From an uncultured Bacteroidales bacterium (GTDB lineage: Bacteria; Bacteroidota; Bacteroidia; Bacteroidales; UBA932): a stretch of DNA of 58,737 nucleotides. Location of the stretch: assembly GCA_947630665.1 (NCBI GenBank), contig CANRID010000011.1:1-58737 (forward strand). The letters run 5' to 3'. Both the position numbers and the translations under genes were made by a program. The notes beneath the pieces are model-generated. The model had not been told where the DNA came from. It made no database searches and saw nothing but the letters and a program-made list of their open reading frames with translations. This document shows, one piece after another, positions 1 to 58,737 of the stretch (its first letter is position 1; the number at the start of each line of letters is the position of its first letter).

Positions 1-1671
1 CGCCTTGCCAACGAACCGACCACTATGACGCTGCGACCCTGCCGTGAGGAATCGGTGGACTTTGACCGTACCGAAAACCTTTATATCGAGGGCGACAACC
101 TCGATGTACTGAAAGTGCTGCGCGAAACCTATCTCGGCAAGGTGAAAATGATCTATATCGACCCGCCGTATAATACGGGTAACGATTTCGTTTATAATGA
201 TGACTTTGCACAAGGGCGGAAGGAGTTTGAGAAGACAAGCGGGCTGTTCGATGATGCCGGCAACCAAACGCTTGACCCGATGCAGCGCAATACAGAAAGT
301 AATGGTCGCTTTCATACGGATTGGCTGAATATGATATATCCTCGACTGAAAGTGGCAAGGGATTTATTAGCAGAGGATGGGGTTATCTTCATTTCGATTG
401 ACGATAATGAAGCAAAAAACCTTAAGGCCGTAAGTGATGAGATATTTGGCTTGCGGAATTTTCTCGCACAAGTAGTATGGGAAAGGGCCTATTCACCAAT
501 TAATCTGATGAAGCATTTCTCTCCATCTCACGATTATATATTGGTATATGCAAAAAATCAGGAATTAGCTGTATGCCGAGGGATCCTACGCTCTCAGGAA
601 GCAAATAACCGTTACTCCAACCCTGATAATGACCCGCGAGGTCCTTGGATGTCAAGCGATATATCTGTAGGTCCAGCTATAGAATCGAACATATATCCAA
701 TAACGACGCCCTCCGGGCGTATAGTAGAGCCTCCAGCTGCTCGCAGCTGGAGTCTCTCGAGAAAAGCTTTTCTCGAGAGACTCCAAGACAACCGTATTTG
801 GTTCGGCCCTGATGGTGATGGTGTTCCTCGTATAAAACGTTTCTTATCTGAACTCAGGAAAGAAGGTATTACTCCTATGACTATATGGAAATATACAGAA
901 GTAGACCATTCTCAGGGGGCAACTCAGAAATTAGCCAAACTTTTTGACGGAAAAAAGTACTTTGATTATCCTAAGCCTGTTGAACTATTGAAACGATGTC
1001 TTGCTCTCTACACATTCGGTGATTGTATAGTAATGGACTTCTTTAGCGGAAGCGGAACATTTGCTCAGGCGGTTATGGAATTGAATGCGGAAGATGGAAG
1101 CAATCGCAAATATATATTAGTTCAGGCTCCAGAGAGAATGGAGAATCCGGCTAATGTTACCCTTAAATTCGATACTATACCTATATTTGCGGAGGAGCGC
1201 ATACGCCGTGCCGGCAAGAAAGTCAAGGAGGAAGCGGGCGAGAACGCCAAAGACCTCGATGTCGGTTTCCGCGTACTGAAACTCGACTCGTCAAATATGG
1301 AGGAGGTGTACTATACGCCTGACAAGTTTGAACCGTCGCTGCTCGACAACCTTGTGGACAACATCAAGCCCGACCGCACAAGCGAAGATTTGTTGTTTCA
1401 GGTGATGCTCGATCTCGGCATCGAATTGTCGTCCAAAATCGAATGCAAGGAAATTGCGGGCAAAGAGGTATTCTCGGTAGATGATAATTACCTGCTTGCC
1501 TGTTTCGACCGGGAGGTAAACGAAACGACTATCGAGGAAATGGCGAAACTATATCCCACACATCTCGTTATCCGTGATGCGTCTGCCTCCAGCGACAACG
1601 TACTTGACAACTTCGACCAAATCATCGAGGGTTATTCCAACGAAAAGAAAATTACCTGTCATATTTTGTAA
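1..1671 (+). CDS. mod: Type III restriction-modification methyltransferase (Mod), 5' end outside window
   Basis: This is an adenine-specific DNA methyltransferase, the specificity and modification subunit of a type III R-M system. The frame is open from base 1, so the N-terminus lies outside the window and the ATG at 25 is probably internal. The catalytic DPPYNTG motif (about 160-180) precedes the SAM-binding motif FFSGSGTF (about 1030-1053). This order is that of beta-class N6-adenine methyltransferases, as expected for type III Mod. The region between the two motifs (about 500-1000) is the variable target-recognition part. It is more AT-rich than the flanks and contains a 38-bp palindrome. 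An AlbA-like gene follows 23 bp downstream and res follows after that, so the three genes form one operon. Confidence 0.93.
   Translation, partial: RLANEPTTMTLRPCREESVDFDRTENLYIEGDNLDVLKVLRETYLGKVKMIYIDPPYNTGNDFVYNDDFAQGRKEFEKTSGLFDDAGNQTLDPMQRNTESNGRFHTDWLNMIYPRLKVARDLLAEDGVIFISIDDNEAKNLKAVSDEIFGLRNFLAQVVWERAYSPINLMKHFSPSHDYILVYAKNQELAVCRGILRSQEANNRYSNPDNDPRGPWMSSDISVGPAIESNIYPITTPSGRIVEPPAARSWSLSRKAFLERLQDNRIWFGPDGDGVPRIKRFLSELRKEGITPMTIWKYTEVDHSQGATQKLAKLFDGKKYFDYPKPVELLKRCLALYTFGDCIVMDFFSGSGTFAQAVMELNAEDGSNRKYILVQAPERMENPANVTLKFDTIPIFAEERIRRAGKKVKEEAGENAKDLDVGFRVLKLDSSNMEEVYYTPDKFEPSLLDNLVDNIKPDRTSEDLLFQVMLDLGIELSSKIECKEIAGKEVFSVDDNYLLACFDREVNETTIEEMAKLYPTHLVIRDASASSDNVLDNFDQIIEGYSNEKKITCHIL
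733..785. repeat. Adjacent inverted repeats inside mod, including a 38-bp perfect palindrome
   Basis: Bases 748-785 form a perfect 38-bp palindrome centred on AAGCTT, with CTCGAG symmetrically on both sides. All 19 base pairs match when checked base by base. Immediately upstream, 733-740 and 743-750 form a second inverted repeat (CCAGCTGC / GCAGCTGG, 2-nt loop) that overlaps the first by 3 bases. Both lie in frame within the presumed target-recognition region of Mod and encode ordinary-looking residues, so the gene stays open. Confidence 0.9.
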
Positions 1672-1694
1672 CTTTATGGCCAAGGATTATCATT

Positions 1695-3554
1695 ATGAGA
1701 CGAGTATTTGAATACGAAGATTTACAGCCGGCACTGGATAAGTTGTTGGGGGATAGGGAGTCGAATGAAGTCGAATTCAAAACGGCGGCGGGCGGATTTC
1801 CCCATTCGTTTTGGGAAACGTACTCCTCGTTCGCCAACACGAATGGCGGCATGATTGTCCTTGGTGTCAAGGAAAAAGACGGCACGTTCACACTCGACGG
1901 TTTAACCGAAGCACAGGTACAAAAGTATAAGCGGGATTTCTTCAATAGCATGCACAATAAGCAAACGGTGAATATCCCATTGCTGAAAGATGATGATGTT
2001 CAGACAATTCCTTTCAATAAGAGTTATCTTCTGTTCTTTTACATTCCGCGTGCAGAGGTAAGCCTCAGACCGGTATATTGCGGCTACGACCCTTATTCGG
2101 GAACCTACCGGCGCGACATCGACGGTGATTACCATTGTACTCGTGAGGAGGTAACCAGTATGTTTTCCGATGCCGATTTGACCAACACGGCGGATGGGAG
2201 GATCTTGAAGAATTTCAGCAAAGAGGATTTGGATGCCAATTCCATCAGGCAGTATCGTCGCAAGTTTGAGCAATGGAATCCCGACCATGTATGGAATACC
2301 TTGCCGGAAGATGAATTTCTCAATAAACTGAACGTATTCAGAAAAGATCGAAAAACCGGGGAATATGGATTGACGTATGCGGGTCTGCTGATGTTCGGAA
2401 CCTATAGTGCCATTACCGATGCAAATCTGAATTTCTTTCCGGACTACCAGGAAATACAAGATTCTAAAGGACGTTGGGTGAACCGTATATGCCCTGACGG
2501 AAATTGGGAATCGAATCTTTTTCAGTTTTACAGCCGTGTTCTGCCGATCTTGCAGAACTTTTTGCCAAGTCCGTTTCAATTGGACGGAAATCAACGGAAA
2601 GCCGAGACGCCGGCCCATGTAGCGGTACGGGAAGCATTGGCCAATGCGCTCGTTCATGCGGATTATACGGTGAATGCTTCGCTCAACATTTATAAATACC
2701 CCAACAAGATCGTATTCTCCAACCCCGGAACGATGTTAATACCGCGTAAGCAATATTATCGGGGCGGGGAGAGCGTCTGTCGGAATAAATATCTGCAAAA
2801 GATGTTTACATTCTTGGGGGCATCGGAAAGAGCCGGCAGCGGTGCAGACAAAATCATTCACGGGTGGGAAGATCTAAAATGGAAAAGGCCATACATTGAG
2901 GAAAGAAGCCGACCTAATAAGGTCGTTTTAACGTTGTCCATGGAGTCGCTGCTGGACAAGGCCATTTTGGAAGATCTGGAAAAACGTTTTGGAGGAGGGA
3001 TAAAGACGCTGTCCCAAAACAAGTTGGTTACATTGGCTTTGGCTTATTCGGAAGAAGAAATTACCAATGAAAGGCTGCAATATGCTTTGGAGATGCATAG
3101 AGCGGATATCACCAAAATGTTGGGCCAACTGTGTACAATGAAGTTATTGGAGTCGTCTGGCCGTGGCAGAGGTACGAGATATCATATATATAATGCAGGA
3201 CTTCCGGAGAGAAATGCAGGACTTCCGGGGGGAAATGTCGGACTTTCTGGGAGAAATGTAGGACTTCCAGAAGGAAATGTAGGACTTCCAGAAGGAAATG
3301 TAGGACTTCCGGAGAGAAATGTAGGACTTCCAGAAGGAAATGTAGGACTTAAGAGGAAAAGATATGCTTTTTCAGAGATGAAAAATTTGATAGTCTCTTT
3401 TTGCATAGAATGGAGAACTGCGGAGGAAATAGCTTGTGAATTAGGTAAAAAGACAACTTATATAAGAGATAGAATTCTTCCTCGATTGGCAGATGTAATA
3501 GAAAAGATGTATGATGTCCCGCATCACCCGAGACAAAAATATAGAGCAAAATAG
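1695..3554 (+). CDS. AlbA/Schlafen-like DNA-binding protein with HATPase_c_4-like domain, in R-M operon
   Basis: This 619-residue protein resembles the family often annotated as putative transcriptional regulator or RecG-like protein. An AlbA_2 (Schlafen AAA_4-like) domain occupies roughly residues 15-130, with the motif EVEFKTA followed by SFANTNGGMIVLGV. An ATPase-fold segment with REALANALVHADY lies near residue 307. The C-terminus has a winged-helix-like region, then eight tandem heptads (N-V/A-G-L-P-x-x) from residue 500, then a further HTH-like tail. It sits 23 bp after mod and 15 bp before res, so it is cotranscribed with them. AlbA-type proteins usually bind nucleic acid. A role in controlling or assisting the R-M complex is inferred from position only. 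Confidence 0.8.
   Translation: MRRVFEYEDLQPALDKLLGDRESNEVEFKTAAGGFPHSFWETYSSFANTNGGMIVLGVKEKDGTFTLDGLTEAQVQKYKRDFFNSMHNKQTVNIPLLKDDDVQTIPFNKSYLLFFYIPRAEVSLRPVYCGYDPYSGTYRRDIDGDYHCTREEVTSMFSDADLTNTADGRILKNFSKEDLDANSIRQYRRKFEQWNPDHVWNTLPEDEFLNKLNVFRKDRKTGEYGLTYAGLLMFGTYSAITDANLNFFPDYQEIQDSKGRWVNRICPDGNWESNLFQFYSRVLPILQNFLPSPFQLDGNQRKAETPAHVAVREALANALVHADYTVNASLNIYKYPNKIVFSNPGTMLIPRKQYYRGGESVCRNKYLQKMFTFLGASERAGSGADKIIHGWEDLKWKRPYIEERSRPNKVVLTLSMESLLDKAILEDLEKRFGGGIKTLSQNKLVTLALAYSEEEITNERLQYALEMHRADITKMLGQLCTMKLLESSGRGRGTRYHIYNAGLPERNAGLPGGNVGLSGRNVGLPEGNVGLPEGNVGLPERNVGLPEGNVGLKRKRYAFSEMKNLIVSFCIEWRTAEEIACELGKKTTYIRDRILPRLADVIEKMYDVPHHPRQKYRAK
3192..3359 (+). repeat. 21-bp coding tandem repeat (eight heptads)
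   Basis: Eight consecutive 21-bp units encode N-[AV]-G-L-[PS]-x-x. The best conserved unit reads NVGLPEG. The last unit is degenerate after GL. The unit is a multiple of three, so gain or loss of copies keeps the reading frame. Third-position differences show the units are not all recent copies, but units 4-7 are nearly identical. Confidence 0.92.
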
Positions 3555-3569
3555 GTTGTACGAGCAAGT

Positions 3570-6500
3570 ATGAAATTTCAGTTCAAAATACAAGGTTATC
3601 AGACTGAGGCGGTAGAGAGTACGATTAATGTATTCCGTGGGCAACCGATGCGCGCTTTCAGTTACTATCGTCGCGATGTGGGACGCGATGCATCGGGGCA
3701 ATATCGCATCGTTACTGAGGAGGAAGAGACAGGCTATCGCAATGCCGATGTGGAACTTGACAGCAAACAGTTATTGTCGAATATCCGAGAAATGCAGGTG
3801 TATAATCAGATAACGCCGAGTGCGCAATTGTCGGAAGGACTTGGAGCCGTGAATCTTGATATAGAAATGGAAACCGGAACGGGCAAGACGTATGTCTATA
3901 TCAAGACAATGTTCGAAATGAACAAATGCTACGGTTGGTCGAAGTTCATTATTGTGGTGCCGAGCATCGCCATTCGTGAGGGTGTTGCCAAGTCGTTTCG
4001 TATGCTCGAAGACCATTTTATGGAGCATTACGGAAAGAAAGCCAGGTGGTTTGTCTATGACAGTGCCAATCTCAACCAACTCGACCAGTTTTCTCAAGAC
4101 GGGGGAGTGGCGGTAATGATTATCAATACGCAGGCGTTTGCCGCTTCGATGAAAGAGGACGGACGCAGCAAGGAGAGCCGTATTATTTATTCGAAGCGTG
4201 ATGAGTTCGGATCTCGCAGACCTATCGATGTGATAGCCGCCAATCGTCCTATTATCATAATGGACGAACCGCAGAAAATGGAGGGTGTGGCAACCCGGAC
4301 AGCATTGGTAAAATTCAATCCGCTTTTCGTACTTTATTATTCAGCGACCCACAAGACGAAACACGATACCGTCTATGCCCTCGATGCTTACGATGCCTAT
4401 AAGGAACGACTGGTGAAACGTATTCAGGTACAAGGGTTTGAGATTAAGAACCTTCGAGGAACAAGCGGCTATATGTATATCGATGGCATGGAACTGTCGC
4501 CGAAACGTCCGCCGGAGGTAAAAATCGAATTGGAGTGCAAACGCGCCGATGGTACGATTTACCGCGATGTCAGAAAATTCGGGGTCAATGATTCTCTCAT
4601 GGTTGCGAGCGGCTTGGCACAATATGACGGCTATGTGATTTCTGAAATCAATCCACGCGGGCGCGGTTCGGTAACATTCCTGAATGGCGAAACAATATAT
4701 TGCGGCGATGTGGTCGGTGATACCAATGAAGAGGCAATGCAGCGGGTGCAAATCCGTCAAACCATTATAGCGCATCTTACCAAAGAAAAAGAACTGTTCA
4801 ATCGCGGTATCAAATGCCTGTCTCTATTCTTTATCGATGAAGTGAGCCACTATCGTCGGTATGACGAAAACAACAACGAAGTCAAAGGTAAGTTCCAACT
4901 TATTTTTGAGGAGGAGTATGCTCGTATAGTGAATGATTATTATACGCTGTTCAATACACCATACGAAAAGTATCTGCGCAGTTTCTCACCGGAACAGGTA
5001 CACGCCGGATATTTCTCGATTGATAAAAAGGGACACTCCGTAAACAGCGAAACCAAGCGTGGCTCGGATATATCGGATGATATTTCTGCCTATGATCTTA
5101 TCTTGAAAAATAAAGAGCGATTATTGAGCTTTGAAGAGCCGACGCGCTTTATATTCTCACATTCAGCATTGCGTGAGGGATGGGACAATCCTAATGTATT
5201 CCAGATCTGCACGCTCCGGCATAGCAATTCTTCGACAGCCAAACGGCAGGAAGTCGGTCGCGGTCTGCGTATATGTGTGGATAAAAATGGTATTCGTCAG
5301 GATAAGGAATTGCTCGGTGAAGATGTTCACGAAATCAATCAATTGACGGTCATTGCCAACGAGAGTTATGCAGATTTTACTACAGCCTTGCAGAAAGAAA
5401 CGCGCGAGGCGCTGCGTGACCGTGCTGTGACGGCAACTCACGATTTCTTTGCAGGCCGGAAAGTTACCGATGCGACGACCGGTGAAGTCCGTTTTATCAC
5501 GGATACGGAAGCCAGCCGTATAATGATATATCTCGAAGATAACGAGTATATCGATACACAGGGTTATCTGACCGAGAAGTATCATACGCATGTATTGGAA
5601 GATGACCTTGCCCCGTATGGCAGCAAACTTGAACCGATTGCTGAAGATATAAACAAGCTTATACGGTCTATCTTCGACCCGAAAGCTCTTGACGGTATGG
5701 TAACGAAAGTCCCGGTTACGACTCCGGAAAACGAATTGAACGAAAACTTTAACGACACGCGTTTCCAAAAACTCTGGAATGAGATTAATCACAAATATGT
5801 TTATACGGTCCATTACGACAGCGAAGAACTGATAAACAAGGCAATCGCCAAATTACAGGCAGACTTGACAGTCACCAAACTCCAATACGTTATGATAACC
5901 GGAGAACAGGATACGGAAAACGTTACGGAGTTCGGCAATACAAAATCGGCTACTCGCGAGTTGGCGGATGTCTGCCCATCGGCAGTTCCTTATGACCTCG
6001 TTGGCGATATTGCCAAAGGTGCGAGGATTACTCGTCGTTCTGTTGTGAAGATTCTCAAAGGCATCGGGATAAAAGTCTTGTTGTTCAAGAACAATCCGGA
6101 AGAGTTTATCCGTAAGGTCATCAAGATTATTCGGGAAGAGAAAGCGACTATGATTGTTGATCATATCACCTACAATCCAACGAATGCAGATCCGTATGAC
6201 AGTACGATTTTCGTTCCGGAACGAAGGTTGAACATCAATAAGGCGCTTGAACTGTCGAAGCATATAACGCCTTATGTGGCTTATGATAGTGATGGAGAGC
6301 GTAATTTTGCTAACGCGCTCCAAGGCGCAGATGAAGTGCTTATTTTTGCCAAGTTGCCGCGCAAACTGAAAATTCCTACTCCTGTCGGCAATTATGCTCC
6401 CGATTGGGCAATTGTGTTTGAGGAAGGTAAGGTGCGACACGTCTTCTTTGTTGCCGAGACCAAAGGTTCGTTAGAGGGCATGGAGCTTCGCGGTGTGGAA

Positions 6501-6617
6501 AGGGCGAAGACAGAATGTGCGAAACGTCTGTTCAATTCCATTTCAACCAATATAACCCGATACGGTGTCGTTGATAAGTTTGAAAACTTGTACGATATTA
6601 TCAAAGGAATAGATTAG
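3570..6617 (+). CDS. res: Type III restriction enzyme, Res subunit
   Basis: This is the ATP-dependent translocase and endonuclease subunit of the type III system; it cuts DNA in complex with Mod. The 1015-residue length is typical of Res. Visible motifs are SF2 Walker A METGTGKTYVY near residue 100, the DEAD-box-like IIIMDEPQKM near residue 230, motif VI RQEVGRGLRI near residue 555, and a C-terminal PD-(D/E)xK nuclease signature (APDWAIVFEEG followed by FFVAETKGS) near residues 940-965. The ATG at 3570 follows the upstream stop by 15 bp. The gene looks intact, with catalytic residues present at both ends of the protein. Confidence 0.95.
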   Translation: MKFQFKIQGYQTEAVESTINVFRGQPMRAFSYYRRDVGRDASGQYRIVTEEEETGYRNADVELDSKQLLSNIREMQVYNQITPSAQLSEGLGAVNLDIEMETGTGKTYVYIKTMFEMNKCYGWSKFIIVVPSIAIREGVAKSFRMLEDHFMEHYGKKARWFVYDSANLNQLDQFSQDGGVAVMIINTQAFAASMKEDGRSKESRIIYSKRDEFGSRRPIDVIAANRPIIIMDEPQKMEGVATRTALVKFNPLFVLYYSATHKTKHDTVYALDAYDAYKERLVKRIQVQGFEIKNLRGTSGYMYIDGMELSPKRPPEVKIELECKRADGTIYRDVRKFGVNDSLMVASGLAQYDGYVISEINPRGRGSVTFLNGETIYCGDVVGDTNEEAMQRVQIRQTIIAHLTKEKELFNRGIKCLSLFFIDEVSHYRRYDENNNEVKGKFQLIFEEEYARIVNDYYTLFNTPYEKYLRSFSPEQVHAGYFSIDKKGHSVNSETKRGSDISDDISAYDLILKNKERLLSFEEPTRFIFSHSALREGWDNPNVFQICTLRHSNSSTAKRQEVGRGLRICVDKNGIRQDKELLGEDVHEINQLTVIANESYADFTTALQKETREALRDRAVTATHDFFAGRKVTDATTGEVRFITDTEASRIMIYLEDNEYIDTQGYLTEKYHTHVLEDDLAPYGSKLEPIAEDINKLIRSIFDPKALDGMVTKVPVTTPENELNENFNDTRFQKLWNEINHKYVYTVHYDSEELINKAIAKLQADLTVTKLQYVMITGEQDTENVTEFGNTKSATRELADVCPSAVPYDLVGDIAKGARITRRSVVKILKGIGIKVLLFKNNPEEFIRKVIKIIREEKATMIVDHITYNPTNADPYDSTIFVPERRLNINKALELSKHITPYVAYDSDGERNFANALQGADEVLIFAKLPRKLKIPTPVGNYAPDWAIVFEEGKVRHVFFVAETKGSLEGMELRGVERAKTECAKRLFNSISTNITRYGVVDKFENLYDIIKGID

Positions 6618-7083
6618 GCTGTAATTATCCTAATCTCTAAGGCATCCTAACGGAACAACGAATATTCCATCGTTTCTGCGATACGCAAATTCATTCCGAA
6701 CTTTTCTGCTGATTTATTCCGAACTTTTTTATTCCTGTGTGGAAAATAAAATTTGTTTTTGCTTTCGATTTTTACTATCTATGCAGCCGAAAATTGACGA
6801 TGCGAACGATGGGAATCGTCTGCGGACAGTCAATTAAATATGAATTCATTACCAGTATCTGTCTTATCCATATCCGCTTTTGGAGCAAGCCGGCTTAAAA
6901 GCTGTACATTGTCTGTAGGCAAGCGTTTCTATTTAGGATTGTCTTATATTTTCCAGACCATTTTCTGGAACGTACTCCAGTAGTTTGGCAACCTGTCGGC
7001 CGATGTTTTACACGATGCCATCCGGTGTCCGTGTCCTTTTTTATGTGCATATATCATCCAATAAATTCTATAATTATCAAAAA
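6618..7083 (+). promoter_or_regulatory. Intergenic region with direct repeat and operator-like palindrome before efflux operon
   Basis: No gene is seen in these 466 bp. Two identical copies of ATTCCGAACTTTT lie at 6693-6705 and 6716-6728, 23 bp apart start to start, or about two helical turns. A palindrome TTCCAGA-N6-TCTGGAA lies at 6951-6970, about 114 bp before the efflux start codon. Both could bind a regulator of the efflux operon. No regulator gene lies next to it, so this is inference. Confidence 0.4.
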
Positions 7084-8397
7084 ATGACGAAAACCATTTA
7101 TCTTTTTACTGTTTTTCTCCTGTTGTCGGCCTCGGCTCTGCAAAGCCAGACGTCGCGTACGGTGACCATAGAAGAGTTGTTCCGTCTGGCGGAGACACGG
7201 AATTCCGACATCGGTGCGGCCGAACAGGCCATCGATGTCGCCCGCCAGCAAGAGAAGGTCGCCCGCACCGCCCGTCTGCCTCAGGCCAGCGCTTCGCTGA
7301 CGTTGAATTATCTCGGCGACGGGACGATTCTCGACCGGGATTTTTCCAATCCTGTGCGGGACAAGCTGCCGCATTTCAGCAATACCCTGGGGGTGGAGGT
7401 TTATCAGCCCGTCTATACGGGCGGTGCCGTTTCGGGGGCGGTTTCCTTGTCGGAGTCGCAGACAGCATTGACGGCTGTCGGGTTTGAGACCACAAAAAAT
7501 TCCGTGAGAATGATGATTGTCCGGAACTATCTCGAATTAGCCAAGAACCGGAATCTGCTCTCCGTTTATGAGGAAAATATCCGTCTGACCGAGAAACTGC
7601 TCGGCGAGATGAAAGCCAGGCAGGAACAGGGTGTCGTCCTGAAAAACGACATTACCCGTTACGAGCTTAAACTCTCATCGCTCGGCTATGACCGTCTGGC
7701 AACCGAGAACGCTATCCGGATTTGTAATAAGAACCTTACTTCCCTGTTGGGTCTCGATGATTCCACAGAAATCATTCCCCGACAGCCTGCCGTTCCCGAG
7801 GATATCCAGCAGGTAGGCGTGTGGTTGCAATCGGCCGCCGTCCATTCGCCGCAGCTACGCAGTTATGATCTTCAAACCGACATGGAGAGTATCCGCCGCC
7901 GGATTACCCGTTCCGACTACCTGCCGAAAATCGGCCTTGTCGCGGGAGACAATTTCCTCGGTCCGGTCACTTTCGAGGTGCCTGCATTGAATAAGAACTA
8001 CAATGCGTGGTTTGTCGGCGTAAATCTGAAATGGAACATCTCTTCGCTGTTCACTACCGCCAAATCTACCAAACGGCATGACATGGAGATCGCCCGGATA
8101 CAAACGGCACAGACAGCCGAAAAGGAAGCGACCGGCCGCCGTATGCACGAGGCTTACACGCTTTACCGGCAGTCGATGGAGCGTTTGGAAATCGAACGCA
8201 AGAACATACAGCTTGCCCAGGAGAATTATGCCGTGGTATCCAACCGCTTCGACAATCAGCTTGCCCTGCTTACCGACATGCTGGACGCTTCGAATGCTCT
8301 GCTCGATGCCGGCGTGCGCCTTGTCAATGCCGAAATATCGGCCCAATTCTATTATTATCAACTTCATTTTATCTCAGGAACTCTTATTGCATTATGA
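7084..8397 (+). CDS. TolC-family outer membrane efflux protein
   Basis: This is the outer-membrane channel of a tripartite drug efflux pump. The ATG at 7084 is preferred over an earlier in-frame start at 6985 because it opens directly into a signal peptide (MTKTIYLFTVFLLLSASALQ, cleavage near Gln-Ser-Gln). The mature part has the two long alpha-helical repeats of the OEP family, for example VTIEELFRLAETRNSDI near the N-terminus and a second repeat with RLEIERKNIQLAQENY late in the protein. It overlaps the next gene by 4 bp (ATGA), indicating translational coupling with the periplasmic adaptor and the MFS pump. Confidence 0.9.
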   Translation: MTKTIYLFTVFLLLSASALQSQTSRTVTIEELFRLAETRNSDIGAAEQAIDVARQQEKVARTARLPQASASLTLNYLGDGTILDRDFSNPVRDKLPHFSNTLGVEVYQPVYTGGAVSGAVSLSESQTALTAVGFETTKNSVRMMIVRNYLELAKNRNLLSVYEENIRLTEKLLGEMKARQEQGVVLKNDITRYELKLSSLGYDRLATENAIRICNKNLTSLLGLDDSTEIIPRQPAVPEDIQQVGVWLQSAAVHSPQLRSYDLQTDMESIRRRITRSDYLPKIGLVAGDNFLGPVTFEVPALNKNYNAWFVGVNLKWNISSLFTTAKSTKRHDMEIARIQTAQTAEKEATGRRMHEAYTLYRQSMERLEIERKNIQLAQENYAVVSNRFDNQLALLTDMLDASNALLDAGVRLVNAEISAQFYYYQLHFISGTLIAL

Positions 8398-9431
8398 AAC
8401 AGAAAATTCGTCGCAGATTTCAGAATATGGCGGTCATCTTGCTCATCGCCTTCGGCTTTGTTTGGATCGGATATAAATTTATCGGCTTCACATCATCCAC
8501 CTATACCGACAACGCGCAGGTTTACCAACGTCTGGTACCCGTCAACAGCCGGGTACAGGGCTTTGTCAAAGAGGTATATTTCGATGATTATGTCAAGGTC
8601 CGGAAAGGCGATACGCTTGCCTTAGTGGAGGACACCGATTTCCGGCTCCAGCTCGCTCAGGCGAGGGCGCATCTCCAGAATGCCCTTTCGGGCAAAGACG
8701 CGGCCGTAACGGCTGTCTCCACTTCTACGAATGACATCACCGTGACGGACGCCGCCCTTGCGGAGGTCGAAGCCCTGCTGACCAACGCCAAGCGCGATTT
8801 CGACCGTTATGCCGTCCTGCTCCAACAGGAGGCGGTTACCCGTCAGCAATACGATGCCGTAGAGACCAACTATCTCGCATTGAAGGCCAAACGAGACATG
8901 CTCGTACGGCAGAAAGGTTCAACGGGATTAGTCGCCCGTCAGCAGTCGCACCGCGTCGGCCAGAACGAGGCGGAAATAGAGGCGGCCCGTGCCGCCGTGG
9001 AGCTGGCGGAACTCAACTTATCCTACACGGTCATCACCGCCCCGTGCGACGGATATACCTCGCGCCGCAATATTCAGCCCGGACAGCTGCTCCAGCCCGG
9101 ACAAACTATCGTGTCTGTCGTGGATACGGGCGATACCTGGGTGATTGCCAATTACAAGGAGACACAGACTGCACGGATGGCGGTGGGCGACACGGTCGGC
9201 ATCAAGGTGGACGCGGTGCCAGGCGTCCGTTATCGGGGCGTCATCGAGACCATCTCGAATGCAACGGGGTCGAGGTATTCTCCCATACCGCAGGACAACT
9301 CCACCGGAAATTTTGTCAAGGTGGAGCAGCGTATTCCCGTCAAAATCCGTTTTTCCCGGGATATTCCGCAACAGGATATAGAACGGCTGCGTGCCGGTAT
9401 GAATGTCGAATGTAAAGTAATCCGCCGATAA
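8394..9431 (+). CDS. HlyD/EmrA-family periplasmic adaptor (membrane fusion protein)
   Basis: This 345-residue adaptor links an inner-membrane MFS transporter to the TolC-like channel. A single N-terminal membrane helix (residues about 12-30) is followed by a lipoyl/biotinyl half (SRVQGFVKEVYFDDYVKV), a coiled-coil hairpin (residues about 75-185), the second lipoyl half (TVITAPCDGYTSRRNIQPGQ) and a beta-barrel. The order matches EmrA. It starts within the end of the TolC-like gene and its stop codon shares a base with the start of the MFS gene, so the three genes form a tight operon. Confidence 0.92.
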   Translation: MKQKIRRRFQNMAVILLIAFGFVWIGYKFIGFTSSTYTDNAQVYQRLVPVNSRVQGFVKEVYFDDYVKVRKGDTLALVEDTDFRLQLAQARAHLQNALSGKDAAVTAVSTSTNDITVTDAALAEVEALLTNAKRDFDRYAVLLQQEAVTRQQYDAVETNYLALKAKRDMLVRQKGSTGLVARQQSHRVGQNEAEIEAARAAVELAELNLSYTVITAPCDGYTSRRNIQPGQLLQPGQTIVSVVDTGDTWVIANYKETQTARMAVGDTVGIKVDAVPGVRYRGVIETISNATGSRYSPIPQDNSTGNFVKVEQRIPVKIRFSRDIPQQDIERLRAGMNVECKVIRR

Positions 9432-11023
9432 TGGGACACTCACCTAATCCGCTTCTTGCCAACCGGCTGCTGATGTACAGGAATCGGGTGCCGAAGGGTG
9501 TCCGGTTCTGGTTGATTATTTTATTCGCCCTGTTTTATCAGTTGTCGGGAGGCATTTACCTTGCCGCATTAAGTCAGATGGTCGGCGAACTGGCTTTCCT
9601 GAGCGAGGATGTGACGATGGCGGGCTATTGCTCGCTTATCGGTCTGAATATGATTTTCCCGATACTTTTCCGATGGAAATTCTATCTATATACGCGCCAG
9701 ATGTTTTTCGTATCGAGCATCGGTGCGTCGATTTGCGCCATAGCGGCCATGACCGCCTCCGTGCCGTGGATGTTATGGCTCGTGTGTCTGTTGGCGGGGT
9801 ATTTCAAGATGATGGGGATGTTCGCCTGCATGAGTACGATTCAATTGAACATCACGCCTGCGCGGAATAACGGAGCGTTCTTTCCGGTCGTATTTGTCTT
9901 TGTATGCGGCGCTGTCCGGCTTTCGGGTATCCTTACCGCCCATATCGCCTATGACTTTAACTGGAAGATGGTTTATCTTGTGATTGTCGGGATGATGTTG
10001 ATTATCGACGGTGTGGTCTATTTCATGATGAGACCCGATCATCGGTCGGGACCGTTCATTCCGTTGAAGGGAGTGGACTGGCTCGGGCATCTGTTATGGG
10101 TTGCCACGTGCTGTGTCGCGGCATGGATATTCACTTTCGGAGAACACTACGACTGGTGGAACAGCTATCCCGTATGGTATGCCACATGGATCTTTGTGGC
10201 GCTGCTGGCCATGACATTGTTCGAGTCCCGCCTGAAAAAGGAGCCGTTTATTTCCCTGAAGGCCTTCTGTTATCCGATGACGTGGAGCATTTTGCTGCTC
10301 TTGTCCGGCATGGCCGTATTGCAAGCTTCGGCACACGTGCTTCAACCCGTATTTATGAATGCGGTTGCGGGATACGACTATTTCACGATAGTGCATTTCA
10401 ACTATCCGGAACTGTACGGGATAATCATGGGGGCTATCCTCGCGTTTTTCGCTCTGGTGCGGTTGAAGTGGCGCATGAAAGTATTTTTCTTCGTCTGTTT
10501 CGTACTCGTGACGTTCTATCTCATCGCCTCCTATTTTCTCATAGATCCATCTACGGAGGCATGGCAATTTTACCTCCCGCTGTTTGCTTTAGGGGCGGCG
10601 GAGGTGATGATGGAGATCGGTGCGACCTTTATTCTGTCGCATGCCATCCCGTTCCCTCATTTTTTCATGAACATTTCGATTATCGGGTTCGTCCGCTGCG
10701 GTGTCGGCACGGCTGGTGCCGGGGCTATCGTCGAAAGGCTTTTCGCCTGGTCGATGAACAAGCATGTGATGCTGTCGTCCTCCTCCCCCGATTTTGTGGA
10801 CTATGCAGGGACAGCGTGGATGGACCGGTACTTTACGGAACAGAATCTGATGCTCTCCGTGAAGGAGTGTTTCGGTTATCTTGCGCTGCTGGGTTTGGTT
10901 ATGCTGCTCATCGTGCTGCTGTCGAAATACAGCAACAATATGGTACGGTTCGTTCCCAAAATCGTCTCCGTTGCCCGATGGATTAGAAATCCGCGCCATA
11001 CGGCCGATCCTACGCTCTCGTAG
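9431..11023 (+). CDS. MFS drug transporter, EmrB/DHA2-type
   Basis: This 530-residue inner-membrane protein has about 14 predicted hydrophobic segments, the number typical of the 14-TM DHA2 drug:H+ antiporter family. In EmrAB-TolC pumps the corresponding subunit powers efflux. Its start overlaps the adaptor stop (TAATG). The signature loop motifs of DHA2 proteins are weak here, as in many Bacteroidota homologues, so the substrate cannot be named. Two hairpins follow the gene. Confidence 0.85.
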   Translation: MGHSPNPLLANRLLMYRNRVPKGVRFWLIILFALFYQLSGGIYLAALSQMVGELAFLSEDVTMAGYCSLIGLNMIFPILFRWKFYLYTRQMFFVSSIGASICAIAAMTASVPWMLWLVCLLAGYFKMMGMFACMSTIQLNITPARNNGAFFPVVFVFVCGAVRLSGILTAHIAYDFNWKMVYLVIVGMMLIIDGVVYFMMRPDHRSGPFIPLKGVDWLGHLLWVATCCVAAWIFTFGEHYDWWNSYPVWYATWIFVALLAMTLFESRLKKEPFISLKAFCYPMTWSILLLLSGMAVLQASAHVLQPVFMNAVAGYDYFTIVHFNYPELYGIIMGAILAFFALVRLKWRMKVFFFVCFVLVTFYLIASYFLIDPSTEAWQFYLPLFALGAAEVMMEIGATFILSHAIPFPHFFMNISIIGFVRCGVGTAGAGAIVERLFAWSMNKHVMLSSSSPDFVDYAGTAWMDRYFTEQNLMLSVKECFGYLALLGLVMLLIVLLSKYSNNMVRFVPKIVSVARWIRNPRHTADPTLS

Positions 11024-11099
11024 AGGCATAGCGGGAGTTGCTGCATCCGGATGCAACTTGGGTCCTGATGGGAACCTCTTGTATATTATCGAAAAGGAA

Positions 11100-11193
11100 A
11101 ACCGATACGATATCTGAAAGGTGTGATATCGTACCGGTTTCTCTGATGTAAAAGACTGAACGGCCCGACTTTTTTGAATAGCCGGGCCGTTCA
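11100..11193. terminator. Two hairpins between convergent efflux and peptidase genes
   Basis: Bases 11100-11114 pair with 11125-11139 (14 of 15 positions). Bases 11157-11167 pair with 11183-11193 (11 of 11, G+C-rich, TGAACGGCCCG arms). They lie between a plus-strand gene ending at 11023 and a minus-strand gene ending at 11216, where terminators for both directions are expected. T-runs are short, so strength is uncertain. Confidence 0.65.
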
Positions 11194-11215
11194 ATAAATC
11201 CGGATGCTGTCGGGA

Positions 11216-12601
11216 TTAGAACATATAGTCCCACGCCGGAAGCATGATCGGTTTGGTGTTCAGTGCCGCCTTGGCTTTTTCGCTCAGATACTTTTTGTTG
11301 ATTACCATGCGGAACAGGTATTCGTCGAACCAGGCGTCGGTAAAGGTCAGATATCCTTTATTGCCGGCAGAAGGGCCCCAGCTGTTTTCGAATTCCCATT
11401 TTACCGGCACATCGTTTTCGTCCGTATCGCATGCCACGAGAGCCATTGCATGGGAGGAACCGCTCTGGCGGGTAAGAATACGGGCTTTTTTATCCATTTT
11501 GGAATCGATGCCCAATAAAATATCCGTATTGTACATGGTCGGGTCCAGGATACCCGCTGCGCTGTTATTCTGTTTCCCTACATCGCAGGATGCGTACATC
11601 GGCTCGTTGTTTTTAATGGAAGCCAGCGCCGCTTTTTTAATCTCGTCGTTAGGAAGATTCAGATATACCCAGTTGATGCCTTCTATGGCGTTGGTGTAAT
11701 TTTGTATTTCGTAAGTTTTATAGTAATCCCGGGTAGGGTCGTTCATAATCATGATATAATTCTGAGGAGAGTAATCGGAAGGTACAATGCTCCGGTAAAA
11801 ATCCTGAGGGGTAGTGGTAAGGGTTTTTATTTGTCCGTCCTTGGTCTGGTAACGCCAGGTGAACTCGGCAGGGGGTTCTCCCAGGCACAGCGCCAATACG
11901 CGGTAAACATCTTTCAGAATGACGGTTTTTTCCGCTCTCAGATCTGCTACGCTTTTCCCCTCGGCGGCCATCTCGCGCAGTTTATATCCTCCGGCGCGCA
12001 GTCTTTCATTTAAAATGCCCACCATCTGTCCGGTACTGTTGGAATGGGCGGTTGCCGGCATAACGGATTGAGGTACTACACCGTATTTTTCAGCTACATT
12101 ATAAAACATGTTCCAGACTCCGCCGTCCCCGACAGGAGACCGGAAGAGATTGACTACTTCCTGGTCGTTTTTTATGTCTTTTCCGACTGTCCCGATAATA
12201 TTTTCAAGAAACAGGTTGGCCTTTTCGAATATATCCCAGAAATAAGTGTAACTGTGGGAAAAATCGAAACTGTTCAGATCGTACTTTTTCATGACGGTAG
12301 GCCGGAGTACGTTCATAGAGGTGAACATCCAGCATGTGCCGGAACTTTTCTGATCCGTTATCCCCTTTACATCCGTCCTGTATTTAAAATAATGGTCGAT
12401 TTTGCCCTGGAGGTCGTGGTTCAGGGCTTTCTTTTTGATATTGTTGTCCTCGGTGAGCATGTTCTGGAGCGCGGTAGTGTGAGCGTCCTTTACAAAGCTG
12501 CTTTTTATTTCATTCAATTCTTTATTCCCGATGGTCTGGGCGAACATTCCGCCCGGATTGCATAAAAAGAACAATGAAATGGCGAATAGAAGTTTTTTCA
12601 T
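11216..12601 (-). CDS. Exported C1-family cysteine peptidase (PepC/bleomycin hydrolase type)
   Basis: This is a papain-fold aminopeptidase of the PepC/bleomycin hydrolase family. The catalytic cysteine is in KSSGTCWMF (residue about 89), the histidine in SGSSHAMALV and the asparagine in WEFENSWG, so the triad is complete. The 461-residue length fits the family. The first 21 residues (MKKLLFAISLFFLCNPGGMF then AQ) are a signal peptide, so the protein is exported to the periplasm or beyond, whereas classical PepC is cytoplasmic. It has its own promoter-like -7 element upstream and is separated from nqrF by a terminator, so it is probably monocistronic. Confidence 0.9.
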   Translation of the reverse strand: MKKLLFAISLFFLCNPGGMFAQTIGNKELNEIKSSFVKDAHTTALQNMLTEDNNIKKKALNHDLQGKIDHYFKYRTDVKGITDQKSSGTCWMFTSMNVLRPTVMKKYDLNSFDFSHSYTYFWDIFEKANLFLENIIGTVGKDIKNDQEVVNLFRSPVGDGGVWNMFYNVAEKYGVVPQSVMPATAHSNSTGQMVGILNERLRAGGYKLREMAAEGKSVADLRAEKTVILKDVYRVLALCLGEPPAEFTWRYQTKDGQIKTLTTTPQDFYRSIVPSDYSPQNYIMIMNDPTRDYYKTYEIQNYTNAIEGINWVYLNLPNDEIKKAALASIKNNEPMYASCDVGKQNNSAAGILDPTMYNTDILLGIDSKMDKKARILTRQSGSSHAMALVACDTDENDVPVKWEFENSWGPSAGNKGYLTFTDAWFDEYLFRMVINKKYLSEKAKAALNTKPIMLPAWDYMF

Positions 12602-12648
12602 ATCGATTCTGTATTTAAAGAAATAATAAAAAAGTCGGTACTATCGTA

Positions 12649-12656
12649 CAAATATA
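12649..12656 (-). promoter_or_regulatory. Promoter -7 element for the C1 peptidase
   Basis: The minus strand reads TATATTTG, matching the Bacteroidota -7 consensus TAnnTTTG, about 48 bp before the start codon. No clear -33 TTTG is seen at the usual spacing. Confidence 0.5.
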
Positions 12657-12747
12657 AGAAAATTTTTATCTTTATATCTGGAACGGTCGGCAGATTCCGC
12701 TCCAATCCGAAATGAAGAAGAATCCGAACCGAAGAGGATATAAACAG

Positions 12748-12774
12748 GAAAGCCTCCGAAATTCAGAGGCTTTC
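12748..12774 (-). terminator. Terminator of the nqr operon
   Basis: Arms GAAAGCCTC and GAGGCTTTC (9 bp) flank a 9-nt loop, about 44 bp after the nqrF stop codon on the minus strand. It separates the nqr operon from the peptidase gene. Confidence 0.6.
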
Positions 12775-12817
12775 ATTGTTTTATGACGATTTTCAATCGT
12801 TGTTTTCTTCTCCAGAC

Positions 12818-14071
12818 TTAAGCGCCGAAGTTATCGTACATTACGTTTTCGGCAGGTACTCCGAGTTCATCCAGCATTTTAGTGACCGCGGAGGTCATCA
12901 AAGGCGGGCCGCAGAGATAGTACTCGATATCTTCCGGAGTCTCGTGGTCTTTGAGGTAGTTGTTGTACAATACATTGTGGATAAATCCGGTAGGACCTGT
13001 CCAGTTGTCTTCCGGTTTGGCATCGGACAACGCGATATGGAAATTGAAATTAGGGAACTCCCTTTCGATTTCCCTGAAATCTTCTTCATAGAATATTTCC
13101 CGTCTGGATCTTGCCCCGTACCAGAAGCTGACTTTGCGGGTCGTCTTTTCGGTTTTGAACAGATGGAAAATATGCGATCTCATCGGAGCCATGCCGGCGC
13201 CTCCTCCCACGAATACGATTTCGTTTTGGGTCGGCTTGATAAAGAACTCGCCGTAAGGACCGGAAATGATGACTTTATCACCCGGCTTGCGGGAGAAAAT
13301 GTAAGAGGAACTGATTCCCGGATTTACCGGCAGGAAACCGCCGGTAGCTCTGTCGAAAGGAGGGGTGGCGATACGTATATTCAGCATCACGATATTTCCC
13401 TCGGCAGGGTGGTTGGCCATAGAGTAAGCCCTGAAAGTAGGGGTCGGATTCTTCATTTTCAGATCCCAGAGCTTCATCTTGTCCCAATCCTCATGGAATT
13501 GAGGATCGATGTCCATATCTTTATAATCCACTTCGCAGGCCGGAATGTCTATCTGGATATATCCGCCTGAACGGAATTTCAGGGTTTCCCCTTCAGGAAG
13601 CTTCACTACGAATTCCTTGATAAAGGTAGCTACGTTATGGTTGCTGACTACCTCGCATTCCCATTTCTTGATACCCAGTACTTCTTCCGGAATGATGATA
13701 TCCAGATCTTCCTTCACTTTTACCTGGCATCCTAAGCGCCAGTGGTTCTGGATCTGTTTGCGGGAAAAGAATCCCACTTCCGTTGGAAGAATTGTTCCGC
13801 CTCCCTTTACTACCCGGCATTTGCACATTCCGCAGGTTCCGCCGCCGCCGCAGGCCGAAGGCAGAAAGATTTTTTCATTGCTCAAAGTGGCCAGCAAAGA
13901 GGAACCCGGATTTACTTCCAATTCCTTTTCGCCATTGTTGATATTGATTTTTACGATGCCGCTCGGAGTTAATTTGGCTTTTGCGAAAAGCAAAAGCGCG
14001 ACAAGAATAAGGGTTAGCGCTAAAAAAGCTACTACCGATACAATTATTAATGTGATTAAATTATTGTCCAT
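12818..14071 (-). CDS. nqrF: Na+-translocating NADH:quinone reductase subunit F
   Basis: This subunit takes electrons from NADH through FAD to a 2Fe-2S centre, the entry point of the Na+ pump. An N-terminal membrane helix (residues about 5-28) is followed by a plant-type ferredoxin domain with the cysteine cluster in ACGGGGTCGMCKC (residues about 73-85) and a fourth Cys in RLGCQV. Then come FAD-binding (FRAYSMANHP) and NAD-binding (VGGGAGMAPMRSH) domains and a C-terminal FDNFGA-like aromatic end. The 417-residue length is normal. It is the last gene of nqrABCDEF. Confidence 0.97.
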   Translation of the reverse strand: MDNNLITLIIVSVVAFLALTLILVALLLFAKAKLTPSGIVKININNGEKELEVNPGSSLLATLSNEKIFLPSACGGGGTCGMCKCRVVKGGGTILPTEVGFFSRKQIQNHWRLGCQVKVKEDLDIIIPEEVLGIKKWECEVVSNHNVATFIKEFVVKLPEGETLKFRSGGYIQIDIPACEVDYKDMDIDPQFHEDWDKMKLWDLKMKNPTPTFRAYSMANHPAEGNIVMLNIRIATPPFDRATGGFLPVNPGISSSYIFSRKPGDKVIISGPYGEFFIKPTQNEIVFVGGGAGMAPMRSHIFHLFKTEKTTRKVSFWYGARSRREIFYEEDFREIEREFPNFNFHIALSDAKPEDNWTGPTGFIHNVLYNNYLKDHETPEDIEYYLCGPPLMTSAVTKMLDELGVPAENVMYDNFGA

Positions 14072-14097
14072 AATGAATTTGCCTTTTTAGTCCGCCG

Positions 14098-14715
14098 TTA
14101 AAGTTGAATACCCATGAAACTCATAAATGCGATTCCCATCAAGCCCGTTATGATGAAGGTTATGCCCAATCCTTTCAATGGTGTGGGAACATTGGAATAG
14201 GAGAGCTTTTCCCTGATGGCAGCCAGGGCGACGATTGCCAGGAACCATCCGAAGCCGGAGCCTAATCCGAATACGGTGGCTTCCGCCAAGGTGCCGTAGG
14301 CTCTTTCCTGCATGAACAGGGATCCTCCGAGAATCGCGCAGTTTACGGCGATCAGCGGGAGGAATATTCCCAAGGATGAATACAGGGAAGGCGAATATTT
14401 TTCCACCACCATTTCCACAATCTGTACGATGGAGGCGATGACGGCGATAAATATGATGAAGCTTAAAAAACTCAGATCGATGCCGGAATATTCTTCTCCT
14501 AACCAGGAAAGCGATCCCGGAGAGAGAATGTATTTGTTGAGCAAATAGTTGATAGGCAATGTAACGCCCAGCACGAACACTACGGCGATGCCCAGTCCGG
14601 TAGCTGTCTTAACGTTTTTGGATACCGCCAAGAATGAACACATCCCCAAGAAGAAGGCGAATACCATGTTGTCGATGAAAATCGACCTGACGAATAAACT
14701 GATTAAATCTTGCAT
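14098..14715 (-). CDS. nqrE: Na+-translocating NADH:quinone reductase subunit E
   Basis: This 205-residue integral membrane subunit has six hydrophobic helices. It is homologous to NqrD and forms the inverted pseudo-symmetric pair that carries the intramembrane 2Fe-2S centre. The conserved Cys-containing stretches [11 protein letters not shown] and AVNCAILGG are both present. The gene lies 15 bp after nqrD and 26 bp before nqrF. Confidence 0.96.
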
Positions 14716-14730
14716 AGTGGTATGTGTTTG

Positions 14731-15351
14731 TTATTTTTCGATTAATTTCTTTTGAACGCTTCTCTGCACCCATATAATCAGACCTACCAGAATGAGGGCC
14801 ATCGGCGGCAATATAAACAACCCGTTGTTTTCATAAAAGCCTCCGTTCTTGATATACCAGCTTTCCGGCACTATCTGTACGCCGAACAGCGTACCGGAGC
14901 CGAAAAGTTCGCGGAAAAACGCTACCACTACCAATACTAAACCGTATCCCAGACCGTTGGCCATCCCGTCTATCAGGGACTGGATGGGTTTGTTGCCCAA
15001 GGCGAATGCCTCGATCCGACCCATGATGATACAGTTGGTAATAATCAATCCTACGAATACGGACAACTGCTTGCTTACATCATAGGCAAATGCTTTCAAT
15101 ATCTGGTCCACCAGGATCACGAACATGGCCACTACCACCAGCTGTACGATGATACGGATCCGGTTCGGGATCGTGTTCCGGATCAGGGATACTATAAAAC
15201 CGGAGAAACCGGTAACCGCCATAACCGACAACGCCATGACGCAGGCCGGTTCGAGCTTAACGGTTACGGCAAGGGCCGAACATATACCCAATACCAACAC
15301 GGTGACCGGATTGGCATTGAAAATAGGATTTATAAATATATTTTTATCCAT
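14731..15351 (-). CDS. nqrD: Na+-translocating NADH:quinone reductase subunit D
   Basis: This 206-residue membrane subunit is the partner of NqrE. The cysteine segments [10 protein letters not shown] and [10 protein letters not shown], which coordinate the membrane-embedded Fe-S centre in known NQR, are visible. It has six hydrophobic segments. It is positioned between nqrC and nqrE with short spacers, as in canonical nqr operons. Confidence 0.96.
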
Positions 15352-15369
15352 TACTGTAACATTTTCAAA

Positions 15370-16212
15370 TTAAACGTTTTCGGAAGCGTCCTCTTCAGTT
15401 TCCCGATAGTCCTGCATTTGCTCGGAAGCGTCTCCGGTATGTTCTTTTTGAGATTCGATATAAGGCAGATAATATTGCAGCCAGTTTTTAAGGGTCGATT
15501 CCAAAGACCGGCTGGTGATAGTACCGCCTGAGATGGCATCCACTTGGTGTGGATTCCCGGGCTCGGCGCCTCCTTTTACTATGGCAACGGAAGTGAAAGA
15601 ATTGTCCGTGAAAATTTCTTTGCCCACGAATTGGCCTCTGAAACGCGGAGTAGCTATTTCCGCTCCCAATCCCGGAGTCTCCCCTTTATGGTCGAAAGTC
15701 GCCCCGTGGATGATATTGAAATCCGAATTCAGGGAAATGTAGCCCCAGATCGGTCCCCACAGTCCGGCTCCGTAGCAGGAGAGAATATATACATTCCCGT
15801 TTTCCAGCGTGCCTACGAAAACCGGCAGTTTCAACTGGGCCAGCAATTCGGTTTTGCGGTCCTGTCTGTCGGCCGGTACGGCGGCGATTTGCCTCATCAG
15901 ATCGTATTGTTCTTTCAGATCCACGCGGAAAGCGTCTCCTTCCACTACTTTGCCTTCGTAGTTTACGATAAAGGACTCCGTAATATATTTGGAATATTCT
16001 TCCTCTATGTATGCGGTCTTGTCGGGAACCTTATCGGCCTCCATACCCAGTCCGATGGAATATAAAAGGCTCATTTGCTTTTCGATATCCACATTTTTCT
16101 GTTGCCGGCTCTTCAGACTCGAAGAAACGAAGGCAAGTATGGCGGCAACAAATACAACCAGCAGGGTTGCATAAATAATCGTATATGAATTTTTATTTGT
16201 ATCCATGGTCAT
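15370..16212 (-). CDS. nqrC: Na+-translocating NADH:quinone reductase subunit C
   Basis: This subunit carries a covalently bound FMN. One N-terminal membrane helix (residues about 10-28) anchors a periplasmic FMN-binding domain. The flavinylation motif is DAISGGTITS near residue 230, where the threonine is the predicted attachment site; most homologues read SGAT. The C-terminus is longer and acidic, with EDASE-type residues. The start could be either of two ATGs two codons apart (16212 or 16206). It lies 15 bp after nqrB. Confidence 0.95.
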   Translation of the reverse strand: MTMDTNKNSYTIIYATLLVVFVAAILAFVSSSLKSRQQKNVDIEKQMSLLYSIGLGMEADKVPDKTAYIEEEYSKYITESFIVNYEGKVVEGDAFRVDLKEQYDLMRQIAAVPADRQDRKTELLAQLKLPVFVGTLENGNVYILSCYGAGLWGPIWGYISLNSDFNIIHGATFDHKGETPGLGAEIATPRFRGQFVGKEIFTDNSFTSVAIVKGGAEPGNPHQVDAISGGTITSRSLESTLKNWLQYYLPYIESQKEHTGDASEQMQDYRETEEDASENV

Positions 16213-16227
16213 CTTTATTTAACTGCC

Positions 16228-17385
16228 TTATTTGATTACCGCTCTTTTAACTCTTCGTTTGATATTGCCTTCGATTACGTAATGATCGATCAGCGGCGCA
16301 AATGTGTTCATAAGCAGGATCGCAAGCATCATTCCCTCCGGATATCCCGGATTGAAGAGCCGGATCGTTACCGTCAGGGCCCCTATAAGGAATCCGTAGA
16401 TCCATTTTCCTTTTTCCGTCTGCGCCGAAGTAACCGGATCGGTCACCATATATACGGTTCCAAAGGCGAAGCCTCCCATTACCAGATGATAATAGGCCGG
16501 CAGGGCAGCGTAGGTACCCGGTTCGGCGAAAGCATTGAACAGATAGCCTACGGCGAGAGCGCCTATTACGCATGAGAGCATGCTCTTCCAGCTACCTACT
16601 CCGGTAAGGATCAGGATGAACGCCCCGATGAGGATAGCCAACGTAGAGGTTTCTCCAATCGAGCCGGGAATATTCCCGATAAACATTTGCATGAAATCCG
16701 GTATCTGGACTCCCGCCGCCGCATTCGCCAGCGGTGTCGCTCCGGAAAAGCCGTCGGCGATGGGCAGAACCTTATCTTTTAGTCCTTCGATCCAGATGGC
16801 ATCGCCCGAGATATGGGACGGATATGCGAAGAAAACGAAAGCCCTGGCCAGCAAGGCCGGATTCCAGATGTTCATGCCGGTTCCTCCGAAAACCTCTTTC
16901 CCGATAATCACCGCAAAAGCGACGCCGAGCGCCAGAATCCACAACGGCACATCGACAGGCATAATCAGCGGAATGAGGATCCCCGATACCAGATATCCCT
17001 CATTCACTTCATGTCCCCTTATCTGGGCGGAAGCGAATTCGATTCCCAATCCTACGATATAGGATACTAACAGAAGCGGCAGGAATTTGATAAATCCGAA
17101 CCATACCTTGGCCCAGAAGGTCATGTCGAGACCGAAAGCCAGGGAGTGCTGATGGCCGATATTCCAGATGCCGAATGCTGCGGCAGGCAGCACGGCGAAT
17201 ACCGCCACGCTCATTACTCTTTTCAGGTCTATGCTATCTCGGATATGGGCGCCTTTTTTCGTAACGGTATCCGGTACGAACAGAAAAGTCTCGAATGCAT
17301 CGAATGTAGAATGCAGAAAGCCTAATTTGCCCCCTTTGCTGAAAGTGGGCTTAAGCTTGTTTACTAAATTTAGTAGTCCTTTCAT
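16228..17385 (-). CDS. nqrB: Na+-translocating NADH:quinone reductase subunit B
   Basis: This large membrane subunit (385 residues) contains the covalent FMN site GFSGATPLA near residue 225, where threonine is esterified to FMN. It also binds riboflavin and forms part of the Na+ channel in known NQR. Multiple hydrophobic helices are evident. It starts 11 bp after nqrA. Confidence 0.97.
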   Translation of the reverse strand: MKGLLNLVNKLKPTFSKGGKLGFLHSTFDAFETFLFVPDTVTKKGAHIRDSIDLKRVMSVAVFAVLPAAAFGIWNIGHQHSLAFGLDMTFWAKVWFGFIKFLPLLLVSYIVGLGIEFASAQIRGHEVNEGYLVSGILIPLIMPVDVPLWILALGVAFAVIIGKEVFGGTGMNIWNPALLARAFVFFAYPSHISGDAIWIEGLKDKVLPIADGFSGATPLANAAAGVQIPDFMQMFIGNIPGSIGETSTLAILIGAFILILTGVGSWKSMLSCVIGALAVGYLFNAFAEPGTYAALPAYYHLVMGGFAFGTVYMVTDPVTSAQTEKGKWIYGFLIGALTVTIRLFNPGYPEGMMLAILLMNTFAPLIDHYVIEGNIKRRVKRAVIK

Positions 17386-17396
17386 ACTCCTCTGAA

Positions 17397-18776
17397 TTAA
17401 GCCATTTCTTTTATCATGATATTAATGCCTTTCGATACGATGTTCTGTACATCGATCTTGGAAGGACAGACGAATTCGCACAGGGCCAGGTCTTCTTCGA
17501 CCACTTCGTAAATGCCCAGCTGCTCCATTTTGTCTATATCCTCCGCTAAAATGGCTTTTAGTAAATAAACCGGATAAATATCCATCGGAAGAACCTTTTC
17601 GTACAGTCCGGTCACAACGAAAGCCCGGTGTCCGCCGTTAAGGTTCGTATCTTCATCGTATTTTTTCCCCGGGGTAAGCCAGGAACAGTAAGAACGGGAG
17701 AAACTGAATTTTTTCGGACGGCAGAGTTTTGCCCATCCCAACAGTTCGCAATGAGTTCCTTCCGAGATCAGGGTAATCTGGTTGTGATAAAATCCTAAAT
17801 AACCGTCGGGACCTACATTGTCTCCCGACAGGACATCGCCGCTGATATAGCGGATAGCGGAAGGCTGCCCGTAGATTTCGATTTCGGCGGGGCCTGCAAA
17901 GTCCGCGATATCTTTCATGGACATCCCTGGCAGACATTTTATGTAAGCGTTTTTGGACGCCCGGGAACCCGTAACGGCAACTAATTTGCTTACATCGTAA
18001 ATGCCTTTGGTAAAGAGCTTCCCGATGGCCGCTACATAAACCGGATCTACCGTCCAGACTATATCGCCTTTCCCGATAGGGGAGATGTGATGGATCTGGA
18101 TGCCTACGTTGCCGGCCGGATGAGGTCCGTCGAATGCGTAGGTTTTTACGTGGTTGAGTTTATACAGGGGGGAAGCGGCGTAGTCCTTGGAATTCAGTCC
18201 CAAATACACTCCGCCTTTGGTGAATTTGTTCAGCACGTCTATTCCCGCCTGCAGGTTGTCGATTTCGTCTTTCAGGGTAAAGTTAGTGTCGGGAGCAAGA
18301 GGGGCGGAATTGAATCCGGAGATGAAGATGGCTTTGGGCTGGTCTGCCGGATTGGCTATGATTCCGTAAGGCCTTTGTATGATCGCCGCCCACAGGCCGC
18401 TTTCAAGCAGGGTTTTAGCCAGTTCTTCCTTACTTGCTTTGAAAATATCTTTGGTGCCGAAAGAGATATAATCGATAGTGCGGTCCGCTTTGATCCGTAT
18501 TTGGAGAAGTTTCCGTTTTTCTCCGCGAACTATGGATTCTACAGTACCGCTGCATGGTGAAGAGAAAGCTATCTCCGGGCGGTATTTGTCCGTGAAAATG
18601 ACAGAACCGGCTTTAACGGTATCTCCTTCTCTTACCATGAGCTTGGGAGTCAATCCTTTAAAGTCGGTCGGCTTCACAGCGATTACGTCCGGGACAATAG
18701 TCTTTTCAATTCGGAGCTCGGCACTTCCTTTCATCGGAATGTCGAGTCCTCTGTGTAATCGAATATGTTCTAGCAT
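17397..18776 (-). CDS. nqrA: Na+-translocating NADH:quinone reductase subunit A
   Basis: This soluble peripheral subunit is implicated in quinone access. It is the first gene of the operon. The start is placed at the ATG at 18776, giving MLEHIRLHRGLDIPMKG, which matches the conserved KLxxGLDI beginning of the family. An upstream in-frame ATG (18806) would overlap the promoter -7 box. The Rnf-like barrel-sandwich segment PCSGTVESIVRGEKRK is visible near residue 70. The length of 459 residues is typical. Confidence 0.96.
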   Translation of the reverse strand: MLEHIRLHRGLDIPMKGSAELRIEKTIVPDVIAVKPTDFKGLTPKLMVREGDTVKAGSVIFTDKYRPEIAFSSPCSGTVESIVRGEKRKLLQIRIKADRTIDYISFGTKDIFKASKEELAKTLLESGLWAAIIQRPYGIIANPADQPKAIFISGFNSAPLAPDTNFTLKDEIDNLQAGIDVLNKFTKGGVYLGLNSKDYAASPLYKLNHVKTYAFDGPHPAGNVGIQIHHISPIGKGDIVWTVDPVYVAAIGKLFTKGIYDVSKLVAVTGSRASKNAYIKCLPGMSMKDIADFAGPAEIEIYGQPSAIRYISGDVLSGDNVGPDGYLGFYHNQITLISEGTHCELLGWAKLCRPKKFSFSRSYCSWLTPGKKYDEDTNLNGGHRAFVVTGLYEKVLPMDIYPVYLLKAILAEDIDKMEQLGIYEVVEEDLALCEFVCPSKIDVQNIVSKGINIMIKEMA

Positions 18777-18795
18777 TATTTTAAAGATTTTAGCG

Positions 18796-18803
18796 CAAAT
18801 ATA
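18796..18803 (-). promoter_or_regulatory. Promoter -7 element of the nqr operon
   Basis: The minus strand reads TATATTTG followed by C, 20 bp before the nqrA start. It lies back to back with the uvrD promoter in a 97-bp divergent intergenic region. The -33 box is not clear. Confidence 0.6.
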
Positions 18804-18838
18804 CATAAGTTATCGGAATTAATTAAGTAAAATCGGGT

Positions 18839-18869
18839 TTTGATTTTGTTTTTTTCAGGCGTAGATTTG
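18839..18869 (+). promoter_or_regulatory. Consensus promoter directly abutting the uvrD-type helicase start
   Basis: TTTG at 18839-18842, a 19-nt spacer and TAGATTTG at 18862-18869 match the Bacteroidota primary sigma consensus. The first ATG begins only 4 nt after the -7 box, so transcription should start at or within the start codon. Confidence 0.7.
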
Positions 18870-18873
18870 CACC

Positions 18874-21264
18874 ATGATGAAACAGGAGGATTCTTTGATT
18901 TTTGAAGATTTGAACCCTGCCCAATATGAGGCTGTTAAAAATATCGAAGGCCCGTCTTTGATTATAGCCGGAGCAGGTAGCGGAAAGACGAGGGTTTTAA
19001 CCTGCCGCATTGCCAATATGCTGGAACAGGGAAACGCTCCTGAATCCATTCTGGCGCTTACCTTTACCAATAAGGCGGCCCGGGAAATGAAAGAGAGGAT
19101 CGCGGCTTTGGTAGGAAGCGCGAAGTCCCGTTATCTGTGGATGGGTACGTTTCATTCCGTTTTTATCCGGTTTTTGCGGGAAGAGGCGCAGTTGCTGGGT
19201 TTCCCCAAGTCCTTTACCATTTACGATACGACCGATAGCCGGAATGTCATAAAGGCCTGTATCAAGGAATTGCAATTAGACGATAAAATCTATAAGCCCA
19301 ATGAGGTGCATTCGCGCATATCGATGGCTAAAAACAATCTGGTGACCGCAGAGGCCTACATGAGAAATTCCACTCTGATCCAGAACGATGCGGCTGTAAA
19401 AAAGCCCCGGATATGCGATCTGTACGATCTTTATGCAAAAAAGTGCCGGCTGGCGGGTGCTATGGATTTCGATGATATCCTGCTGTTTACCAATATCCTG
19501 TTCCGGGATTTCCCGCAGGCGCTGGAAAGAATCAAATCCAGGTTCCGGTTTATTCTCGTGGATGAATATCAGGATACCAATTATGCCCAGTATCTGATCA
19601 TTAAAAAATTGTCGCAGGATCATAGGAATATTTCCGTGGTAGGAGACGACGCCCAGAGTATTTATTCGTTCCGCGGGGCCCGGATAGAAAATATTTTGAA
19701 TTTCCGGAAAGATTATCCGGATGCCAAAGAGTACCGGCTGGAACAGAATTACCGATCTACCCAAATGATAGTAAATGCCGCCAATTCCTTGATCGGCAAA
19801 AATAAAATGCAGTTGAAAAAGAAATGTTTCTCCAAACACGAGCCGGGAGAGAAAATAGAGCTTATCAACGCTTTTACCGAGCAGGAGGAAGGGTTTTTAG
19901 TGGCGTCTTCCATTATGGAGACCGTGTATAGGGAAAAGGTTCCCTACAGCAGTTTCGCCATTTTATATCGCACCAACGCCCAGTCCCGCGTAATAGAGGA
20001 ATCGCTCCGGCGGAAAAATCTGCCTTACAAGATCTTCGCCGGGCATTCGTTTTACGACCGGACGGAGGTGAAAGATATGCTGGCTTATCTGCGGTTAGTA
20101 ACGAATGAGAAAGATGACGAGGCTTTCCGCAGGGTCATTAATTTTCCTCCCCGGGGAATAGGGGAGACTTCGCTGGGCCGGCTCAAGGAGGCGGCTGATG
20201 CCGCCAATATATCCCTGAGCGAGGCCGTCGCTCTGGATAATCTGGAAACATACGGCTTGCGGGGGCCGGCCATACAGAAAATGAAAGGATTTACGGCTGC
20301 CCTGGCCCGGGAGCGGGAAAAACTTTTGTTTACCAATGCCTGTGATATCGCGGAGGAGATTAACAGCCGGTTCGGAATCATCGAATATATGAGGCAGGAT
20401 ACTACCTTAGAGGGACAGAGCCGGGTGGAAAATGTGGAGGAGCTGTTCAACAGCATCAAGGAATTCGTGGAGGAAAAGGAGGCGGAGAATGCGGATATGA
20501 CGGCGCAAGGTTACGATACGCCGGTCGTTACCCTTGACCTGTATTTGGAGAACGTATCCCTTCTGAGCGATATGGATACGAAAGAAACAGAAGAGGATAA
20601 GAATAAAATTTCCTTGATGACCGTCCATTCCTCAAAAGGGCTGGAATTTCCGTATGTCTATATAATAGGTATGGAAGAAAATCTTTTCCCTTCTTCAAAT
20701 TCGGGATCTTCCGAGAATGATCTGGAAGAGGAGAGGAGATTGTTCTATGTGGCTCTGACCCGGGCCGAAAAAGGGGTGAAATTGTCTTTCGCGCATTCCC
20801 GGATCCGGTGGGGTACGCATGTGAGCAATCCTCCCAGCCGTTTTATAAAAGAGATAGACAAAGAATATATATTGAATCCGTTGACCGATTTCGAGGATGA
20901 AATTCGTACGGGAGCGGAGGATGACCGTAAATATGGCTTCGGCGGCGCTTATTCGGGAGGAACCGGCTTTTCCGGGGGGAGAAACGCCCGGATAGACGGA
21001 AATTCCGGAAGATCGTACGGCGGCGCCACCCCTTCCCGGCCTGTTTTCAGCCGTCCGGCGGTCAGGACTCCCGATCCGGATTTTGTGGCGGATTCTCCCG
21101 ATAGTTTGGCGGCAGGCCAGCAGATAGAGCATGACCGTTTCGGTTTCGGAATGATCGTATCCATAGAGGGCGATCCGGCCAACCGGAAGGCGGTAGTGGA
21201 TTTTAAGGAGGGTGGCAGAAAAACCTTATTATTGAAATTCGCGAAAATCCGCATCGTAAGATAA
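18874..21264 (+). CDS. UvrD/PcrA-type SF1 DNA helicase
   Basis: This 796-residue 3'-5' DNA helicase is of the kind used in nucleotide excision repair, mismatch repair and clearing RecA or stalled polymerases. It has the Q-motif-like LNPAQYEAV, Walker A AGAGSGKTRV (residues about 32-41), the conserved GTFHSVF, Walker B VDEYQDTN, motif III GDDAQSIYSFRGA, motif V MTVHSSKGLEF and motif VI YVALTRAEKG. A Gly/Arg/Ser-rich linker (about residues 690-745) leads to the PcrA-type C-terminal Tudor-like module (HDRFGFGMIVSIEGD) that binds RNA polymerase in other species. Start candidates are the adjacent ATGs at 18874 and 18877. Confidence 0.95.
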   Translation: MMKQEDSLIFEDLNPAQYEAVKNIEGPSLIIAGAGSGKTRVLTCRIANMLEQGNAPESILALTFTNKAAREMKERIAALVGSAKSRYLWMGTFHSVFIRFLREEAQLLGFPKSFTIYDTTDSRNVIKACIKELQLDDKIYKPNEVHSRISMAKNNLVTAEAYMRNSTLIQNDAAVKKPRICDLYDLYAKKCRLAGAMDFDDILLFTNILFRDFPQALERIKSRFRFILVDEYQDTNYAQYLIIKKLSQDHRNISVVGDDAQSIYSFRGARIENILNFRKDYPDAKEYRLEQNYRSTQMIVNAANSLIGKNKMQLKKKCFSKHEPGEKIELINAFTEQEEGFLVASSIMETVYREKVPYSSFAILYRTNAQSRVIEESLRRKNLPYKIFAGHSFYDRTEVKDMLAYLRLVTNEKDDEAFRRVINFPPRGIGETSLGRLKEAADAANISLSEAVALDNLETYGLRGPAIQKMKGFTAALAREREKLLFTNACDIAEEINSRFGIIEYMRQDTTLEGQSRVENVEELFNSIKEFVEEKEAENADMTAQGYDTPVVTLDLYLENVSLLSDMDTKETEEDKNKISLMTVHSSKGLEFPYVYIIGMEENLFPSSNSGSSENDLEEERRLFYVALTRAEKGVKLSFAHSRIRWGTHVSNPPSRFIKEIDKEYILNPLTDFEDEIRTGAEDDRKYGFGGAYSGGTGFSGGRNARIDGNSGRSYGGATPSRPVFSRPAVRTPDPDFVADSPDSLAAGQQIEHDRFGFGMIVSIEGDPANRKAVVDFKEGGRKTLLLKFAKIRIVR

Positions 21265-21384
21265 ATGGCTGTCGGGAAGATAGAATTTTATTTTTATCGA
21301 AAAAATAATTGCTCCTGTTATTATGGCACAGGAATTGCAAATTCTATCGCGAAGTTTTTCATAGTTTAAGTTTAGGTTAAGTAA

Positions 21385-21416
21385 CGAGGCCTTCTTCCGT
21401 TCTGGAAAAGGCCTCG
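21385..21416 (+). terminator. Hairpin after the helicase gene (only feature in 21265-21543)
   Basis: Arms CGAGGCCTT (21385-21393) and AAGGCCTCG (21408-21416) flank a 14-nt loop, about 120 bp after the helicase stop. The T-run is poor. Apart from this and the promoter element below, the 312-bp gap shows nothing recognisable. Confidence 0.5.
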
Positions 21417-21543
21417 TGAAGTTTAAAGGGTATGATCCGTTTTCAAATCTTCATTAGCCCGAATGTGATTTTTCTTTTCCCGACAAATTGATGCCGTTTC
21501 GGTAAAATATATTTTTTGTCCCTTCTTTCCTGCCGGTCCGGTT

Positions 21544-21551
21544 TATTTTTG
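21544..21551 (+). promoter_or_regulatory. Promoter -7 element for the lipoprotein gene
   Basis: TATTTTTG followed by C matches TAnnTTTG, 25 bp before the start codon. The nearest upstream TTTG (21515-21518) is 25 nt away, longer than the usual spacer. Confidence 0.45.
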
Positions 21552-21576
21552 CTGCGGGTAACTAAAAAAGCTGATT

Positions 21577-22644
21577 ATGAAAAAGTACGGAATCATTTTG
21601 TTTTGGGCGCTGGCATTTGCGTCCTGCCAGCCATTGCAACCGGAATCGCAAGAGCCTTGCCGGTTGGATTTTAAAATGGACAGGAACTCCTGGTCTGTTT
21701 ATGCGGGCGAAAAAGGGTTGAAGGGAGCGTCTTTGGTATTGGATACGAATCAATTCATACTGAAAGTCTATTCTGTTTCCGGAGAGAAAATATATGATGG
21801 CAAATACGGCAAACGGCCCGCCAGCCTTACGGTGTCTCCCGGGGCGTATGACGTAAGTCTTTTGTCTTCTGAATTTACGGCTCCCGGCTATGAATGTCCG
21901 CAATTCGGAGACCGGCAGACGATCGTCGCCCTGTCCGGGGAATCTGTTTGTGTGGAACTGTTCTGTTCACAACTTAATACGGGAGTGAAGCTGAATTGCA
22001 CGGAAGGATTCAGAAAACAGTTTCCGGGAGTCGGTTTGAAATTGTCCGATTCGTCCGGCGTATTGTTATACCGGTACGATGAACAAAGGACGGCGTATTT
22101 TTATCCGGGCAAATTGCAGATTTCGTATGAGACTGCAACGGGAGATACCGTACTGTTGGTCAAGAATACGGTTGCCGCGCAGATGATATGTTTCAATCTG
22201 TCCTATACCTCAGGCATGTACTCCTCGTTCAAGGTTGTCCCCGATACGGCCCGCAGCTGGCTGAGCGAGTATTTTAATGCCGGTTATAATCTGCCGGAGG
22301 GAGCGGTGCCGGTAAAATTCGCCAAGAGTCTGGTGGGCCTTTCCCATGTAACTGTTTATGGATATATTATCGGAGGGGATGCCACAACCACTACCCTGCG
22401 GGTAGGACCTCCCTTCAAGTCCCGCACCCATTTCGTAATCGCTTCTTCCCCGCGGGAACGGAACCGGAACGATTGTATGGCGGTGGAGTTGCCGACAGGG
22501 GAAATAAGGGATGCACTCAATTTAGTGGATCATCCCACTATGATAGGCAAGGTAATCGTCATTACGGGGGACATAGTGGAAAACTATTACGGTTTTATGG
22601 GTTTGAAAAAATTCAAATCATATCAGTTCCCCGAATCTTTTTAG
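21577..22644 (+). CDS. Putative surface lipoprotein (DUF4493 plus DUF6359-like domains)
   Basis: This 355-residue secreted lipoprotein has the signal MKKYGIILFWALAFASC with a lipobox ending in Cys-17. Residues about 30-215 resemble the DUF4493 beta-sandwich module common in Bacteroidales cell-surface lipoproteins (segments SLTVSPGAYDV and GVKLNCTEGF). Residues about 240-350 resemble the OB-fold-like DUF6359/DUF5689 module (VTVYGYIIGGD, IGKVIVITGDIVENYYG). Function is unknown and a fimbrial or surface-adhesion role is only a guess. Its last 32 bp overlap the convergent cstA gene. Confidence 0.75.
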   Translation: MKKYGIILFWALAFASCQPLQPESQEPCRLDFKMDRNSWSVYAGEKGLKGASLVLDTNQFILKVYSVSGEKIYDGKYGKRPASLTVSPGAYDVSLLSSEFTAPGYECPQFGDRQTIVALSGESVCVELFCSQLNTGVKLNCTEGFRKQFPGVGLKLSDSSGVLLYRYDEQRTAYFYPGKLQISYETATGDTVLLVKNTVAAQMICFNLSYTSGMYSSFKVVPDTARSWLSEYFNAGYNLPEGAVPVKFAKSLVGLSHVTVYGYIIGGDATTTTLRVGPPFKSRTHFVIASSPRERNRNDCMAVELPTGEIRDALNLVDHPTMIGKVIVITGDIVENYYGFMGLKKFKSYQFPESF

Positions 22645-24061
22645 CGTAAAACAGGAATATCAGCAATACGGCGATTGCCGTCACCGTGCCGGCAGCATAT
22701 CCGATGCAGTGGGAGAGGAACAATCCTCCGTCTTTGTAAGGGGCCATCAGGAAATAGCAGGTGCAGATGTACGTAAGGAACGTAGCCGGCAGAGACATGA
22801 GCCAATGAGGTTTTTTAACGGATGCGAAATAAGCGGCGCAGGCCCATAGGGTGAAAGTCGCCAGCATTTGATTCCCGATACCTACGTAGTTCCAGATGGT
22901 GGAGAATTTTACCTGGCATAATATGAATGCCGCTATGAAGATAGGGATGGATATTACGAGCCGGTTTTTAATGGGTTTCTGGGAATATTTGAAAGCGTCC
23001 GCAAAAATAAGGCGCATACTGCGGAAAGCCGTGTCTCCGCTGGTGAGGGGACAGATCACCACTCCGATGATGGCGATAATGGCTCCGAATTTTCCTAACC
23101 ATGAATTGCAGATGGCATTCACGATGATGGGAGGGGTCTGGCCGGCAGCCGCCGCTGCATTCAAACCGTCGGGACCGTTGAAATAGGCCATAGCGGCCGT
23201 AGCCCAGATGGAGGCCACGATTCCTTCGGCGATCATGGCTCCGTAGAAAATGGGGCGGCCGTATTTTTCATTTCCCATACAACGGGCCATCATAGGGGAT
23301 TGGGTGGCATGGAATCCCGAAATGGCACCGCAGGAAATGACAATGAAGAGCATGGGAACAATCTTATAAATATCGGGAGAGTTATGATAATTCCGGAAAG
23401 TTTCCGGCGTAAGTTCCACAAGAGTGAGTTCTTTCCCTATTCCTTTGGTAATAAGCATAATTCCTATTCCAAGGGCCATAAAGAGCAGCGCGGCTCCCAT
23501 GAACGGATAAATTTTCCCGATGATTTTGTCTATGGGCAGAAGGGTGGCTATGATATAATAGGCGAATATGATATACAGCCAGATTTTAAAATCCCATCCG
23601 GTGAGGGTTTCCAACAGGCTGGCCGGTCCGTTGACAAAAGAAGCTCCTACCGCCATAAGCAGAAAAGCGGTAAAGAATATCATGAAATTCTTGATGGTTT
23701 TCCCGAGAAATCTTCCCGTGATGTTGGGGAGGCTGGAGCCGTTCATCCGCAGGGAAAGCATACCGGAAGTATAATCGTGGGCGGCTCCCATGAAAATACA
23801 TCCCACGATGATCCAGATATACGCCATCGGTCCGTATGCGGCTCCCAAGATCGCTCCGAAGATCGGACCCAGTCCGGCTATGTTCAGAAACTGGATAATG
23901 AATATTCTCCAGGGTTTTAGTTCTTTGTAATCTATGCCGTCGGCATTGCTTATGGCGGGAGTCGTGTTCTTTTCCGATGCTCCGAAGAATTTATCCAGGA
24001 ATTTTCCGTAGAACAAATATCCCAGAATAAGGGCGCAAATAGAAATAAGGAATGTAATCAT
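22613..24061 (-). CDS. cstA: CstA-family carbon starvation/peptide or pyruvate transporter
   Basis: This 482-residue polytopic membrane protein carries CstA family signatures: a GPIFGAILGAAYGP segment near residue 65, MGAAHDYTSGMLSLR near residue 95, and ISGFHATQSPMMARCM near residue 245. Family members import peptides or pyruvate, and this short form lacks the long C-terminus of E. coli CstA (about 700 residues), as is usual in Bacteroidota. The 3' end overlaps the lipoprotein gene tail to tail by 32 bp. It lies 69 bp downstream of the peroxiredoxin gene on the same strand and has its own -7 element. Confidence 0.9.
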   Translation of the reverse strand: MITFLISICALILGYLFYGKFLDKFFGASEKNTTPAISNADGIDYKELKPWRIFIIQFLNIAGLGPIFGAILGAAYGPMAYIWIIVGCIFMGAAHDYTSGMLSLRMNGSSLPNITGRFLGKTIKNFMIFFTAFLLMAVGASFVNGPASLLETLTGWDFKIWLYIIFAYYIIATLLPIDKIIGKIYPFMGAALLFMALGIGIMLITKGIGKELTLVELTPETFRNYHNSPDIYKIVPMLFIVISCGAISGFHATQSPMMARCMGNEKYGRPIFYGAMIAEGIVASIWATAAMAYFNGPDGLNAAAAAGQTPPIIVNAICNSWLGKFGAIIAIIGVVICPLTSGDTAFRSMRLIFADAFKYSQKPIKNRLVISIPIFIAAFILCQVKFSTIWNYVGIGNQMLATFTLWACAAYFASVKKPHWLMSLPATFLTYICTCYFLMAPYKDGGLFLSHCIGYAAGTVTAIAVLLIFLFYAKKIRGTDMI

Positions 24062-24100
24062 ACCTTTTTTTATTTAGAGATAAGCGGGTTGAAAATTTCA

Positions 24101-24108
24101 CAAAATTA
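24101..24108 (-). promoter_or_regulatory. Promoter -7 element for cstA
   Basis: The minus strand reads TAATTTTG, about 39 bp before the cstA start codon, in the 69-bp gap after the peroxiredoxin gene. No good -33 box is seen. Confidence 0.45.
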
Positions 24109-24130
24109 ATAATAATTGTTAAAAAGAGGG

Positions 24131-24844
24131 TTACCTGATTTTTATTTTCTTTTCGATTTCTTCCTCCGGAAGTTCTTTGGTACAGAAAAACCAGTCGCGG
24201 CATTTACCTGCGGGGCCGGTACCTTTCTCTTCCCTTTCATATACTTCTTTCATGGTAGCAGGGGCGCTTACGATTACCTCTTTTCCCGGTTGCCAGTCGG
24301 CCGGCAGAGCCACTCCGAAGGCATCCGCGGTTTGCAGCCCCAGTAAGACCCGTTTGATCTCCGCGAAATTCCGTCCGAGGTTGAACGGATAATAGATGAC
24401 GGCACGTACGGTACTTTCCGGATCTATGAAAAATACGGCCCGGACCGCTTTGGTTGTACTGGCTTCCGGCTGGATCATTCCGTAAAGGCGGGATACGTTC
24501 ATGGAAATATCTTCGATCAGGGGAAATTCCACATTCATGTTCTTGTGGCCGTTGAATTCTATCTTATCCTTAATGGCTTTAAGCCAGGCGATATGGCTCG
24601 ACAACCCGTCCACCGATATTCCCACCAGACGGCAGTTCATACGTGCCAGCTCCTCCTGCATGCTGGCGAAGATAACGAATTCGGATGTACAAACGGAGGA
24701 AAAGTCTCCCGGATGACCGAAAAGAATGACCCATTCGCCTTTGTAGTCATTGGGGAAATTTATCTTTCCCTGAGTGCTTATGGCGGTGAATTCCGGAGCT
24801 TTGTCGCCTATTTTAGGCATAGAAAATTGAGTGTCTTGTTCCAT
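24131..24844 (-). CDS. 1-Cys (Prx6-type) peroxiredoxin
   Basis: This 237-residue thiol peroxidase reduces H2O2 and organic peroxides. The peroxidatic Cys lies in HPGDFSSVCTSEFV (residue about 52), with the Thr of the usual PxxxTxxC motif replaced by Ser. The long C-terminal arm containing ECxxWFFC-like CRDWFFCTK is typical of the archaeal/Prx6 subgroup. It is probably cytoplasmic, since no signal peptide is present. The start at 24844 gives MEQDTQFSMPKIGDKAPEF. It is upstream of cstA on the same strand. Confidence 0.9.
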   Translation of the reverse strand: MEQDTQFSMPKIGDKAPEFTAISTQGKINFPNDYKGEWVILFGHPGDFSSVCTSEFVIFASMQEELARMNCRLVGISVDGLSSHIAWLKAIKDKIEFNGHKNMNVEFPLIEDISMNVSRLYGMIQPEASTTKAVRAVFFIDPESTVRAVIYYPFNLGRNFAEIKRVLLGLQTADAFGVALPADWQPGKEVIVSAPATMKEVYEREEKGTGPAGKCRDWFFCTKELPEEEIEKKIKIR

Positions 24845-25127
24845 GGCGAGATATATTTATTATTTACTGATAAACATTCGTAAGGTCAAACGGTTTATTG
24901 GACCGGCGATTTTGATTGATTGCAGGCGCCTCTTCGCGGGAAGAAGATGCCGTTTTTTTTCTTTTTCGGTATTTCGGCTGTTTTGCTTTCAATTCGTAAG
25001 CAGGAAAAAGAAAATGGAAATATTTTCTTAAAATAAAGGGCAAATTTGTTAATGAAAAGAAAAAGAGCCGTTTCGGCATATAGTCGGATGCAGTTATTTT
25101 TATAATAGTTTGTTTATAAAAATTTTT

Positions 25128-25135
25128 TACATTTG
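25128..25135 (+). promoter_or_regulatory. Promoter -7 element in the 24845-25209 gap
   Basis: TACATTTG matches TAnnTTTG and lies about 75 bp before the XRE-cupin start. A TTTG at 25109-25112 is 15 nt upstream, shorter than usual. The rest of this 365-bp divergent gap is AT-rich with no gene. An imperfect hairpin followed by eight T residues is at about 24925-24960. Confidence 0.45.
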
Positions 25136-25209
25136 TCCTGCCTGAATTTAGCTTCGAGAAAGTTCGTGTTTATCTTACGATTTGTAAGTCTTTATAAATT
25201 CTGATTGAT

Positions 25210-25785
25210 ATGGAGAAGTTGAATACGACTGTCGGGACCAAAATAAAGAATTTCAGGGAAAGCAAGAATATCTCCCGGGAAGAGCTGGCGGAGCGGGCCG
25301 GCTTGGATGTACGTTTTATAGAATTTCTGGAAGAAAACAGGGAAATCCCTTCCATAGGAGATCTGATAAAGGTGGCGCGGGTGCTGGGTGTGCGGTTGGG
25401 GACTTTCCTGGACGACCAGACAGACCAGGGGCCTGTGGTTTCCCGTGCGGGAGAATATGACAAAGCACCTTCTTTGAGAAGCCGTTGCAGCGAGAACAGC
25501 GAAATGAGTTATTTTTCCTTGTCGCAAAATAAGCAAAACAGACATTTGGAAACCTATATGGTAGAGTTGCAGCCTGCCGCCGGGGAGAAACATTTTTCTT
25601 CGCATGAAGGGGAGGAGTTCCTCTATGTAGTGGAGGGTGAGGCCGAAGTGGTTTACGGCCGGCAGAGTTACCTGCTGAAAAAGGGCGATACTATTTATTA
25701 CGATTCCGTCGTGCCTCACTATATAGGCTCAGCTTCGGCGGGGAATGCCGCTAAAGTATTGGCTGTAATATATATTCCCGTTTAA
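25210..25785 (+). CDS. XRE-family HTH regulator with C-terminal cupin domain
   Basis: This 191-residue regulator has an N-terminal XRE helix-turn-helix (residues about 8-62, including [27 protein letters not shown] read in parts) and a C-terminal cupin_2 domain (residues about 115-190, with [19 protein letters not shown] in parts). Regulators of this build often sense a small metabolite in the cupin barrel. It is followed after 2 bp by an acyl-CoA synthetase, and the same pairing occurs widely in Bacteroidales. It probably controls this two-gene operon in response to an acyl or organic-acid ligand. Confidence 0.88.
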
Positions 25786-25787
25786 AA

Positions 25788-27458
25788 ATGCCGGTTATGG
25801 AAAGCAATGTACCGTTATTCGAACTGACGCTCGGACAGTGGCTGGAAAAATGGGCCCGGGAAACTCCCGACAAGGAAGCTGTGGTGTATCCCGATAGGGA
25901 TTTGAGATTTACATACGCACAGTTGAACCGCCGGGTGGACGATCTGGCGAAAGGATTTTTGGAAATCGGCGTTTCCAAAGGGGACCATGTGGGCATCTGG
26001 GCGACCAATGTGCCGGACTGGCTGACCATTTTATATGCCTGCGCCAAGATAGGGGCGGTTTGCGTGACGGTCAATACGAGTTATAAACAGTCCGAATTAG
26101 AGTATCTGTGCAAAAACTCCGATATGCATACATTGTGCATTATAAACGGCACTCGGGACAGCGATTATGTGGAGATGACCTACCGGATGCTTCCGGAACT
26201 GAAATCCTGCGAGCGGGGACATTTGAAAAGCGAGAGATATCCCTATATGCGCAATGTGGTGTTTATCGGTCCGGAGAAATACCGGGGCATGTACAATATT
26301 CCCGAACTGTTGCTTTTGGGAAAGAGCGGTCCTGACGGCAAACTGTCGGGACTTAAAGAGAGTATTTCCTGCCACGATGTAGTGAATATGCAATATACCT
26401 CGGGTACGACGGGTTTTCCTAAAGGGGTGATGCTGACCCATTACAATATTGCCAATAACGGGTATCTGACCGGGGAACACATGAAATTTACCGACCGGGA
26501 TAAATTATGCTGCTGCGTTCCGCTGTTCCATTGTTTCGGCGTGGTGCTTGCCACTATGAACGTCCTCACGCACGGATGTACGCAGGTGATGGTGGAAAAA
26601 TTCGATCCGCTGGTGGTGCTGGCTTCCATTCATAAGGAACGTTGCACGGCTTTGTACGGCGTGCCCACCATGTTCATAGCCGAGTTGAATCATCCCATGT
26701 TCGATATGTTCGATCTGTCTTCCCTGCGTACCGGCATTATGGCGGGTTCCCTTTGCCCTGTGGAGCTTATGCGGAAAGTGGAGGATAAAATGTTTATGAA
26801 GGTAACGAGCGTATACGGGCTGACGGAAACATCTCCGGGTATGACGCACAGCCGGATAGAACAATGCTTCGAGGAACGTTGCGAGACGGTGGGCTATGAG
26901 TTCGAGCATACGCAGGTGGCGGTGCTGGATCCCGTTACCGGAAAAGAATGCGGGATCGGAGTGCAGGGGGAGCTGTGCAATAAAGGGTATAACAATATGA
27001 AGGGGTATTATAAAAATCCCCAGGCGACGGCCGAGACGATCGACGGGCGGGGTTTCCTTCATTCGGGCGATTTAGGTTATCGGGATGAAAAAGGAAATTT
27101 CCGGGTGACGGGACGGATAAAAGATATGATTATCCGGGGCGGGGAGAATATATACCCGCGGGAGATAGAGGAATTCCTGTATCATTTGAAAGGGGTGAAG
27201 GATGTACAGGTAGCCGGCATTCCCTCTGAAAAATACGGAGAGGAGGTGGGGGCGTTCATCATACAGGAACCCGGTGCGGATTTGCACGAATCGGATGTGA
27301 GGGAGTTCTGCAAGGGAAAGATAGCTCATTATAAAATACCCAAATACGTGTTGTTCGTGGAGGACTATCCGCTGACGGGAAGCGGAAAGATCCAGAAATT
27401 CAAATTGAAAGAGCTGGGACTCCGGCTGCTTAAGGCCCAGGGGACGGAAGTAATCTGA
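25788..27458 (+). CDS. AMP-forming acyl-CoA synthetase
   Basis: This 556-residue ANL-superfamily ligase activates a carboxylic acid to acyl-AMP and then acyl-CoA. The P-loop motif [14 protein letters not shown] is near residue 202, the adenine-binding segment [10 protein letters not shown] near residue 340, the hinge [16 protein letters not shown] near residue 442, and the catalytic lysine region [13 protein letters not shown] near the end. No signal peptide is present. The chain is of the medium/long-chain acyl-CoA synthetase type. The substrate cannot be fixed from sequence. It is co-operonic with the XRE-cupin regulator. Confidence 0.92.
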
Positions 27459-27491
27459 TTTTGCCGGTTTTGGATGAAAGCCTTTCACGCA

Positions 27492-27523
27492 TTTCTTCTC
27501 CGGTCTGCAGCCTCCTATCTTTG
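27492..27523 (+). promoter_or_regulatory. Promoter for the VWA-domain gene
   Basis: TTTC (27492-27495), a 20-nt spacer and TATCTTTG (27516-27523) match the Bacteroidota consensus closely. This supports the ATG at 27549 rather than an earlier in-frame ATG at 27474, which lies upstream of the promoter. Confidence 0.6.
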
Positions 27524-27548
27524 CTGCAGAAACAAAACACACGAAGCC

Positions 27549-28178
27549 ATGAACATCTACAACGTAATCATTTTGGATGAAAGCGGCAGTATGTCCGCTA
27601 TCTATGACCAGGCCCTTTCGGGCATCAATGAAGTACTCTCCGGCATCCGGAAGAATCAAAAAGAATTCCCCGACCAGCAGCACTATGTCACTATCGTCAC
27701 CTTCGAAGGAAACGGCATCGGCGGCATCAAGACGCGTCGGGACCGGGTGGCCATAGAGAAGGTGAGCGACTTCACCCGCAAGGACTACCTGCCCGGCGGC
27801 TGCACTCCCCTCTACGATGCCATGGGAAAGACCCTGAACGAGCTGGAGGGGCAGATTCACGATGAAGATCGCGTGATGGCCACCATCATCACTGACGGAT
27901 ACGAGAACGCATCGGAAGAGTACTCCGGCAAGACTGTAAAGGTTCTCGTTTCGCGTCTGCGGAAAAAAGGCTGGACTTTCGCCTACATCGGCGCCAATCA
28001 GGATGCCGTGGAAGTGGCCCGGGACCTGAACATCGACAACGCACTGAATTTTGATGCTACGCCCGAAGGCGTATGTGAAATGTCCGTGCGGTTCCGCAAG
28101 GCCGGACGCAAGTTTGCTTCCCTCTGCGAATGTGCGGCATCGGCTGACATGTACGACCGTCTGTTCGAAGAGGATTAG
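27549..28178 (+). CDS. VWA-domain protein
   Basis: This 209-residue cytoplasmic protein is essentially one von Willebrand factor A domain. The metal-ion-dependent adhesion site DESGSMS is at residues about 9-15 and the conserved TPLYDAMGKTL later supplies the threonine. A second Asp lies in TIITDGYENAS. Such stand-alone VWA proteins act as scaffolds, often with MoxR or kinase partners, but none is adjacent. The ATG at 27549 gives MNIYNVIILDESGSM and follows the promoter. It is convergent with the next gene, separated by 6 bp. Confidence 0.88.
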   Translation: MNIYNVIILDESGSMSAIYDQALSGINEVLSGIRKNQKEFPDQQHYVTIVTFEGNGIGGIKTRRDRVAIEKVSDFTRKDYLPGGCTPLYDAMGKTLNELEGQIHDEDRVMATIITDGYENASEEYSGKTVKVLVSRLRKKGWTFAYIGANQDAVEVARDLNIDNALNFDATPEGVCEMSVRFRKAGRKFASLCECAASADMYDRLFEED

Positions 28179-28184
28179 GGATTC

Positions 28185-28955
28185 TCAGTATTCCCAGATG
28201 ACGAGGTCCCGGTCGAGCGGGACCTTTTTTGTATCTCCTGCAGCGCCTTCGATGTAGTAGAAGCGCGCAATGCGGTCGCTCATCACGTTGCGGAAAGCTG
28301 TCTTGATGCGGGAGGAGTTTACGTTGAGCGCATTGCCGAAAGGATCCACCAACAGGTCGATGCTCTTTTCGATTTCCTGAGGATCGTCCTGGCCGGTGAT
28401 GCTGCTGTACAGATGCAGGAGCTCCTCCTTGTGGTCTGCAATGTCCTTGTAACGAAGGCCTTCGGGGTGGCGCAGATACAGGAAGTACAGCGCCTTGGAG
28501 ATATTGGGCATCTTTACCTCTGTCCCGTCATATTCCGAGAGGATGAGCTTTCCGCTGCGGCTGATGTGGAGCGGACTCAGCTTGACGGTATAGCCAAGGA
28601 TAATTTCTAATTCCTCGATGCTCACGCCGTATTTCTCCTGCATGCGGCGGATTTCGGAGAGGATTTTTTCGGTGCGGGGATCCAGGGCTTCGGCTTCAGG
28701 ATATTCAATTGCGTCTGCGCTGCCGGCGCGTTTCCTGAAAAGGGACTTCCGCTCCCGTCGCCGTGCAGGCTTCGGGGCTGCGTCATAGTCGGTCTCCGAC
28801 ATCATGTCGTACATGGCCATTACCTCGGGGGAGGCGCTGCCAACCATAGGAGGTTCTTCCCGGTACGGCTCCTCAGAGGTCATTCCCGGGAAAAGATAGG
28901 CCCGGATTTCAGGGGTGAGTTCCTGCAGGAGGCGGTTTATCTTGCGCTGGTTCAT
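28185..28955 (-). CDS. Conserved hypothetical protein, Bacteroidales-type
   Basis: I do not recognise this 256-residue soluble protein. Residues 1-95 are low-complexity, with acidic and then Arg/Lys-rich stretches (PARRRERKSLFRKR). Residues about 110-256 look like a folded alpha/beta domain (ILGYTVKLSPLHISRSGKLI, KALYFLYLRHPEGL), reminiscent of wHTH-like modules that respond to a signal. Its start codon overlaps the stop of a truncated upstream reading frame (ATGA), so it was probably the second gene of an operon whose first gene is now lost. Confidence 0.65.
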   Translation of the reverse strand: MNQRKINRLLQELTPEIRAYLFPGMTSEEPYREEPPMVGSASPEVMAMYDMMSETDYDAAPKPARRRERKSLFRKRAGSADAIEYPEAEALDPRTEKILSEIRRMQEKYGVSIEELEIILGYTVKLSPLHISRSGKLILSEYDGTEVKMPNISKALYFLYLRHPEGLRYKDIADHKEELLHLYSSITGQDDPQEIEKSIDLLVDPFGNALNVNSSRIKTAFRNVMSDRIARFYYIEGAAGDTKKVPLDRDLVIWEY

Positions 28956-29065
28956 AGGTCCATGTGGTTAAGGATGTGGGTTGCATACTCGCGGAAGAAA
29001 CTGCGGAGTTCATCATCCTCCCGGAGCATGCGCTGAAGATACGAATAATTTTGGAGAAAATAAGG
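28952..29065 (-). pseudogene. 3' remnant of the gene upstream of 28185-28955
   Basis: The minus strand reads a protein-like tail, RMLREDDELRSFFREYATHI and onward to a TGA, overlapping the next start as ATGA. Going upstream the frame runs to a stop at 29066-29068 without a plausible start region. This fits a gene cut off by insertion of the island near 29040-29066. Confidence 0.5.
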
Positions 29066-29429
29066 TTATTGAGAGGAATAAGGTTAAGTGTTTGATTGGC
29101 AGAAATGCTACTCGTTGATCCTCATCAAGTTGTGAAAAGGCTGAAACGCAGGATTTCGAGGCGTTGAATTCGTTACTTATCTGTTGCCCTTTTTCGGGTT
29201 GGTAAGGAGGTCGTAAAACCTTGTTCCCGCTCTTCGAAAACAGGTCTGCACTTCGAGGAACGCCGGTTTTCTCGCAAGAATTCATGACAAAGGTAGTCGT
29301 TTTACTCGGAGTTTCATGAAAAGACGGATTCGGAGGTGATGACATAGTATCTTATTCTATGTTTCGCTTTGTTTTTCATGACATCAAATAACTCTATATC
29401 AGTTAATTTTGCAAATAGTTAATAGAGCT
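29066..29429. other. Left end of the island, non-coding, with direct repeats
   Basis: No credible gene is seen. AATAAGGTTA occurs twice, at 29059-29068 and 29077-29086, 18 bp apart, and could be arm-type recombinase sites. A -7 element TAATTTTG at 29404-29411 precedes the integrase start at 29430. The region is AT-richer than the chromosome to the left. Confidence 0.45.
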
Positions 29430-30462
29430 ATGAATCACGAGGATATAAAGGTTGCGTTCTACCTTAAAAGAAACGAATCAGACAGTGCGGGTCGTTGCCC
29501 CGTCATGGGTCGCTTGACTGTCGGAGGGTCGGAGTGCGTGTTCAGTGCGAAGATGCTCGCGCCGCGTTCGCTGTGGGTGTCGGGTCGTGCCAAAGGCAAA
29601 AGCGCCGAAGCCGTCAAAATCAATCGTCGGTTGGACGAGCTGCGGGCTTCGGCGCTGGAGATCTATGCGAGCAGTCTGCTGTTCGCGAACGGATAACGGC
29701 CGAGGAGGTCAAATGCCTGTTGTTGGGTATGGCTTTTGGTCAAGAGACGCTGCTCGATTATTTTCAGACATATATCGAGCATTTCGAGAAACGGGTGGGA
29801 GTCAACCGCACAGCTAAATCGGCACGTAGCTATCGCAACGCCTACGAACATATAGCGCAGTTCTTATCAGAGCGGCTTCGAGTATCGGATATTCCTTTCT
29901 CCGCGTTGGATCGGTTGTTCGTCGACAAATTTGACCTTTATCTGCGCACGGAACGAAAGCTGGCTTCGAGCACCGTCGTTCTCTACATGTCGCGCCTGTA
30001 TACGGTCATCAACAAAGCCATCGCCGCAGGTATCATCACCGCCGATCCGTTCTCTGGGTACGAGCCGCCGCGCCCCGAACGCAGACGACGTTATCTCACG
30101 CGCGAGGAGTTGCAGCGGCTGATGACTACACCGCTTTCTGTACCGAGGCTTTACCTCGTCCGCGATCTGTTTTTGTTCTCCTGCTATACGGGCATCAGCT
30201 ATGGCGATATGTGCCGCTTGACCGCTGTGAATCTTGAAACGGCCGAAGACGGAACAGTATGGATCAAGGCGACACGCGAAAAGACAAAAGTGGAGTTCGA
30301 GATATCGTTGCTCGACCTGCTGCTCCACCTTATCAACAAGTACCGCGATACAGCGCCGGACAGCAAACTGCTCCCTATGTACGGGAACTCGGAGTTGAAC
30401 AAGGGATTGAAAAGCCTTGCTACGGTCTGCGGCATCAACCGCAAACTGACCTTTCATACAGC
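29430..30462 (+). pseudogene. Tyrosine recombinase gene, 5' part (frameshifted and interrupted)
   Basis: This is the N-terminal two thirds of a Bacteroidota integrase. It has an arm-binding domain (KVAFYLKRNESDSAGRCPVMGRLT in parts), a frameshift near 29685 where frame 29430-29696 stops and the adjacent frame continues as RERITAEEVKCLL, then a SAM-like core-binding domain. The catalytic part runs up to the first catalytic Arg region (FLFSCYTGISYGDMCRLT) and the HxxR motif HTARH. At that motif the gene is interrupted, and its 3' part is found 23.7 kb away at 54193. It is the integrase of an older resident element. Confidence 0.88.
30455..30462 (+). repeat. Left copy of 8-bp direct repeat flanking the inner element
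   Basis: CATACAGC, encoding the HTA of the integrase HxxR motif. It is identical to 54193-54200 at the other end of the inner element and is a candidate crossover core (att). Confidence 0.65.
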
Positions 30463-30670
30463 AAGACATAGTATTTCTTATTTCTCGCTGAAAACAAACG
30501 ACTTACAGAACTTAAACTTGTGACAGGTAACGATTTAGAAACGAGCTAAGTTTCCTTATCTATCTTATTCTGCATTATTGAAAAGAACGCTTTTTCTAAG
30601 TGCAAAGGTAGCGAAATATTTCTCAAAAGCCATATATAAATCAGCATTCAATTAGCATTAACCTCATTAT

Positions 30671-32452
30671 TTAAAACGGAAGTTCAATCGGCTCCTCTAT
30701 ATAAGTTATGACATCTACATTTTCTGGTATTCCGTCTACTTTTATTTTTTTCTTAAGAATTCCATAGTATGATGCTAATGCTCCATTAATATCTTCTTTA
30801 TCTGCGAATTGAAATCTCCAAGAGCGTTTGAATGTACTACTAATATCACGTCCATTGCATTGTAGGTTAGTTGTTTTACCATCACGATCTATTGAGAATA
30901 CAAAAGTATATTCTTTGTCATCACCAACTGAGGGTACAAATCTGGTATCAACTTTTAAAATTTTATCATTGATAAATTTGTATGGACTTGCTAAGCCTAA
31001 TTTCTGCACATTAGTCATTATATCTTCAAAAAAATGTGCCTTAAACTCATTTGGTCTAATCTTACCTTCAGAATTAAAGAACACCTCAAATAACATTCCG
31101 TCTATTATTGCCTGTTTGAAGACATCTGCCCATTCTTTTATATAGATGCTGATATTTTCCATAAACATAATAGCATTGCCTGAAGATCCCTCCGCTGCTT
31201 GAACAATGTTTCTTCCTAGTACAAATACAGAACTTCTATTTTCAATAGTATCTTGGACACTCAATTTCTGGGTTTTTATGATTTTGTCAATAGCAGGGTT
31301 CTGTACATACCAATTATATGTTTTAAGTTGTGTTATAATTTCATCCAGACAACCAGTATTTGCCTCGTTATCATACTGTCCATCAGAGATTGCTGTCCCA
31401 GAATACGGAGTATCTTGTTTGGGAACAACTTCATTTGCGACACCTTCATCTTTGGGTAATCCAATATGTTTTTGGTCTATTTTAACATCATCGTTTGACG
31501 AAGCATCGTTTTTTGTTACTGCACTTTCTTTCTCTTCTTCAGCTATTGCTAATTGGAAAGATAATGCCAAGTCCTTGTATTGCGACGCAAAAATCTTAAC
31601 AAAGGTTTTGAAATCAATGATTTTGAACTGGTCACTTTTTGTATAAGTATAGAACTCATACACAAGGCTGTTTTTTGCGACTCTGATTGTTTCTGTATTT
31701 CCTGCTGGACGGTATCCTTCTACAGTTTGATTATCTGGGAAATATGTAATATCTGTTTTCATATCCCGAGTAATCAAAATAGCTTTCTTAACATTGTTTT
31801 TTTTGCAATAATGCAGTATTTCCATCCAAATAATAAAATCTCCTACTCGATTCTCCTCTTTTGTATTATCTTTATAACCTGGTGGTATGCGATTACTAGA
31901 GCGCTGACAAAAAATGTTATCAGCACTACCTACTATTGAAAATATATCAGTGTCTAGGATTCTCCCCTCAAGTTGCTTAACAATCTCTTCATGAACTGTA
32001 CTTTGATGCTTGGCAATATTTTTACTTATTGCTGTACTTATTTTTTTCAAAGAATCCTCAATAGCATCTATTTCATCTTTAAGGTCCTGTACCTTACCTT
32101 GATAAATAGATCCCACCAAAAGAGACTCGCCTACATATCCTTTTACAAAATCGGAAATATTACTAAAATCATTTGAGTATTGTTTAATCTTAGATAATTC
32201 TGATAAATAATCGGTTGTTTTATTATGATAGATTTTATTAGAATATTCGTGAATTACCCACACGGGAATATGAAATCTATCTCCACATCTTTTAACCCAA
32301 TTATAGAAATCTTGTCTTGCCGCATCATTTAGACGATACAATTGAGAAATAATATTTGTATCTATGAATATTGCACAATCATTGTCGCCTAATAAGGCTT
32401 TAATTTCACTCTGATATTCAGATATATCTATATTTCGCTTGGGAAATTTCAT
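30671..32452 (-). CDS. PIN_8-type (PIN-like) nuclease protein
   Basis: This 593-residue protein has an N-terminal PIN-like domain of the PIN_8/DUF4935 type. The first acidic residues are in CAIFIDTNIISQLYRL (residues about 26-41), followed by a helical insert. The closing part is GDFIIWMEILHYCKKN then KKAILITRDMKTDI (residues about 205-240), supplying the conserved Asp/Glu metal ligands. PIN-fold enzymes cleave RNA, and the long PIN_8 forms are found in defence islands. The C-terminal half (residues about 360-593) is unassigned. It lies 36 bp downstream of a membrane protein gene and is probably cotranscribed with it. The DNA is AT-rich. Confidence 0.75.
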   Translation of the reverse strand: MKFPKRNIDISEYQSEIKALLGDNDCAIFIDTNIISQLYRLNDAARQDFYNWVKRCGDRFHIPVWVIHEYSNKIYHNKTTDYLSELSKIKQYSNDFSNISDFVKGYVGESLLVGSIYQGKVQDLKDEIDAIEDSLKKISTAISKNIAKHQSTVHEEIVKQLEGRILDTDIFSIVGSADNIFCQRSSNRIPPGYKDNTKEENRVGDFIIWMEILHYCKKNNVKKAILITRDMKTDITYFPDNQTVEGYRPAGNTETIRVAKNSLVYEFYTYTKSDQFKIIDFKTFVKIFASQYKDLALSFQLAIAEEEKESAVTKNDASSNDDVKIDQKHIGLPKDEGVANEVVPKQDTPYSGTAISDGQYDNEANTGCLDEIITQLKTYNWYVQNPAIDKIIKTQKLSVQDTIENRSSVFVLGRNIVQAAEGSSGNAIMFMENISIYIKEWADVFKQAIIDGMLFEVFFNSEGKIRPNEFKAHFFEDIMTNVQKLGLASPYKFINDKILKVDTRFVPSVGDDKEYTFVFSIDRDGKTTNLQCNGRDISSTFKRSWRFQFADKEDINGALASYYGILKKKIKVDGIPENVDVITYIEEPIELPF

Positions 32453-32488
32453 AAATATCTATGTTATAATCTTAAACTATATAGATGA

Positions 32489-32989
32489 TTATTTTCTTTG
32501 TTTTGAGTAATGAGCCTCTAAACTATGTAATTGTTGCATAAACAAGTTTGTCTGTTTAGTATTTTCTACTTTATCGTACAAACTTAGCATAATATATTCC
32601 TGTAACAAATCCTTATTTTGTATATAGTGGTGACCACAATCAATTACAGGAATATTGGGATTTAGTTTTGTGGTCTCCATAACATCAATACGGTCAGGGA
32701 AGTACCCATAAACATTTGTATAAAACGAGGTCTTAATCCAACGCCATTTGTACATATGAGAACCGCCGAATGAATCCGATGTATATGTTTTAATGTAATA
32801 TAGGATCTTTATCCGTTTCCAGAAATAGTGTAGCAATATAAGCACTCCTACAACTAATACAATTATCCACAACGAGATTTGATATGTAAAATATGATGAT
32901 GGGATGCTAAATAGTATCTCCAATAATCCTATTAGAGACAACGCACCACCAACAATCGGATTTGTAAAAAACAATAATAGTTTCTTCAT
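32489..32989 (-). CDS. Small membrane protein upstream of the PIN-like gene
   Basis: This 166-residue protein has two N-terminal membrane helices (residues about 12-31 and 38-57) and a cytosolic tail of about 105 residues rich in Tyr, Lys and His. I do not recognise the family. It is divergent from the tRNA-like gene (start codons/promoters within about 60 bp) and precedes the PIN-like nuclease by 36 bp, which suggests a two-gene unit of membrane protein plus nuclease. Confidence 0.65.
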   Translation of the reverse strand: MKKLLLFFTNPIVGGALSLIGLLEILFSIPSSYFTYQISLWIIVLVVGVLILLHYFWKRIKILYYIKTYTSDSFGGSHMYKWRWIKTSFYTNVYGYFPDRIDVMETTKLNPNIPVIDCGHHYIQNKDLLQEYIMLSLYDKVENTKQTNLFMQQLHSLEAHYSKQRK

Positions 32990-33046
32990 ATGTAATAGTT
33001 CTTTTACTTAAACTCACACAAAGTTAATTATAATTTTTCTAATCTT

Positions 33047-33076
33047 TGATTCTCTACAGAAAATTTCGTATATTTG
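33047..33076 (+). promoter_or_regulatory. Consensus promoter of the tRNA-like gene
   Basis: TTTG (33047-33050), an 18-nt spacer and TATATTTG (33069-33076) match the Bacteroidota consensus. The predicted transcription start falls at about 33080-33083, exactly where the cloverleaf begins. Confidence 0.75.
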
Positions 33077-33080
33077 CATC

Positions 33081-33154
33081 GGCTAAGTAGTTCAGTGGAT
33101 AGAACACCCTTCTAACTAAAGGGATAGTCCCGGGTTCGAATCCCAGCTTAGAAT
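33081..33154 (+). tRNA. tRNA-like gene with non-canonical anticodon loop
   Basis: The 74 nt fold as a cloverleaf. The D-arm is GTTC-AGTGGATA-GAAC, the anticodon stem CCCTT/AAGGG with loop CTAACTA, and the T-arm has loop TTCGAAT. Features are odd for a working tRNA. The first two acceptor pairs mismatch (GG against AA), one T-stem pair mismatches, the variable loop has six nt, and position 37 is a pyrimidine. Read literally, the anticodon would be AAC, which bacteria do not normally use. The D-arm closely resembles Bacteroidales tRNA-Arg. It has its own promoter and terminator and is placed among defence-type cargo, so it may be a decoy or a specialised RNA. CCA is not encoded. Confidence 0.6.
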
Positions 33155-33174
33155 ATTCTTAATATAATATATGC

Positions 33175-33208
33175 GAGCCTGTCCAACAATTTGAGGACAG
33201 GCTCTTTT
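33175..33208 (+). terminator. Rho-independent terminator of the tRNA-like gene
   Basis: Perfect 10-bp arms GAGCCTGTCC (33175-33184) and GGACAGGCTC (33195-33204) with a 10-nt loop are followed by TTTTCTT, 21 nt after the tRNA-like sequence. Confidence 0.85.
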
Positions 33209-33261
33209 CTTGCATTTGGTCGAATAGATTATAAGCGGGTAGAAGTCAGTTATACAGCTCA

Positions 33262-36200
33262 CTATATGACCTGCACCTTACCATCTACCTCTGTAACTTC
33301 TCCATTCTTTAGCATCTGCTGGTACACTTTGCGAAGTGAGTAGATGATATTCTCTCCTGTACGCTTAAAGCCAAGCTCACGAGCAGTAACGATAAATAGA
33401 TCGTCAGGTGTAATACCAAAACTGTGTTGAGCAATTGTCTTCATTGCCAAAGCCAACTCTTCATTACAAATGTAATTGATAGGACGCAAATAATCATCAT
33501 CTGGATTAGGAACACGCACCTTTACATCTGCAAAATCTTTTATCCTTACGAACTCATTCTTATCCTCTATTATCATTCCTTTTAGGTGATTTCGGAAGAT
33601 GCATTTTACTTCATCACGAACAACGGATGTAGCTTTCTGACGACCATATGCAGGAGCGATACGCCTACACAACTCTTCAAAATGAATCGGTTGTTCCAAT
33701 GATATGATGTCCCACGCTATATCATATCCCTCTCTTATATTTCCGTTTTCATCAATAATGTTTAGGGGATATGCACGCTTATACAAATCAAAACCATAAC
33801 CTCTATCAGCAATCTCAGATGGTTCAATCTTCTCCTCTATCTCGATAATTGGTATTACTGCATCAGCATTACTGTCGCTACTATCGAAAACATCGTTATC
33901 CTCAGATTCAATAGCTGCACGACCAAGAGCTTTTTCAACTGCATTGATGAGTTTCTCCTCTTCTGTTTTCTGATCTTTTATCCAATCAGTTGACCAAATA
34001 CGATAAATAGTCCAACCCATATCTTCAAGCACAGCCTGTCGCAGACGATCTCGTTCACGAGCAGTTCGAGAGCTATGATATGCTGCACCATCGCACTCTA
34101 TGCCGATAGCAAATTTACCACTTTGTGTTGGGTGCTTAACTGCCATATCAATGCGAAATCCTGAACAACCCACCTGAGTCACTACATTGTAACCCTTAGA
34201 TTGTAAGAAATCATATACAGCCTCTTCAAATGGTGAGTCAAAGTCCAAATCGTAGTTAAAGGTAAGTTCTTTTTCTAACGCTACGATTCCCTGTTGAGCA
34301 AACTCAATATATGAACGCAACATCTTTACACCTTCCGAAGATACCTTTTCCAAATCGATGTCGGTCGGCACAATGGAGCCAACTAATTTCACATTATGTT
34401 TGGCTCGTGTAATAGCTACATTAAGTCTGCGATAACCGCCCTCACGACTTAATGGTCCGAAATTCATATACATTATGCCCTTGCTATCCTTTGCATAACC
34501 AATACTAAAGATGATTGTATCTCGCTCATCGCCCTGTACATTCTCAAGATTCTTAATGAAGAATGGCTCTTCTTTGTCCTCGATAAAGAACTTGTCAAAG
34601 CGAGGATTCTGTAATCTCTTTTGGCGGATAGCTGCATCAACAGCATTTTGTTGAGCTTCGCTAAATGTTACGACACCAAGAGAGCGATTAGGATGCTTCT
34701 TGAAATGCTCAAATACCAAATCTGCAACCTTTCTTGCCTCGATAATATTATTCTTCTTACCACCTCTGTCATATACACCATCCTTTACATAAACATACTC
34801 AACACCGCAATCTGGTGCACTTTCGGTTGAGGATGGGAAAGTGATAAGTTGGCTATTGTATATCTTGATATTAGAGAACGCTATAAGATGTTCGTGACGA
34901 CTTCGGTAGTGCCATCTCAAACTACGCTCTGGCAAAACTGATACAGCTTCATCCAAAATAGACTCGTATGCTCCAGCGTCATTATCTTCAATAGCATCGT
35001 CAGAATCTACATCAAAATCTTCATCATTAAGCGATGTTGAGAAGAAGCTGGTTGGTGGCAACTGCTTGGTGTCCCCTACAATAATTACCTGCTTGCCTCG
35101 CATGATTGCACCAATAGCATCTTCAGTGTGGACCTGTGAAGCCTCGTCAAATATTACCAAGTCAAAGTCATAACTCTGTGCTTCAAGGAATACACTCACC
35201 GACAAAGGCGACATCATAAAGCAAGGACGTAATGATGTCACCAGATTAGGTATTGCCATAAAGAGTTTACGCAAAGGCATCAATCGTCTTTGCTTGTTAA
35301 GTTCTCGTTTTAATATGGCAATTTCATCCCTTGCCCCATTTATTGAGTTAAAATCAGGGATTCTACTCAATGCACGCTCTCTTACTCTTGCTTGTGCAAT
35401 TTTGAATTGACCTTTGTCGAGTTCACAGAACTCATTGATGGTTTGATTCTGTATTCTACCTCTGAAATTCTGTACAGCGGGGAAGTTTGGCAATACAGCA
35501 TCTAACCACAAATGATAGAAACGCTTAAGATAAGCATCAACTATATACTCATCCTTAATGGATGAGTTGTCAATTTGGGCAATATATGCACCCAAACCAG
35601 CCTTTTGACATTTCTCTCTATTTGAACAATAATCAACCCACTCTTCCAAAAGATGTTTCTTGTTTCGACAATTAGTGAGGCGATCCATTAAATCCCCGAA
35701 GATATAATCATCAAAAGTGTTAGGCTGCTCGAATAAAGACTTAAACCAATCATATGGAGTTTCAAGTATATGAATAAGTCCCTGCAATTCATCATACCTC
35801 TCATAGCAATAGTTTACAATCTTTTTATCTGTACATATCGGCTCAACAAACGATTGTGGCAAAGAGTATGTAGTTATGAAATCCTTAAATTCATCAGCAA
35901 ATTGCAATGCTGAATATAGATTGTCCCAATTAGTGTCTAATTCATTATAATAGTTGCCATACTTTGAGACAATTGCACTTTTTATAGACTGCAACTCTTT
36001 CTCTCTATTTTGAACCTCTATCAATAGTTTTAGATCCTCAATGATTGTGTCATAATCTCCTGATTGTTTACGCATACAGCATACACAACTATACAATTCA
36101 TCGAATTGAGAAAAGACAGTTCGCAACTTTTTGTAAATTTGTGTCATATACTCGTAGCTTGTACTACAATTCACTTCAAAAGAGAATTCACTATTTAATG

Positions 36201-39200
36201 TAGAGTATATTTGATTATAATTGCAATTCTCAAACGAGGATATATACCTATTGATAGTAGCAGAAGGAATAGTTCCATCAAGCAACCTATTTCTCAACAA
36301 AGTTGGTACTTTATCGAATTTACCTCTGAGCTCTTGAAATGTTGAAATCGCATCATTGCATATATTCCAATCTGTATCTATCCCCCTATAATATATTCCA
36401 TATCTTGATGAATACTTTTTATATGTATCCTCATCTAATGCTATATCTTTGAGAATCTTTTGAAGTTCACAAATCTTGACAAGCAAATTATTATACTCAA
36501 TAATGGAGGCATCGTTTTCAGACTTTGCATAAGCATTTATTGCAGTAATGTCATTTGTTAACTTCTCACAGAAAGATGTAATACTGTTATACAAAGACAC
36601 AACATCTTGTACAACCACAGCGATGGTTGCTCTATTTCCGAACTTGCTTGTTAAATAGATATTGATACTCGTCAAGTCGTCTGATAGGTTCAAACTCTTA
36701 TATGAGTTGATTCTTTCAACTAAAGCACTAATATCAACACTTCTATGTATCCAAAAACTTTTAAGTTTGTTTGTAATAAAGTCCTTATACTTAGTTGTCG
36801 CATCAAAAACAACAAATGCTTCAGTTATATTATCCCAGTTTGTGTCCAAACCAGCATAATACTCACCAAAATTCGCTCGGCAATCTTCTGTATTAAGTTT
36901 GCCTACCTTATCCACATATTCTTTGATGCGAGTTAAATATTGCAAAGAGTTATCATACGACAATTTATCTCCGCTACGCATATAGCGTTTTAATTCTGCA
37001 AGATCTCTTTTATATGCAGATGAGAAAAGTCGCTTAAAAGCGGAACTGTAATCACCTCTAAATCTTTGCAACATTGGATATAAATCCACTGTAAAGATTT
37101 CATCATCAAAGATGCTTGTCAAAGAATCTCTTAATGTTTTGATGTCATTGTGTTCTTTGGCAATGGAGTCAAAAGAAGCTTTTATGGTATTATATGAAGC
37201 AGGAATAAACCATTTTTCAGTCGGAGTTATTCCTTTTGAAATTATCTCGGCAAGACAAATTACCTCATCCATTGCCATAAAGGAAGAAGGCACATCGATT
37301 CCTAAAAGAATACATATATTCTCAACTACTGACAGCGTATTTGATATCTTCTCCTCTAATGCCTGTAGTTTTGAAGATAGCTCCTTTAGTTCTGATATTG
37401 CAGTTGTATCACGGAAATCAATCGCATCTTTGGAAAAATGTTTTGCAAAAGGCAAATATTCGGCATTAAACCTCTGTAAGATGCTTTTGCAGTCTTGCTC
37501 AATTATTTCACGATGATATCGTGTTTCTATCTCAGCCCTTATATTTGCTGCTGATTCGTGTATAGTCCGATCCTTTTCAAAGTTACCGGTAATACTCGCA
37601 AACTTCTTATCATCAAACCAACGCTCGGACGGTTGAATATTTGTTTGCAGCAACGATACAATATCGTATAACTCTCGTAAATTATCGTATGATGATGGAG
37701 AGTCGCATCCAAGTTCTTCAGACAAAACTCTCCCTTGCTCAAATATGTCAGACAATTTTTTTAAAGCAACCTTTATGGTCTCTAATCTATCCTTGATTTT
37801 GATTGCAATATCATTTCTACTTTCTGTATTCAAAAGGTTGCAAAAAGTTGCCACGCATTGCTCTATTGTAGAACATATATTTTTGCCATCCAATTCTAAA
37901 ATACCTTCATTGTAGATAGCTAACAATTTGGACTTACTATTAAGAATAGTGTTTGTGTCTTGCTGGTATTTATATGCTTCGTCTCTTAGAGATGAAATAT
38001 TATCGTCATATATCCATCTTATAGGAATTAGTGGAGATTTTGATACTAATGCAAGAAGTTCAACCAGAGTATTTAAACCCGTTTGTGAAGGCCTAATTTT
38101 AATACCTAATGTACCACAGGTTTTCTCAAATATATCAGCCTCCTCCTTAAGAAGTGTCAATAACTGAGATACATTTGAATCTATATCATGTCGCAATTCA
38201 TTAGTAAGCATTCTTACAGATGAGTTCCGCCAAACATTATTTGCATAATCTTCACTTCTTTTGCCTACTGTCTTAGCAAATTCTTGAAGAAGATATATTT
38301 TCTCATTTAATTCAGACTCAGTTACTTTATCCGTTGCCTCTATTGAGAATATAATGTCTGGAACATTCTCCAATTTTGCCAATTTACCATTGACAGAATA
38401 GATGGATATATTAAGACCTGAGGTAAGTGTATGTAACTCATCTTGATACTCGCTGAGTAGATTCCTTTTTCGCTCTAACAAGTCAAGTTGTGCCAAAGCC
38501 TCGTCTCTTACACGAGTACGGTCTATATTGATAGAGTTAGCGAGGTCTCGCAATATCTCCTTTTTCTTCGCCTTATGGCTGTGAAGCGTAAAGCAAAAAT
38601 CCGCTAATCCTACACTTGCTAAACGATTATAAACAACCTGCAAGGCTGCCATCTTCTCAGAAACAAACAAGACCTTTTTACCATCCGCAATAGCTTCGGC
38701 AATAATATTTGTAATGGTCTGACTTTTACCTGTTCCTGGAGGGCCTTGTAATACAAAACTTGCCCCCTTCTTTGAAAGCAAGACAGCATCCTGCTGACTT
38801 GAATCAGCATCTACTACTTGGAAAGTATCAATAGGGCGAATCTGCCTATCGTGATCAAAGTTGTTGAGTTCTTCCGATACTTGAATAGGATCTTGTTCTC
38901 CTACAAGTGCGGCAATTACGGGATTAGCTTTTATCTTTTCTTCATTCCTCTCCAAATCTTTATACATATTAATTTTGAGAAATGACAAATTAGTTAAATG
39001 CGTACTTCTCTCAACTTCCCAACCTTTATTCTCGACTTTGTGTAGCAGTTTCTCTATATACTCAGCTGGAGAATCGTGAGTAGAGTCGAATTCTGGCATA
39101 ATAATTCCAAAATCATTATCCAACTTATGGGATAATGTCGGATTGATAACGATTTCATCATCATGCAGCACTAAACGATACGGAGAAGTTATGGATTCAA

Positions 39201-39639
39201 TAAGAAGTCTTACAGGCACTAAGATTACAGGCGAGGAGAATACTTGTGATGAATCGTCTCGCTCTTTCCATTTAAGCATACCGAAAGTTAGATACAGGGT
39301 ATTTATACCTTGTTCTTCTATTGAGGTATTAGCTTTATATCGAAGTGCTTTTAATGTCTTTTGAAGGTCTCCGATAGGCTTATTGGTTTCAATATCACCT
39401 TTAATGACGGTTTCATAAACTTCTTCACCCTCATCATCTACCTGCACCTTTTTTGCATAAGGGAAAACAATCTCTTTTTCATTGGCAACAACAAGTTCCC
39501 ACAACCTATCAAATGAAGGTGTCATAATCCTTACATTGCTACGCTTGCCCTCAAGAAAGTTTATTAACCTATTTCTCTTTCCAAAGTCGAGCAATAGTTT
39601 CTTCCATATTTCGATACGGTTGTGTAGTTTATGCCCCAT
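33262..39639 (-). CDS. Giant DUF4011-helicase-Vsr-DUF3320 protein (Hhe antiphage type)
   Basis: This 2125-residue protein starts with a DUF4011 region and an SF1 (AAA_11/AAA_12-like) helicase. Walker A GPPGTGKSQTI is near residue 298, Walker B DLVIFDEASQ near residue 1495, and motif VI NVAITRAKHN near residue 1735. A Vsr/DUF559-type nuclease domain follows (residues about 1793-1880, with FRIDMAV, ECDGAAYH and TIYRIWSTDW), then DUF3320 at the C-terminus. This order is that of the single-gene Hhe defence system. Between helicase motifs I and II lie about 1200 residues of mostly helical repeats. The gene is AT-rich and preceded by a structured leader. It looks intact. Confidence 0.88.
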   Translation of the reverse strand: MGHKLHNRIEIWKKLLLDFGKRNRLINFLEGKRSNVRIMTPSFDRLWELVVANEKEIVFPYAKKVQVDDEGEEVYETVIKGDIETNKPIGDLQKTLKALRYKANTSIEEQGINTLYLTFGMLKWKERDDSSQVFSSPVILVPVRLLIESITSPYRLVLHDDEIVINPTLSHKLDNDFGIIMPEFDSTHDSPAEYIEKLLHKVENKGWEVERSTHLTNLSFLKINMYKDLERNEEKIKANPVIAALVGEQDPIQVSEELNNFDHDRQIRPIDTFQVVDADSSQQDAVLLSKKGASFVLQGPPGTGKSQTITNIIAEAIADGKKVLFVSEKMAALQVVYNRLASVGLADFCFTLHSHKAKKKEILRDLANSINIDRTRVRDEALAQLDLLERKRNLLSEYQDELHTLTSGLNISIYSVNGKLAKLENVPDIIFSIEATDKVTESELNEKIYLLQEFAKTVGKRSEDYANNVWRNSSVRMLTNELRHDIDSNVSQLLTLLKEEADIFEKTCGTLGIKIRPSQTGLNTLVELLALVSKSPLIPIRWIYDDNISSLRDEAYKYQQDTNTILNSKSKLLAIYNEGILELDGKNICSTIEQCVATFCNLLNTESRNDIAIKIKDRLETIKVALKKLSDIFEQGRVLSEELGCDSPSSYDNLRELYDIVSLLQTNIQPSERWFDDKKFASITGNFEKDRTIHESAANIRAEIETRYHREIIEQDCKSILQRFNAEYLPFAKHFSKDAIDFRDTTAISELKELSSKLQALEEKISNTLSVVENICILLGIDVPSSFMAMDEVICLAEIISKGITPTEKWFIPASYNTIKASFDSIAKEHNDIKTLRDSLTSIFDDEIFTVDLYPMLQRFRGDYSSAFKRLFSSAYKRDLAELKRYMRSGDKLSYDNSLQYLTRIKEYVDKVGKLNTEDCRANFGEYYAGLDTNWDNITEAFVVFDATTKYKDFITNKLKSFWIHRSVDISALVERINSYKSLNLSDDLTSINIYLTSKFGNRATIAVVVQDVVSLYNSITSFCEKLTNDITAINAYAKSENDASIIEYNNLLVKICELQKILKDIALDEDTYKKYSSRYGIYYRGIDTDWNICNDAISTFQELRGKFDKVPTLLRNRLLDGTIPSATINRYISSFENCNYNQIYSTLNSEFSFEVNCSTSYEYMTQIYKKLRTVFSQFDELYSCVCCMRKQSGDYDTIIEDLKLLIEVQNREKELQSIKSAIVSKYGNYYNELDTNWDNLYSALQFADEFKDFITTYSLPQSFVEPICTDKKIVNYCYERYDELQGLIHILETPYDWFKSLFEQPNTFDDYIFGDLMDRLTNCRNKKHLLEEWVDYCSNREKCQKAGLGAYIAQIDNSSIKDEYIVDAYLKRFYHLWLDAVLPNFPAVQNFRGRIQNQTINEFCELDKGQFKIAQARVRERALSRIPDFNSINGARDEIAILKRELNKQRRLMPLRKLFMAIPNLVTSLRPCFMMSPLSVSVFLEAQSYDFDLVIFDEASQVHTEDAIGAIMRGKQVIIVGDTKQLPPTSFFSTSLNDEDFDVDSDDAIEDNDAGAYESILDEAVSVLPERSLRWHYRSRHEHLIAFSNIKIYNSQLITFPSSTESAPDCGVEYVYVKDGVYDRGGKKNNIIEARKVADLVFEHFKKHPNRSLGVVTFSEAQQNAVDAAIRQKRLQNPRFDKFFIEDKEEPFFIKNLENVQGDERDTIIFSIGYAKDSKGIMYMNFGPLSREGGYRRLNVAITRAKHNVKLVGSIVPTDIDLEKVSSEGVKMLRSYIEFAQQGIVALEKELTFNYDLDFDSPFEEAVYDFLQSKGYNVVTQVGCSGFRIDMAVKHPTQSGKFAIGIECDGAAYHSSRTARERDRLRQAVLEDMGWTIYRIWSTDWIKDQKTEEEKLINAVEKALGRAAIESEDNDVFDSSDSNADAVIPIIEIEEKIEPSEIADRGYGFDLYKRAYPLNIIDENGNIREGYDIAWDIISLEQPIHFEELCRRIAPAYGRQKATSVVRDEVKCIFRNHLKGMIIEDKNEFVRIKDFADVKVRVPNPDDDYLRPINYICNEELALAMKTIAQHSFGITPDDLFIVTARELGFKRTGENIIYSLRKVYQQMLKNGEVTEVDGKVQVI

Positions 39640-39734
39640 AATGCAAAACCTTTCTACTTGATCGTTATATTCTTATATCTTATTTCGCTTCTCTTGCATA
39701 TCTTAAAAAAGCGTGAACCACAATGCCACGTCTA

Positions 39735-39850
39735 ATTTGGAGGTCGTAGGAAACCTTGCATACAGATGTAGTAATAGTAGCCCACGCTATAGCGTGAGAA
39801 CCACTATGCCATCTGAGTATGCAATTTGAAAATTTCCTACGTTTCCAAAT
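39735..39850 (-). ncRNA. 116-nt structured RNA element in the leader of the Hhe-type gene
   Basis: Nested complementary arms, from outside in: 39735-39741/39844-39850 (7 bp), 39745-39753/39833-39841 (9 bp), 39756-39763/39817-39824 (8 bp) and 39764-39768/39810-39814 (5 bp). Inside these sits a terminal 14-bp palindrome at 39783-39796 (CACGC-TATA-GCGTG). On the minus strand it lies about 95 nt upstream of the Hhe-type start codon and downstream of a terminator and a -7 element (TACTTTTG, 39923-39916). A second copy of the inner segment (GGCATTGTGGTTCACGC) follows and ends in TTTTTT near 39704-39715, so alternative pairing is possible. Regulatory leader or separate small RNA cannot be decided. 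Confidence 0.6.
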
Positions 39851-39924
39851 ACTTGATGAGCATAACGCTTCTTCTTTTTTCATATGTCTTGAACCGAGAT
39901 TCCTCAATTCTCCTACAAAAGTAC

Positions 39925-39970
39925 TAAAAAATCGTAATAATAAGCCCTTTACAGGCAAATTATTACGATT
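39925..39970 (-). terminator. Terminator of the mobilization operon
   Basis: Perfect 11-bp arms (39930-39940 and 39960-39970, AATCGTAATAA/TTATTACGATT) with an inner GCC/GGC pairing are followed on the minus strand by TTTTTT. It lies 90 nt after the stop of the coiled-coil protein gene. Confidence 0.8.
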
Positions 39971-40059
39971 GGGAAGCACAATTAGATTTGAATTATTCTA
40001 ATCCTGCACGAAAATCTGCTATCGAGGGTCTAAACTTTACCTTGATACTTGCCATAGGC

Positions 40060-40899
40060 TCATGGTTTTGATTTTTTGTTTGGGTTATCCTTTGGCTGTT
40101 GCTTATCCTTGATGGACTTGGCTTTGGATTCCTGTTCCTTTGCAGCCTGCTCTTTCAAGCGTGCTTGCTCGGCAAGGGCTGCTTGTTTGCGAACAGCCTT
40201 TTCATAGGTCTCCACATCTTCACGCATCTGCTCGATTGCTTCGGTGTTGCGGTTGAGTTCAAAGATGTCCTCCAATGTGGCTATCTGCTCAGCCGAAGCA
40301 TCGCCTTTCATCTTGATGTAGCGATATTTGAGGTCGTTATCGATGCGGTCTTGGTTAGGCTTCTCAGATATAATTATCCAAGTAAATAGCCCCATGATCA
40401 AAGCCGTTTCTATCACAATAGTCCAACAGACAAACGGGGTCTCAAAACCAATTCTATGGTGCTTGAAATTATGAACACCATCCTCAATTGTTGTTTTCAA
40501 CTTCTGAACTAATGATTTAACCTCGTCAGATTTTTGCTCTTGATTCTGCTTTAACTCAGCCAGTGAGTTTAGGACTTCGCCTGAAGATTGCGATTTATTG
40601 ATAATCGCTTTCACATCCCTAACACTCTCGCTAATGGCACTGAAATTTGAATTGAGGGTCTTTGTCTGCTCTTCAAGTTTACGGTCAGTATGTCGGCAAT
40701 TAAGCCCTGTGGCATTGACAACAAGTGCTTTAATCTCCTCTACTAATGTTTCATTAGCCTCGTTATCAACTACCGAATTACTATCACTTGGCTTAGACTT
40801 CTGCAATTCGATTATACCTGTTTCGATTCTTTCCAAGCATCCGTAGATGCCTTCCATAAACGACTCGTGGTCGTTGTGGTTAAAGTTTTTATTACTCAT
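40060..40899 (-). CDS. Coiled-coil, single-pass membrane protein of the mobilization operon
   Basis: This 279-residue protein has an N-terminal coiled-coil region (residues about 10-150), one membrane helix near residues 165-185 (VCWTIVIETALIMGLFTWII), and a highly charged Lys/Glu/Gln-rich C-terminal tail ending in KKSKP. Proteins of this build follow the relaxase gene in many Bacteroides mobilizable elements, and their role in transfer is unproven. The gene starts 34 bp after the relaxase stop and is the last gene before a strong terminator. Confidence 0.65.
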   Translation of the reverse strand: MSNKNFNHNDHESFMEGIYGCLERIETGIIELQKSKPSDSNSVVDNEANETLVEEIKALVVNATGLNCRHTDRKLEEQTKTLNSNFSAISESVRDVKAIINKSQSSGEVLNSLAELKQNQEQKSDEVKSLVQKLKTTIEDGVHNFKHHRIGFETPFVCWTIVIETALIMGLFTWIIISEKPNQDRIDNDLKYRYIKMKGDASAEQIATLEDIFELNRNTEAIEQMREDVETYEKAVRKQAALAEQARLKEQAAKEQESKAKSIKDKQQPKDNPNKKSKP

Positions 40900-40933
40900 A
40901 TCAATTTGTTTTAAGTGTGAAAAAATTGTTTGC

Positions 40934-41872
40934 TTAGAATCTTATTCCTCGATTCTTCTTTCGCTCCTTCTTTCTCTGCTTCTGCCAAGAAGGAACTTGC
41001 TCTTCCTCTACTGGAGCATCCTCTGGAGTGAATAAGCCCAATCCGTTGCTCTCAATAAGGCTATCTGTAACGCTATAATTTTGCTCTGCTTCTTGCCTTG
41101 TCGGTTGCTGTTTAGGCTCAATCTCTGTCTGCTTTTTCGGCATATCCCAACTTAATTGCTTATCAAGTTTTGAATAGCTGAACTGTCTGCTCACATCGGA
41201 AGCCTTGAAAGTGTAGCCATCTTTGATGAAACTCAACCCCTCATTCTTACCCGTTCTGCGGTTAATCTTGAAGGTCATGCCAATTCCTTGTTTTTGTAGT
41301 TTATTGCCCAAGTCCCACCAGGTTCGGCAATGTTTCAAAGCAGCCTTGACAGCATTGTGAATCTCATACTTCACCCGTTCAGGATCGTGGAGTTTCTTTA
41401 CATTGGTTTTGCTCTTGTCCTCTGCGTATGTCAATCCATATTTGTCTTTCAGCTTCTTCGCGGCAATCTCATTTCGCTTAAAATCGTTTTGCGAAGAGAT
41501 TACTTTGCCATCGTAGTTTATGCGATTATAGACCAAATGACAATGCGGATTGTCGGTATTATGATGCCTTACCAAGATGAACTGCGTGTTCTTAATCTGC
41601 ATCAAATCCATATACTCCAATGCGATTTTAGCCATGAACTCATCGGTTAATCGTGGTGCATCTTCGGGCTTAAAGCTTAATGCTATGTGTCCTAACGGTT
41701 GCTTGATTTTCGGATTTAAGAGGCACTGACAGTTGAAACTATCAATCATTTCTTTGTTTGTTCCGAGCAATACACCGTCAGATGCTATGATTTCGGCATT
41801 GTCCTTTCCCATCACATAGCGGATACAACCACCGAAGGATTTTCCTTTCTTGATTTTACCTATCATCTGCAC
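40934..41872 (-). CDS. Relaxase (MobA-type, relaxase/mobilization nuclease domain)
   Basis: This 312-residue relaxase nicks oriT and leads strand transfer. The N-terminus MIGKIKKGKSFGGCIRYVMG is typical of Bacteroides relaxases, so the start at the third residue Met (41866) may be the true one. The histidine triad is in VRHHNTDNPHCHLVYNRI (residues about 101-118). A C-terminal Gln/Glu-rich tail follows. It overlaps the mobC gene by 10 bp, consistent with translational coupling. Confidence 0.9.
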   Translation of the reverse strand: MQMIGKIKKGKSFGGCIRYVMGKDNAEIIASDGVLLGTNKEMIDSFNCQCLLNPKIKQPLGHIALSFKPEDAPRLTDEFMAKIALEYMDLMQIKNTQFILVRHHNTDNPHCHLVYNRINYDGKVISSQNDFKRNEIAAKKLKDKYGLTYAEDKSKTNVKKLHDPERVKYEIHNAVKAALKHCRTWWDLGNKLQKQGIGMTFKINRRTGKNEGLSFIKDGYTFKASDVSRQFSYSKLDKQLSWDMPKKQTEIEPKQQPTRQEAEQNYSVTDSLIESNGLGLFTPEDAPVEEEQVPSWQKQRKKERKKNRGIRF

Positions 41873-42246
41873 CTCCTTTCTTCGGCTTTATAGTCGCTTA
41901 ATACTTCTTTCAGTTTGGCAAGCAATTCCATTACGACACTCTTTGTGCGATAGAATCCGGTCTGATGCGATAGCTTAGTAAGCTGATTGAGGTTGTTTGC
42001 CATACCCGTAAGATTACGGATTATGGTAGCATCCTCAGCCGAATGTTTGGCAACAATTCGGGCATCAAAGGCTGAATCTCGGATGTACTCGGCAAGGGTG
42101 CGATTGGTGTTCTTGCTTCGGTGGCGTAACATCTCATAGTCGGGCTTTGAGAACTTCACTGTTACCGACTTTGTAAGTCGTTTCAGAGTGCTTACCTGTG
42201 GTCTGCCTCTGGGCTTGGATTTGTTTGTTTTTTTATTATTCATCAT
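41863..42246 (-). CDS. Plasmid mobilization relaxosome protein MobC
   Basis: This 127-residue DNA-binding accessory protein helps the relaxase melt oriT. A basic N-terminus (NNKKTNKSKPRGRP) is followed by a ribbon-helix-helix-like region (SVTVKFSKPDYEMLRHRSK) and the MobC core with ATIIRNLTGMANNLNQLTKL (residues about 80-105), the family signature. Its stop overlaps the relaxase start. Confidence 0.9.
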   Translation of the reverse strand: MMNNKKTNKSKPRGRPQVSTLKRLTKSVTVKFSKPDYEMLRHRSKNTNRTLAEYIRDSAFDARIVAKHSAEDATIIRNLTGMANNLNQLTKLSHQTGFYRTKSVVMELLAKLKEVLSDYKAEERRCR

Positions 42247-42333
42247 TGTACTTTTAATTTAATTTTGATTCTTCAATTTGGCTTTTCACAATCTGCGACC
42301 ATCGGGAGCGGATTGCCTCCACCTTGGAGGTGG

Positions 42334-42401
42334 AGCGAGGTTTTTCGGGTGCAATGGCGGCTTGTCCGACATTTTTCGGCATCCCGAAAGATAACCTCGC
42401 T
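42334..42401. other. Candidate oriT (nested inverted repeats beside mob genes)
   Basis: Outer arms AGCGAGGTT (42334-42342) and AACCTCGCT (42393-42401) enclose TTCGGG (42344-42349) and CCCGAA (42383-42388). A separate 7-bp hairpin CTCCACC/GGTGGAG lies just upstream near 42318-42336. The site is in the 258-bp gap between mobC and the DUF3408 gene, the usual oriT location in Bacteroides mobilizable elements. A reading frame of 88 codons crosses it on the minus strand but is probably not a gene. Confidence 0.5.
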
Positions 42402-42504
42402 AACTCCCGAAACTGATGTTCCGTCCGTTGACCGCCTCTGGCGGGTTCTGAATGCCGGAATGCCATCATTCCATGATGCGGATGGATTTTGCACCGGGTG
42501 TCTT

Positions 42505-42951
42505 TTACAGTTTGCGCCACCGCTCGAAGTCTTCCGAATAGATTTCAAGATGCTGCCGGGCGATATTTTCCAGCAGTCCGGACACGCTCATCCTGCGGCT
42601 TCCGAGCTTGCGGACATACTCGTCCAGCCTGTCCCTTACCTCGCAGCTCACGAATACGGGCTTGCGGTCTTCTATTCTGGGAACCTGCAGGAATGTGCTG
42701 CGGTACTCTTCCAGTGACAGCCTGCGTTGCCTACCGCTAATCCGGCACTTGGATGCAGGAGCGGAACCGTCTTTCTCTGCCGGCTCCTGGATCCCGGATT
42801 GTTCCGTGACTGTCGGCAGGATTTCATTCCCGGCATGGTCAGTAACCTCTCCTGCACTTTCAGGGTTTTCACACTCAGGAAGAAGCTGTGACATTTCCAT
42901 ACCTGTCATAGCTTCCCACCGCTCTTTGTCAAAGCTTTTTCTTGTAGCCAT
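42505..42951 (-). CDS. DUF3408-domain protein
   Basis: This 148-residue protein has a low-complexity N-terminal half and the DUF3408 domain in its C-terminal part (residues about 85-148, with FVSCEVRDRLDEYVRKLG and LLENIARQHLEIY). The domain looks like a ribbon-helix-helix fold. DUF3408 genes accompany mobilization and transfer genes in Bacteroidota conjugative and mobilizable elements, so a relaxosome or regulatory role is likely. The start MATRKSFDKERWEAM is typical for the family. Confidence 0.8.
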   Translation of the reverse strand: MATRKSFDKERWEAMTGMEMSQLLPECENPESAGEVTDHAGNEILPTVTEQSGIQEPAEKDGSAPASKCRISGRQRRLSLEEYRSTFLQVPRIEDRKPVFVSCEVRDRLDEYVRKLGSRRMSVSGLLENIARQHLEIYSEDFERWRKL

Positions 42952-43059
42952 AATCTTTGAATTTTAATAAGTCAATACAGTGGCCTTGGTATGTACCTTG
43001 ACCGGTTATCGGCAGCAAAGAAAGTGTGTATAGTGCACTGTGTCAAGCAAATGGAGTGA

Positions 43060-43131
43060 GTGTGGCAATTATGACCGGTTCTGCATTATATGCACCGGAC
43101 AAACGGTGGCGACTGCTGTGATTTGCCACAC
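43060..43131. repeat. Nested inverted repeat in the 42952-43543 gap
   Basis: Arms GTGTGGCAA (43060-43068) and TTGCCACAC (43123-43131) enclose CCGG...CCGG and TGCAT-TAT-ATGCA. The surrounding 590-bp gap shows no credible gene; an in-frame extension of the next gene to 43331 lacks coding character. The repeat could be a protein-binding site, an origin or a structured RNA. Confidence 0.5.
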
Positions 43132-43543
43132 CCGCACGGGCGCCCATGGAATCGGACAATGATTTCATGGCAGTATGGAGACTGAATCCAACGGACACTT
43201 TACCGGATATAGGATAACCCGTTGCAATCGTACCGGTATACTTGCTGCAGTCAGTTCAGGCAATAATAATCATATGGCGGCTTTGCTCAGTCGGGTCATA
43301 CTGTCCACCGGCCATGCAACATGATGACAGATGATGAAACAGACCGTCAGCCGTCTGCAAATCCATTGCAGTGTGATTATTACTGCTTTAATTTGTACCG
43401 GGAACAGGAAAGACAGACCGGTGGCTTGCTGCAGCCATGCCACTTGTTCCCTCCTGTCAGATGTATCGGATAAGGCAGTAAGCCGGCTTTGCCTTGGCGG
43501 TACAAGATGGAAACAGTATCAAATGGAAGTAAACAATGAGATT

Positions 43544-43855
43544 ATGGAAATAGTAAGTTTTGAAAAAAGAACCTTTGAGGAGATGGCTGCCAAGTTGGAT
43601 TACTTCGTGCAGCGGATGGATGACCTCTGCCGACAGCACGGGGAGAAGAAGGCAGAACGATGGATGGACAGTCATGCCGTCTGCCGGAAACTGCGTATCA
43701 GCCCGAGGACATTGCAGACCCTCCGTGACAACGGCACGCTCGCCTTTACCAAGATTGGCAACCGCACCTACTACCGTCCGGAAGACGTGGAACGGGTCAT
43801 TGTGGATGTGGAAGAGAGACGGAAAGAGGCGAAATGGAAAGGCAAAAGCATTTAG
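43544..43855 (+). CDS. HTH_17/excisionase-like DNA-binding protein (module copy 1, gene A)
   Basis: This 103-residue protein has a coiled N-terminal helix (FEEMAAKLDYFVQRMDDLCR) and a MerR/HTH_17-type domain: MDSHAVCRKLRISPRTLQTL then DNGTLAFTKIGNRTYYRPED. Such proteins act as excisionases or directionality factors in Bacteroidota elements. The ATG at 43544 (MEIVSFEKRTF) is chosen because the homologous gene at 45770 begins equivalently (MEVVVIDKATF). An ATG at 43523 is an alternative. It is followed by its partner gene 30 bp downstream. Confidence 0.8.
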   Translation: MEIVSFEKRTFEEMAAKLDYFVQRMDDLCRQHGEKKAERWMDSHAVCRKLRISPRTLQTLRDNGTLAFTKIGNRTYYRPEDVERVIVDVEERRKEAKWKGKSI

Positions 43856-43885
43856 CAGTTGAAGTATCAATTAAAGACAAACCGT

Positions 43886-44191
43886 ATGAGTAGTGAAATC
43901 AGAGAAAAAGACCATGAGTGGGTATGTAAATTCCACTCGAATTTCGACCGGCTTCTGGCTTCGTTCGAAAAGTTGTTCAGCCAACGCCGACCGCCCGTAT
44001 ATGGCGATGAGCTGCTGACTGACAAGGAGGTGTCGCACCTGCTTAAAGTGAGCCGCAGGACATTGCAGGATTACCGAAGCAACGGCATACTGCCTTATAT
44101 TCAGGTGGGCGGCAAGATTCTGTACAGGGCTTCTGACATAGAGCGTACCCTGATGGACGGCTATAGGGAGGCGTACCGTTCAAGAAAATGA
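43886..44191 (+). CDS. HTH_17/excisionase-like DNA-binding protein (module copy 1, gene B)
   Basis: This 101-residue HTH_17 protein has LLTDKEVSHLLKVSRRTLQD and then YRSNGILPYIQVGGKILYRA with a C-terminal MDGYREAY. It is clearly paralogous to the product of 46136-46468, sharing SRR(T/S)LQDYR(S/N)NGILPYIQ. The ATG at 43886 is preferred over a TTG at 43859. It forms a pair with the preceding HTH gene. Confidence 0.82.
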   Translation: MSSEIREKDHEWVCKFHSNFDRLLASFEKLFSQRRPPVYGDELLTDKEVSHLLKVSRRTLQDYRSNGILPYIQVGGKILYRASDIERTLMDGYREAYRSRK

Positions 44192-44224
44192 AAATCCATC
44201 CCGTTCCTTCTGCCTGCGGCCGCA

Positions 44225-44291
44225 TGAAAAAAGGGACACCCGGAGATCGGTTCTTCTTCTTCCTTCCTCCGGATGCCCCTTGCTTTTTCTT
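44225..44291. terminator. Bidirectional terminator
   Basis: Arms 44231-44245 and 44267-44281 match at 13 of 15 positions. T-runs follow on both strands (TTTTTC on plus, TTTTTT on minus). It separates the convergent HTH gene and the 44305-44724 gene. Confidence 0.8.
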
Positions 44292-44304
44292 TCAGGTGTC
44301 AGGC

Positions 44305-44724
44305 TTATTTCGTACCGGTGGTCCTTACACTTACCCCTTTCGGTATCGGGTTGTCAAGTATTATCCGGTAGCATAGTCTGCCGTCCACATTCACCGGCTC
44401 TTTCGCCACCATGAAGCCGGCGCATTTCTCGACCTTTGCCGCATCGAGTATCATGCCGGCGATGAAGCTGTTCGAGAAGCGGGCGCAACGCGGGTCGTTC
44501 CAGATCGTGAAGCCGTTCTCGTCATCCGAGACGAACATGTACCAGTCCTTGGGCCTGTCTTCGTCCCTGGCGATACACAGCCTGTTTCCTGCGTGCAGGC
44601 TCAGTTCCCTGCTCAGTATCCGACTCAAATACATGCTTCCGTCACGGCATACCGTGATGATCCGTTTGCCCTTGTAGGTCAGTGCCGGATGGGAATTGCT
44701 CTTGTCATAAACTGTCAGTTTCAT
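44305..44724 (-). CDS. Hypothetical protein of Bacteroidota mobile elements
   Basis: This 139-residue protein has no recognised domain. Segments such as IITVCRDGSMYLSRILSREL and WYMFVSDDENGFTIW suggest a compact alpha/beta fold. The start at 44724 (MKLTVYDKSN) is preferred, with in-frame ATGs at 44730 and 44751 as alternatives. It lies downstream of the sigma-like gene on the same strand (gap about 45 bp). Function is unknown. Confidence 0.6.
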   Translation of the reverse strand: MKLTVYDKSNSHPALTYKGKRIITVCRDGSMYLSRILSRELSLHAGNRLCIARDEDRPKDWYMFVSDDENGFTIWNDPRCARFSNSFIAGMILDAAKVEKCAGFMVAKEPVNVDGRLCYRIILDNPIPKGVSVRTTGTK

Positions 44725-44769
44725 AATCATCGATATTTTTTCGTTATACATTGTTTTCCTTTATTCGTG

Positions 44770-45330
44770 TCATGCCGCCTCTCCGGCCATGATCAGCCTT
44801 CTTCTGGCGATGAATTTCCGGTTTGCCCGGACGGATTCCATCATCGCCTGTGCCCTGCGCGTCACCACCGAGGTCTTCTCGCCCATGTGCCTGGCTATGG
44901 TGCGGAACGAGCTTCCGGTCTCGTAGAACCGCAGCATGAATATCCTGTAGTCCTCGTAGGAGAAATGCCGCCTGAGGAACTTCTGTATGTCCCTTACCAG
45001 CCTGTCGCATCCGGTCAGCATCTCTTCCCGTTCTTCTGTCTCTTCCGCGCAGTCCGTCTCGCTCAGTCTTGCGAAATACTCGTCTCCGGGACTGTCGTAA
45101 CGGCTTTCATCCCTTGCGCCCGACTGTAGGATTCTCCGGTAGCATCCGAAGAAATAGGATTCCAACTCCTTGATTCCGCCACTTGCGAACATGACCTGTT
45201 TCCTGACTGCCAGATAGGCATCATGGAATGCGTCCTCGTCGATTTTTCCATAGATGGAGAGTCTCTCTTTCAGTCTCATGTATGAACGGTCGAACCACCT
45301 GTTAAATTCTTTCACGTCTTTTGTTGCCAT
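44770..45330 (-). CDS. Sigma-70-like/ECF-type DNA-binding protein
   Basis: This 186-residue protein is organised like a small sigma factor. A region 2-like segment is at residues about 25-75 (DEDAFHDAYLAVRKQV). A region 4-like HTH is at residues about 130-175, with RIFMLRFYETGSSFRTIARH and then EKTSVVTRRAQAMMES. Similar genes sit near HTH pairs in Bacteroidota elements and may drive excision or transfer genes. It could instead be a replication/regulatory protein with only a sigma-4-like domain. Upstream lies a 161-bp nested inverted repeat. Confidence 0.65.
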   Translation of the reverse strand: MATKDVKEFNRWFDRSYMRLKERLSIYGKIDEDAFHDAYLAVRKQVMFASGGIKELESYFFGCYRRILQSGARDESRYDSPGDEYFARLSETDCAEETEEREEMLTGCDRLVRDIQKFLRRHFSYEDYRIFMLRFYETGSSFRTIARHMGEKTSVVTRRAQAMMESVRANRKFIARRRLIMAGEAA

Positions 45331-45382
45331 ATCCTTTCGCTTTTATCTGTTAGACATCCGGCCCGTGGTGCGGGCACTCTTG

Positions 45383-45543
45383 TTTCTTTGAATGCCTTAC
45401 AGCCGTTCTCCCTCCGGAAAGGCGTCAAGGCTCGGCAGGAAAAAATACCGGAGCGCAGAGCGCGAGGATGATTTTTTCCCCGCCGACCCGCAGGGCCCGG
45501 CCTTGCGCTCCGGTGGGGAACGGCTACCTTTGCTTCAAAGAAA
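45383..45543. repeat. 161-bp nested inverted repeat in the 45331-45769 gap
   Basis: Three pairs of arms are nested: TTTCTTTGAA 45383-45392 with TTCAAAGAAA 45534-45543, AGCCGTTC 45401-45408 with GAACGGCT 45518-45525, and ACCGGAGCGCA 45447-45457 with TGCGCTCCGGT 45504-45514. The core is GC-rich, unlike its surroundings. No convincing gene lies in this 439-bp gap. It could be a replication or transfer origin, a regulator binding site, or a structured RNA. Confidence 0.7.
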
Positions 45544-45769
45544 TAAGTGTGTACTTTTCCGCTTCTTACCATCCGTAATTATCCCCTGGCGGTGAAAAAA
45601 GATGTCTGCCGGTGACACCTCTCGTCCGGTTTGCAGCCCGTCTTGATTTTTTTATTTTCTTCGCTTCCGGAACGCTTTTACGGACACCGGAAACCCTTTC
45701 CGGTATCATCTGTCCGCCGTTCCGGCTATAGTAAAAAACAAATGTCAAACGATTTAAAATTTAAGAATT

Positions 45770-46132
45770 ATGGAAGTAGTGGTCATAGACAAGGCGACTT
45801 TCGAGAGGATGCTCTCGGGATTTGAGATTTTTGCGGAAAAAGTTGAACGGCTCTGCCGGGAACAGGAGGACTTGGGAGAAAAGGAGTGGCTTGACAGCGA
45901 TGACGTGTGCAGGCTGCTCTGCATCAGTCCGAGAACCTTGCAGACGATGCGGGAGAACGGAACGCTGGCTTATACCAAAATAAGCCACAAGGTATATTAC
46001 AGACCGGAGGATGTGAAGTCCATCTTTCCCGTGACGGAAATGAAACGGTGTATAACAGCCGGCAAGGAAAGAAAATGCAATGTAAGCAACAAGCCAACTA
46101 ACAAACTAACCAACCAACAAACAGATATCTGA
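45770..46132 (+). CDS. HTH_17/excisionase-like DNA-binding protein (module copy 2, gene A)
   Basis: This 120-residue paralogue of the 43544 product has the coiled N-terminus FERMLSGFEIFAEKVERLCR, then the HTH SDDVCRLLCISPRTLQTM and RENGTLAYTKISHKVYYRPE. The C-terminal tail is extended and Asn/Thr/Lys-rich, derived from a short AACCAAC/AACTAAC-like repeat (46085-46125). It is followed after 3 bp by gene B of the module. Confidence 0.82.
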   Translation: MEVVVIDKATFERMLSGFEIFAEKVERLCREQEDLGEKEWLDSDDVCRLLCISPRTLQTMRENGTLAYTKISHKVYYRPEDVKSIFPVTEMKRCITAGKERKCNVSNKPTNKLTNQQTDI

Positions 46133-46135
46133 TTT

Positions 46136-46468
46136 ATGAATGACAATGGCAATATCCGGCTGCTGACACCGGAAAACGACATACGCGTGAGAGCTTTCCT
46201 CTCGTCGCTGGAAGAACTATCGGAAAAGGTGGAGAAAATACGTGAAAACAACAAGCCGTCCCTGGACGGGGAACGTTATTACACTGACAAGGAACTGGCC
46301 GTTAAACTGAAGGTCAGCCGCAGGAGCCTTCAGGATTACCGAAACAACGGCATACTGCCCTATATTCAGATAGGCGGCAGGATCCTGTACAGGGCTTCCG
46401 ACATTGAACGTACGTTAATGGACGGGTACAAGGAGGCGTACTGTCAGAATGGTAGAACCAGGTTGTAA
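46136..46468 (+). CDS. HTH_17/excisionase-like DNA-binding protein (module copy 2, gene B)
   Basis: This 110-residue paralogue of the 43886 product has YYTDKELAVKLKVSRRSLQD and then YRNNGILPYIQIGGRILYRA with MDGYKEAY near the end. The four HTH genes form two A-B pairs about 1.9 kb apart on the same strand, with the sigma-like and hypothetical genes between them on the opposite strand. Confidence 0.84.
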   Translation: MNDNGNIRLLTPENDIRVRAFLSSLEELSEKVEKIRENNKPSLDGERYYTDKELAVKLKVSRRSLQDYRNNGILPYIQIGGRILYRASDIERTLMDGYKEAYCQNGRTRL

Positions 46469-46585
46469 TATTACCCCGTATTATGGGTATCCGCCAAGTT
46501 CAACTTTTCATTTCTGAATCCGCATCACAGGTTCACTAAATGATGCGGATTGGTTTTGTAATGCAATACAGATACACCCTTTATT

Positions 46586-46622
46586 GGGTATATCGTAATA
46601 ATATACCATTTTTAGGGTATAT
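46586..46622 (+). promoter_or_regulatory. Operator-like repeats before the SatD operon
   Basis: GGGTATAT occurs at 46586-46593 and 46615-46622, and the inverted form ATATACC at 46601-46607, so 46587-46607 is an inverted repeat (GGTATAT-N7-ATATACC) followed by a third half-site. The last half-site ends 10 bp before the start codon. It is a likely operator, perhaps for the HTH of the first gene itself. Confidence 0.55.
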
Positions 46623-46631
46623 TTCTTGGCT

Positions 46632-47339
46632 ATGCCAAATTATATTCATACTTTTACAGCCAAAACAATAGATAGTAATATGTTTGCAACCATTTCGGCA
46701 GATATAGTTTCATCCACTTCGTTATCCGTGGATGAAACTATCAGACTAAAGCAAAGGATAGAGGCACTGTTTGCTTTGCTCAAAACAAAATACCCGGATT
46801 TTTGCGGTCGTCAAATCAAAGGCGATTATATCGAATGTGTAATGCAGAATGTATCCAATGTCTTTCGTATAGCTCTTGTAATCAAATCATGCATCAAGTC
46901 TTTCCCGATTACAGAAAACAGGAAAGCGAAGAGCTTTCAGACATATGGTATCAGGATGGCTATCGGTATTGGAAACATGCGTATAGTGGACACGGAACAG
47001 GGCATTTGGGATGGCGAGTCCATTTATATGTCGGGGCGTTCACTTGAGGGAATGAATGCCTTGAATAAAGGAACTTTGTCTGTATGTACAAGCAAAAGAC
47101 AATTATCCTGCCCCTTACAGACGATCGCATTGCTGACCGATGCCATCATGAATGACATGACCCTGCGCCAAAGCGAGGTCATTTATTACAAACTGCTTGG
47201 ATTGAAGGAAACGGATATAGCCCGAAATCTGGGAATATCACAATCCGGTGTAAACAAGGCTTCATCGGCTACAAAATGGTATTGCATAGAGGAAGCCTTG
47301 AAGTATTTTGAACAGATAAATTTTAACGAATATGAATAG
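46632..47339 (+). CDS. SatD-family protein: class III cyclase-like domain plus HTH
   Basis: This 235-residue protein reads as two parts. Residues about 14-150 carry the motifs of a class III nucleotide cyclase homology domain in order: TISADIVSSTSL (first metal Asp), then IKGDYIECVM (second Asp), then IRMAIGIGNMRI and WDGESIYMSGRSLEGM. Residues about 175-225 form a LuxR/sigma-4-like HTH (KETDIARNLGISQSGVNKAS). SatD-family proteins are known next to DUF3307 genes, but cyclase activity has not been shown to my knowledge. The ATG at 46632 is chosen over a TTG at 46626. Its 3' end overlaps the DUF3307 gene by 8 bp. Confidence 0.75.
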   Translation: MPNYIHTFTAKTIDSNMFATISADIVSSTSLSVDETIRLKQRIEALFALLKTKYPDFCGRQIKGDYIECVMQNVSNVFRIALVIKSCIKSFPITENRKAKSFQTYGIRMAIGIGNMRIVDTEQGIWDGESIYMSGRSLEGMNALNKGTLSVCTSKRQLSCPLQTIALLTDAIMNDMTLRQSEVIYYKLLGLKETDIARNLGISQSGVNKASSATKWYCIEEALKYFEQINFNEYE

Positions 47340-48021
47340 CTGGCTGTTTTTAAGTTTGCTGTTGGGCCACGTCATAGCCGATTTCTACCTGCAAAATGAC
47401 AAATACTGCTCACAGAAAGAGGAAAAGAAATTCAGAAGCTGCTTCCTGTATGTACATTCGCTTCTTGTAGCTGTAGTATCATGGGCTTTGGTTCCGGTCA
47501 GCGATTTCGGGTTTTATGCCTTGACCATTGCTCTGTCACATCTGGCCATTGACCTTGTCAAAGCCTATTGTCCCAAAGGATTGTGGAGTTTTGTCCTTGA
47601 CCAGGCTGCACATCTGGCAATATTGGCTGCTGTGGCTACCGAGTTTGATATCACCACTGAATTGCCTGTACAATTTGTGGATTATACCGGGAACTTCTCC
47701 ATGCCTTTATTCATACTGGCGGTACTGTTGTGCATCAAACCTGCCAATGTCCTGATCAAGCTGGTTTTGAAAAGGTACCAAATCGGAGAAACACTATCCT
47801 GTGAGAATATCAAAAATGCCGGAGCATTGATAGGAAACCTGGAACGTATTCTCACAATCATATTTGTAATAATAGGCAGGTATGAAGCAATCGGTTTTAT
47901 CATAGCCGCAAAATCCATATTGAGGTTCAAGGATACGGATACAGCAAAAACCGAATATGTCCTTGCCGGAACATTTCTAAGTTTCGGAATCGCTTTGCTT
48001 TGTGGACTGATGGCAGCATAA
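47332..48021 (+). CDS. DUF3307 membrane protein
   Basis: This 229-residue protein has about six hydrophobic helices. The N-terminal DUF3307 signature LLGHVIADFYLQND is followed by HSLLVAVVSWAL and a His/Asp-rich pattern (LSHLAIDLVK, LDQAAHLAILA) that could bind metal within the membrane. It is translationally coupled to the SatD-like gene (8-bp overlap) and followed after 4 bp by the primase-helicase gene. DUF3307 has no assigned activity. In this context it could be the membrane effector or sensor partner of the cyclase-like protein. Confidence 0.78.
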   Translation: MNSWLFLSLLLGHVIADFYLQNDKYCSQKEEKKFRSCFLYVHSLLVAVVSWALVPVSDFGFYALTIALSHLAIDLVKAYCPKGLWSFVLDQAAHLAILAAVATEFDITTELPVQFVDYTGNFSMPLFILAVLLCIKPANVLIKLVLKRYQIGETLSCENIKNAGALIGNLERILTIIFVIIGRYEAIGFIIAAKSILRFKDTDTAKTEYVLAGTFLSFGIALLCGLMAA

Positions 48022-48025
48022 CGGG

Positions 48026-50926
48026 ATGGAAGAGCTGCAAAAGAAATACGACACGCTTGTCAGGAAATATAATGCATTACTTGCCGAGAACGAAGAGTTG
48101 AAATCAATTCTTCTTCAACACGGCATTGCGTATTCTGCATCGGAAATCTCTGATAAGGAGCCGATTTTTTCTCCTGTAATATTTCCTTCTGTCAATTTCA
48201 CGCCTGATGAGAAAATAGCATTGTTCAGCAGCTTTTTCAAGGGAAGAACGGATGTTTTTGCACGAAGATGGTTCAGCAGGACAACGGGAAAGGGAGGCTA
48301 TCAACCGGTCTGTACCAATGAATGGCGAAGAGGAGTCTGCGACAAGAAACGATACAAGTGCCCGGCTTGCCCGAATCGCAACCTTGCTCCTCTGACAAGC
48401 CGGGAAATCTACCGCCATCTGGAGGGAAAAGATGAAGACGGGTGTGATGTTATAGGTTTATATGCTGTCACCCCTGACAATAAATGCTCTTTTCTTTGCG
48501 CTGATTTTGATGACAAGAATTGCACTCGCGGATATAAGGAAGATGTACTGGCTTTCATTGCCGTTTGTAGGAATTGGGGAATTCCGTACAGTATCGAACG
48601 TTCACGCTCCGGTAACGGGGCGCATGTGTGGATATTTTTCGAAGAGCCGGTTGCTGCCGGTAAAGTCAGGAAATTAGGCAATGCCGTCCTTACTGAGGCC
48701 ATGAAGCGCAACGGACATATTACCTTCAATTCATACGACCGTTTCTTCCCCAATCAGGACAGGATGCCTGAAGGCGGATTCGGAAATCTGATAGCCCTTC
48801 CATTGCAAGGCAGGGCACGGAAAATGGGAAACAGTGTCTTTGTGGATGAAAACTTCCTTCAATTCAAAAACCAATGGGCTTATTTATACAATGCAAAAAA
48901 ACTTAATGAGCATGCCTTGGACATGTTATTGGCCCGGCACAGACAGGAAGACTTCGGTTCGTTGGCAACTTCTTCAGAAACAAAGCCTTGGGTGCTTCCT
49001 GTCTCTCAGGATGTCACGCAGAAAGATTTTAACGGAAAACTGAAAGTTAAAAAATCGGACAGACTATACATCCCCCTAAACTCCATATCCGAAAAAGTGG
49101 CCAATCATCTCAAGCGTATAGCCGCATTCAAAAATCCGGAATTTTACAGCAAACAAGCGATGCGCATCTCTACCTATAACATTCCGCGTATTATTTGCCG
49201 TGCTGACTTTACGGATGATTACCTCGCCCTGCCCCGCGGTTGTGAGGATGCCGTAACAACCATGCTGGAATCTCTTGGAGTTGCTTATGAAATGATTGAT
49301 GAAACCAATCACGGCAAGCCTGTTGCCGTTGCATTCAAGGGCAAGGAACGTGACGAGCAACTTGATGCCATCAATTCCTTAATGCCATACACGAACGGGG
49401 TATTGGCGGCAACGACCGCTTTTGGGAAAACAGTAACAGCAGCTGCTCTGATTGCCCGAAAAAAGGTAAGCACACTCGTGCTGGTACATTCCAAAGCGCT
49501 GCTCCTGCAATGGCACGAACGCCTTACCGACTTTCTTGAGATAGAATTTGCCGAGCCTGCCACGTCAAGAAAACGTGGCAGGAAAAAAGTGTTTTCTCCC
49601 ATAGGCTGCTTGGATTCAACCTCAAACACCTTGCACGGAGTCATTGACATCGCCCTTATGCAATCATGTTTTGAAAATGGCGAGGTAAGACCTTTTGTAC
49701 GGGAATATGGAATGGTGATCGTGGATGAATGCCATCATGTTTCTTCCATAACGTTTGAGAATGTACTCAGACATATTACGGCACATCATGTCTATGGACT
49801 TACTGCCACACCTATCCGCAAGGACGGACTGCAACCCATTATCTTCATGCAGTGCGGACCAATCCGCTTTTTGGCAGATGCCAAGACCCAGATACAGAAG
49901 CAGTCATTCCTGCGTTATCTTGTTCCAAGATTCACATCCTATCGCTCTGTAACTGACAACAGGCAGTCGTTCGCCTTATTGTCACAATCGCTTGCTGAAT
50001 CCGAGTTACGGAATACGCTCATCATAGAGGATGTGTTAAATGCAGTAACGGCAGGAAGGACACCGATTATCCTGACCGGCAGGACATCGCATGTAAAGCT
50101 GCTTTCCGGAATGTTAAAACCGCATATCGCCAACGTCATTCAACTGACGGGAGAAGGAACAGCCAAAAGCAAGCGTGAAGTCCTGCAAGGATTGCATGAC
50201 ATTCCGCAAAATTCCCCTCTTGTAATAGTCGCTACCGGAAAATATGTAGGAGAAGGATTTGACTATCCCCGGCTTGATACGCTCTTTTTAGCCCTCCCCA
50301 TATCATGGAAAGGGTTGGTTGCCCAGTATGCAGGCCGTCTGCACCGGGAGAACGAAGGAAAAGCCGATGTCCGTATCTATGATTATATCGATATACACGA
50401 ACCTGTCTGTGAGAGCATGTATCGCAAGAGGCTCAAAGGCTATTCCGCCATCGGCTATCGGGTACTTTCCAAGGATTGTCAGACATTGTTTGATGCAACC
50501 GAAGGTTTACAGTCGTCTCCGCATGAAGAACAGATATTCAACGGCATAACATTCTGTCAGCCGTTTATAAAAGAATTAAAAGCCTCAAGACAATCCATTG
50601 TGATATCTTCCCCTAAGCTCTATCATATGGAACGAAATAAATTTGTCAATATCTTGAAAGAACTCCAAAGAGATGGTATTGAAGTGGCCATTCTTACATT
50701 GACAGAAAACGGGCAGTCGGATTATCTCAGAAGACAGGGGCTGTTCGTAAAGATTGTACCTGGATTATCATTATGTTCATGTGTTATGGACAAATCCTCC
50801 GTCTGGTATGGCAGTATCAATATCCTTGGCTATCCGACGGAAGAAGACAATATTATAAGAATTAAAGATATAAGACTTGCGGAAGAATTTTTGGATGTCA
50901 TTTACAATAATGGCAATGGCAAGTAA
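48026..50926 (+). CDS. TOTE-type archaeo-eukaryotic primase, SF2 helicase and PLD-like fusion
   Basis: This 966-residue protein begins with a coiled coil (residues 1-40). An AEP-type domain follows (residues about 60-290), with a Cys cluster (VCTNEW...VCDKKRYKCPACPNR), the acidic FLCADFDD and SGNGAHVWIFF. An SF2 helicase comes next: AATTAFGKTVTAAALIA near residue 465, VIVDECHHVSS near residue 565, TATPIRKDG, and motif VI QYAGRLHRE near residue 770. The C-terminus (residues about 840-966) resembles a PLD-like domain with VWYGSINILGYPTEEDNIIR, but the His and Lys of HKD are not evident. The AEP module is the one named in TOTE conflict systems. It is the third gene of the SatD operon. Confidence 0.83.
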   Translation: MEELQKKYDTLVRKYNALLAENEELKSILLQHGIAYSASEISDKEPIFSPVIFPSVNFTPDEKIALFSSFFKGRTDVFARRWFSRTTGKGGYQPVCTNEWRRGVCDKKRYKCPACPNRNLAPLTSREIYRHLEGKDEDGCDVIGLYAVTPDNKCSFLCADFDDKNCTRGYKEDVLAFIAVCRNWGIPYSIERSRSGNGAHVWIFFEEPVAAGKVRKLGNAVLTEAMKRNGHITFNSYDRFFPNQDRMPEGGFGNLIALPLQGRARKMGNSVFVDENFLQFKNQWAYLYNAKKLNEHALDMLLARHRQEDFGSLATSSETKPWVLPVSQDVTQKDFNGKLKVKKSDRLYIPLNSISEKVANHLKRIAAFKNPEFYSKQAMRISTYNIPRIICRADFTDDYLALPRGCEDAVTTMLESLGVAYEMIDETNHGKPVAVAFKGKERDEQLDAINSLMPYTNGVLAATTAFGKTVTAAALIARKKVSTLVLVHSKALLLQWHERLTDFLEIEFAEPATSRKRGRKKVFSPIGCLDSTSNTLHGVIDIALMQSCFENGEVRPFVREYGMVIVDECHHVSSITFENVLRHITAHHVYGLTATPIRKDGLQPIIFMQCGPIRFLADAKTQIQKQSFLRYLVPRFTSYRSVTDNRQSFALLSQSLAESELRNTLIIEDVLNAVTAGRTPIILTGRTSHVKLLSGMLKPHIANVIQLTGEGTAKSKREVLQGLHDIPQNSPLVIVATGKYVGEGFDYPRLDTLFLALPISWKGLVAQYAGRLHRENEGKADVRIYDYIDIHEPVCESMYRKRLKGYSAIGYRVLSKDCQTLFDATEGLQSSPHEEQIFNGITFCQPFIKELKASRQSIVISSPKLYHMERNKFVNILKELQRDGIEVAILTLTENGQSDYLRRQGLFVKIVPGLSLCSCVMDKSSVWYGSINILGYPTEEDNIIRIKDIRLAEEFLDVIYNNGNGK

Positions 50927-51183
50927 TACAAAAATGAAATCACAATGCAGCAGATATAAGGAGGACACCGGCTAAATGTATGTTGTCAAATCACTTGTAA
51001 TACCTTATATCTCAGATTTTTTTAGGTAAAAACAGCGAATGAAGGCAGAAGCAGTTCAGCCGGACAAGGAGGGCGGATATTGGCAGGTGGCCGAAAAAAA
51101 GGATTGATTTTTTGGAGGGAGCGCAGTTTGCCGCCTGCCTTTTTCATTGTGTTTCAAAAAAATGCCCTCCTATAGAATACCAG

Positions 51184-51227
51184 AACAGCATACGGACCGG
51201 TAGTTTCCTACTGTCTGTATGCTGTTT
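51184..51227 (+). terminator. Terminator in the 50927-51443 gap
   Basis: Arms AACAGCATAC (from 51184) and GTATGCTGTT (to 51226) extend inward with GGAC/GTCT pairing and are followed by TTCTTTTTTTG on the plus strand. It lies about 260 bp after the primase-helicase gene. A further hairpin of TTCGGGC/GCCCGAA arms is near 51315-51358. Otherwise this 517-bp gap shows no gene. Confidence 0.65.
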
Positions 51228-51443
51228 CTTTTTTTGTTGTATCGATTTTTCCGTCGGTCGCTTGTTTCCGCTGCCGTCAGCCTTCCTTGTACAGACGTGA
51301 AAGGGGAAAGGTTTTCGGGCTGAATACGCTTTGCCTGCAAAGGAAGATTCTGCCCGAAACGGCACGGCCGCCCGACCTTTTCACTTTCCATGAAGTCTGT
51401 ACTAACTTCATGGACGGCGAGGAAGCAGGCGGCTGCGAAACTG

Positions 51444-52664
51444 TCATTGGCTGTCAGAGCCGGAATGTGTGCGGCTCCGGCTTCTCTTTTCCATCAGTCT
51501 GTCCATTTCCCTTGAGATTTTTTCTTCCGTTATCCTGGCATACCCTTGTGTGGTAGAAATATTGGAGTGTCCCATCATCTTGGCTATGCTCTCGATGGAT
51601 ACGCTCTCTGAAATGAGCAGGACCCCGAACCCGTGCCGGGCCTGATGGTACGAAAGGTCATCGTGCCTGCCCAGGATCACGCCGATTTCCCGTATCTCGT
51701 GCCAGATGGAATCCCGGCTTGGCAACGGGAATACGGGACTGTGTGTGTCGGTGGTATTGTATAGGGACAGTATCTGCTCGGCTATCGGGTGCAGGGGGAT
51801 GAACGCTTCCACCCCGGTCTTCTTCCGGTTGATGCGGATGAACCGCCGACCCTCCGCCGTCGTCCCGATATGGCACGGATGGAGCTGCTTGATGTCGGCA
51901 TAGGCAAGCCCGGTGAAATAGGAGAAGATGAATGCACGCCTGCCCAGTTCCGCACGTCCTTCATTCAGGGGCATGGCCAGTATCCTTTTCATCTCTTCAC
52001 GGGTGACATACTTGTGCTTGGGTGCGGTTTTCTTCTCATATTCGACATTCTCCACCGGATTGGTGCGCAGGATCTCGTTGTCCACGGCAAGATACAAGAG
52101 GCGGTTCAGCCAGCAGAGGCTGCGGTTGGTCTGCGAGGTGCTGAAATTCTTGTTCCTGATAAGGAATGCCTTGTAGTTCCTGCCGAAGTCTTCCGTTATT
52201 TCTTCAAAGGCGATGTCCTTCTTCCCCAGTGAAACAAGGTAGTCCGTCAGGTACTTCTGGAAATACTGTGATTGCCGGTAGGTGGAGGTGGAATTGATCT
52301 CCCTGCTACGTATTCTGAGACGTTCACGCTCTATCTCGCCCATCCGGAGCAGGTGTGTCGGAACGACGAACTGCCTTGTCACCCGGTTCTTGATAATCTC
52401 CGCACTGACGACACCCTGTGTCCTCAGAATTTCCTCGTAAGTCTGTTCGATATACTTCCGGTATTCCTGCAGTCTGGCGTTTTCCCTTACCGTGCGTATG
52501 GTTCCGGCGTTCCAGTCTTCCGGCTTGCAGCATATCCCGGTGGTGATGGCGGTGTTCCTGCCGTCTATGGTGATGCGGCACATGACCGCAGTTGTTCCGT
52601 CAGCCTTTATCTTGCCGCGGTTGATGTAGAATAGTATGGAAAAGGTACTTCTCATGATTCTCAT
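51444..52664 (-). CDS. Tyrosine recombinase (integrase) 2
   Basis: This 406-residue site-specific recombinase has an N-terminal arm-binding domain (FSILFYINRGKIKADGTTAV), a SAM-like core-binding domain (residues about 105-200) and a catalytic domain. The catalytic residues are R in RRAFIFSYFTGLAYAD, HxxR in YHQARHGFG, H in MMGHSNISTTQ and the nucleophile Tyr in GYARI. It is the downstream member of a tandem integrase pair on the minus strand, 10 bp after integrase 1. Similar tandem pairs occur at the ends of Bacteroidota mobilizable elements. Confidence 0.93.
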   Translation of the reverse strand: MRIMRSTFSILFYINRGKIKADGTTAVMCRITIDGRNTAITTGICCKPEDWNAGTIRTVRENARLQEYRKYIEQTYEEILRTQGVVSAEIIKNRVTRQFVVPTHLLRMGEIERERLRIRSREINSTSTYRQSQYFQKYLTDYLVSLGKKDIAFEEITEDFGRNYKAFLIRNKNFSTSQTNRSLCWLNRLLYLAVDNEILRTNPVENVEYEKKTAPKHKYVTREEMKRILAMPLNEGRAELGRRAFIFSYFTGLAYADIKQLHPCHIGTTAEGRRFIRINRKKTGVEAFIPLHPIAEQILSLYNTTDTHSPVFPLPSRDSIWHEIREIGVILGRHDDLSYHQARHGFGVLLISESVSIESIAKMMGHSNISTTQGYARITEEKISREMDRLMEKRSRSRTHSGSDSQ

Positions 52665-52674
52665 TGTTTATGGG

Positions 52675-53904
52675 TTATAGAACAAGTTTCAAATCTCCGG
52701 TGGCCTCGATGAGTTTGTCCATGTCCTCGAAGAGCTTTTTCGGGGTGACGCGGGCATAGACCTGGGTCGTCTGTATGTTGCTATGCCCCAGCATGCTGCT
52801 GATGGTCTCTATCGGAACGCCCGCTTCAAGGGTGACGAGCGAGGCGAACGAGTGGCGTCCGACATGGTAGCACAGGTCCTCCTTTATCCCTGCCAGCACG
52901 GCCAGCGCCTTCATGTGGTTTCTCATGCTCGGATAGTGTATCATCGGGAACAGCGTATCCCTGCTGTCATCATGATATTTCTCTATCAGGGCGACGGCTT
53001 CCGGCAGCAGCTTCACGCTTGCACGGAGCTCGTTCTTTTTACGTCGGTATTTCAGCCATAGCTTGCCATCCTCGCCGGTGTACAGGTTTTCCCGGGTGAC
53101 GGTCACGGCATCGCTGTAGGCAACCCCGGTATAGCAGGCGAAGAGGAACAGGTCCCTTGCCAGACGGTGGGTCGTGCGGTGCGGGGCTATCTCCACGTCA
53201 CGGATTTTCTCGAAACTTTCACGGCTCAGTGCCTTGGGGGTCTTGACGGTCTGTTTCGGGAGAACATAGTGCTGGAACATAAACCGCTCGGAGTGTCCTT
53301 CCTGATAAGCCCTTTTGCACGTTTTCTTGAGAATTGCCAGGTAATGCCGTACGGTGTCCACGGCATACCCTTTCTCGTCAAGGATGAAATTCTCATAGTC
53401 GTGGATGAACTGTTCCGTAAGCTGCCCGAAGGCCAGGTCTTTCGTCTTGAATTTGGTTTCAATGAACTCGCGCATGGTACGGCAGGTAAAGTCGTATGCC
53501 GGATAGGTCCCTTTTGCCCGGTCTATCCCGATACGGCTCTTCACCTCATCCCTGAGCGCATCCAGCATTTTCATCAGGGTCATCTGCGTCTTCATGCTGC
53601 CCTGAAAGGCATCCTTGACGGAAGCGGCGTCAAATTCCCCCTTGCGTTCCAAAAGGGAATTGAAAGCGGCATTGATGTCAAGCAGCAGCTTGTCGATTTT
53701 CGCATTTGTCTCCACCGCCTCCCTGCTCTTGCCATTCAGACGGCTTTCACGGGGATTCCACAGCCCGGGAGTGCAGGATAGCTTGCAGCTGAACTGCGCC
53801 ATCGTCCGGTTCACGGTGATGCGTCCCATTATCGGGGCTTTGCCCGACTTGTCCAGTCCGCTCTTTTTGAGGTAGAGCAAAACCTTGAATTTTTCTACTT
53901 TCAT
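52675..53904 (-). CDS. Tyrosine recombinase (integrase) 1
   Basis: This 409-residue recombinase has the same build as its neighbour. The arm domain is KFKVLLYLKKSGLDKSGKAP, followed by the core-binding domain and catalytic domain with ARDLFLFACYTGVAYSD, the HxxR motif YHVGRHSFAS, LGHSNIQTTQ and VYARV. It is nearest the right end of the element and starts directly at an inverted repeat that brackets its promoter. It most likely recombines the att sites of the inner element together with integrase 2. Confidence 0.94.
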   Translation of the reverse strand: MKVEKFKVLLYLKKSGLDKSGKAPIMGRITVNRTMAQFSCKLSCTPGLWNPRESRLNGKSREAVETNAKIDKLLLDINAAFNSLLERKGEFDAASVKDAFQGSMKTQMTLMKMLDALRDEVKSRIGIDRAKGTYPAYDFTCRTMREFIETKFKTKDLAFGQLTEQFIHDYENFILDEKGYAVDTVRHYLAILKKTCKRAYQEGHSERFMFQHYVLPKQTVKTPKALSRESFEKIRDVEIAPHRTTHRLARDLFLFACYTGVAYSDAVTVTRENLYTGEDGKLWLKYRRKKNELRASVKLLPEAVALIEKYHDDSRDTLFPMIHYPSMRNHMKALAVLAGIKEDLCYHVGRHSFASLVTLEAGVPIETISSMLGHSNIQTTQVYARVTPKKLFEDMDKLIEATGDLKLVL

Positions 53905-53947
53905 ACGCTTATAACTTTAGTTGCAAAATTACCTGTTTTATAAGCGT
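53905..53947 (-). promoter_or_regulatory. Integrase promoter flanked by a 10-bp inverted repeat
   Basis: Arms ACGCTTATAA (53905-53914) and TTATAAGCGT (53938-53947) flank a minus-strand -7 element TAATTTTG (53924-53931). The proximal arm touches the integrase start codon. A protein bound to both arms would block transcription start, so autoregulation or an excisionase-type switch is likely. Right of it, up to 54200, are two GGTAACTGA direct repeats (54035-54043, 54057-54065) that may be arm-type sites. Confidence 0.55.
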
Positions 53948-54192
53948 TCTTCGGTATGCAAAACAATGACAATCAGTGTAATATATCGGCGTTTTAAATT
54001 ATCCGATCCGCTTTGCGTTACCTCGTTCCCTTTCGGTAACTGAGTGGCTAACGGTTTGGTAACTGAACATCTTCAATAATCTCCACTTTCCTGCTTTTTT
54101 TTCAAGTGGAAGAATATAGAGAAATGATTAGTTTCCAATGGATTACGTTATCCTTTCTTCTCGTTTCCGTGCTCTGTTTGCCTATCTTATTC

Positions 54193-54200
54193 CATACAGC
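54193..54200 (+). repeat. Right copy of 8-bp direct repeat flanking the inner element
   Basis: CATACAGC, identical to 30455-30462. It is in frame with the integrase 3' fragment and encodes HTA of HTARH. Confidence 0.65.
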
Positions 54201-54417
54201 GCGGCACAACTTCGGGACGCACATCACGCTCTCGCTGGGCGTACCGATCGAAACCGTCAGCCGCATGCTGGGACACAGATGACTAATGACGACCCAAATA
54301 TACGCTCACGTAACGGACAGAAAGGTGGACGAGGATACGAAGCAACTACGGAAATTGTCCACGAGCCGAAAAGTCGAACTCTATGAAGAACCGAAAATCG
54401 AGCAGGCGAACGATTGA
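54193..54417 (+). pseudogene. Tyrosine recombinase gene, 3' part (continuation of 29430-30462)
   Basis: The frame reads HTARHNFGTHITLSLGVPIE, then RMLGHR, an in-frame TGA at 54280-54282 where Ser is expected, then TTQIYAHVTDRKVDEDTK with the nucleophile Tyr. It begins at the motif where the 5' part stops and supplies the missing His and Tyr catalytic residues. The gene therefore carries a frameshift, a nonsense codon and a 23.7-kb insertion. Confidence 0.85.
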
Positions 54418-54446
54418 TTTGATGACTTTAATAAACGAATGAAATT

Positions 54447-54730
54447 ATGACGACACAACCCATAACGATTGAGAACGGACGGGTAACGATTCGCCCGATC
54501 GCCAACGGAGTATGGCTCACGCAAAGCCAAATCGCCGACTTGTTCGGAGTATTCACCGCTGCCGAGACGGAAACATCGTCGAGAAATACAACCTCGAAAT
54601 GGTTGCAGCATTGGCATTCCGCCTGAAATCCTAAAATGCCGAAGTGTTCAGACGATGGATCATAGAACGAGCAACTACACCCGCTATCGTCTGGAAGATG
54701 CCGACAAACAACAACGCCAGACTAAACTGA
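54447..54730 (+). pseudogene. RhuM-like/antirepressor-type gene, broken
   Basis: The frame from ATG 54447 reads ENGRVTIRPIANGVWLTQSQ then IADLFGVFTAAE. After about 54565 the homologous sequence continues in another frame (NLEMVAALAFRLKS, stop, NAEVFRRWIIERA). The middle of the protein is deleted and at least one stop is present. Small genes of this type commonly follow integrases in Bacteroidales islands. Confidence 0.65.
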
Positions 54731-54781
54731 ATTTCAGACAAAAAACGATTTACTAGGTTTTATAAATTTTCAATTATTTCA

Positions 54782-54813
54782 TTTGCATAATTTATATTGA
54801 ATAATTATCTTTG
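54782..54813 (+). promoter_or_regulatory. Promoter of the AAA ATPase gene
   Basis: TTTG (54782-54785), a 20-nt spacer and TATCTTTG (54806-54813) match the consensus. The predicted transcription start near 54818 excludes the upstream ATG at 54797 and supports the ATG at 54830. Confidence 0.72.
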
Positions 54814-54829
54814 CAAAAACGACGATTAT

Positions 54830-55984
54830 ATGGCAAAAGCAACGAATCCGTTCATCGTAACGGGGAAGATAGAACCGGAATATTTCTGCGATCGTGTGAC
54901 GGAATCGGCACGGCTCGTCAAATCGGTTACCAATGGCAATAATCTGGTAATCATATCGCCCCGACGAATGGGCAAAACGGGGCTGATTCAATTCTGCTAC
55001 GATAAGCCTGAAATAGCCGACGAGTACTATACGTTTTTCATTGACATCCTGCACACGTCGAGCCTGCGGGAATTTACCTATTTGCTGGGACGCGAGATAT
55101 ATGAAACCCTTCTGCCCCGCAGCCGGAAGATGGCCTCACTATTCATTCAGATCATCAAGTCCATCAGTGGCAAATTCGGCTTCGACCCCATCACGGGTAT
55201 GCCGACTTTCAACGTGGAGCTGGGCGACATCGACAGACCGGAATATACGCTGGATGAAATTTTCCAGTACCTTGCCCATGCTGACAAGCCGTGTATCGTA
55301 GCTATCGACGAGTTTCAGCAGATTGCCAAATATCCGGAAAAGAATATCGAGGCGCAGCTGCGGACCCATATTCAGAAGTTGCGCAACTGCAACTTCATCT
55401 TTGCCGGCAGCGAGCGCCACATGATGCAGGAGATGTTCACGTCAGCAGTACGTCCGTTCTACCATGGCGCAGATATGCTGGAACTGAAAGCAATCGTTCC
55501 GGAAATCTACATTCCGTTCATCGTCGGACATTTTGAGAAACGAAACCGACGCATTGCCCCCGGTGATGTAGAACGGATTTACAACCTGTTCAAGGGACAT
55601 ACTTACTACGTTCAGAAGACGTTCAACGAGGCGTTCGCCGATACTCCCGAAGGCGAGGAGTGTACGCTCGAAACCCTCCGAGCAGCGATCGACAACATGA
55701 TCGCCTCGAACGATACGATTTTCCGCGAGATCTTGTCGAATATTCCCGAAAAGCAGAAGGAGTTGCTCTACGCCATCGCCAAAGAGGGCGAAGCGGTACG
55801 GATTACCTCGGCAACGTTCATCAAGCGGCATAGTTTGGCATCGGCGAGCTCCGTTCAGTCGGCAATGAAGAAACTATTAGAAAAGGACATCATTACCGAG
55901 ATCAACAAGGTTTTCTCGGTTACGGACAGACTTTTTGCTATGTGGATGAATAGGCTGTACGGAAATAAAAATGATTTAAATTAA
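54830..55984 (+). CDS. AAA-family (archaeal-type) ATPase with winged-helix C-terminus
   Basis: This 384-residue protein begins MAKATNPFIVTGKIEPEYFC, typical of the archaeal-ATPase-like family widespread in Bacteroidales. The P-loop is in ISPRRMGKTGLIQF (residues about 38-51), Walker B in CIVAIDEFQQI (residues about 158-168) and sensor 1 in NFIFAGSERHMM. The C-terminal part (residues about 290-384) looks like a winged helix (KRHSLASASSVQSAMKKLLE). Family members are STAND/MNS-type NTPases of unknown function, sometimes near defence genes. It is followed within 3 bp by a frameshifted small gene and then a NACHT gene. Confidence 0.82.
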   Translation: MAKATNPFIVTGKIEPEYFCDRVTESARLVKSVTNGNNLVIISPRRMGKTGLIQFCYDKPEIADEYYTFFIDILHTSSLREFTYLLGREIYETLLPRSRKMASLFIQIIKSISGKFGFDPITGMPTFNVELGDIDRPEYTLDEIFQYLAHADKPCIVAIDEFQQIAKYPEKNIEAQLRTHIQKLRNCNFIFAGSERHMMQEMFTSAVRPFYHGADMLELKAIVPEIYIPFIVGHFEKRNRRIAPGDVERIYNLFKGHTYYVQKTFNEAFADTPEGEECTLETLRAAIDNMIASNDTIFREILSNIPEKQKELLYAIAKEGEAVRITSATFIKRHSLASASSVQSAMKKLLEKDIITEINKVFSVTDRLFAMWMNRLYGNKNDLN

Positions 55985-55987
55985 TAT

Positions 55988-56420
55988 ATGTTTGAATCTT
56001 TTATTATAAGCCTTGTTTGCCAATATAGCGACATCAGCAGGGGCTGAACTCATCAGTCGGAATACAGGGAATTCTATATATAGAAAAATTGAAGCAGCGT
56101 ATTCTAAAGCATTAAAGAAGTGGAGTAATAATTCAGGTATAATAAATAGAGAACAAATTTGGACACAAAAAAGATTGGATGAGCTTGTTCTGCTAATGAC
56201 CGATCCGATGAAAGAGTTCGATGTGGACAAAAATACATTGGATCTGTTGAGACTATTCAGATCTGAATTATTAACCGACGCAGAGACGTGGCATTATTTG
56301 GAGAATGAATTCCTGAAAATATCATTACAGGATGTTAAACATGCCGTTTTGTCTATTCAGCAGGATATCGTTGCGCTTAGAATAGATCCTATTGAATTGA
56401 AAAATAAATTAATAGAGTAA
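55988..56420 (+). pseudogene. Small gene before the NACHT NTPase, frameshifted near 56016
   Basis: ATG 55988 opens MFESFIISLV and stops after 19 codons. Removing one T from the TTT at 56016-56018 joins it to a frame reading ANIATSAGAELISRNTGN and on to the stop at 56420. That gives about 143 residues with a hydrophobic N-terminus and a helical C-terminus (LQDVKHAVLSIQQDIVALRI). No ATG starts the downstream frame (the first candidate is TTG 56013). It may be a partner or adaptor of the NACHT protein. It could be inactivated, phase-variable or a sequencing error. Confidence 0.6.
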
Positions 56421-56477
56421 GCCAATTTTCAGATCAAAAAAAATATAGCATCCGGGAAATACATCCCTGATACTTTT

Positions 56478-58433
56478 ATGGAAATTAGTGAACTAAAAGA
56501 CCATATCCGTTATTTCTCGGATCCAGTCTTATTCTACGACCGGATTTATAAAAAGGTGGCTAGTTTTAATTTTGAATACTTAAATCGTCAAATAAGTAAT
56601 GAGAAAAAAGAATTATTTGAATTTGATGTCAGTTCTTTTTCTATTGCAGAAGATATCGAACTTGAATCGTTTTACAAGCAGACGAATGACCTCTTCGTAT
56701 ATTTAAAAAGCAAACATGATGAACTATCTCATAATAGAAATAAAGGATGGGCACATTCTCACAAGATCGATAGACAAGCAACCGATATAGAGTACATCAG
56801 CAAACGATTATGTATTATAACAGCCAATGCAGGTCAAGGAAAAACGAACTTCTTATGCGATTTTGCAAACAATGTGCTCGTCAGGCGCAACATCCCCACT
56901 CTATATATAAATGGATATGAAATTGATGCTTCCTCTATTGAACAGTCGTTGGCTCATACAGTATATCCAGTAAATACTTATTCGTTTGCAGAAATAATAA
57001 ATGGCATAAAGAGTTATTGTATAAACTCAAAGAAACCTTTTATTCTTATTATTGATGGATTAAATGAAAATAATTCACCGCAGTTGCTGTCCACCAATCT
57101 GTGTAATCTTATTCGGGAATTAATCAACCATAAGTTTATTAAGATTATATTAACTTGTAGAACGGAATATTACGCAGAGCGATTTGCCGATATAGATAAG
57201 CTTTTCCCCGAACAAACGATCAGGATCGATCATATCCATGCCCATTTAAATGAAGCACAAAAAGAACGTTTACTTAATAATTATTTAAGCTATTTTAAGA
57301 TTCAAGCAGATTTGTCGAAAGAAATTCAAACGGAATTAACAAATAATCTGTTACTATTAAGAATCTTTTCAGAGACATACAGTGGCCAAGCCTTATCTTT
57401 CGTTGAGGACTTACACAAAGACGAACTCTTTGAAACATATTATCAGAAACTATGTAATGATATTTCTCACAAATTATCAGCAGATGGCTATTCGTCCGTA
57501 AATGCCTGCTTTATACAAAGGTTTATAGGCCAAATCATTACCTATATGGTAGATCACAAGCAATTTTCCAATATTCCCATTTTAGGTGGACTGGAGCAAA
57601 CACAAATAGATTTGTATTGCAGATTCCTTGATGAGAATATATTACTTCGACGAGATTTGGTTATGTCTTCAGGGGTCTTTGGAAAAATAGAAGTTGTCAA
57701 CTTTACATATGATGAATTTAGAGATTACTTGATAAGTTGCTATTTAATCGATACTATTTATCCAAAATCACCTGGCTGCTTCGAATCTTTTGTTGCGAAA
57801 TATACCCAAAGCAGTCAACAGTTGGCAGAAGGGCTGCGGTCTTTCTTGTTTTTATTATCAAAGAAACATTCAGATAAAAAAATACATACTTGGTTAAAAA
57901 ATCTGGATTGGTACAAAACCGCATTTATTAACCATATTTGGGATATTGATGACAAGTATATCAATGATGATGATATAGCGTTGATAGAAGAATTATTACC
58001 AAAGCATAATAAATGTCTTATTCCGAGATTGTTATTTATTGGTCGTTGGGCCACGACCCGTTTCCCGAAATTGAATATTCAGATCATATTAAAATATTCA
58101 GCATCTTTATCAGACTCCGATTTACACGAAAAAGTATATTCGATTTGGCGATCTGAGACTGATTATTGGTACAAAGCAGATGACAAAACATGGATAGATT
58201 TTCTATCATTGTATAAAAAGCTGTTATCGGACCATACATTTTTTCAAAATCCCGAGTCTCACAATATTTTCGAATTTTTATTATATCTGACGCCGTTCTC
58301 CTATGATGCGTTAGAGATTTATGAAGCATACCAGAAAACATACGGCAACAAGGAGCGGTTGCTTAAAGTAAAGGATGTTTGCCATAGCGGTAGATTGAAA
58401 CAGACAATTGGTAACCTACTGAATAAATTATGA
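56478..58433 (+). CDS. NACHT-domain STAND NTPase
   Basis: This 651-residue protein has an N-terminal helical region (residues 1-110), then a NACHT module: Walker A ITANAGQGKTNFLCDF (residues about 115-130), Walker B PFILIIDGLNEN (residues about 190-201) and ILTCRTEYYAERF (sensor 1). A helical winged-helix-like region and an alpha-helical C-terminus follow (residues about 400-651). Bacterial NACHT proteins are antiphage sensors or effectors. No known effector domain is recognised, so the N-terminus or the neighbouring small proteins may serve. It is AT-rich. Its stop overlaps the next start (ATGA). Confidence 0.85.
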   Translation: MEISELKDHIRYFSDPVLFYDRIYKKVASFNFEYLNRQISNEKKELFEFDVSSFSIAEDIELESFYKQTNDLFVYLKSKHDELSHNRNKGWAHSHKIDRQATDIEYISKRLCIITANAGQGKTNFLCDFANNVLVRRNIPTLYINGYEIDASSIEQSLAHTVYPVNTYSFAEIINGIKSYCINSKKPFILIIDGLNENNSPQLLSTNLCNLIRELINHKFIKIILTCRTEYYAERFADIDKLFPEQTIRIDHIHAHLNEAQKERLLNNYLSYFKIQADLSKEIQTELTNNLLLLRIFSETYSGQALSFVEDLHKDELFETYYQKLCNDISHKLSADGYSSVNACFIQRFIGQIITYMVDHKQFSNIPILGGLEQTQIDLYCRFLDENILLRRDLVMSSGVFGKIEVVNFTYDEFRDYLISCYLIDTIYPKSPGCFESFVAKYTQSSQQLAEGLRSFLFLLSKKHSDKKIHTWLKNLDWYKTAFINHIWDIDDKYINDDDIALIEELLPKHNKCLIPRLLFIGRWATTRFPKLNIQIILKYSASLSDSDLHEKVYSIWRSETDYWYKADDKTWIDFLSLYKKLLSDHTFFQNPESHNIFEFLLYLTPFSYDALEIYEAYQKTYGNKERLLKVKDVCHSGRLKQTIGNLLNKL

Positions 58434-58678
58434 AATACTCCTACGATTCATATAAATCTTTGATTGTTGTAAATAGAAACATATCAAAAGATTATTTCCT
58501 CTTTCGTGCTGGGGCTCTCCACGGATATGCGAAAGATATGTTTAGCCGTATCTACGACAGTATCTTTTCGGAAGCTGAATGTGTCGACGATATTTTGAAT
58601 AAGTATTATTACGAAGAATATGAAAAAATGGGTACTGTTTCAAAAAGTGTGTCCGGAGAAAGTCTTCAGACCTCTTAG
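58430..58678 (+). CDS. Small protein translationally coupled to the NACHT gene
   Basis: This 82-residue protein begins MKYSYDSYKSLIVVNRNISK, has an aromatic-rich middle (YFLFRAGALHGYAKDMFSRI) and an acidic Tyr-rich segment (LNKYYYEEYEKMG). I do not recognise it. The 4-bp ATGA overlap with the NACHT gene implies coordinated synthesis, as for a regulator or effector partner. The Ser-rich last residues could result from a late frameshift, so the original protein may have been longer. Confidence 0.6.
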   Translation: MKYSYDSYKSLIVVNRNISKDYFLFRAGALHGYAKDMFSRIYDSIFSEAECVDDILNKYYYEEYEKMGTVSKSVSGESLQTS

Positions 58679-58709
58679 TTTTGCAAATATATCAATTTAT
58701 CTGTTAACT

Positions 58710-58733
58710 CATCGGCAGGCATGCCTGCCGATG
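58710..58733. repeat. 24-bp perfect palindrome near the right edge
   Basis: CATCGGCAGG-CATG-CCTGCCGATG is a perfect 24-bp palindrome, 32 bp after the stop of the 82-residue protein gene. It is G+C-rich in AT-rich surroundings. It may be a terminator stem (T-run not visible before the window ends) or an intergenic repeat unit. Confidence 0.75.
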
Positions 58734-58737
58734 GGCA

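Follow-up and report, generated by a model that had tools for sequence, protein, structure and literature searches.

A conserved SatD–DUF3307 gene pair, separable from a neighbouring AEP-helicase gene, may represent an undescribed self-protection switch

A SatD-like gene and a DUF3307 membrane-protein gene form a conserved two-gene unit, and the AEP-helicase gene that follows them in the window (the whole stretch of 58,737 nucleotides analysed here, from an uncultured Bacteroidales bacterium) is a separate passenger beside the pair. The pair may be an undescribed self-protection switch. Our tentative reading, held at somewhat less than even confidence, is that SatD–DUF3307 is an autonomous two-gene conflict module, either toxin-antitoxin-like or abortive-infection-like, which moves horizontally, the AEP-helicase being an independent mobile-element or defence gene that often follows defence-type genes and in one lineage follows this pair.

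The locus and its upstream region

The three genes are co-directional, with an 8-bp overlap followed by a 4-bp gap, and the ORF coordinates (Table 1) agree with the earlier note, which had described them as overlapping or abutting. Their carriage by a mobilizable element, claimed there as well, was borne out by the relaxase, the DUF3408 protein and the two tyrosine recombinases found in the window. Two starts are possible for the SatD-like ORF, TTG 46626 and ATG 46680. The TTG was read as more likely a promoter element than a start codon; homology begins at the ATG, and the TTG coincides with a -33-like TTGG.

Table 1. Features of the SatD–DUF3307 region and of the surrounding mobilizable element (positions in the window)
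Feature	Position	Strand	Basis
MobA/VirD2-like relaxase of mobilizable element	40934..41872	-	PF03432 6.1e-33
DUF3408 protein	42505..42951	-	PF11888 3.5e-25
Two HTH_17 genes of mobilizable element	45770..46468 (45770-46132, 46136-46468)	+	Pfam scan
Operator-like array, alternating half-sites	46572..46622: 46572-46578 (weak), 46587-46593, 46601-46607, 46616-46622	.	sequence
Promoter-like elements	TTGG (-33) 46626-46629; TACTTTTA (-7) 46649-46656	+	TAnnTTT(G/A) box in 11/11 upstream regions
SatD-like protein	46680..47339	+	class III cyclase-like domain (Asp8, Asp49) + C-terminal HTH
DUF3307 membrane protein	47332..48021	+	PF11750 E=1.8e-24, conserved residues, hydropathy
AEP primase–SF2 helicase with degenerate PLD-like part; third gene, separable	48026..50926	+	PF22548 E=4.6e-95, ResIII 4.7e-20
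Two tyrosine recombinases of mobilizable element	51444..53904 (51444-52664, 52675-53904)	-	PF00589

The TTGG and TACTTTTA elements were read against the -33/-7 promoter consensus of Bacteroidetes; the TAnnTTT(G/A) box lay at a similar position in all of the upstream regions compared, and the TTG box was absent from one of these 11 (L034). Half-sites of the GGGTATAT repeats, previously proposed as operators, are indeed present 5′ of the SatD-like gene. Among the relatives the position and symmetry of the dyads are kept and their letters differ, and the distance from dyad to -7 box is identical in 7 of 11 sequences, the window included, and shifted by 1 nt in three of the remaining four; the shuffle control for the dyads preserves neither relatedness nor dinucleotides. 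This arrangement of dyads before a promoter suggests autoregulation of the SatD–DUF3307 operon. Upstream dyads are also compatible with an activator, not only with a repressor.

Coupling of the pair and its relation to the AEP-helicase

SatD and DUF3307 had identical order and strand in all 53 tallied loci, and the two genes lay at most 30 bp apart in 41 of the 44 intact pairs, overlapping by 4 or 8 bp in 21 of them when the nearest in-frame start was used. Excluded from the tally were L040, whose SatD is cut by a contig end, the near-copies L071 and L181, and L103 and L104, where SatD is divergent and DUF3307 absent or partial. A SatD-like match was found within 1 kb of 42 of the 48 DUF3307 matches, and 11 of 53 SatD-like matches, several of them partial, had no DUF3307 match within 1 kb. 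Of the six unpaired DUF3307 matches, four were followed up: one (G216) later gained a SatD-like match by HMM, and three (L105–L107) are short proteins without SatD. No further neighbour gene was common to most pair loci. The earlier proposal of a coupled DUF3307 membrane partner is supported.

The distribution is patchy, with DUF3307 present in 47 of 295 genomes. The pair also occurs in Pseudomonadota, Fusobacterium and haloarchaea, on plasmid records from Vibrio, Pseudoalteromonas, Sphingomonas, Enterobacter and haloarchaea, and on the 3.77-kb E. coli plasmid pEC34A, 45% of which it occupies; no match to this pEC34A copy turned up in E. coli genomes. In four loci (L031, L032, L034 and L035) the SatDs are 88-96% alike and the neighbours differ. 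Identity as a phage gene was rejected, since 50,697 phage records held no match to SatD (E<=1e-5), to AEP (E<=1e-30) or to the Sphingomonas DUF3307 (E<=1e-3). Two scans of viral contigs for SatD yielded a single 60-kb contig, where the pair is accompanied by a 98% helicase copy.

The upstream flank of the third gene was inspected at 30 AEP loci, those of the stronger AEP matches, over at most 1.5 kb or as far as the contig end. The earlier note had cast the helicase as the sensor of a three-part system, in which it would detect foreign nucleic acid, SatD would signal and DUF3307 would execute. The trio does form one apparent operon in the window, in the near-copies L071 and L181, and in L035 and L036, and it is kept at 74-76% helicase identity in two kinds of place. 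It is not confined to this element either: the L035 trio adjoins dnaK, and none of the ORFs in the 12.7 kb covered there was recognised as a recombinase. Against this, the pair precedes the AEP-helicase in 2 of the 30 loci and is missing from the other 28, most tallied pairs have no helicase, and co-occurrence across genomes is at chance (p=0.40). Furthermore, the L163 helicase, 74% identical, lacks the pair, and on the pair tree the trio label needs three changes, a number as low being obtained in 172 of 500 shuffles, so that no clustering is seen. The sensor–signal–effector trio was thus rejected as a candidate, and we regard a three-component system as highly improbable.

The AEP-helicase protein itself is a clear TOTE-type member, and its primase motifs (catalytic Asp/His) and SF2 motifs are invariant in 12 aligned proteins. 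For the PLD-like part, PLDc_2 reached only 0.012, below the cut-off, the His of the HKD motif is found in none of the 12 proteins, and the Lys is missing from 11 (by eye; L077 keeps it). A degenerate PLD-like C-terminus is what sets this Bacteroidales branch apart from other TOTE AEP primase-helicases (PF22548). Among the 40 matches listed of 107, the alignment with plasmid relatives reaches residues 811-837 at most. The 29 AEP genomes hold mostly relatives of 30–35% identity, and five loci are 47–100% identical over the full length.

A same-strand gene ends within 100 bp upstream of the AEP-helicase in 20 of 27 loci (a raw count), and 20 places were refetched with longer flanks. These front genes belong to several unrelated families, namely AAA_14-DUF4143, ATPase_2-DUF234, AbiEii (in L077), Abi_2, AlbA_2 and SatD-DUF3307, which could suggest a modular defence family whose helicase controls an exchangeable toxin gene in front, SatD–DUF3307 being one such front. 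We consider this unlikely: two loci (L167 and L168) have no front gene, four AAA_14 loci are near copies as are two trio loci, contig ends truncate three of the front genes, and defence genes cluster anyway. A literature look-up on TOTE systems, and on DUF4143 as anti-phage, gave no yield.

The SatD-like and DUF3307 proteins

The window SatD-like protein had no Pfam SatD match at E<=0.1, nor at E<=1, and so lies below detection by the profile of the Streptococcus sat operon family (PF16264). The profile did match 10 of 29 aligned Bacteroidales relatives at E<=1 (best 4.4e-14), as well as the DUF3307-adjoining SatDs of Haloplanus (8.5e-32) and Natronosalvus (1.9e-14). By transitivity the window protein is a distant branch of the SatD family, so the SatD-like label holds through relatives and not through a significant match of its own. 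The four cyclase-like motifs reported earlier were all found, in the order given, and the domain layout proposed there, cyclase-like with a fused HTH, is supported. Searched against solved structures, the SatD alignment profile hit 3mr7 (E=5.5e-5), Ma1120 (0.014) and the diguanylate cyclase DosC (0.038), by which measure SatD is related in sequence to class III nucleotide cyclases. No cyclase was found in the PDB when one SatD served as the query, hhalign of SatD against one Pycsar cyclase gave nothing, and an AlphaFold2 model, built on an alignment of 9 sequences, was of low confidence (mean pLDDT 41).

D8, G48 and D49 are present in 26 of 26 SatDs from Bacteroidales to haloarchaea, one row having an insertion between G and D; both metal-binding aspartates, whose conservation the earlier note had singled out for checking, are therefore in place. 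Class III cyclases also employ a transition-state Asn and an Arg in the active site. The Asn occurs in 0 of the 26 SatDs and the Arg in 19, being replaced in 7. With this pattern, the nucleotide signal suggested in the earlier note is possible at most.

In the Bacteroidales DUF3307 proteins, H13, D17, H42, H70, Q91, H94, E171 and R172 are found in 28 of 28 and D74, K77 and D90 in 27 of 28. Outside Bacteroidales the conserved residues are partly lost in two of eight sequences, the loss being partial in Salinivibrio and affecting the N-terminal half in Natronosalvus. A Pfam scan of the window protein gave no family besides DUF3307, and its predicted structure was of low confidence (pLDDT 43.8). 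DUF3307 thus looks like a membrane protein resembling a metalloenzyme.

These features invite comparison with Pycsar (PycC + PycTM), likewise a two-gene mobile unit of a cyclase-like protein and a membrane partner. If the pair worked in that way, SatD would be an active cyclase, or a related nucleotidyl enzyme, and the nucleotide it made upon infection would cause DUF3307 to damage the membrane; the class III cyclase match, the invariant aspartates, the membrane partner and a Sphingomonas pair adjoining a Pycsar PycC-E2-PycTM set all fit. We think it improbable, however, given the missing Asn and replaced Arg and the enzyme-like conserved residues of DUF3307. Moreover, S. pyogenes satD is scored as essential although accessory (PMC11323703, a result on satD alone); essentiality is unexpected of an activator. 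The pair further differs from Pycsar in having no PADLOC PycC/PycTM match, in the fused HTH and in its operator-like dyads.

Surroundings of the pair and direction of control

Conflict-type surroundings, as the earlier note had supposed, were found in part of the loci. Six of 44 genomes, versus 0.89 expected, have type I R-M genes adjoining the pair (P=3e-4, post hoc, for a class chosen after inspection, with 20 eye-picked neighbour proteins scanned and G130 not tabulated), and in G217 and G221 the pair sits between hsd genes. Before the AEP-helicase, it occupies the slot held elsewhere by AbiEii, AbiD or AAA_14-DUF4143 (PDC-S01). In PADLOC, neither SatD nor DUF3307 of the window matched. Four other pairs supplied a further 8 proteins; 7 had no match, none had a Pyc match, and the pEC34A SatD-like protein gave weak matches only, over the HTH.

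Most Bacteroidales pairs inspected lie among genes that read by eye as housekeeping. Together with the statement in PMC11323703 that links the S. mutans sat genes to acid stress tolerance, this would fit a membrane or acid-stress module in which SatD senses a metabolite and regulates a membrane enzyme, the module having spread through ordinary gene transfer. The patchy presence, carriage on mobile elements and tiny plasmids, and sites between type I R-M genes argue the other way, and this explanation, too, appears unlikely. The housekeeping-like neighbours, the PADLOC nulls and the residue loss in Salinivibrio and Natronosalvus were counted against a conflict module.

Like AbiE, toxin-antitoxin and abortive-infection operons, the pair has an HTH regulator first, an overlapping second gene, possible self-repression and mobile carriage. 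It differs from AbiE in that SatD and DUF3307 have no PADLOC AbiE match and the putative toxin is a membrane protein resembling an enzyme. As for the direction of control, 5 of 53 loci had a broken DUF3307 beside an intact SatD and the reverse was seen in 0 of 53 (p=0.0625); this 5:0 ratio and the essentiality of satD in S. pyogenes indirectly favour restraint of DUF3307 by SatD over activation. Some of the DUF3307 breaks are possibly assembly errors, and satD essentiality could equally reflect a non-toxic physiological role. S. mutans carrying non-polar satD mutations was reportedly viable in work by Kremer in 2001, which counts against the conflict-module reading.

Under the conflict-module reading, SatD would hold a divalent metal ion, probably along with a nucleotide, and would bind the dyads 5′ of its own promoter, repress the operon and restrain the co-translated DUF3307. 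Loss of SatD or an altered nucleotide state would then be the trigger that releases DUF3307, a membrane-embedded, metalloenzyme-like effector, to harm the membrane or its lipids. In this more specific and rather doubtful form, the cyclase-fold HTH protein would be both the antitoxin and the nucleotide-sensing switch of a membrane metalloenzyme toxin. The parts of Pycsar would then be reversed, the cyclase fold holding the effector back instead of setting it off.

Two families of 'unknown function', SatD and DUF3307, form a single gene unit in bacteria and archaea alike, and as a unit both become directly testable. The pairing may explain how satD can be accessory and still essential in a streptococcus, and restraint by a cyclase fold may be a further mechanism in prokaryotic immunity or addiction systems.

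The SatD–DUF3307 pair as a two-gene unit

As the earlier note had claimed, the SatD-like, DUF3307 and AEP-helicase genes lie in a row in the window, with an 8-bp overlap and a 4-bp gap. The third encodes a 966-residue AEP primase-SF2 helicase with a weak PLD-like tail. Across genomes, the unit is the SatD–DUF3307 pair. Of the 295 genomes of the host order Bacteroidales, 47 contain DUF3307 and 45 a SatD-like protein, and a SatD-like match lies at most 1 kb from 42 of the 48 DUF3307 matches. In a tally of 53 loci, SatD came first and on the same strand in all pairs; 44 were intact, four were cut by contig ends and five had a broken DUF3307 with an intact SatD (locus L033 and genomes G196, G059, G114 and G050), compared with no broken SatD (sign test, p=0.0625). 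In 41 of the 44 intact pairs the SatD stop and the nearest in-frame DUF3307 start are no more than 30 bp apart, and 21 of the 44 overlap by 4 or 8 bp. No recurrent third gene across most pair loci was found among the neighbours.

Beyond Bacteroidota, adjacent SatD-like and DUF3307 matches were detected in Vibrio lentus and two Pseudoalteromonas records, and the pair is also present in Salinivibrio, Fusobacterium vincentii, Enterobacter, haloarchaea and Sphingomonas. Scored against an HMM built from the Bacteroidales SatD proteins, the partner proteins of eight records gave E-values of 3.3e-47 to 3.7e-14 (eight-sequence search) and the Fusobacterium partner 1.7e-9; for the Pseudomonas fragi DUF3307, we infer a SatD-like partner from size and position only. 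Plasmids carry the pair as well, among them one from Segatella and the 3,770-bp E. coli plasmid pEC34A, of which it occupies 45%, the remaining annotated genes being Rop, MobA and one small hypothetical protein. A search of 5,426 complete E. coli genomes gave no match to the pEC34A pair. Its DUF3307 recurs at 99% or more in five Klebsiella records, and an 83% copy with a SatD-like gene in front is encoded by a 4,424-bp Klebsiella plasmid, the one of these six records in which the gene in front was read.

Type I R-M genes adjoin the pair in six of 44 genomes (G217, G221, G093, G095, G257 and G196; G130 was not tabulated), against a generous expectation of 0.89 derived from 197 N6-methylase matches (P=3e-4, post hoc). 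The pair is located between HsdS and HsdR in G217, and between HsdS and HsdM in G221. RhuM and a ResIII protein are encoded near the pair in G050, and a Pycsar set follows it on a Sphingomonas insulae plasmid. Most remaining Bacteroidales pairs, read by eye, sit among housekeeping-type genes. An ABC-F-type ATPase gene (by eye, one cluster) directly precedes the pair in three genomes (loci L125, L127 and L128), and an annotated ABC-F gene precedes that of Salinivibrio. Elsewhere in the window, a large helicase-type defence candidate of 2125 aa (PADLOC PDC-S37, 1517 bits, and Hhe) is encoded close to a tRNA-Val gene, and a 651-aa STAND NTPase contains an Avs2-like stretch (PADLOC Avs2, 7.3e-24; NCBIfam Avs2, 4.7e-15, 54.6 bits vs a cut-off of 1000), being much shorter than Avs2.

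Coordinates of genes in the window and in the loci examined
Locus	Coordinates	Strand	Feature
L077	8886-9836		AbiEii directly before AEP-helicase-PLD gene
L179	5188-6234		Abi_2/AbiD directly before AEP-helicase-PLD gene
L171	8852-10219		AAA_14-DUF4143 directly before AEP-helicase-PLD gene
L169	5848-7308		AlbA_2 directly before AEP-helicase-PLD gene
L189	1590-3279		Pair of E. coli plasmid pEC34A
L191	1751-6202		Pair, then convergent PycTM–E2–PycC (S. insulae plasmid)
Window	48026-50926		AEP-helicase gene with PLD-like domain
Window	33081-33154		tRNA-Val
Window	33262-39639	-	2125-aa PDC-S37/Hhe protein
Window	56478-58433	+	651-aa STAND NTPase

The AEP-helicase and the genes in front of it

The AEP-helicase is separate from the pair. 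Its homologues occur in 29 of the 295 order genomes, mostly as 30–35% relatives, and the proposal that it belongs to a three-gene system did not hold, the pair being present in five of these 29 genomes, not above chance (Fisher p=0.40). In the family of the Paraprevotella clara genome G300, a homologue was found in 33 of 349 genomes, with the pair upstream in two of 30 loci examined (G300 and G571). All three genes are found together in L035, L036 (the G300 copy), and L071 and L181 (G571), near-copies of the window's element. On the tree of pairs the three-gene label needs three changes, which implies more than one loss or gain of the helicase; the divergence of these helicases (74–76% to the window) roughly parallels that of the pairs.

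In 20 of 27 AEP loci, a gene on the same strand has its end in the 100 bp before the aligned helicase start, and SatD–DUF3307 is in front in four. The other front genes scanned (leaving out L172, L173 and L074, all in the cluster of L171, and L178) encode AAA_14–DUF4143, ATPase_2–DUF234, AbiEii, Abi_2, AlbA_2 with HATPase_c_4, DUF2971 and HTH_3, one having no domain match. Four of them matched PADLOC models: AbiEii (5e-115), AbiD (9.7e-70), PDC-S01 (1.2e-112) and a pAgo model (2.7e-33). SatD–DUF3307 thus takes a place filled at other loci by defence-type genes. It is possible that AEP-helicase-PLD genes with exchangeable front genes form one family. In the PLD-like domain (residues ~845-960), the HKD His is absent from all 12 aligned proteins and the Lys from 11, with ID...WYG largely retained (alignment read by eye); judging from these residues, the domain is probably a non-catalytic copy.

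The SatD-like and DUF3307 proteins

The nucleotide cyclase domain ascribed to SatD was recovered in part: over the N-terminal domain, a 26-protein profile matches the class III cyclase 3mr7 (E=5.5e-5; 3.6e-4 with an earlier profile of 29 proteins), Ma1120 cyclases (0.014–0.027) and the diguanylate cyclase DosC (0.038), but in the cyclase N-x-x-x-R motif the Asn is absent from all 26 proteins, the Arg being present in 19. A search with a single SatD as query returned no cyclase, and an hhalign comparison with one Pycsar cyclase was negative. The fused HTH is supported by LuxR/sigma-type matches at the C-terminus of the 26-protein profile, and the metal aspartates are indeed conserved, D8, D49 and the Gly of GD (G48) being the sole three invariant columns (26 proteins, window numbering; the Natronosalvus row has an insertion at the GD site). 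A metal and nucleotide site seems to be retained in SatD, but ordinary cyclisation is doubtful.

In DUF3307, H13, D17, H42, H70, Q91, H94, E171, R172, K194, S195, R198 and E208 are invariant in 28 Bacteroidales proteins, and D74, K77 and D90 are kept in 27. The proteins tested have 4–7 hydrophobic segments (four in the window's). Outside Bacteroidales, part of the His/Asp set is missing in Salinivibrio and the N-terminal half in Natronosalvus. These features suggest that DUF3307 is a metalloenzyme in the membrane and not a simple pore; it may resemble membrane hydrolases of the DUF457/YdjM type. Structure predictions of SatD and DUF3307, both of low confidence, were left out of these readings.

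The upstream region and proposed regulation of the pair

SatD homology begins at ATG 46680 (MFATISADIV). The longest ORF begins at TTG 46626, a site coinciding with a TTGG that resembles the -33 box of Bacteroidetes promoters, with a -7-like box, TACTTTTA, at 46649–46656. A TAnnTTT(G/A) box lies at about the same place ahead of SatD in all 11 sequences compared; the TTG box is missing from locus L034. The GGGTATAT repeats, earlier noted as operators, proved to be dyad half-sites. Anchored on the -7 box, seven sequences, the window among them, have dyads centred 37.5, 52 and 66.5 nt upstream of it in which 5 to 7 of the 7 pairs are complementary; of the remaining four, three have a dyad centred at 38.5 nt with 7/7. 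The letters vary by group (GGTATAT/ATATACC, TTATAGA/TCTATAA, TTATAAG/CTTATAA) with constant geometry. The best mean score over axes was 4.91/7; none of 300 single-base shuffles, in which relatedness is not preserved, exceeded 3.91.

No description of the pair was found in the literature searched, which covered few subscription papers, and there DUF3307 is named in a single paper, as is the SatD family, domain or satD gene (PMC10326533). In a Pycsar-like arrangement SatD would be the activator of DUF3307, and the main discriminator against this comes from Streptococcus pyogenes, where, according to PMC11323703, satD (178 of 249 genomes) is the sole accessory gene whose essentiality score ranks in the highest quarter. 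Loss of an activator should be harmless and loss of a restraint should not, so that essentiality speaks for restraint. This argument is borrowed from a species with no confirmed DUF3307 neighbour of satD, and S. mutans satD mutants are reportedly viable. An autoregulated pair, with SatD as a putative restraint on DUF3307, fits the evidence.
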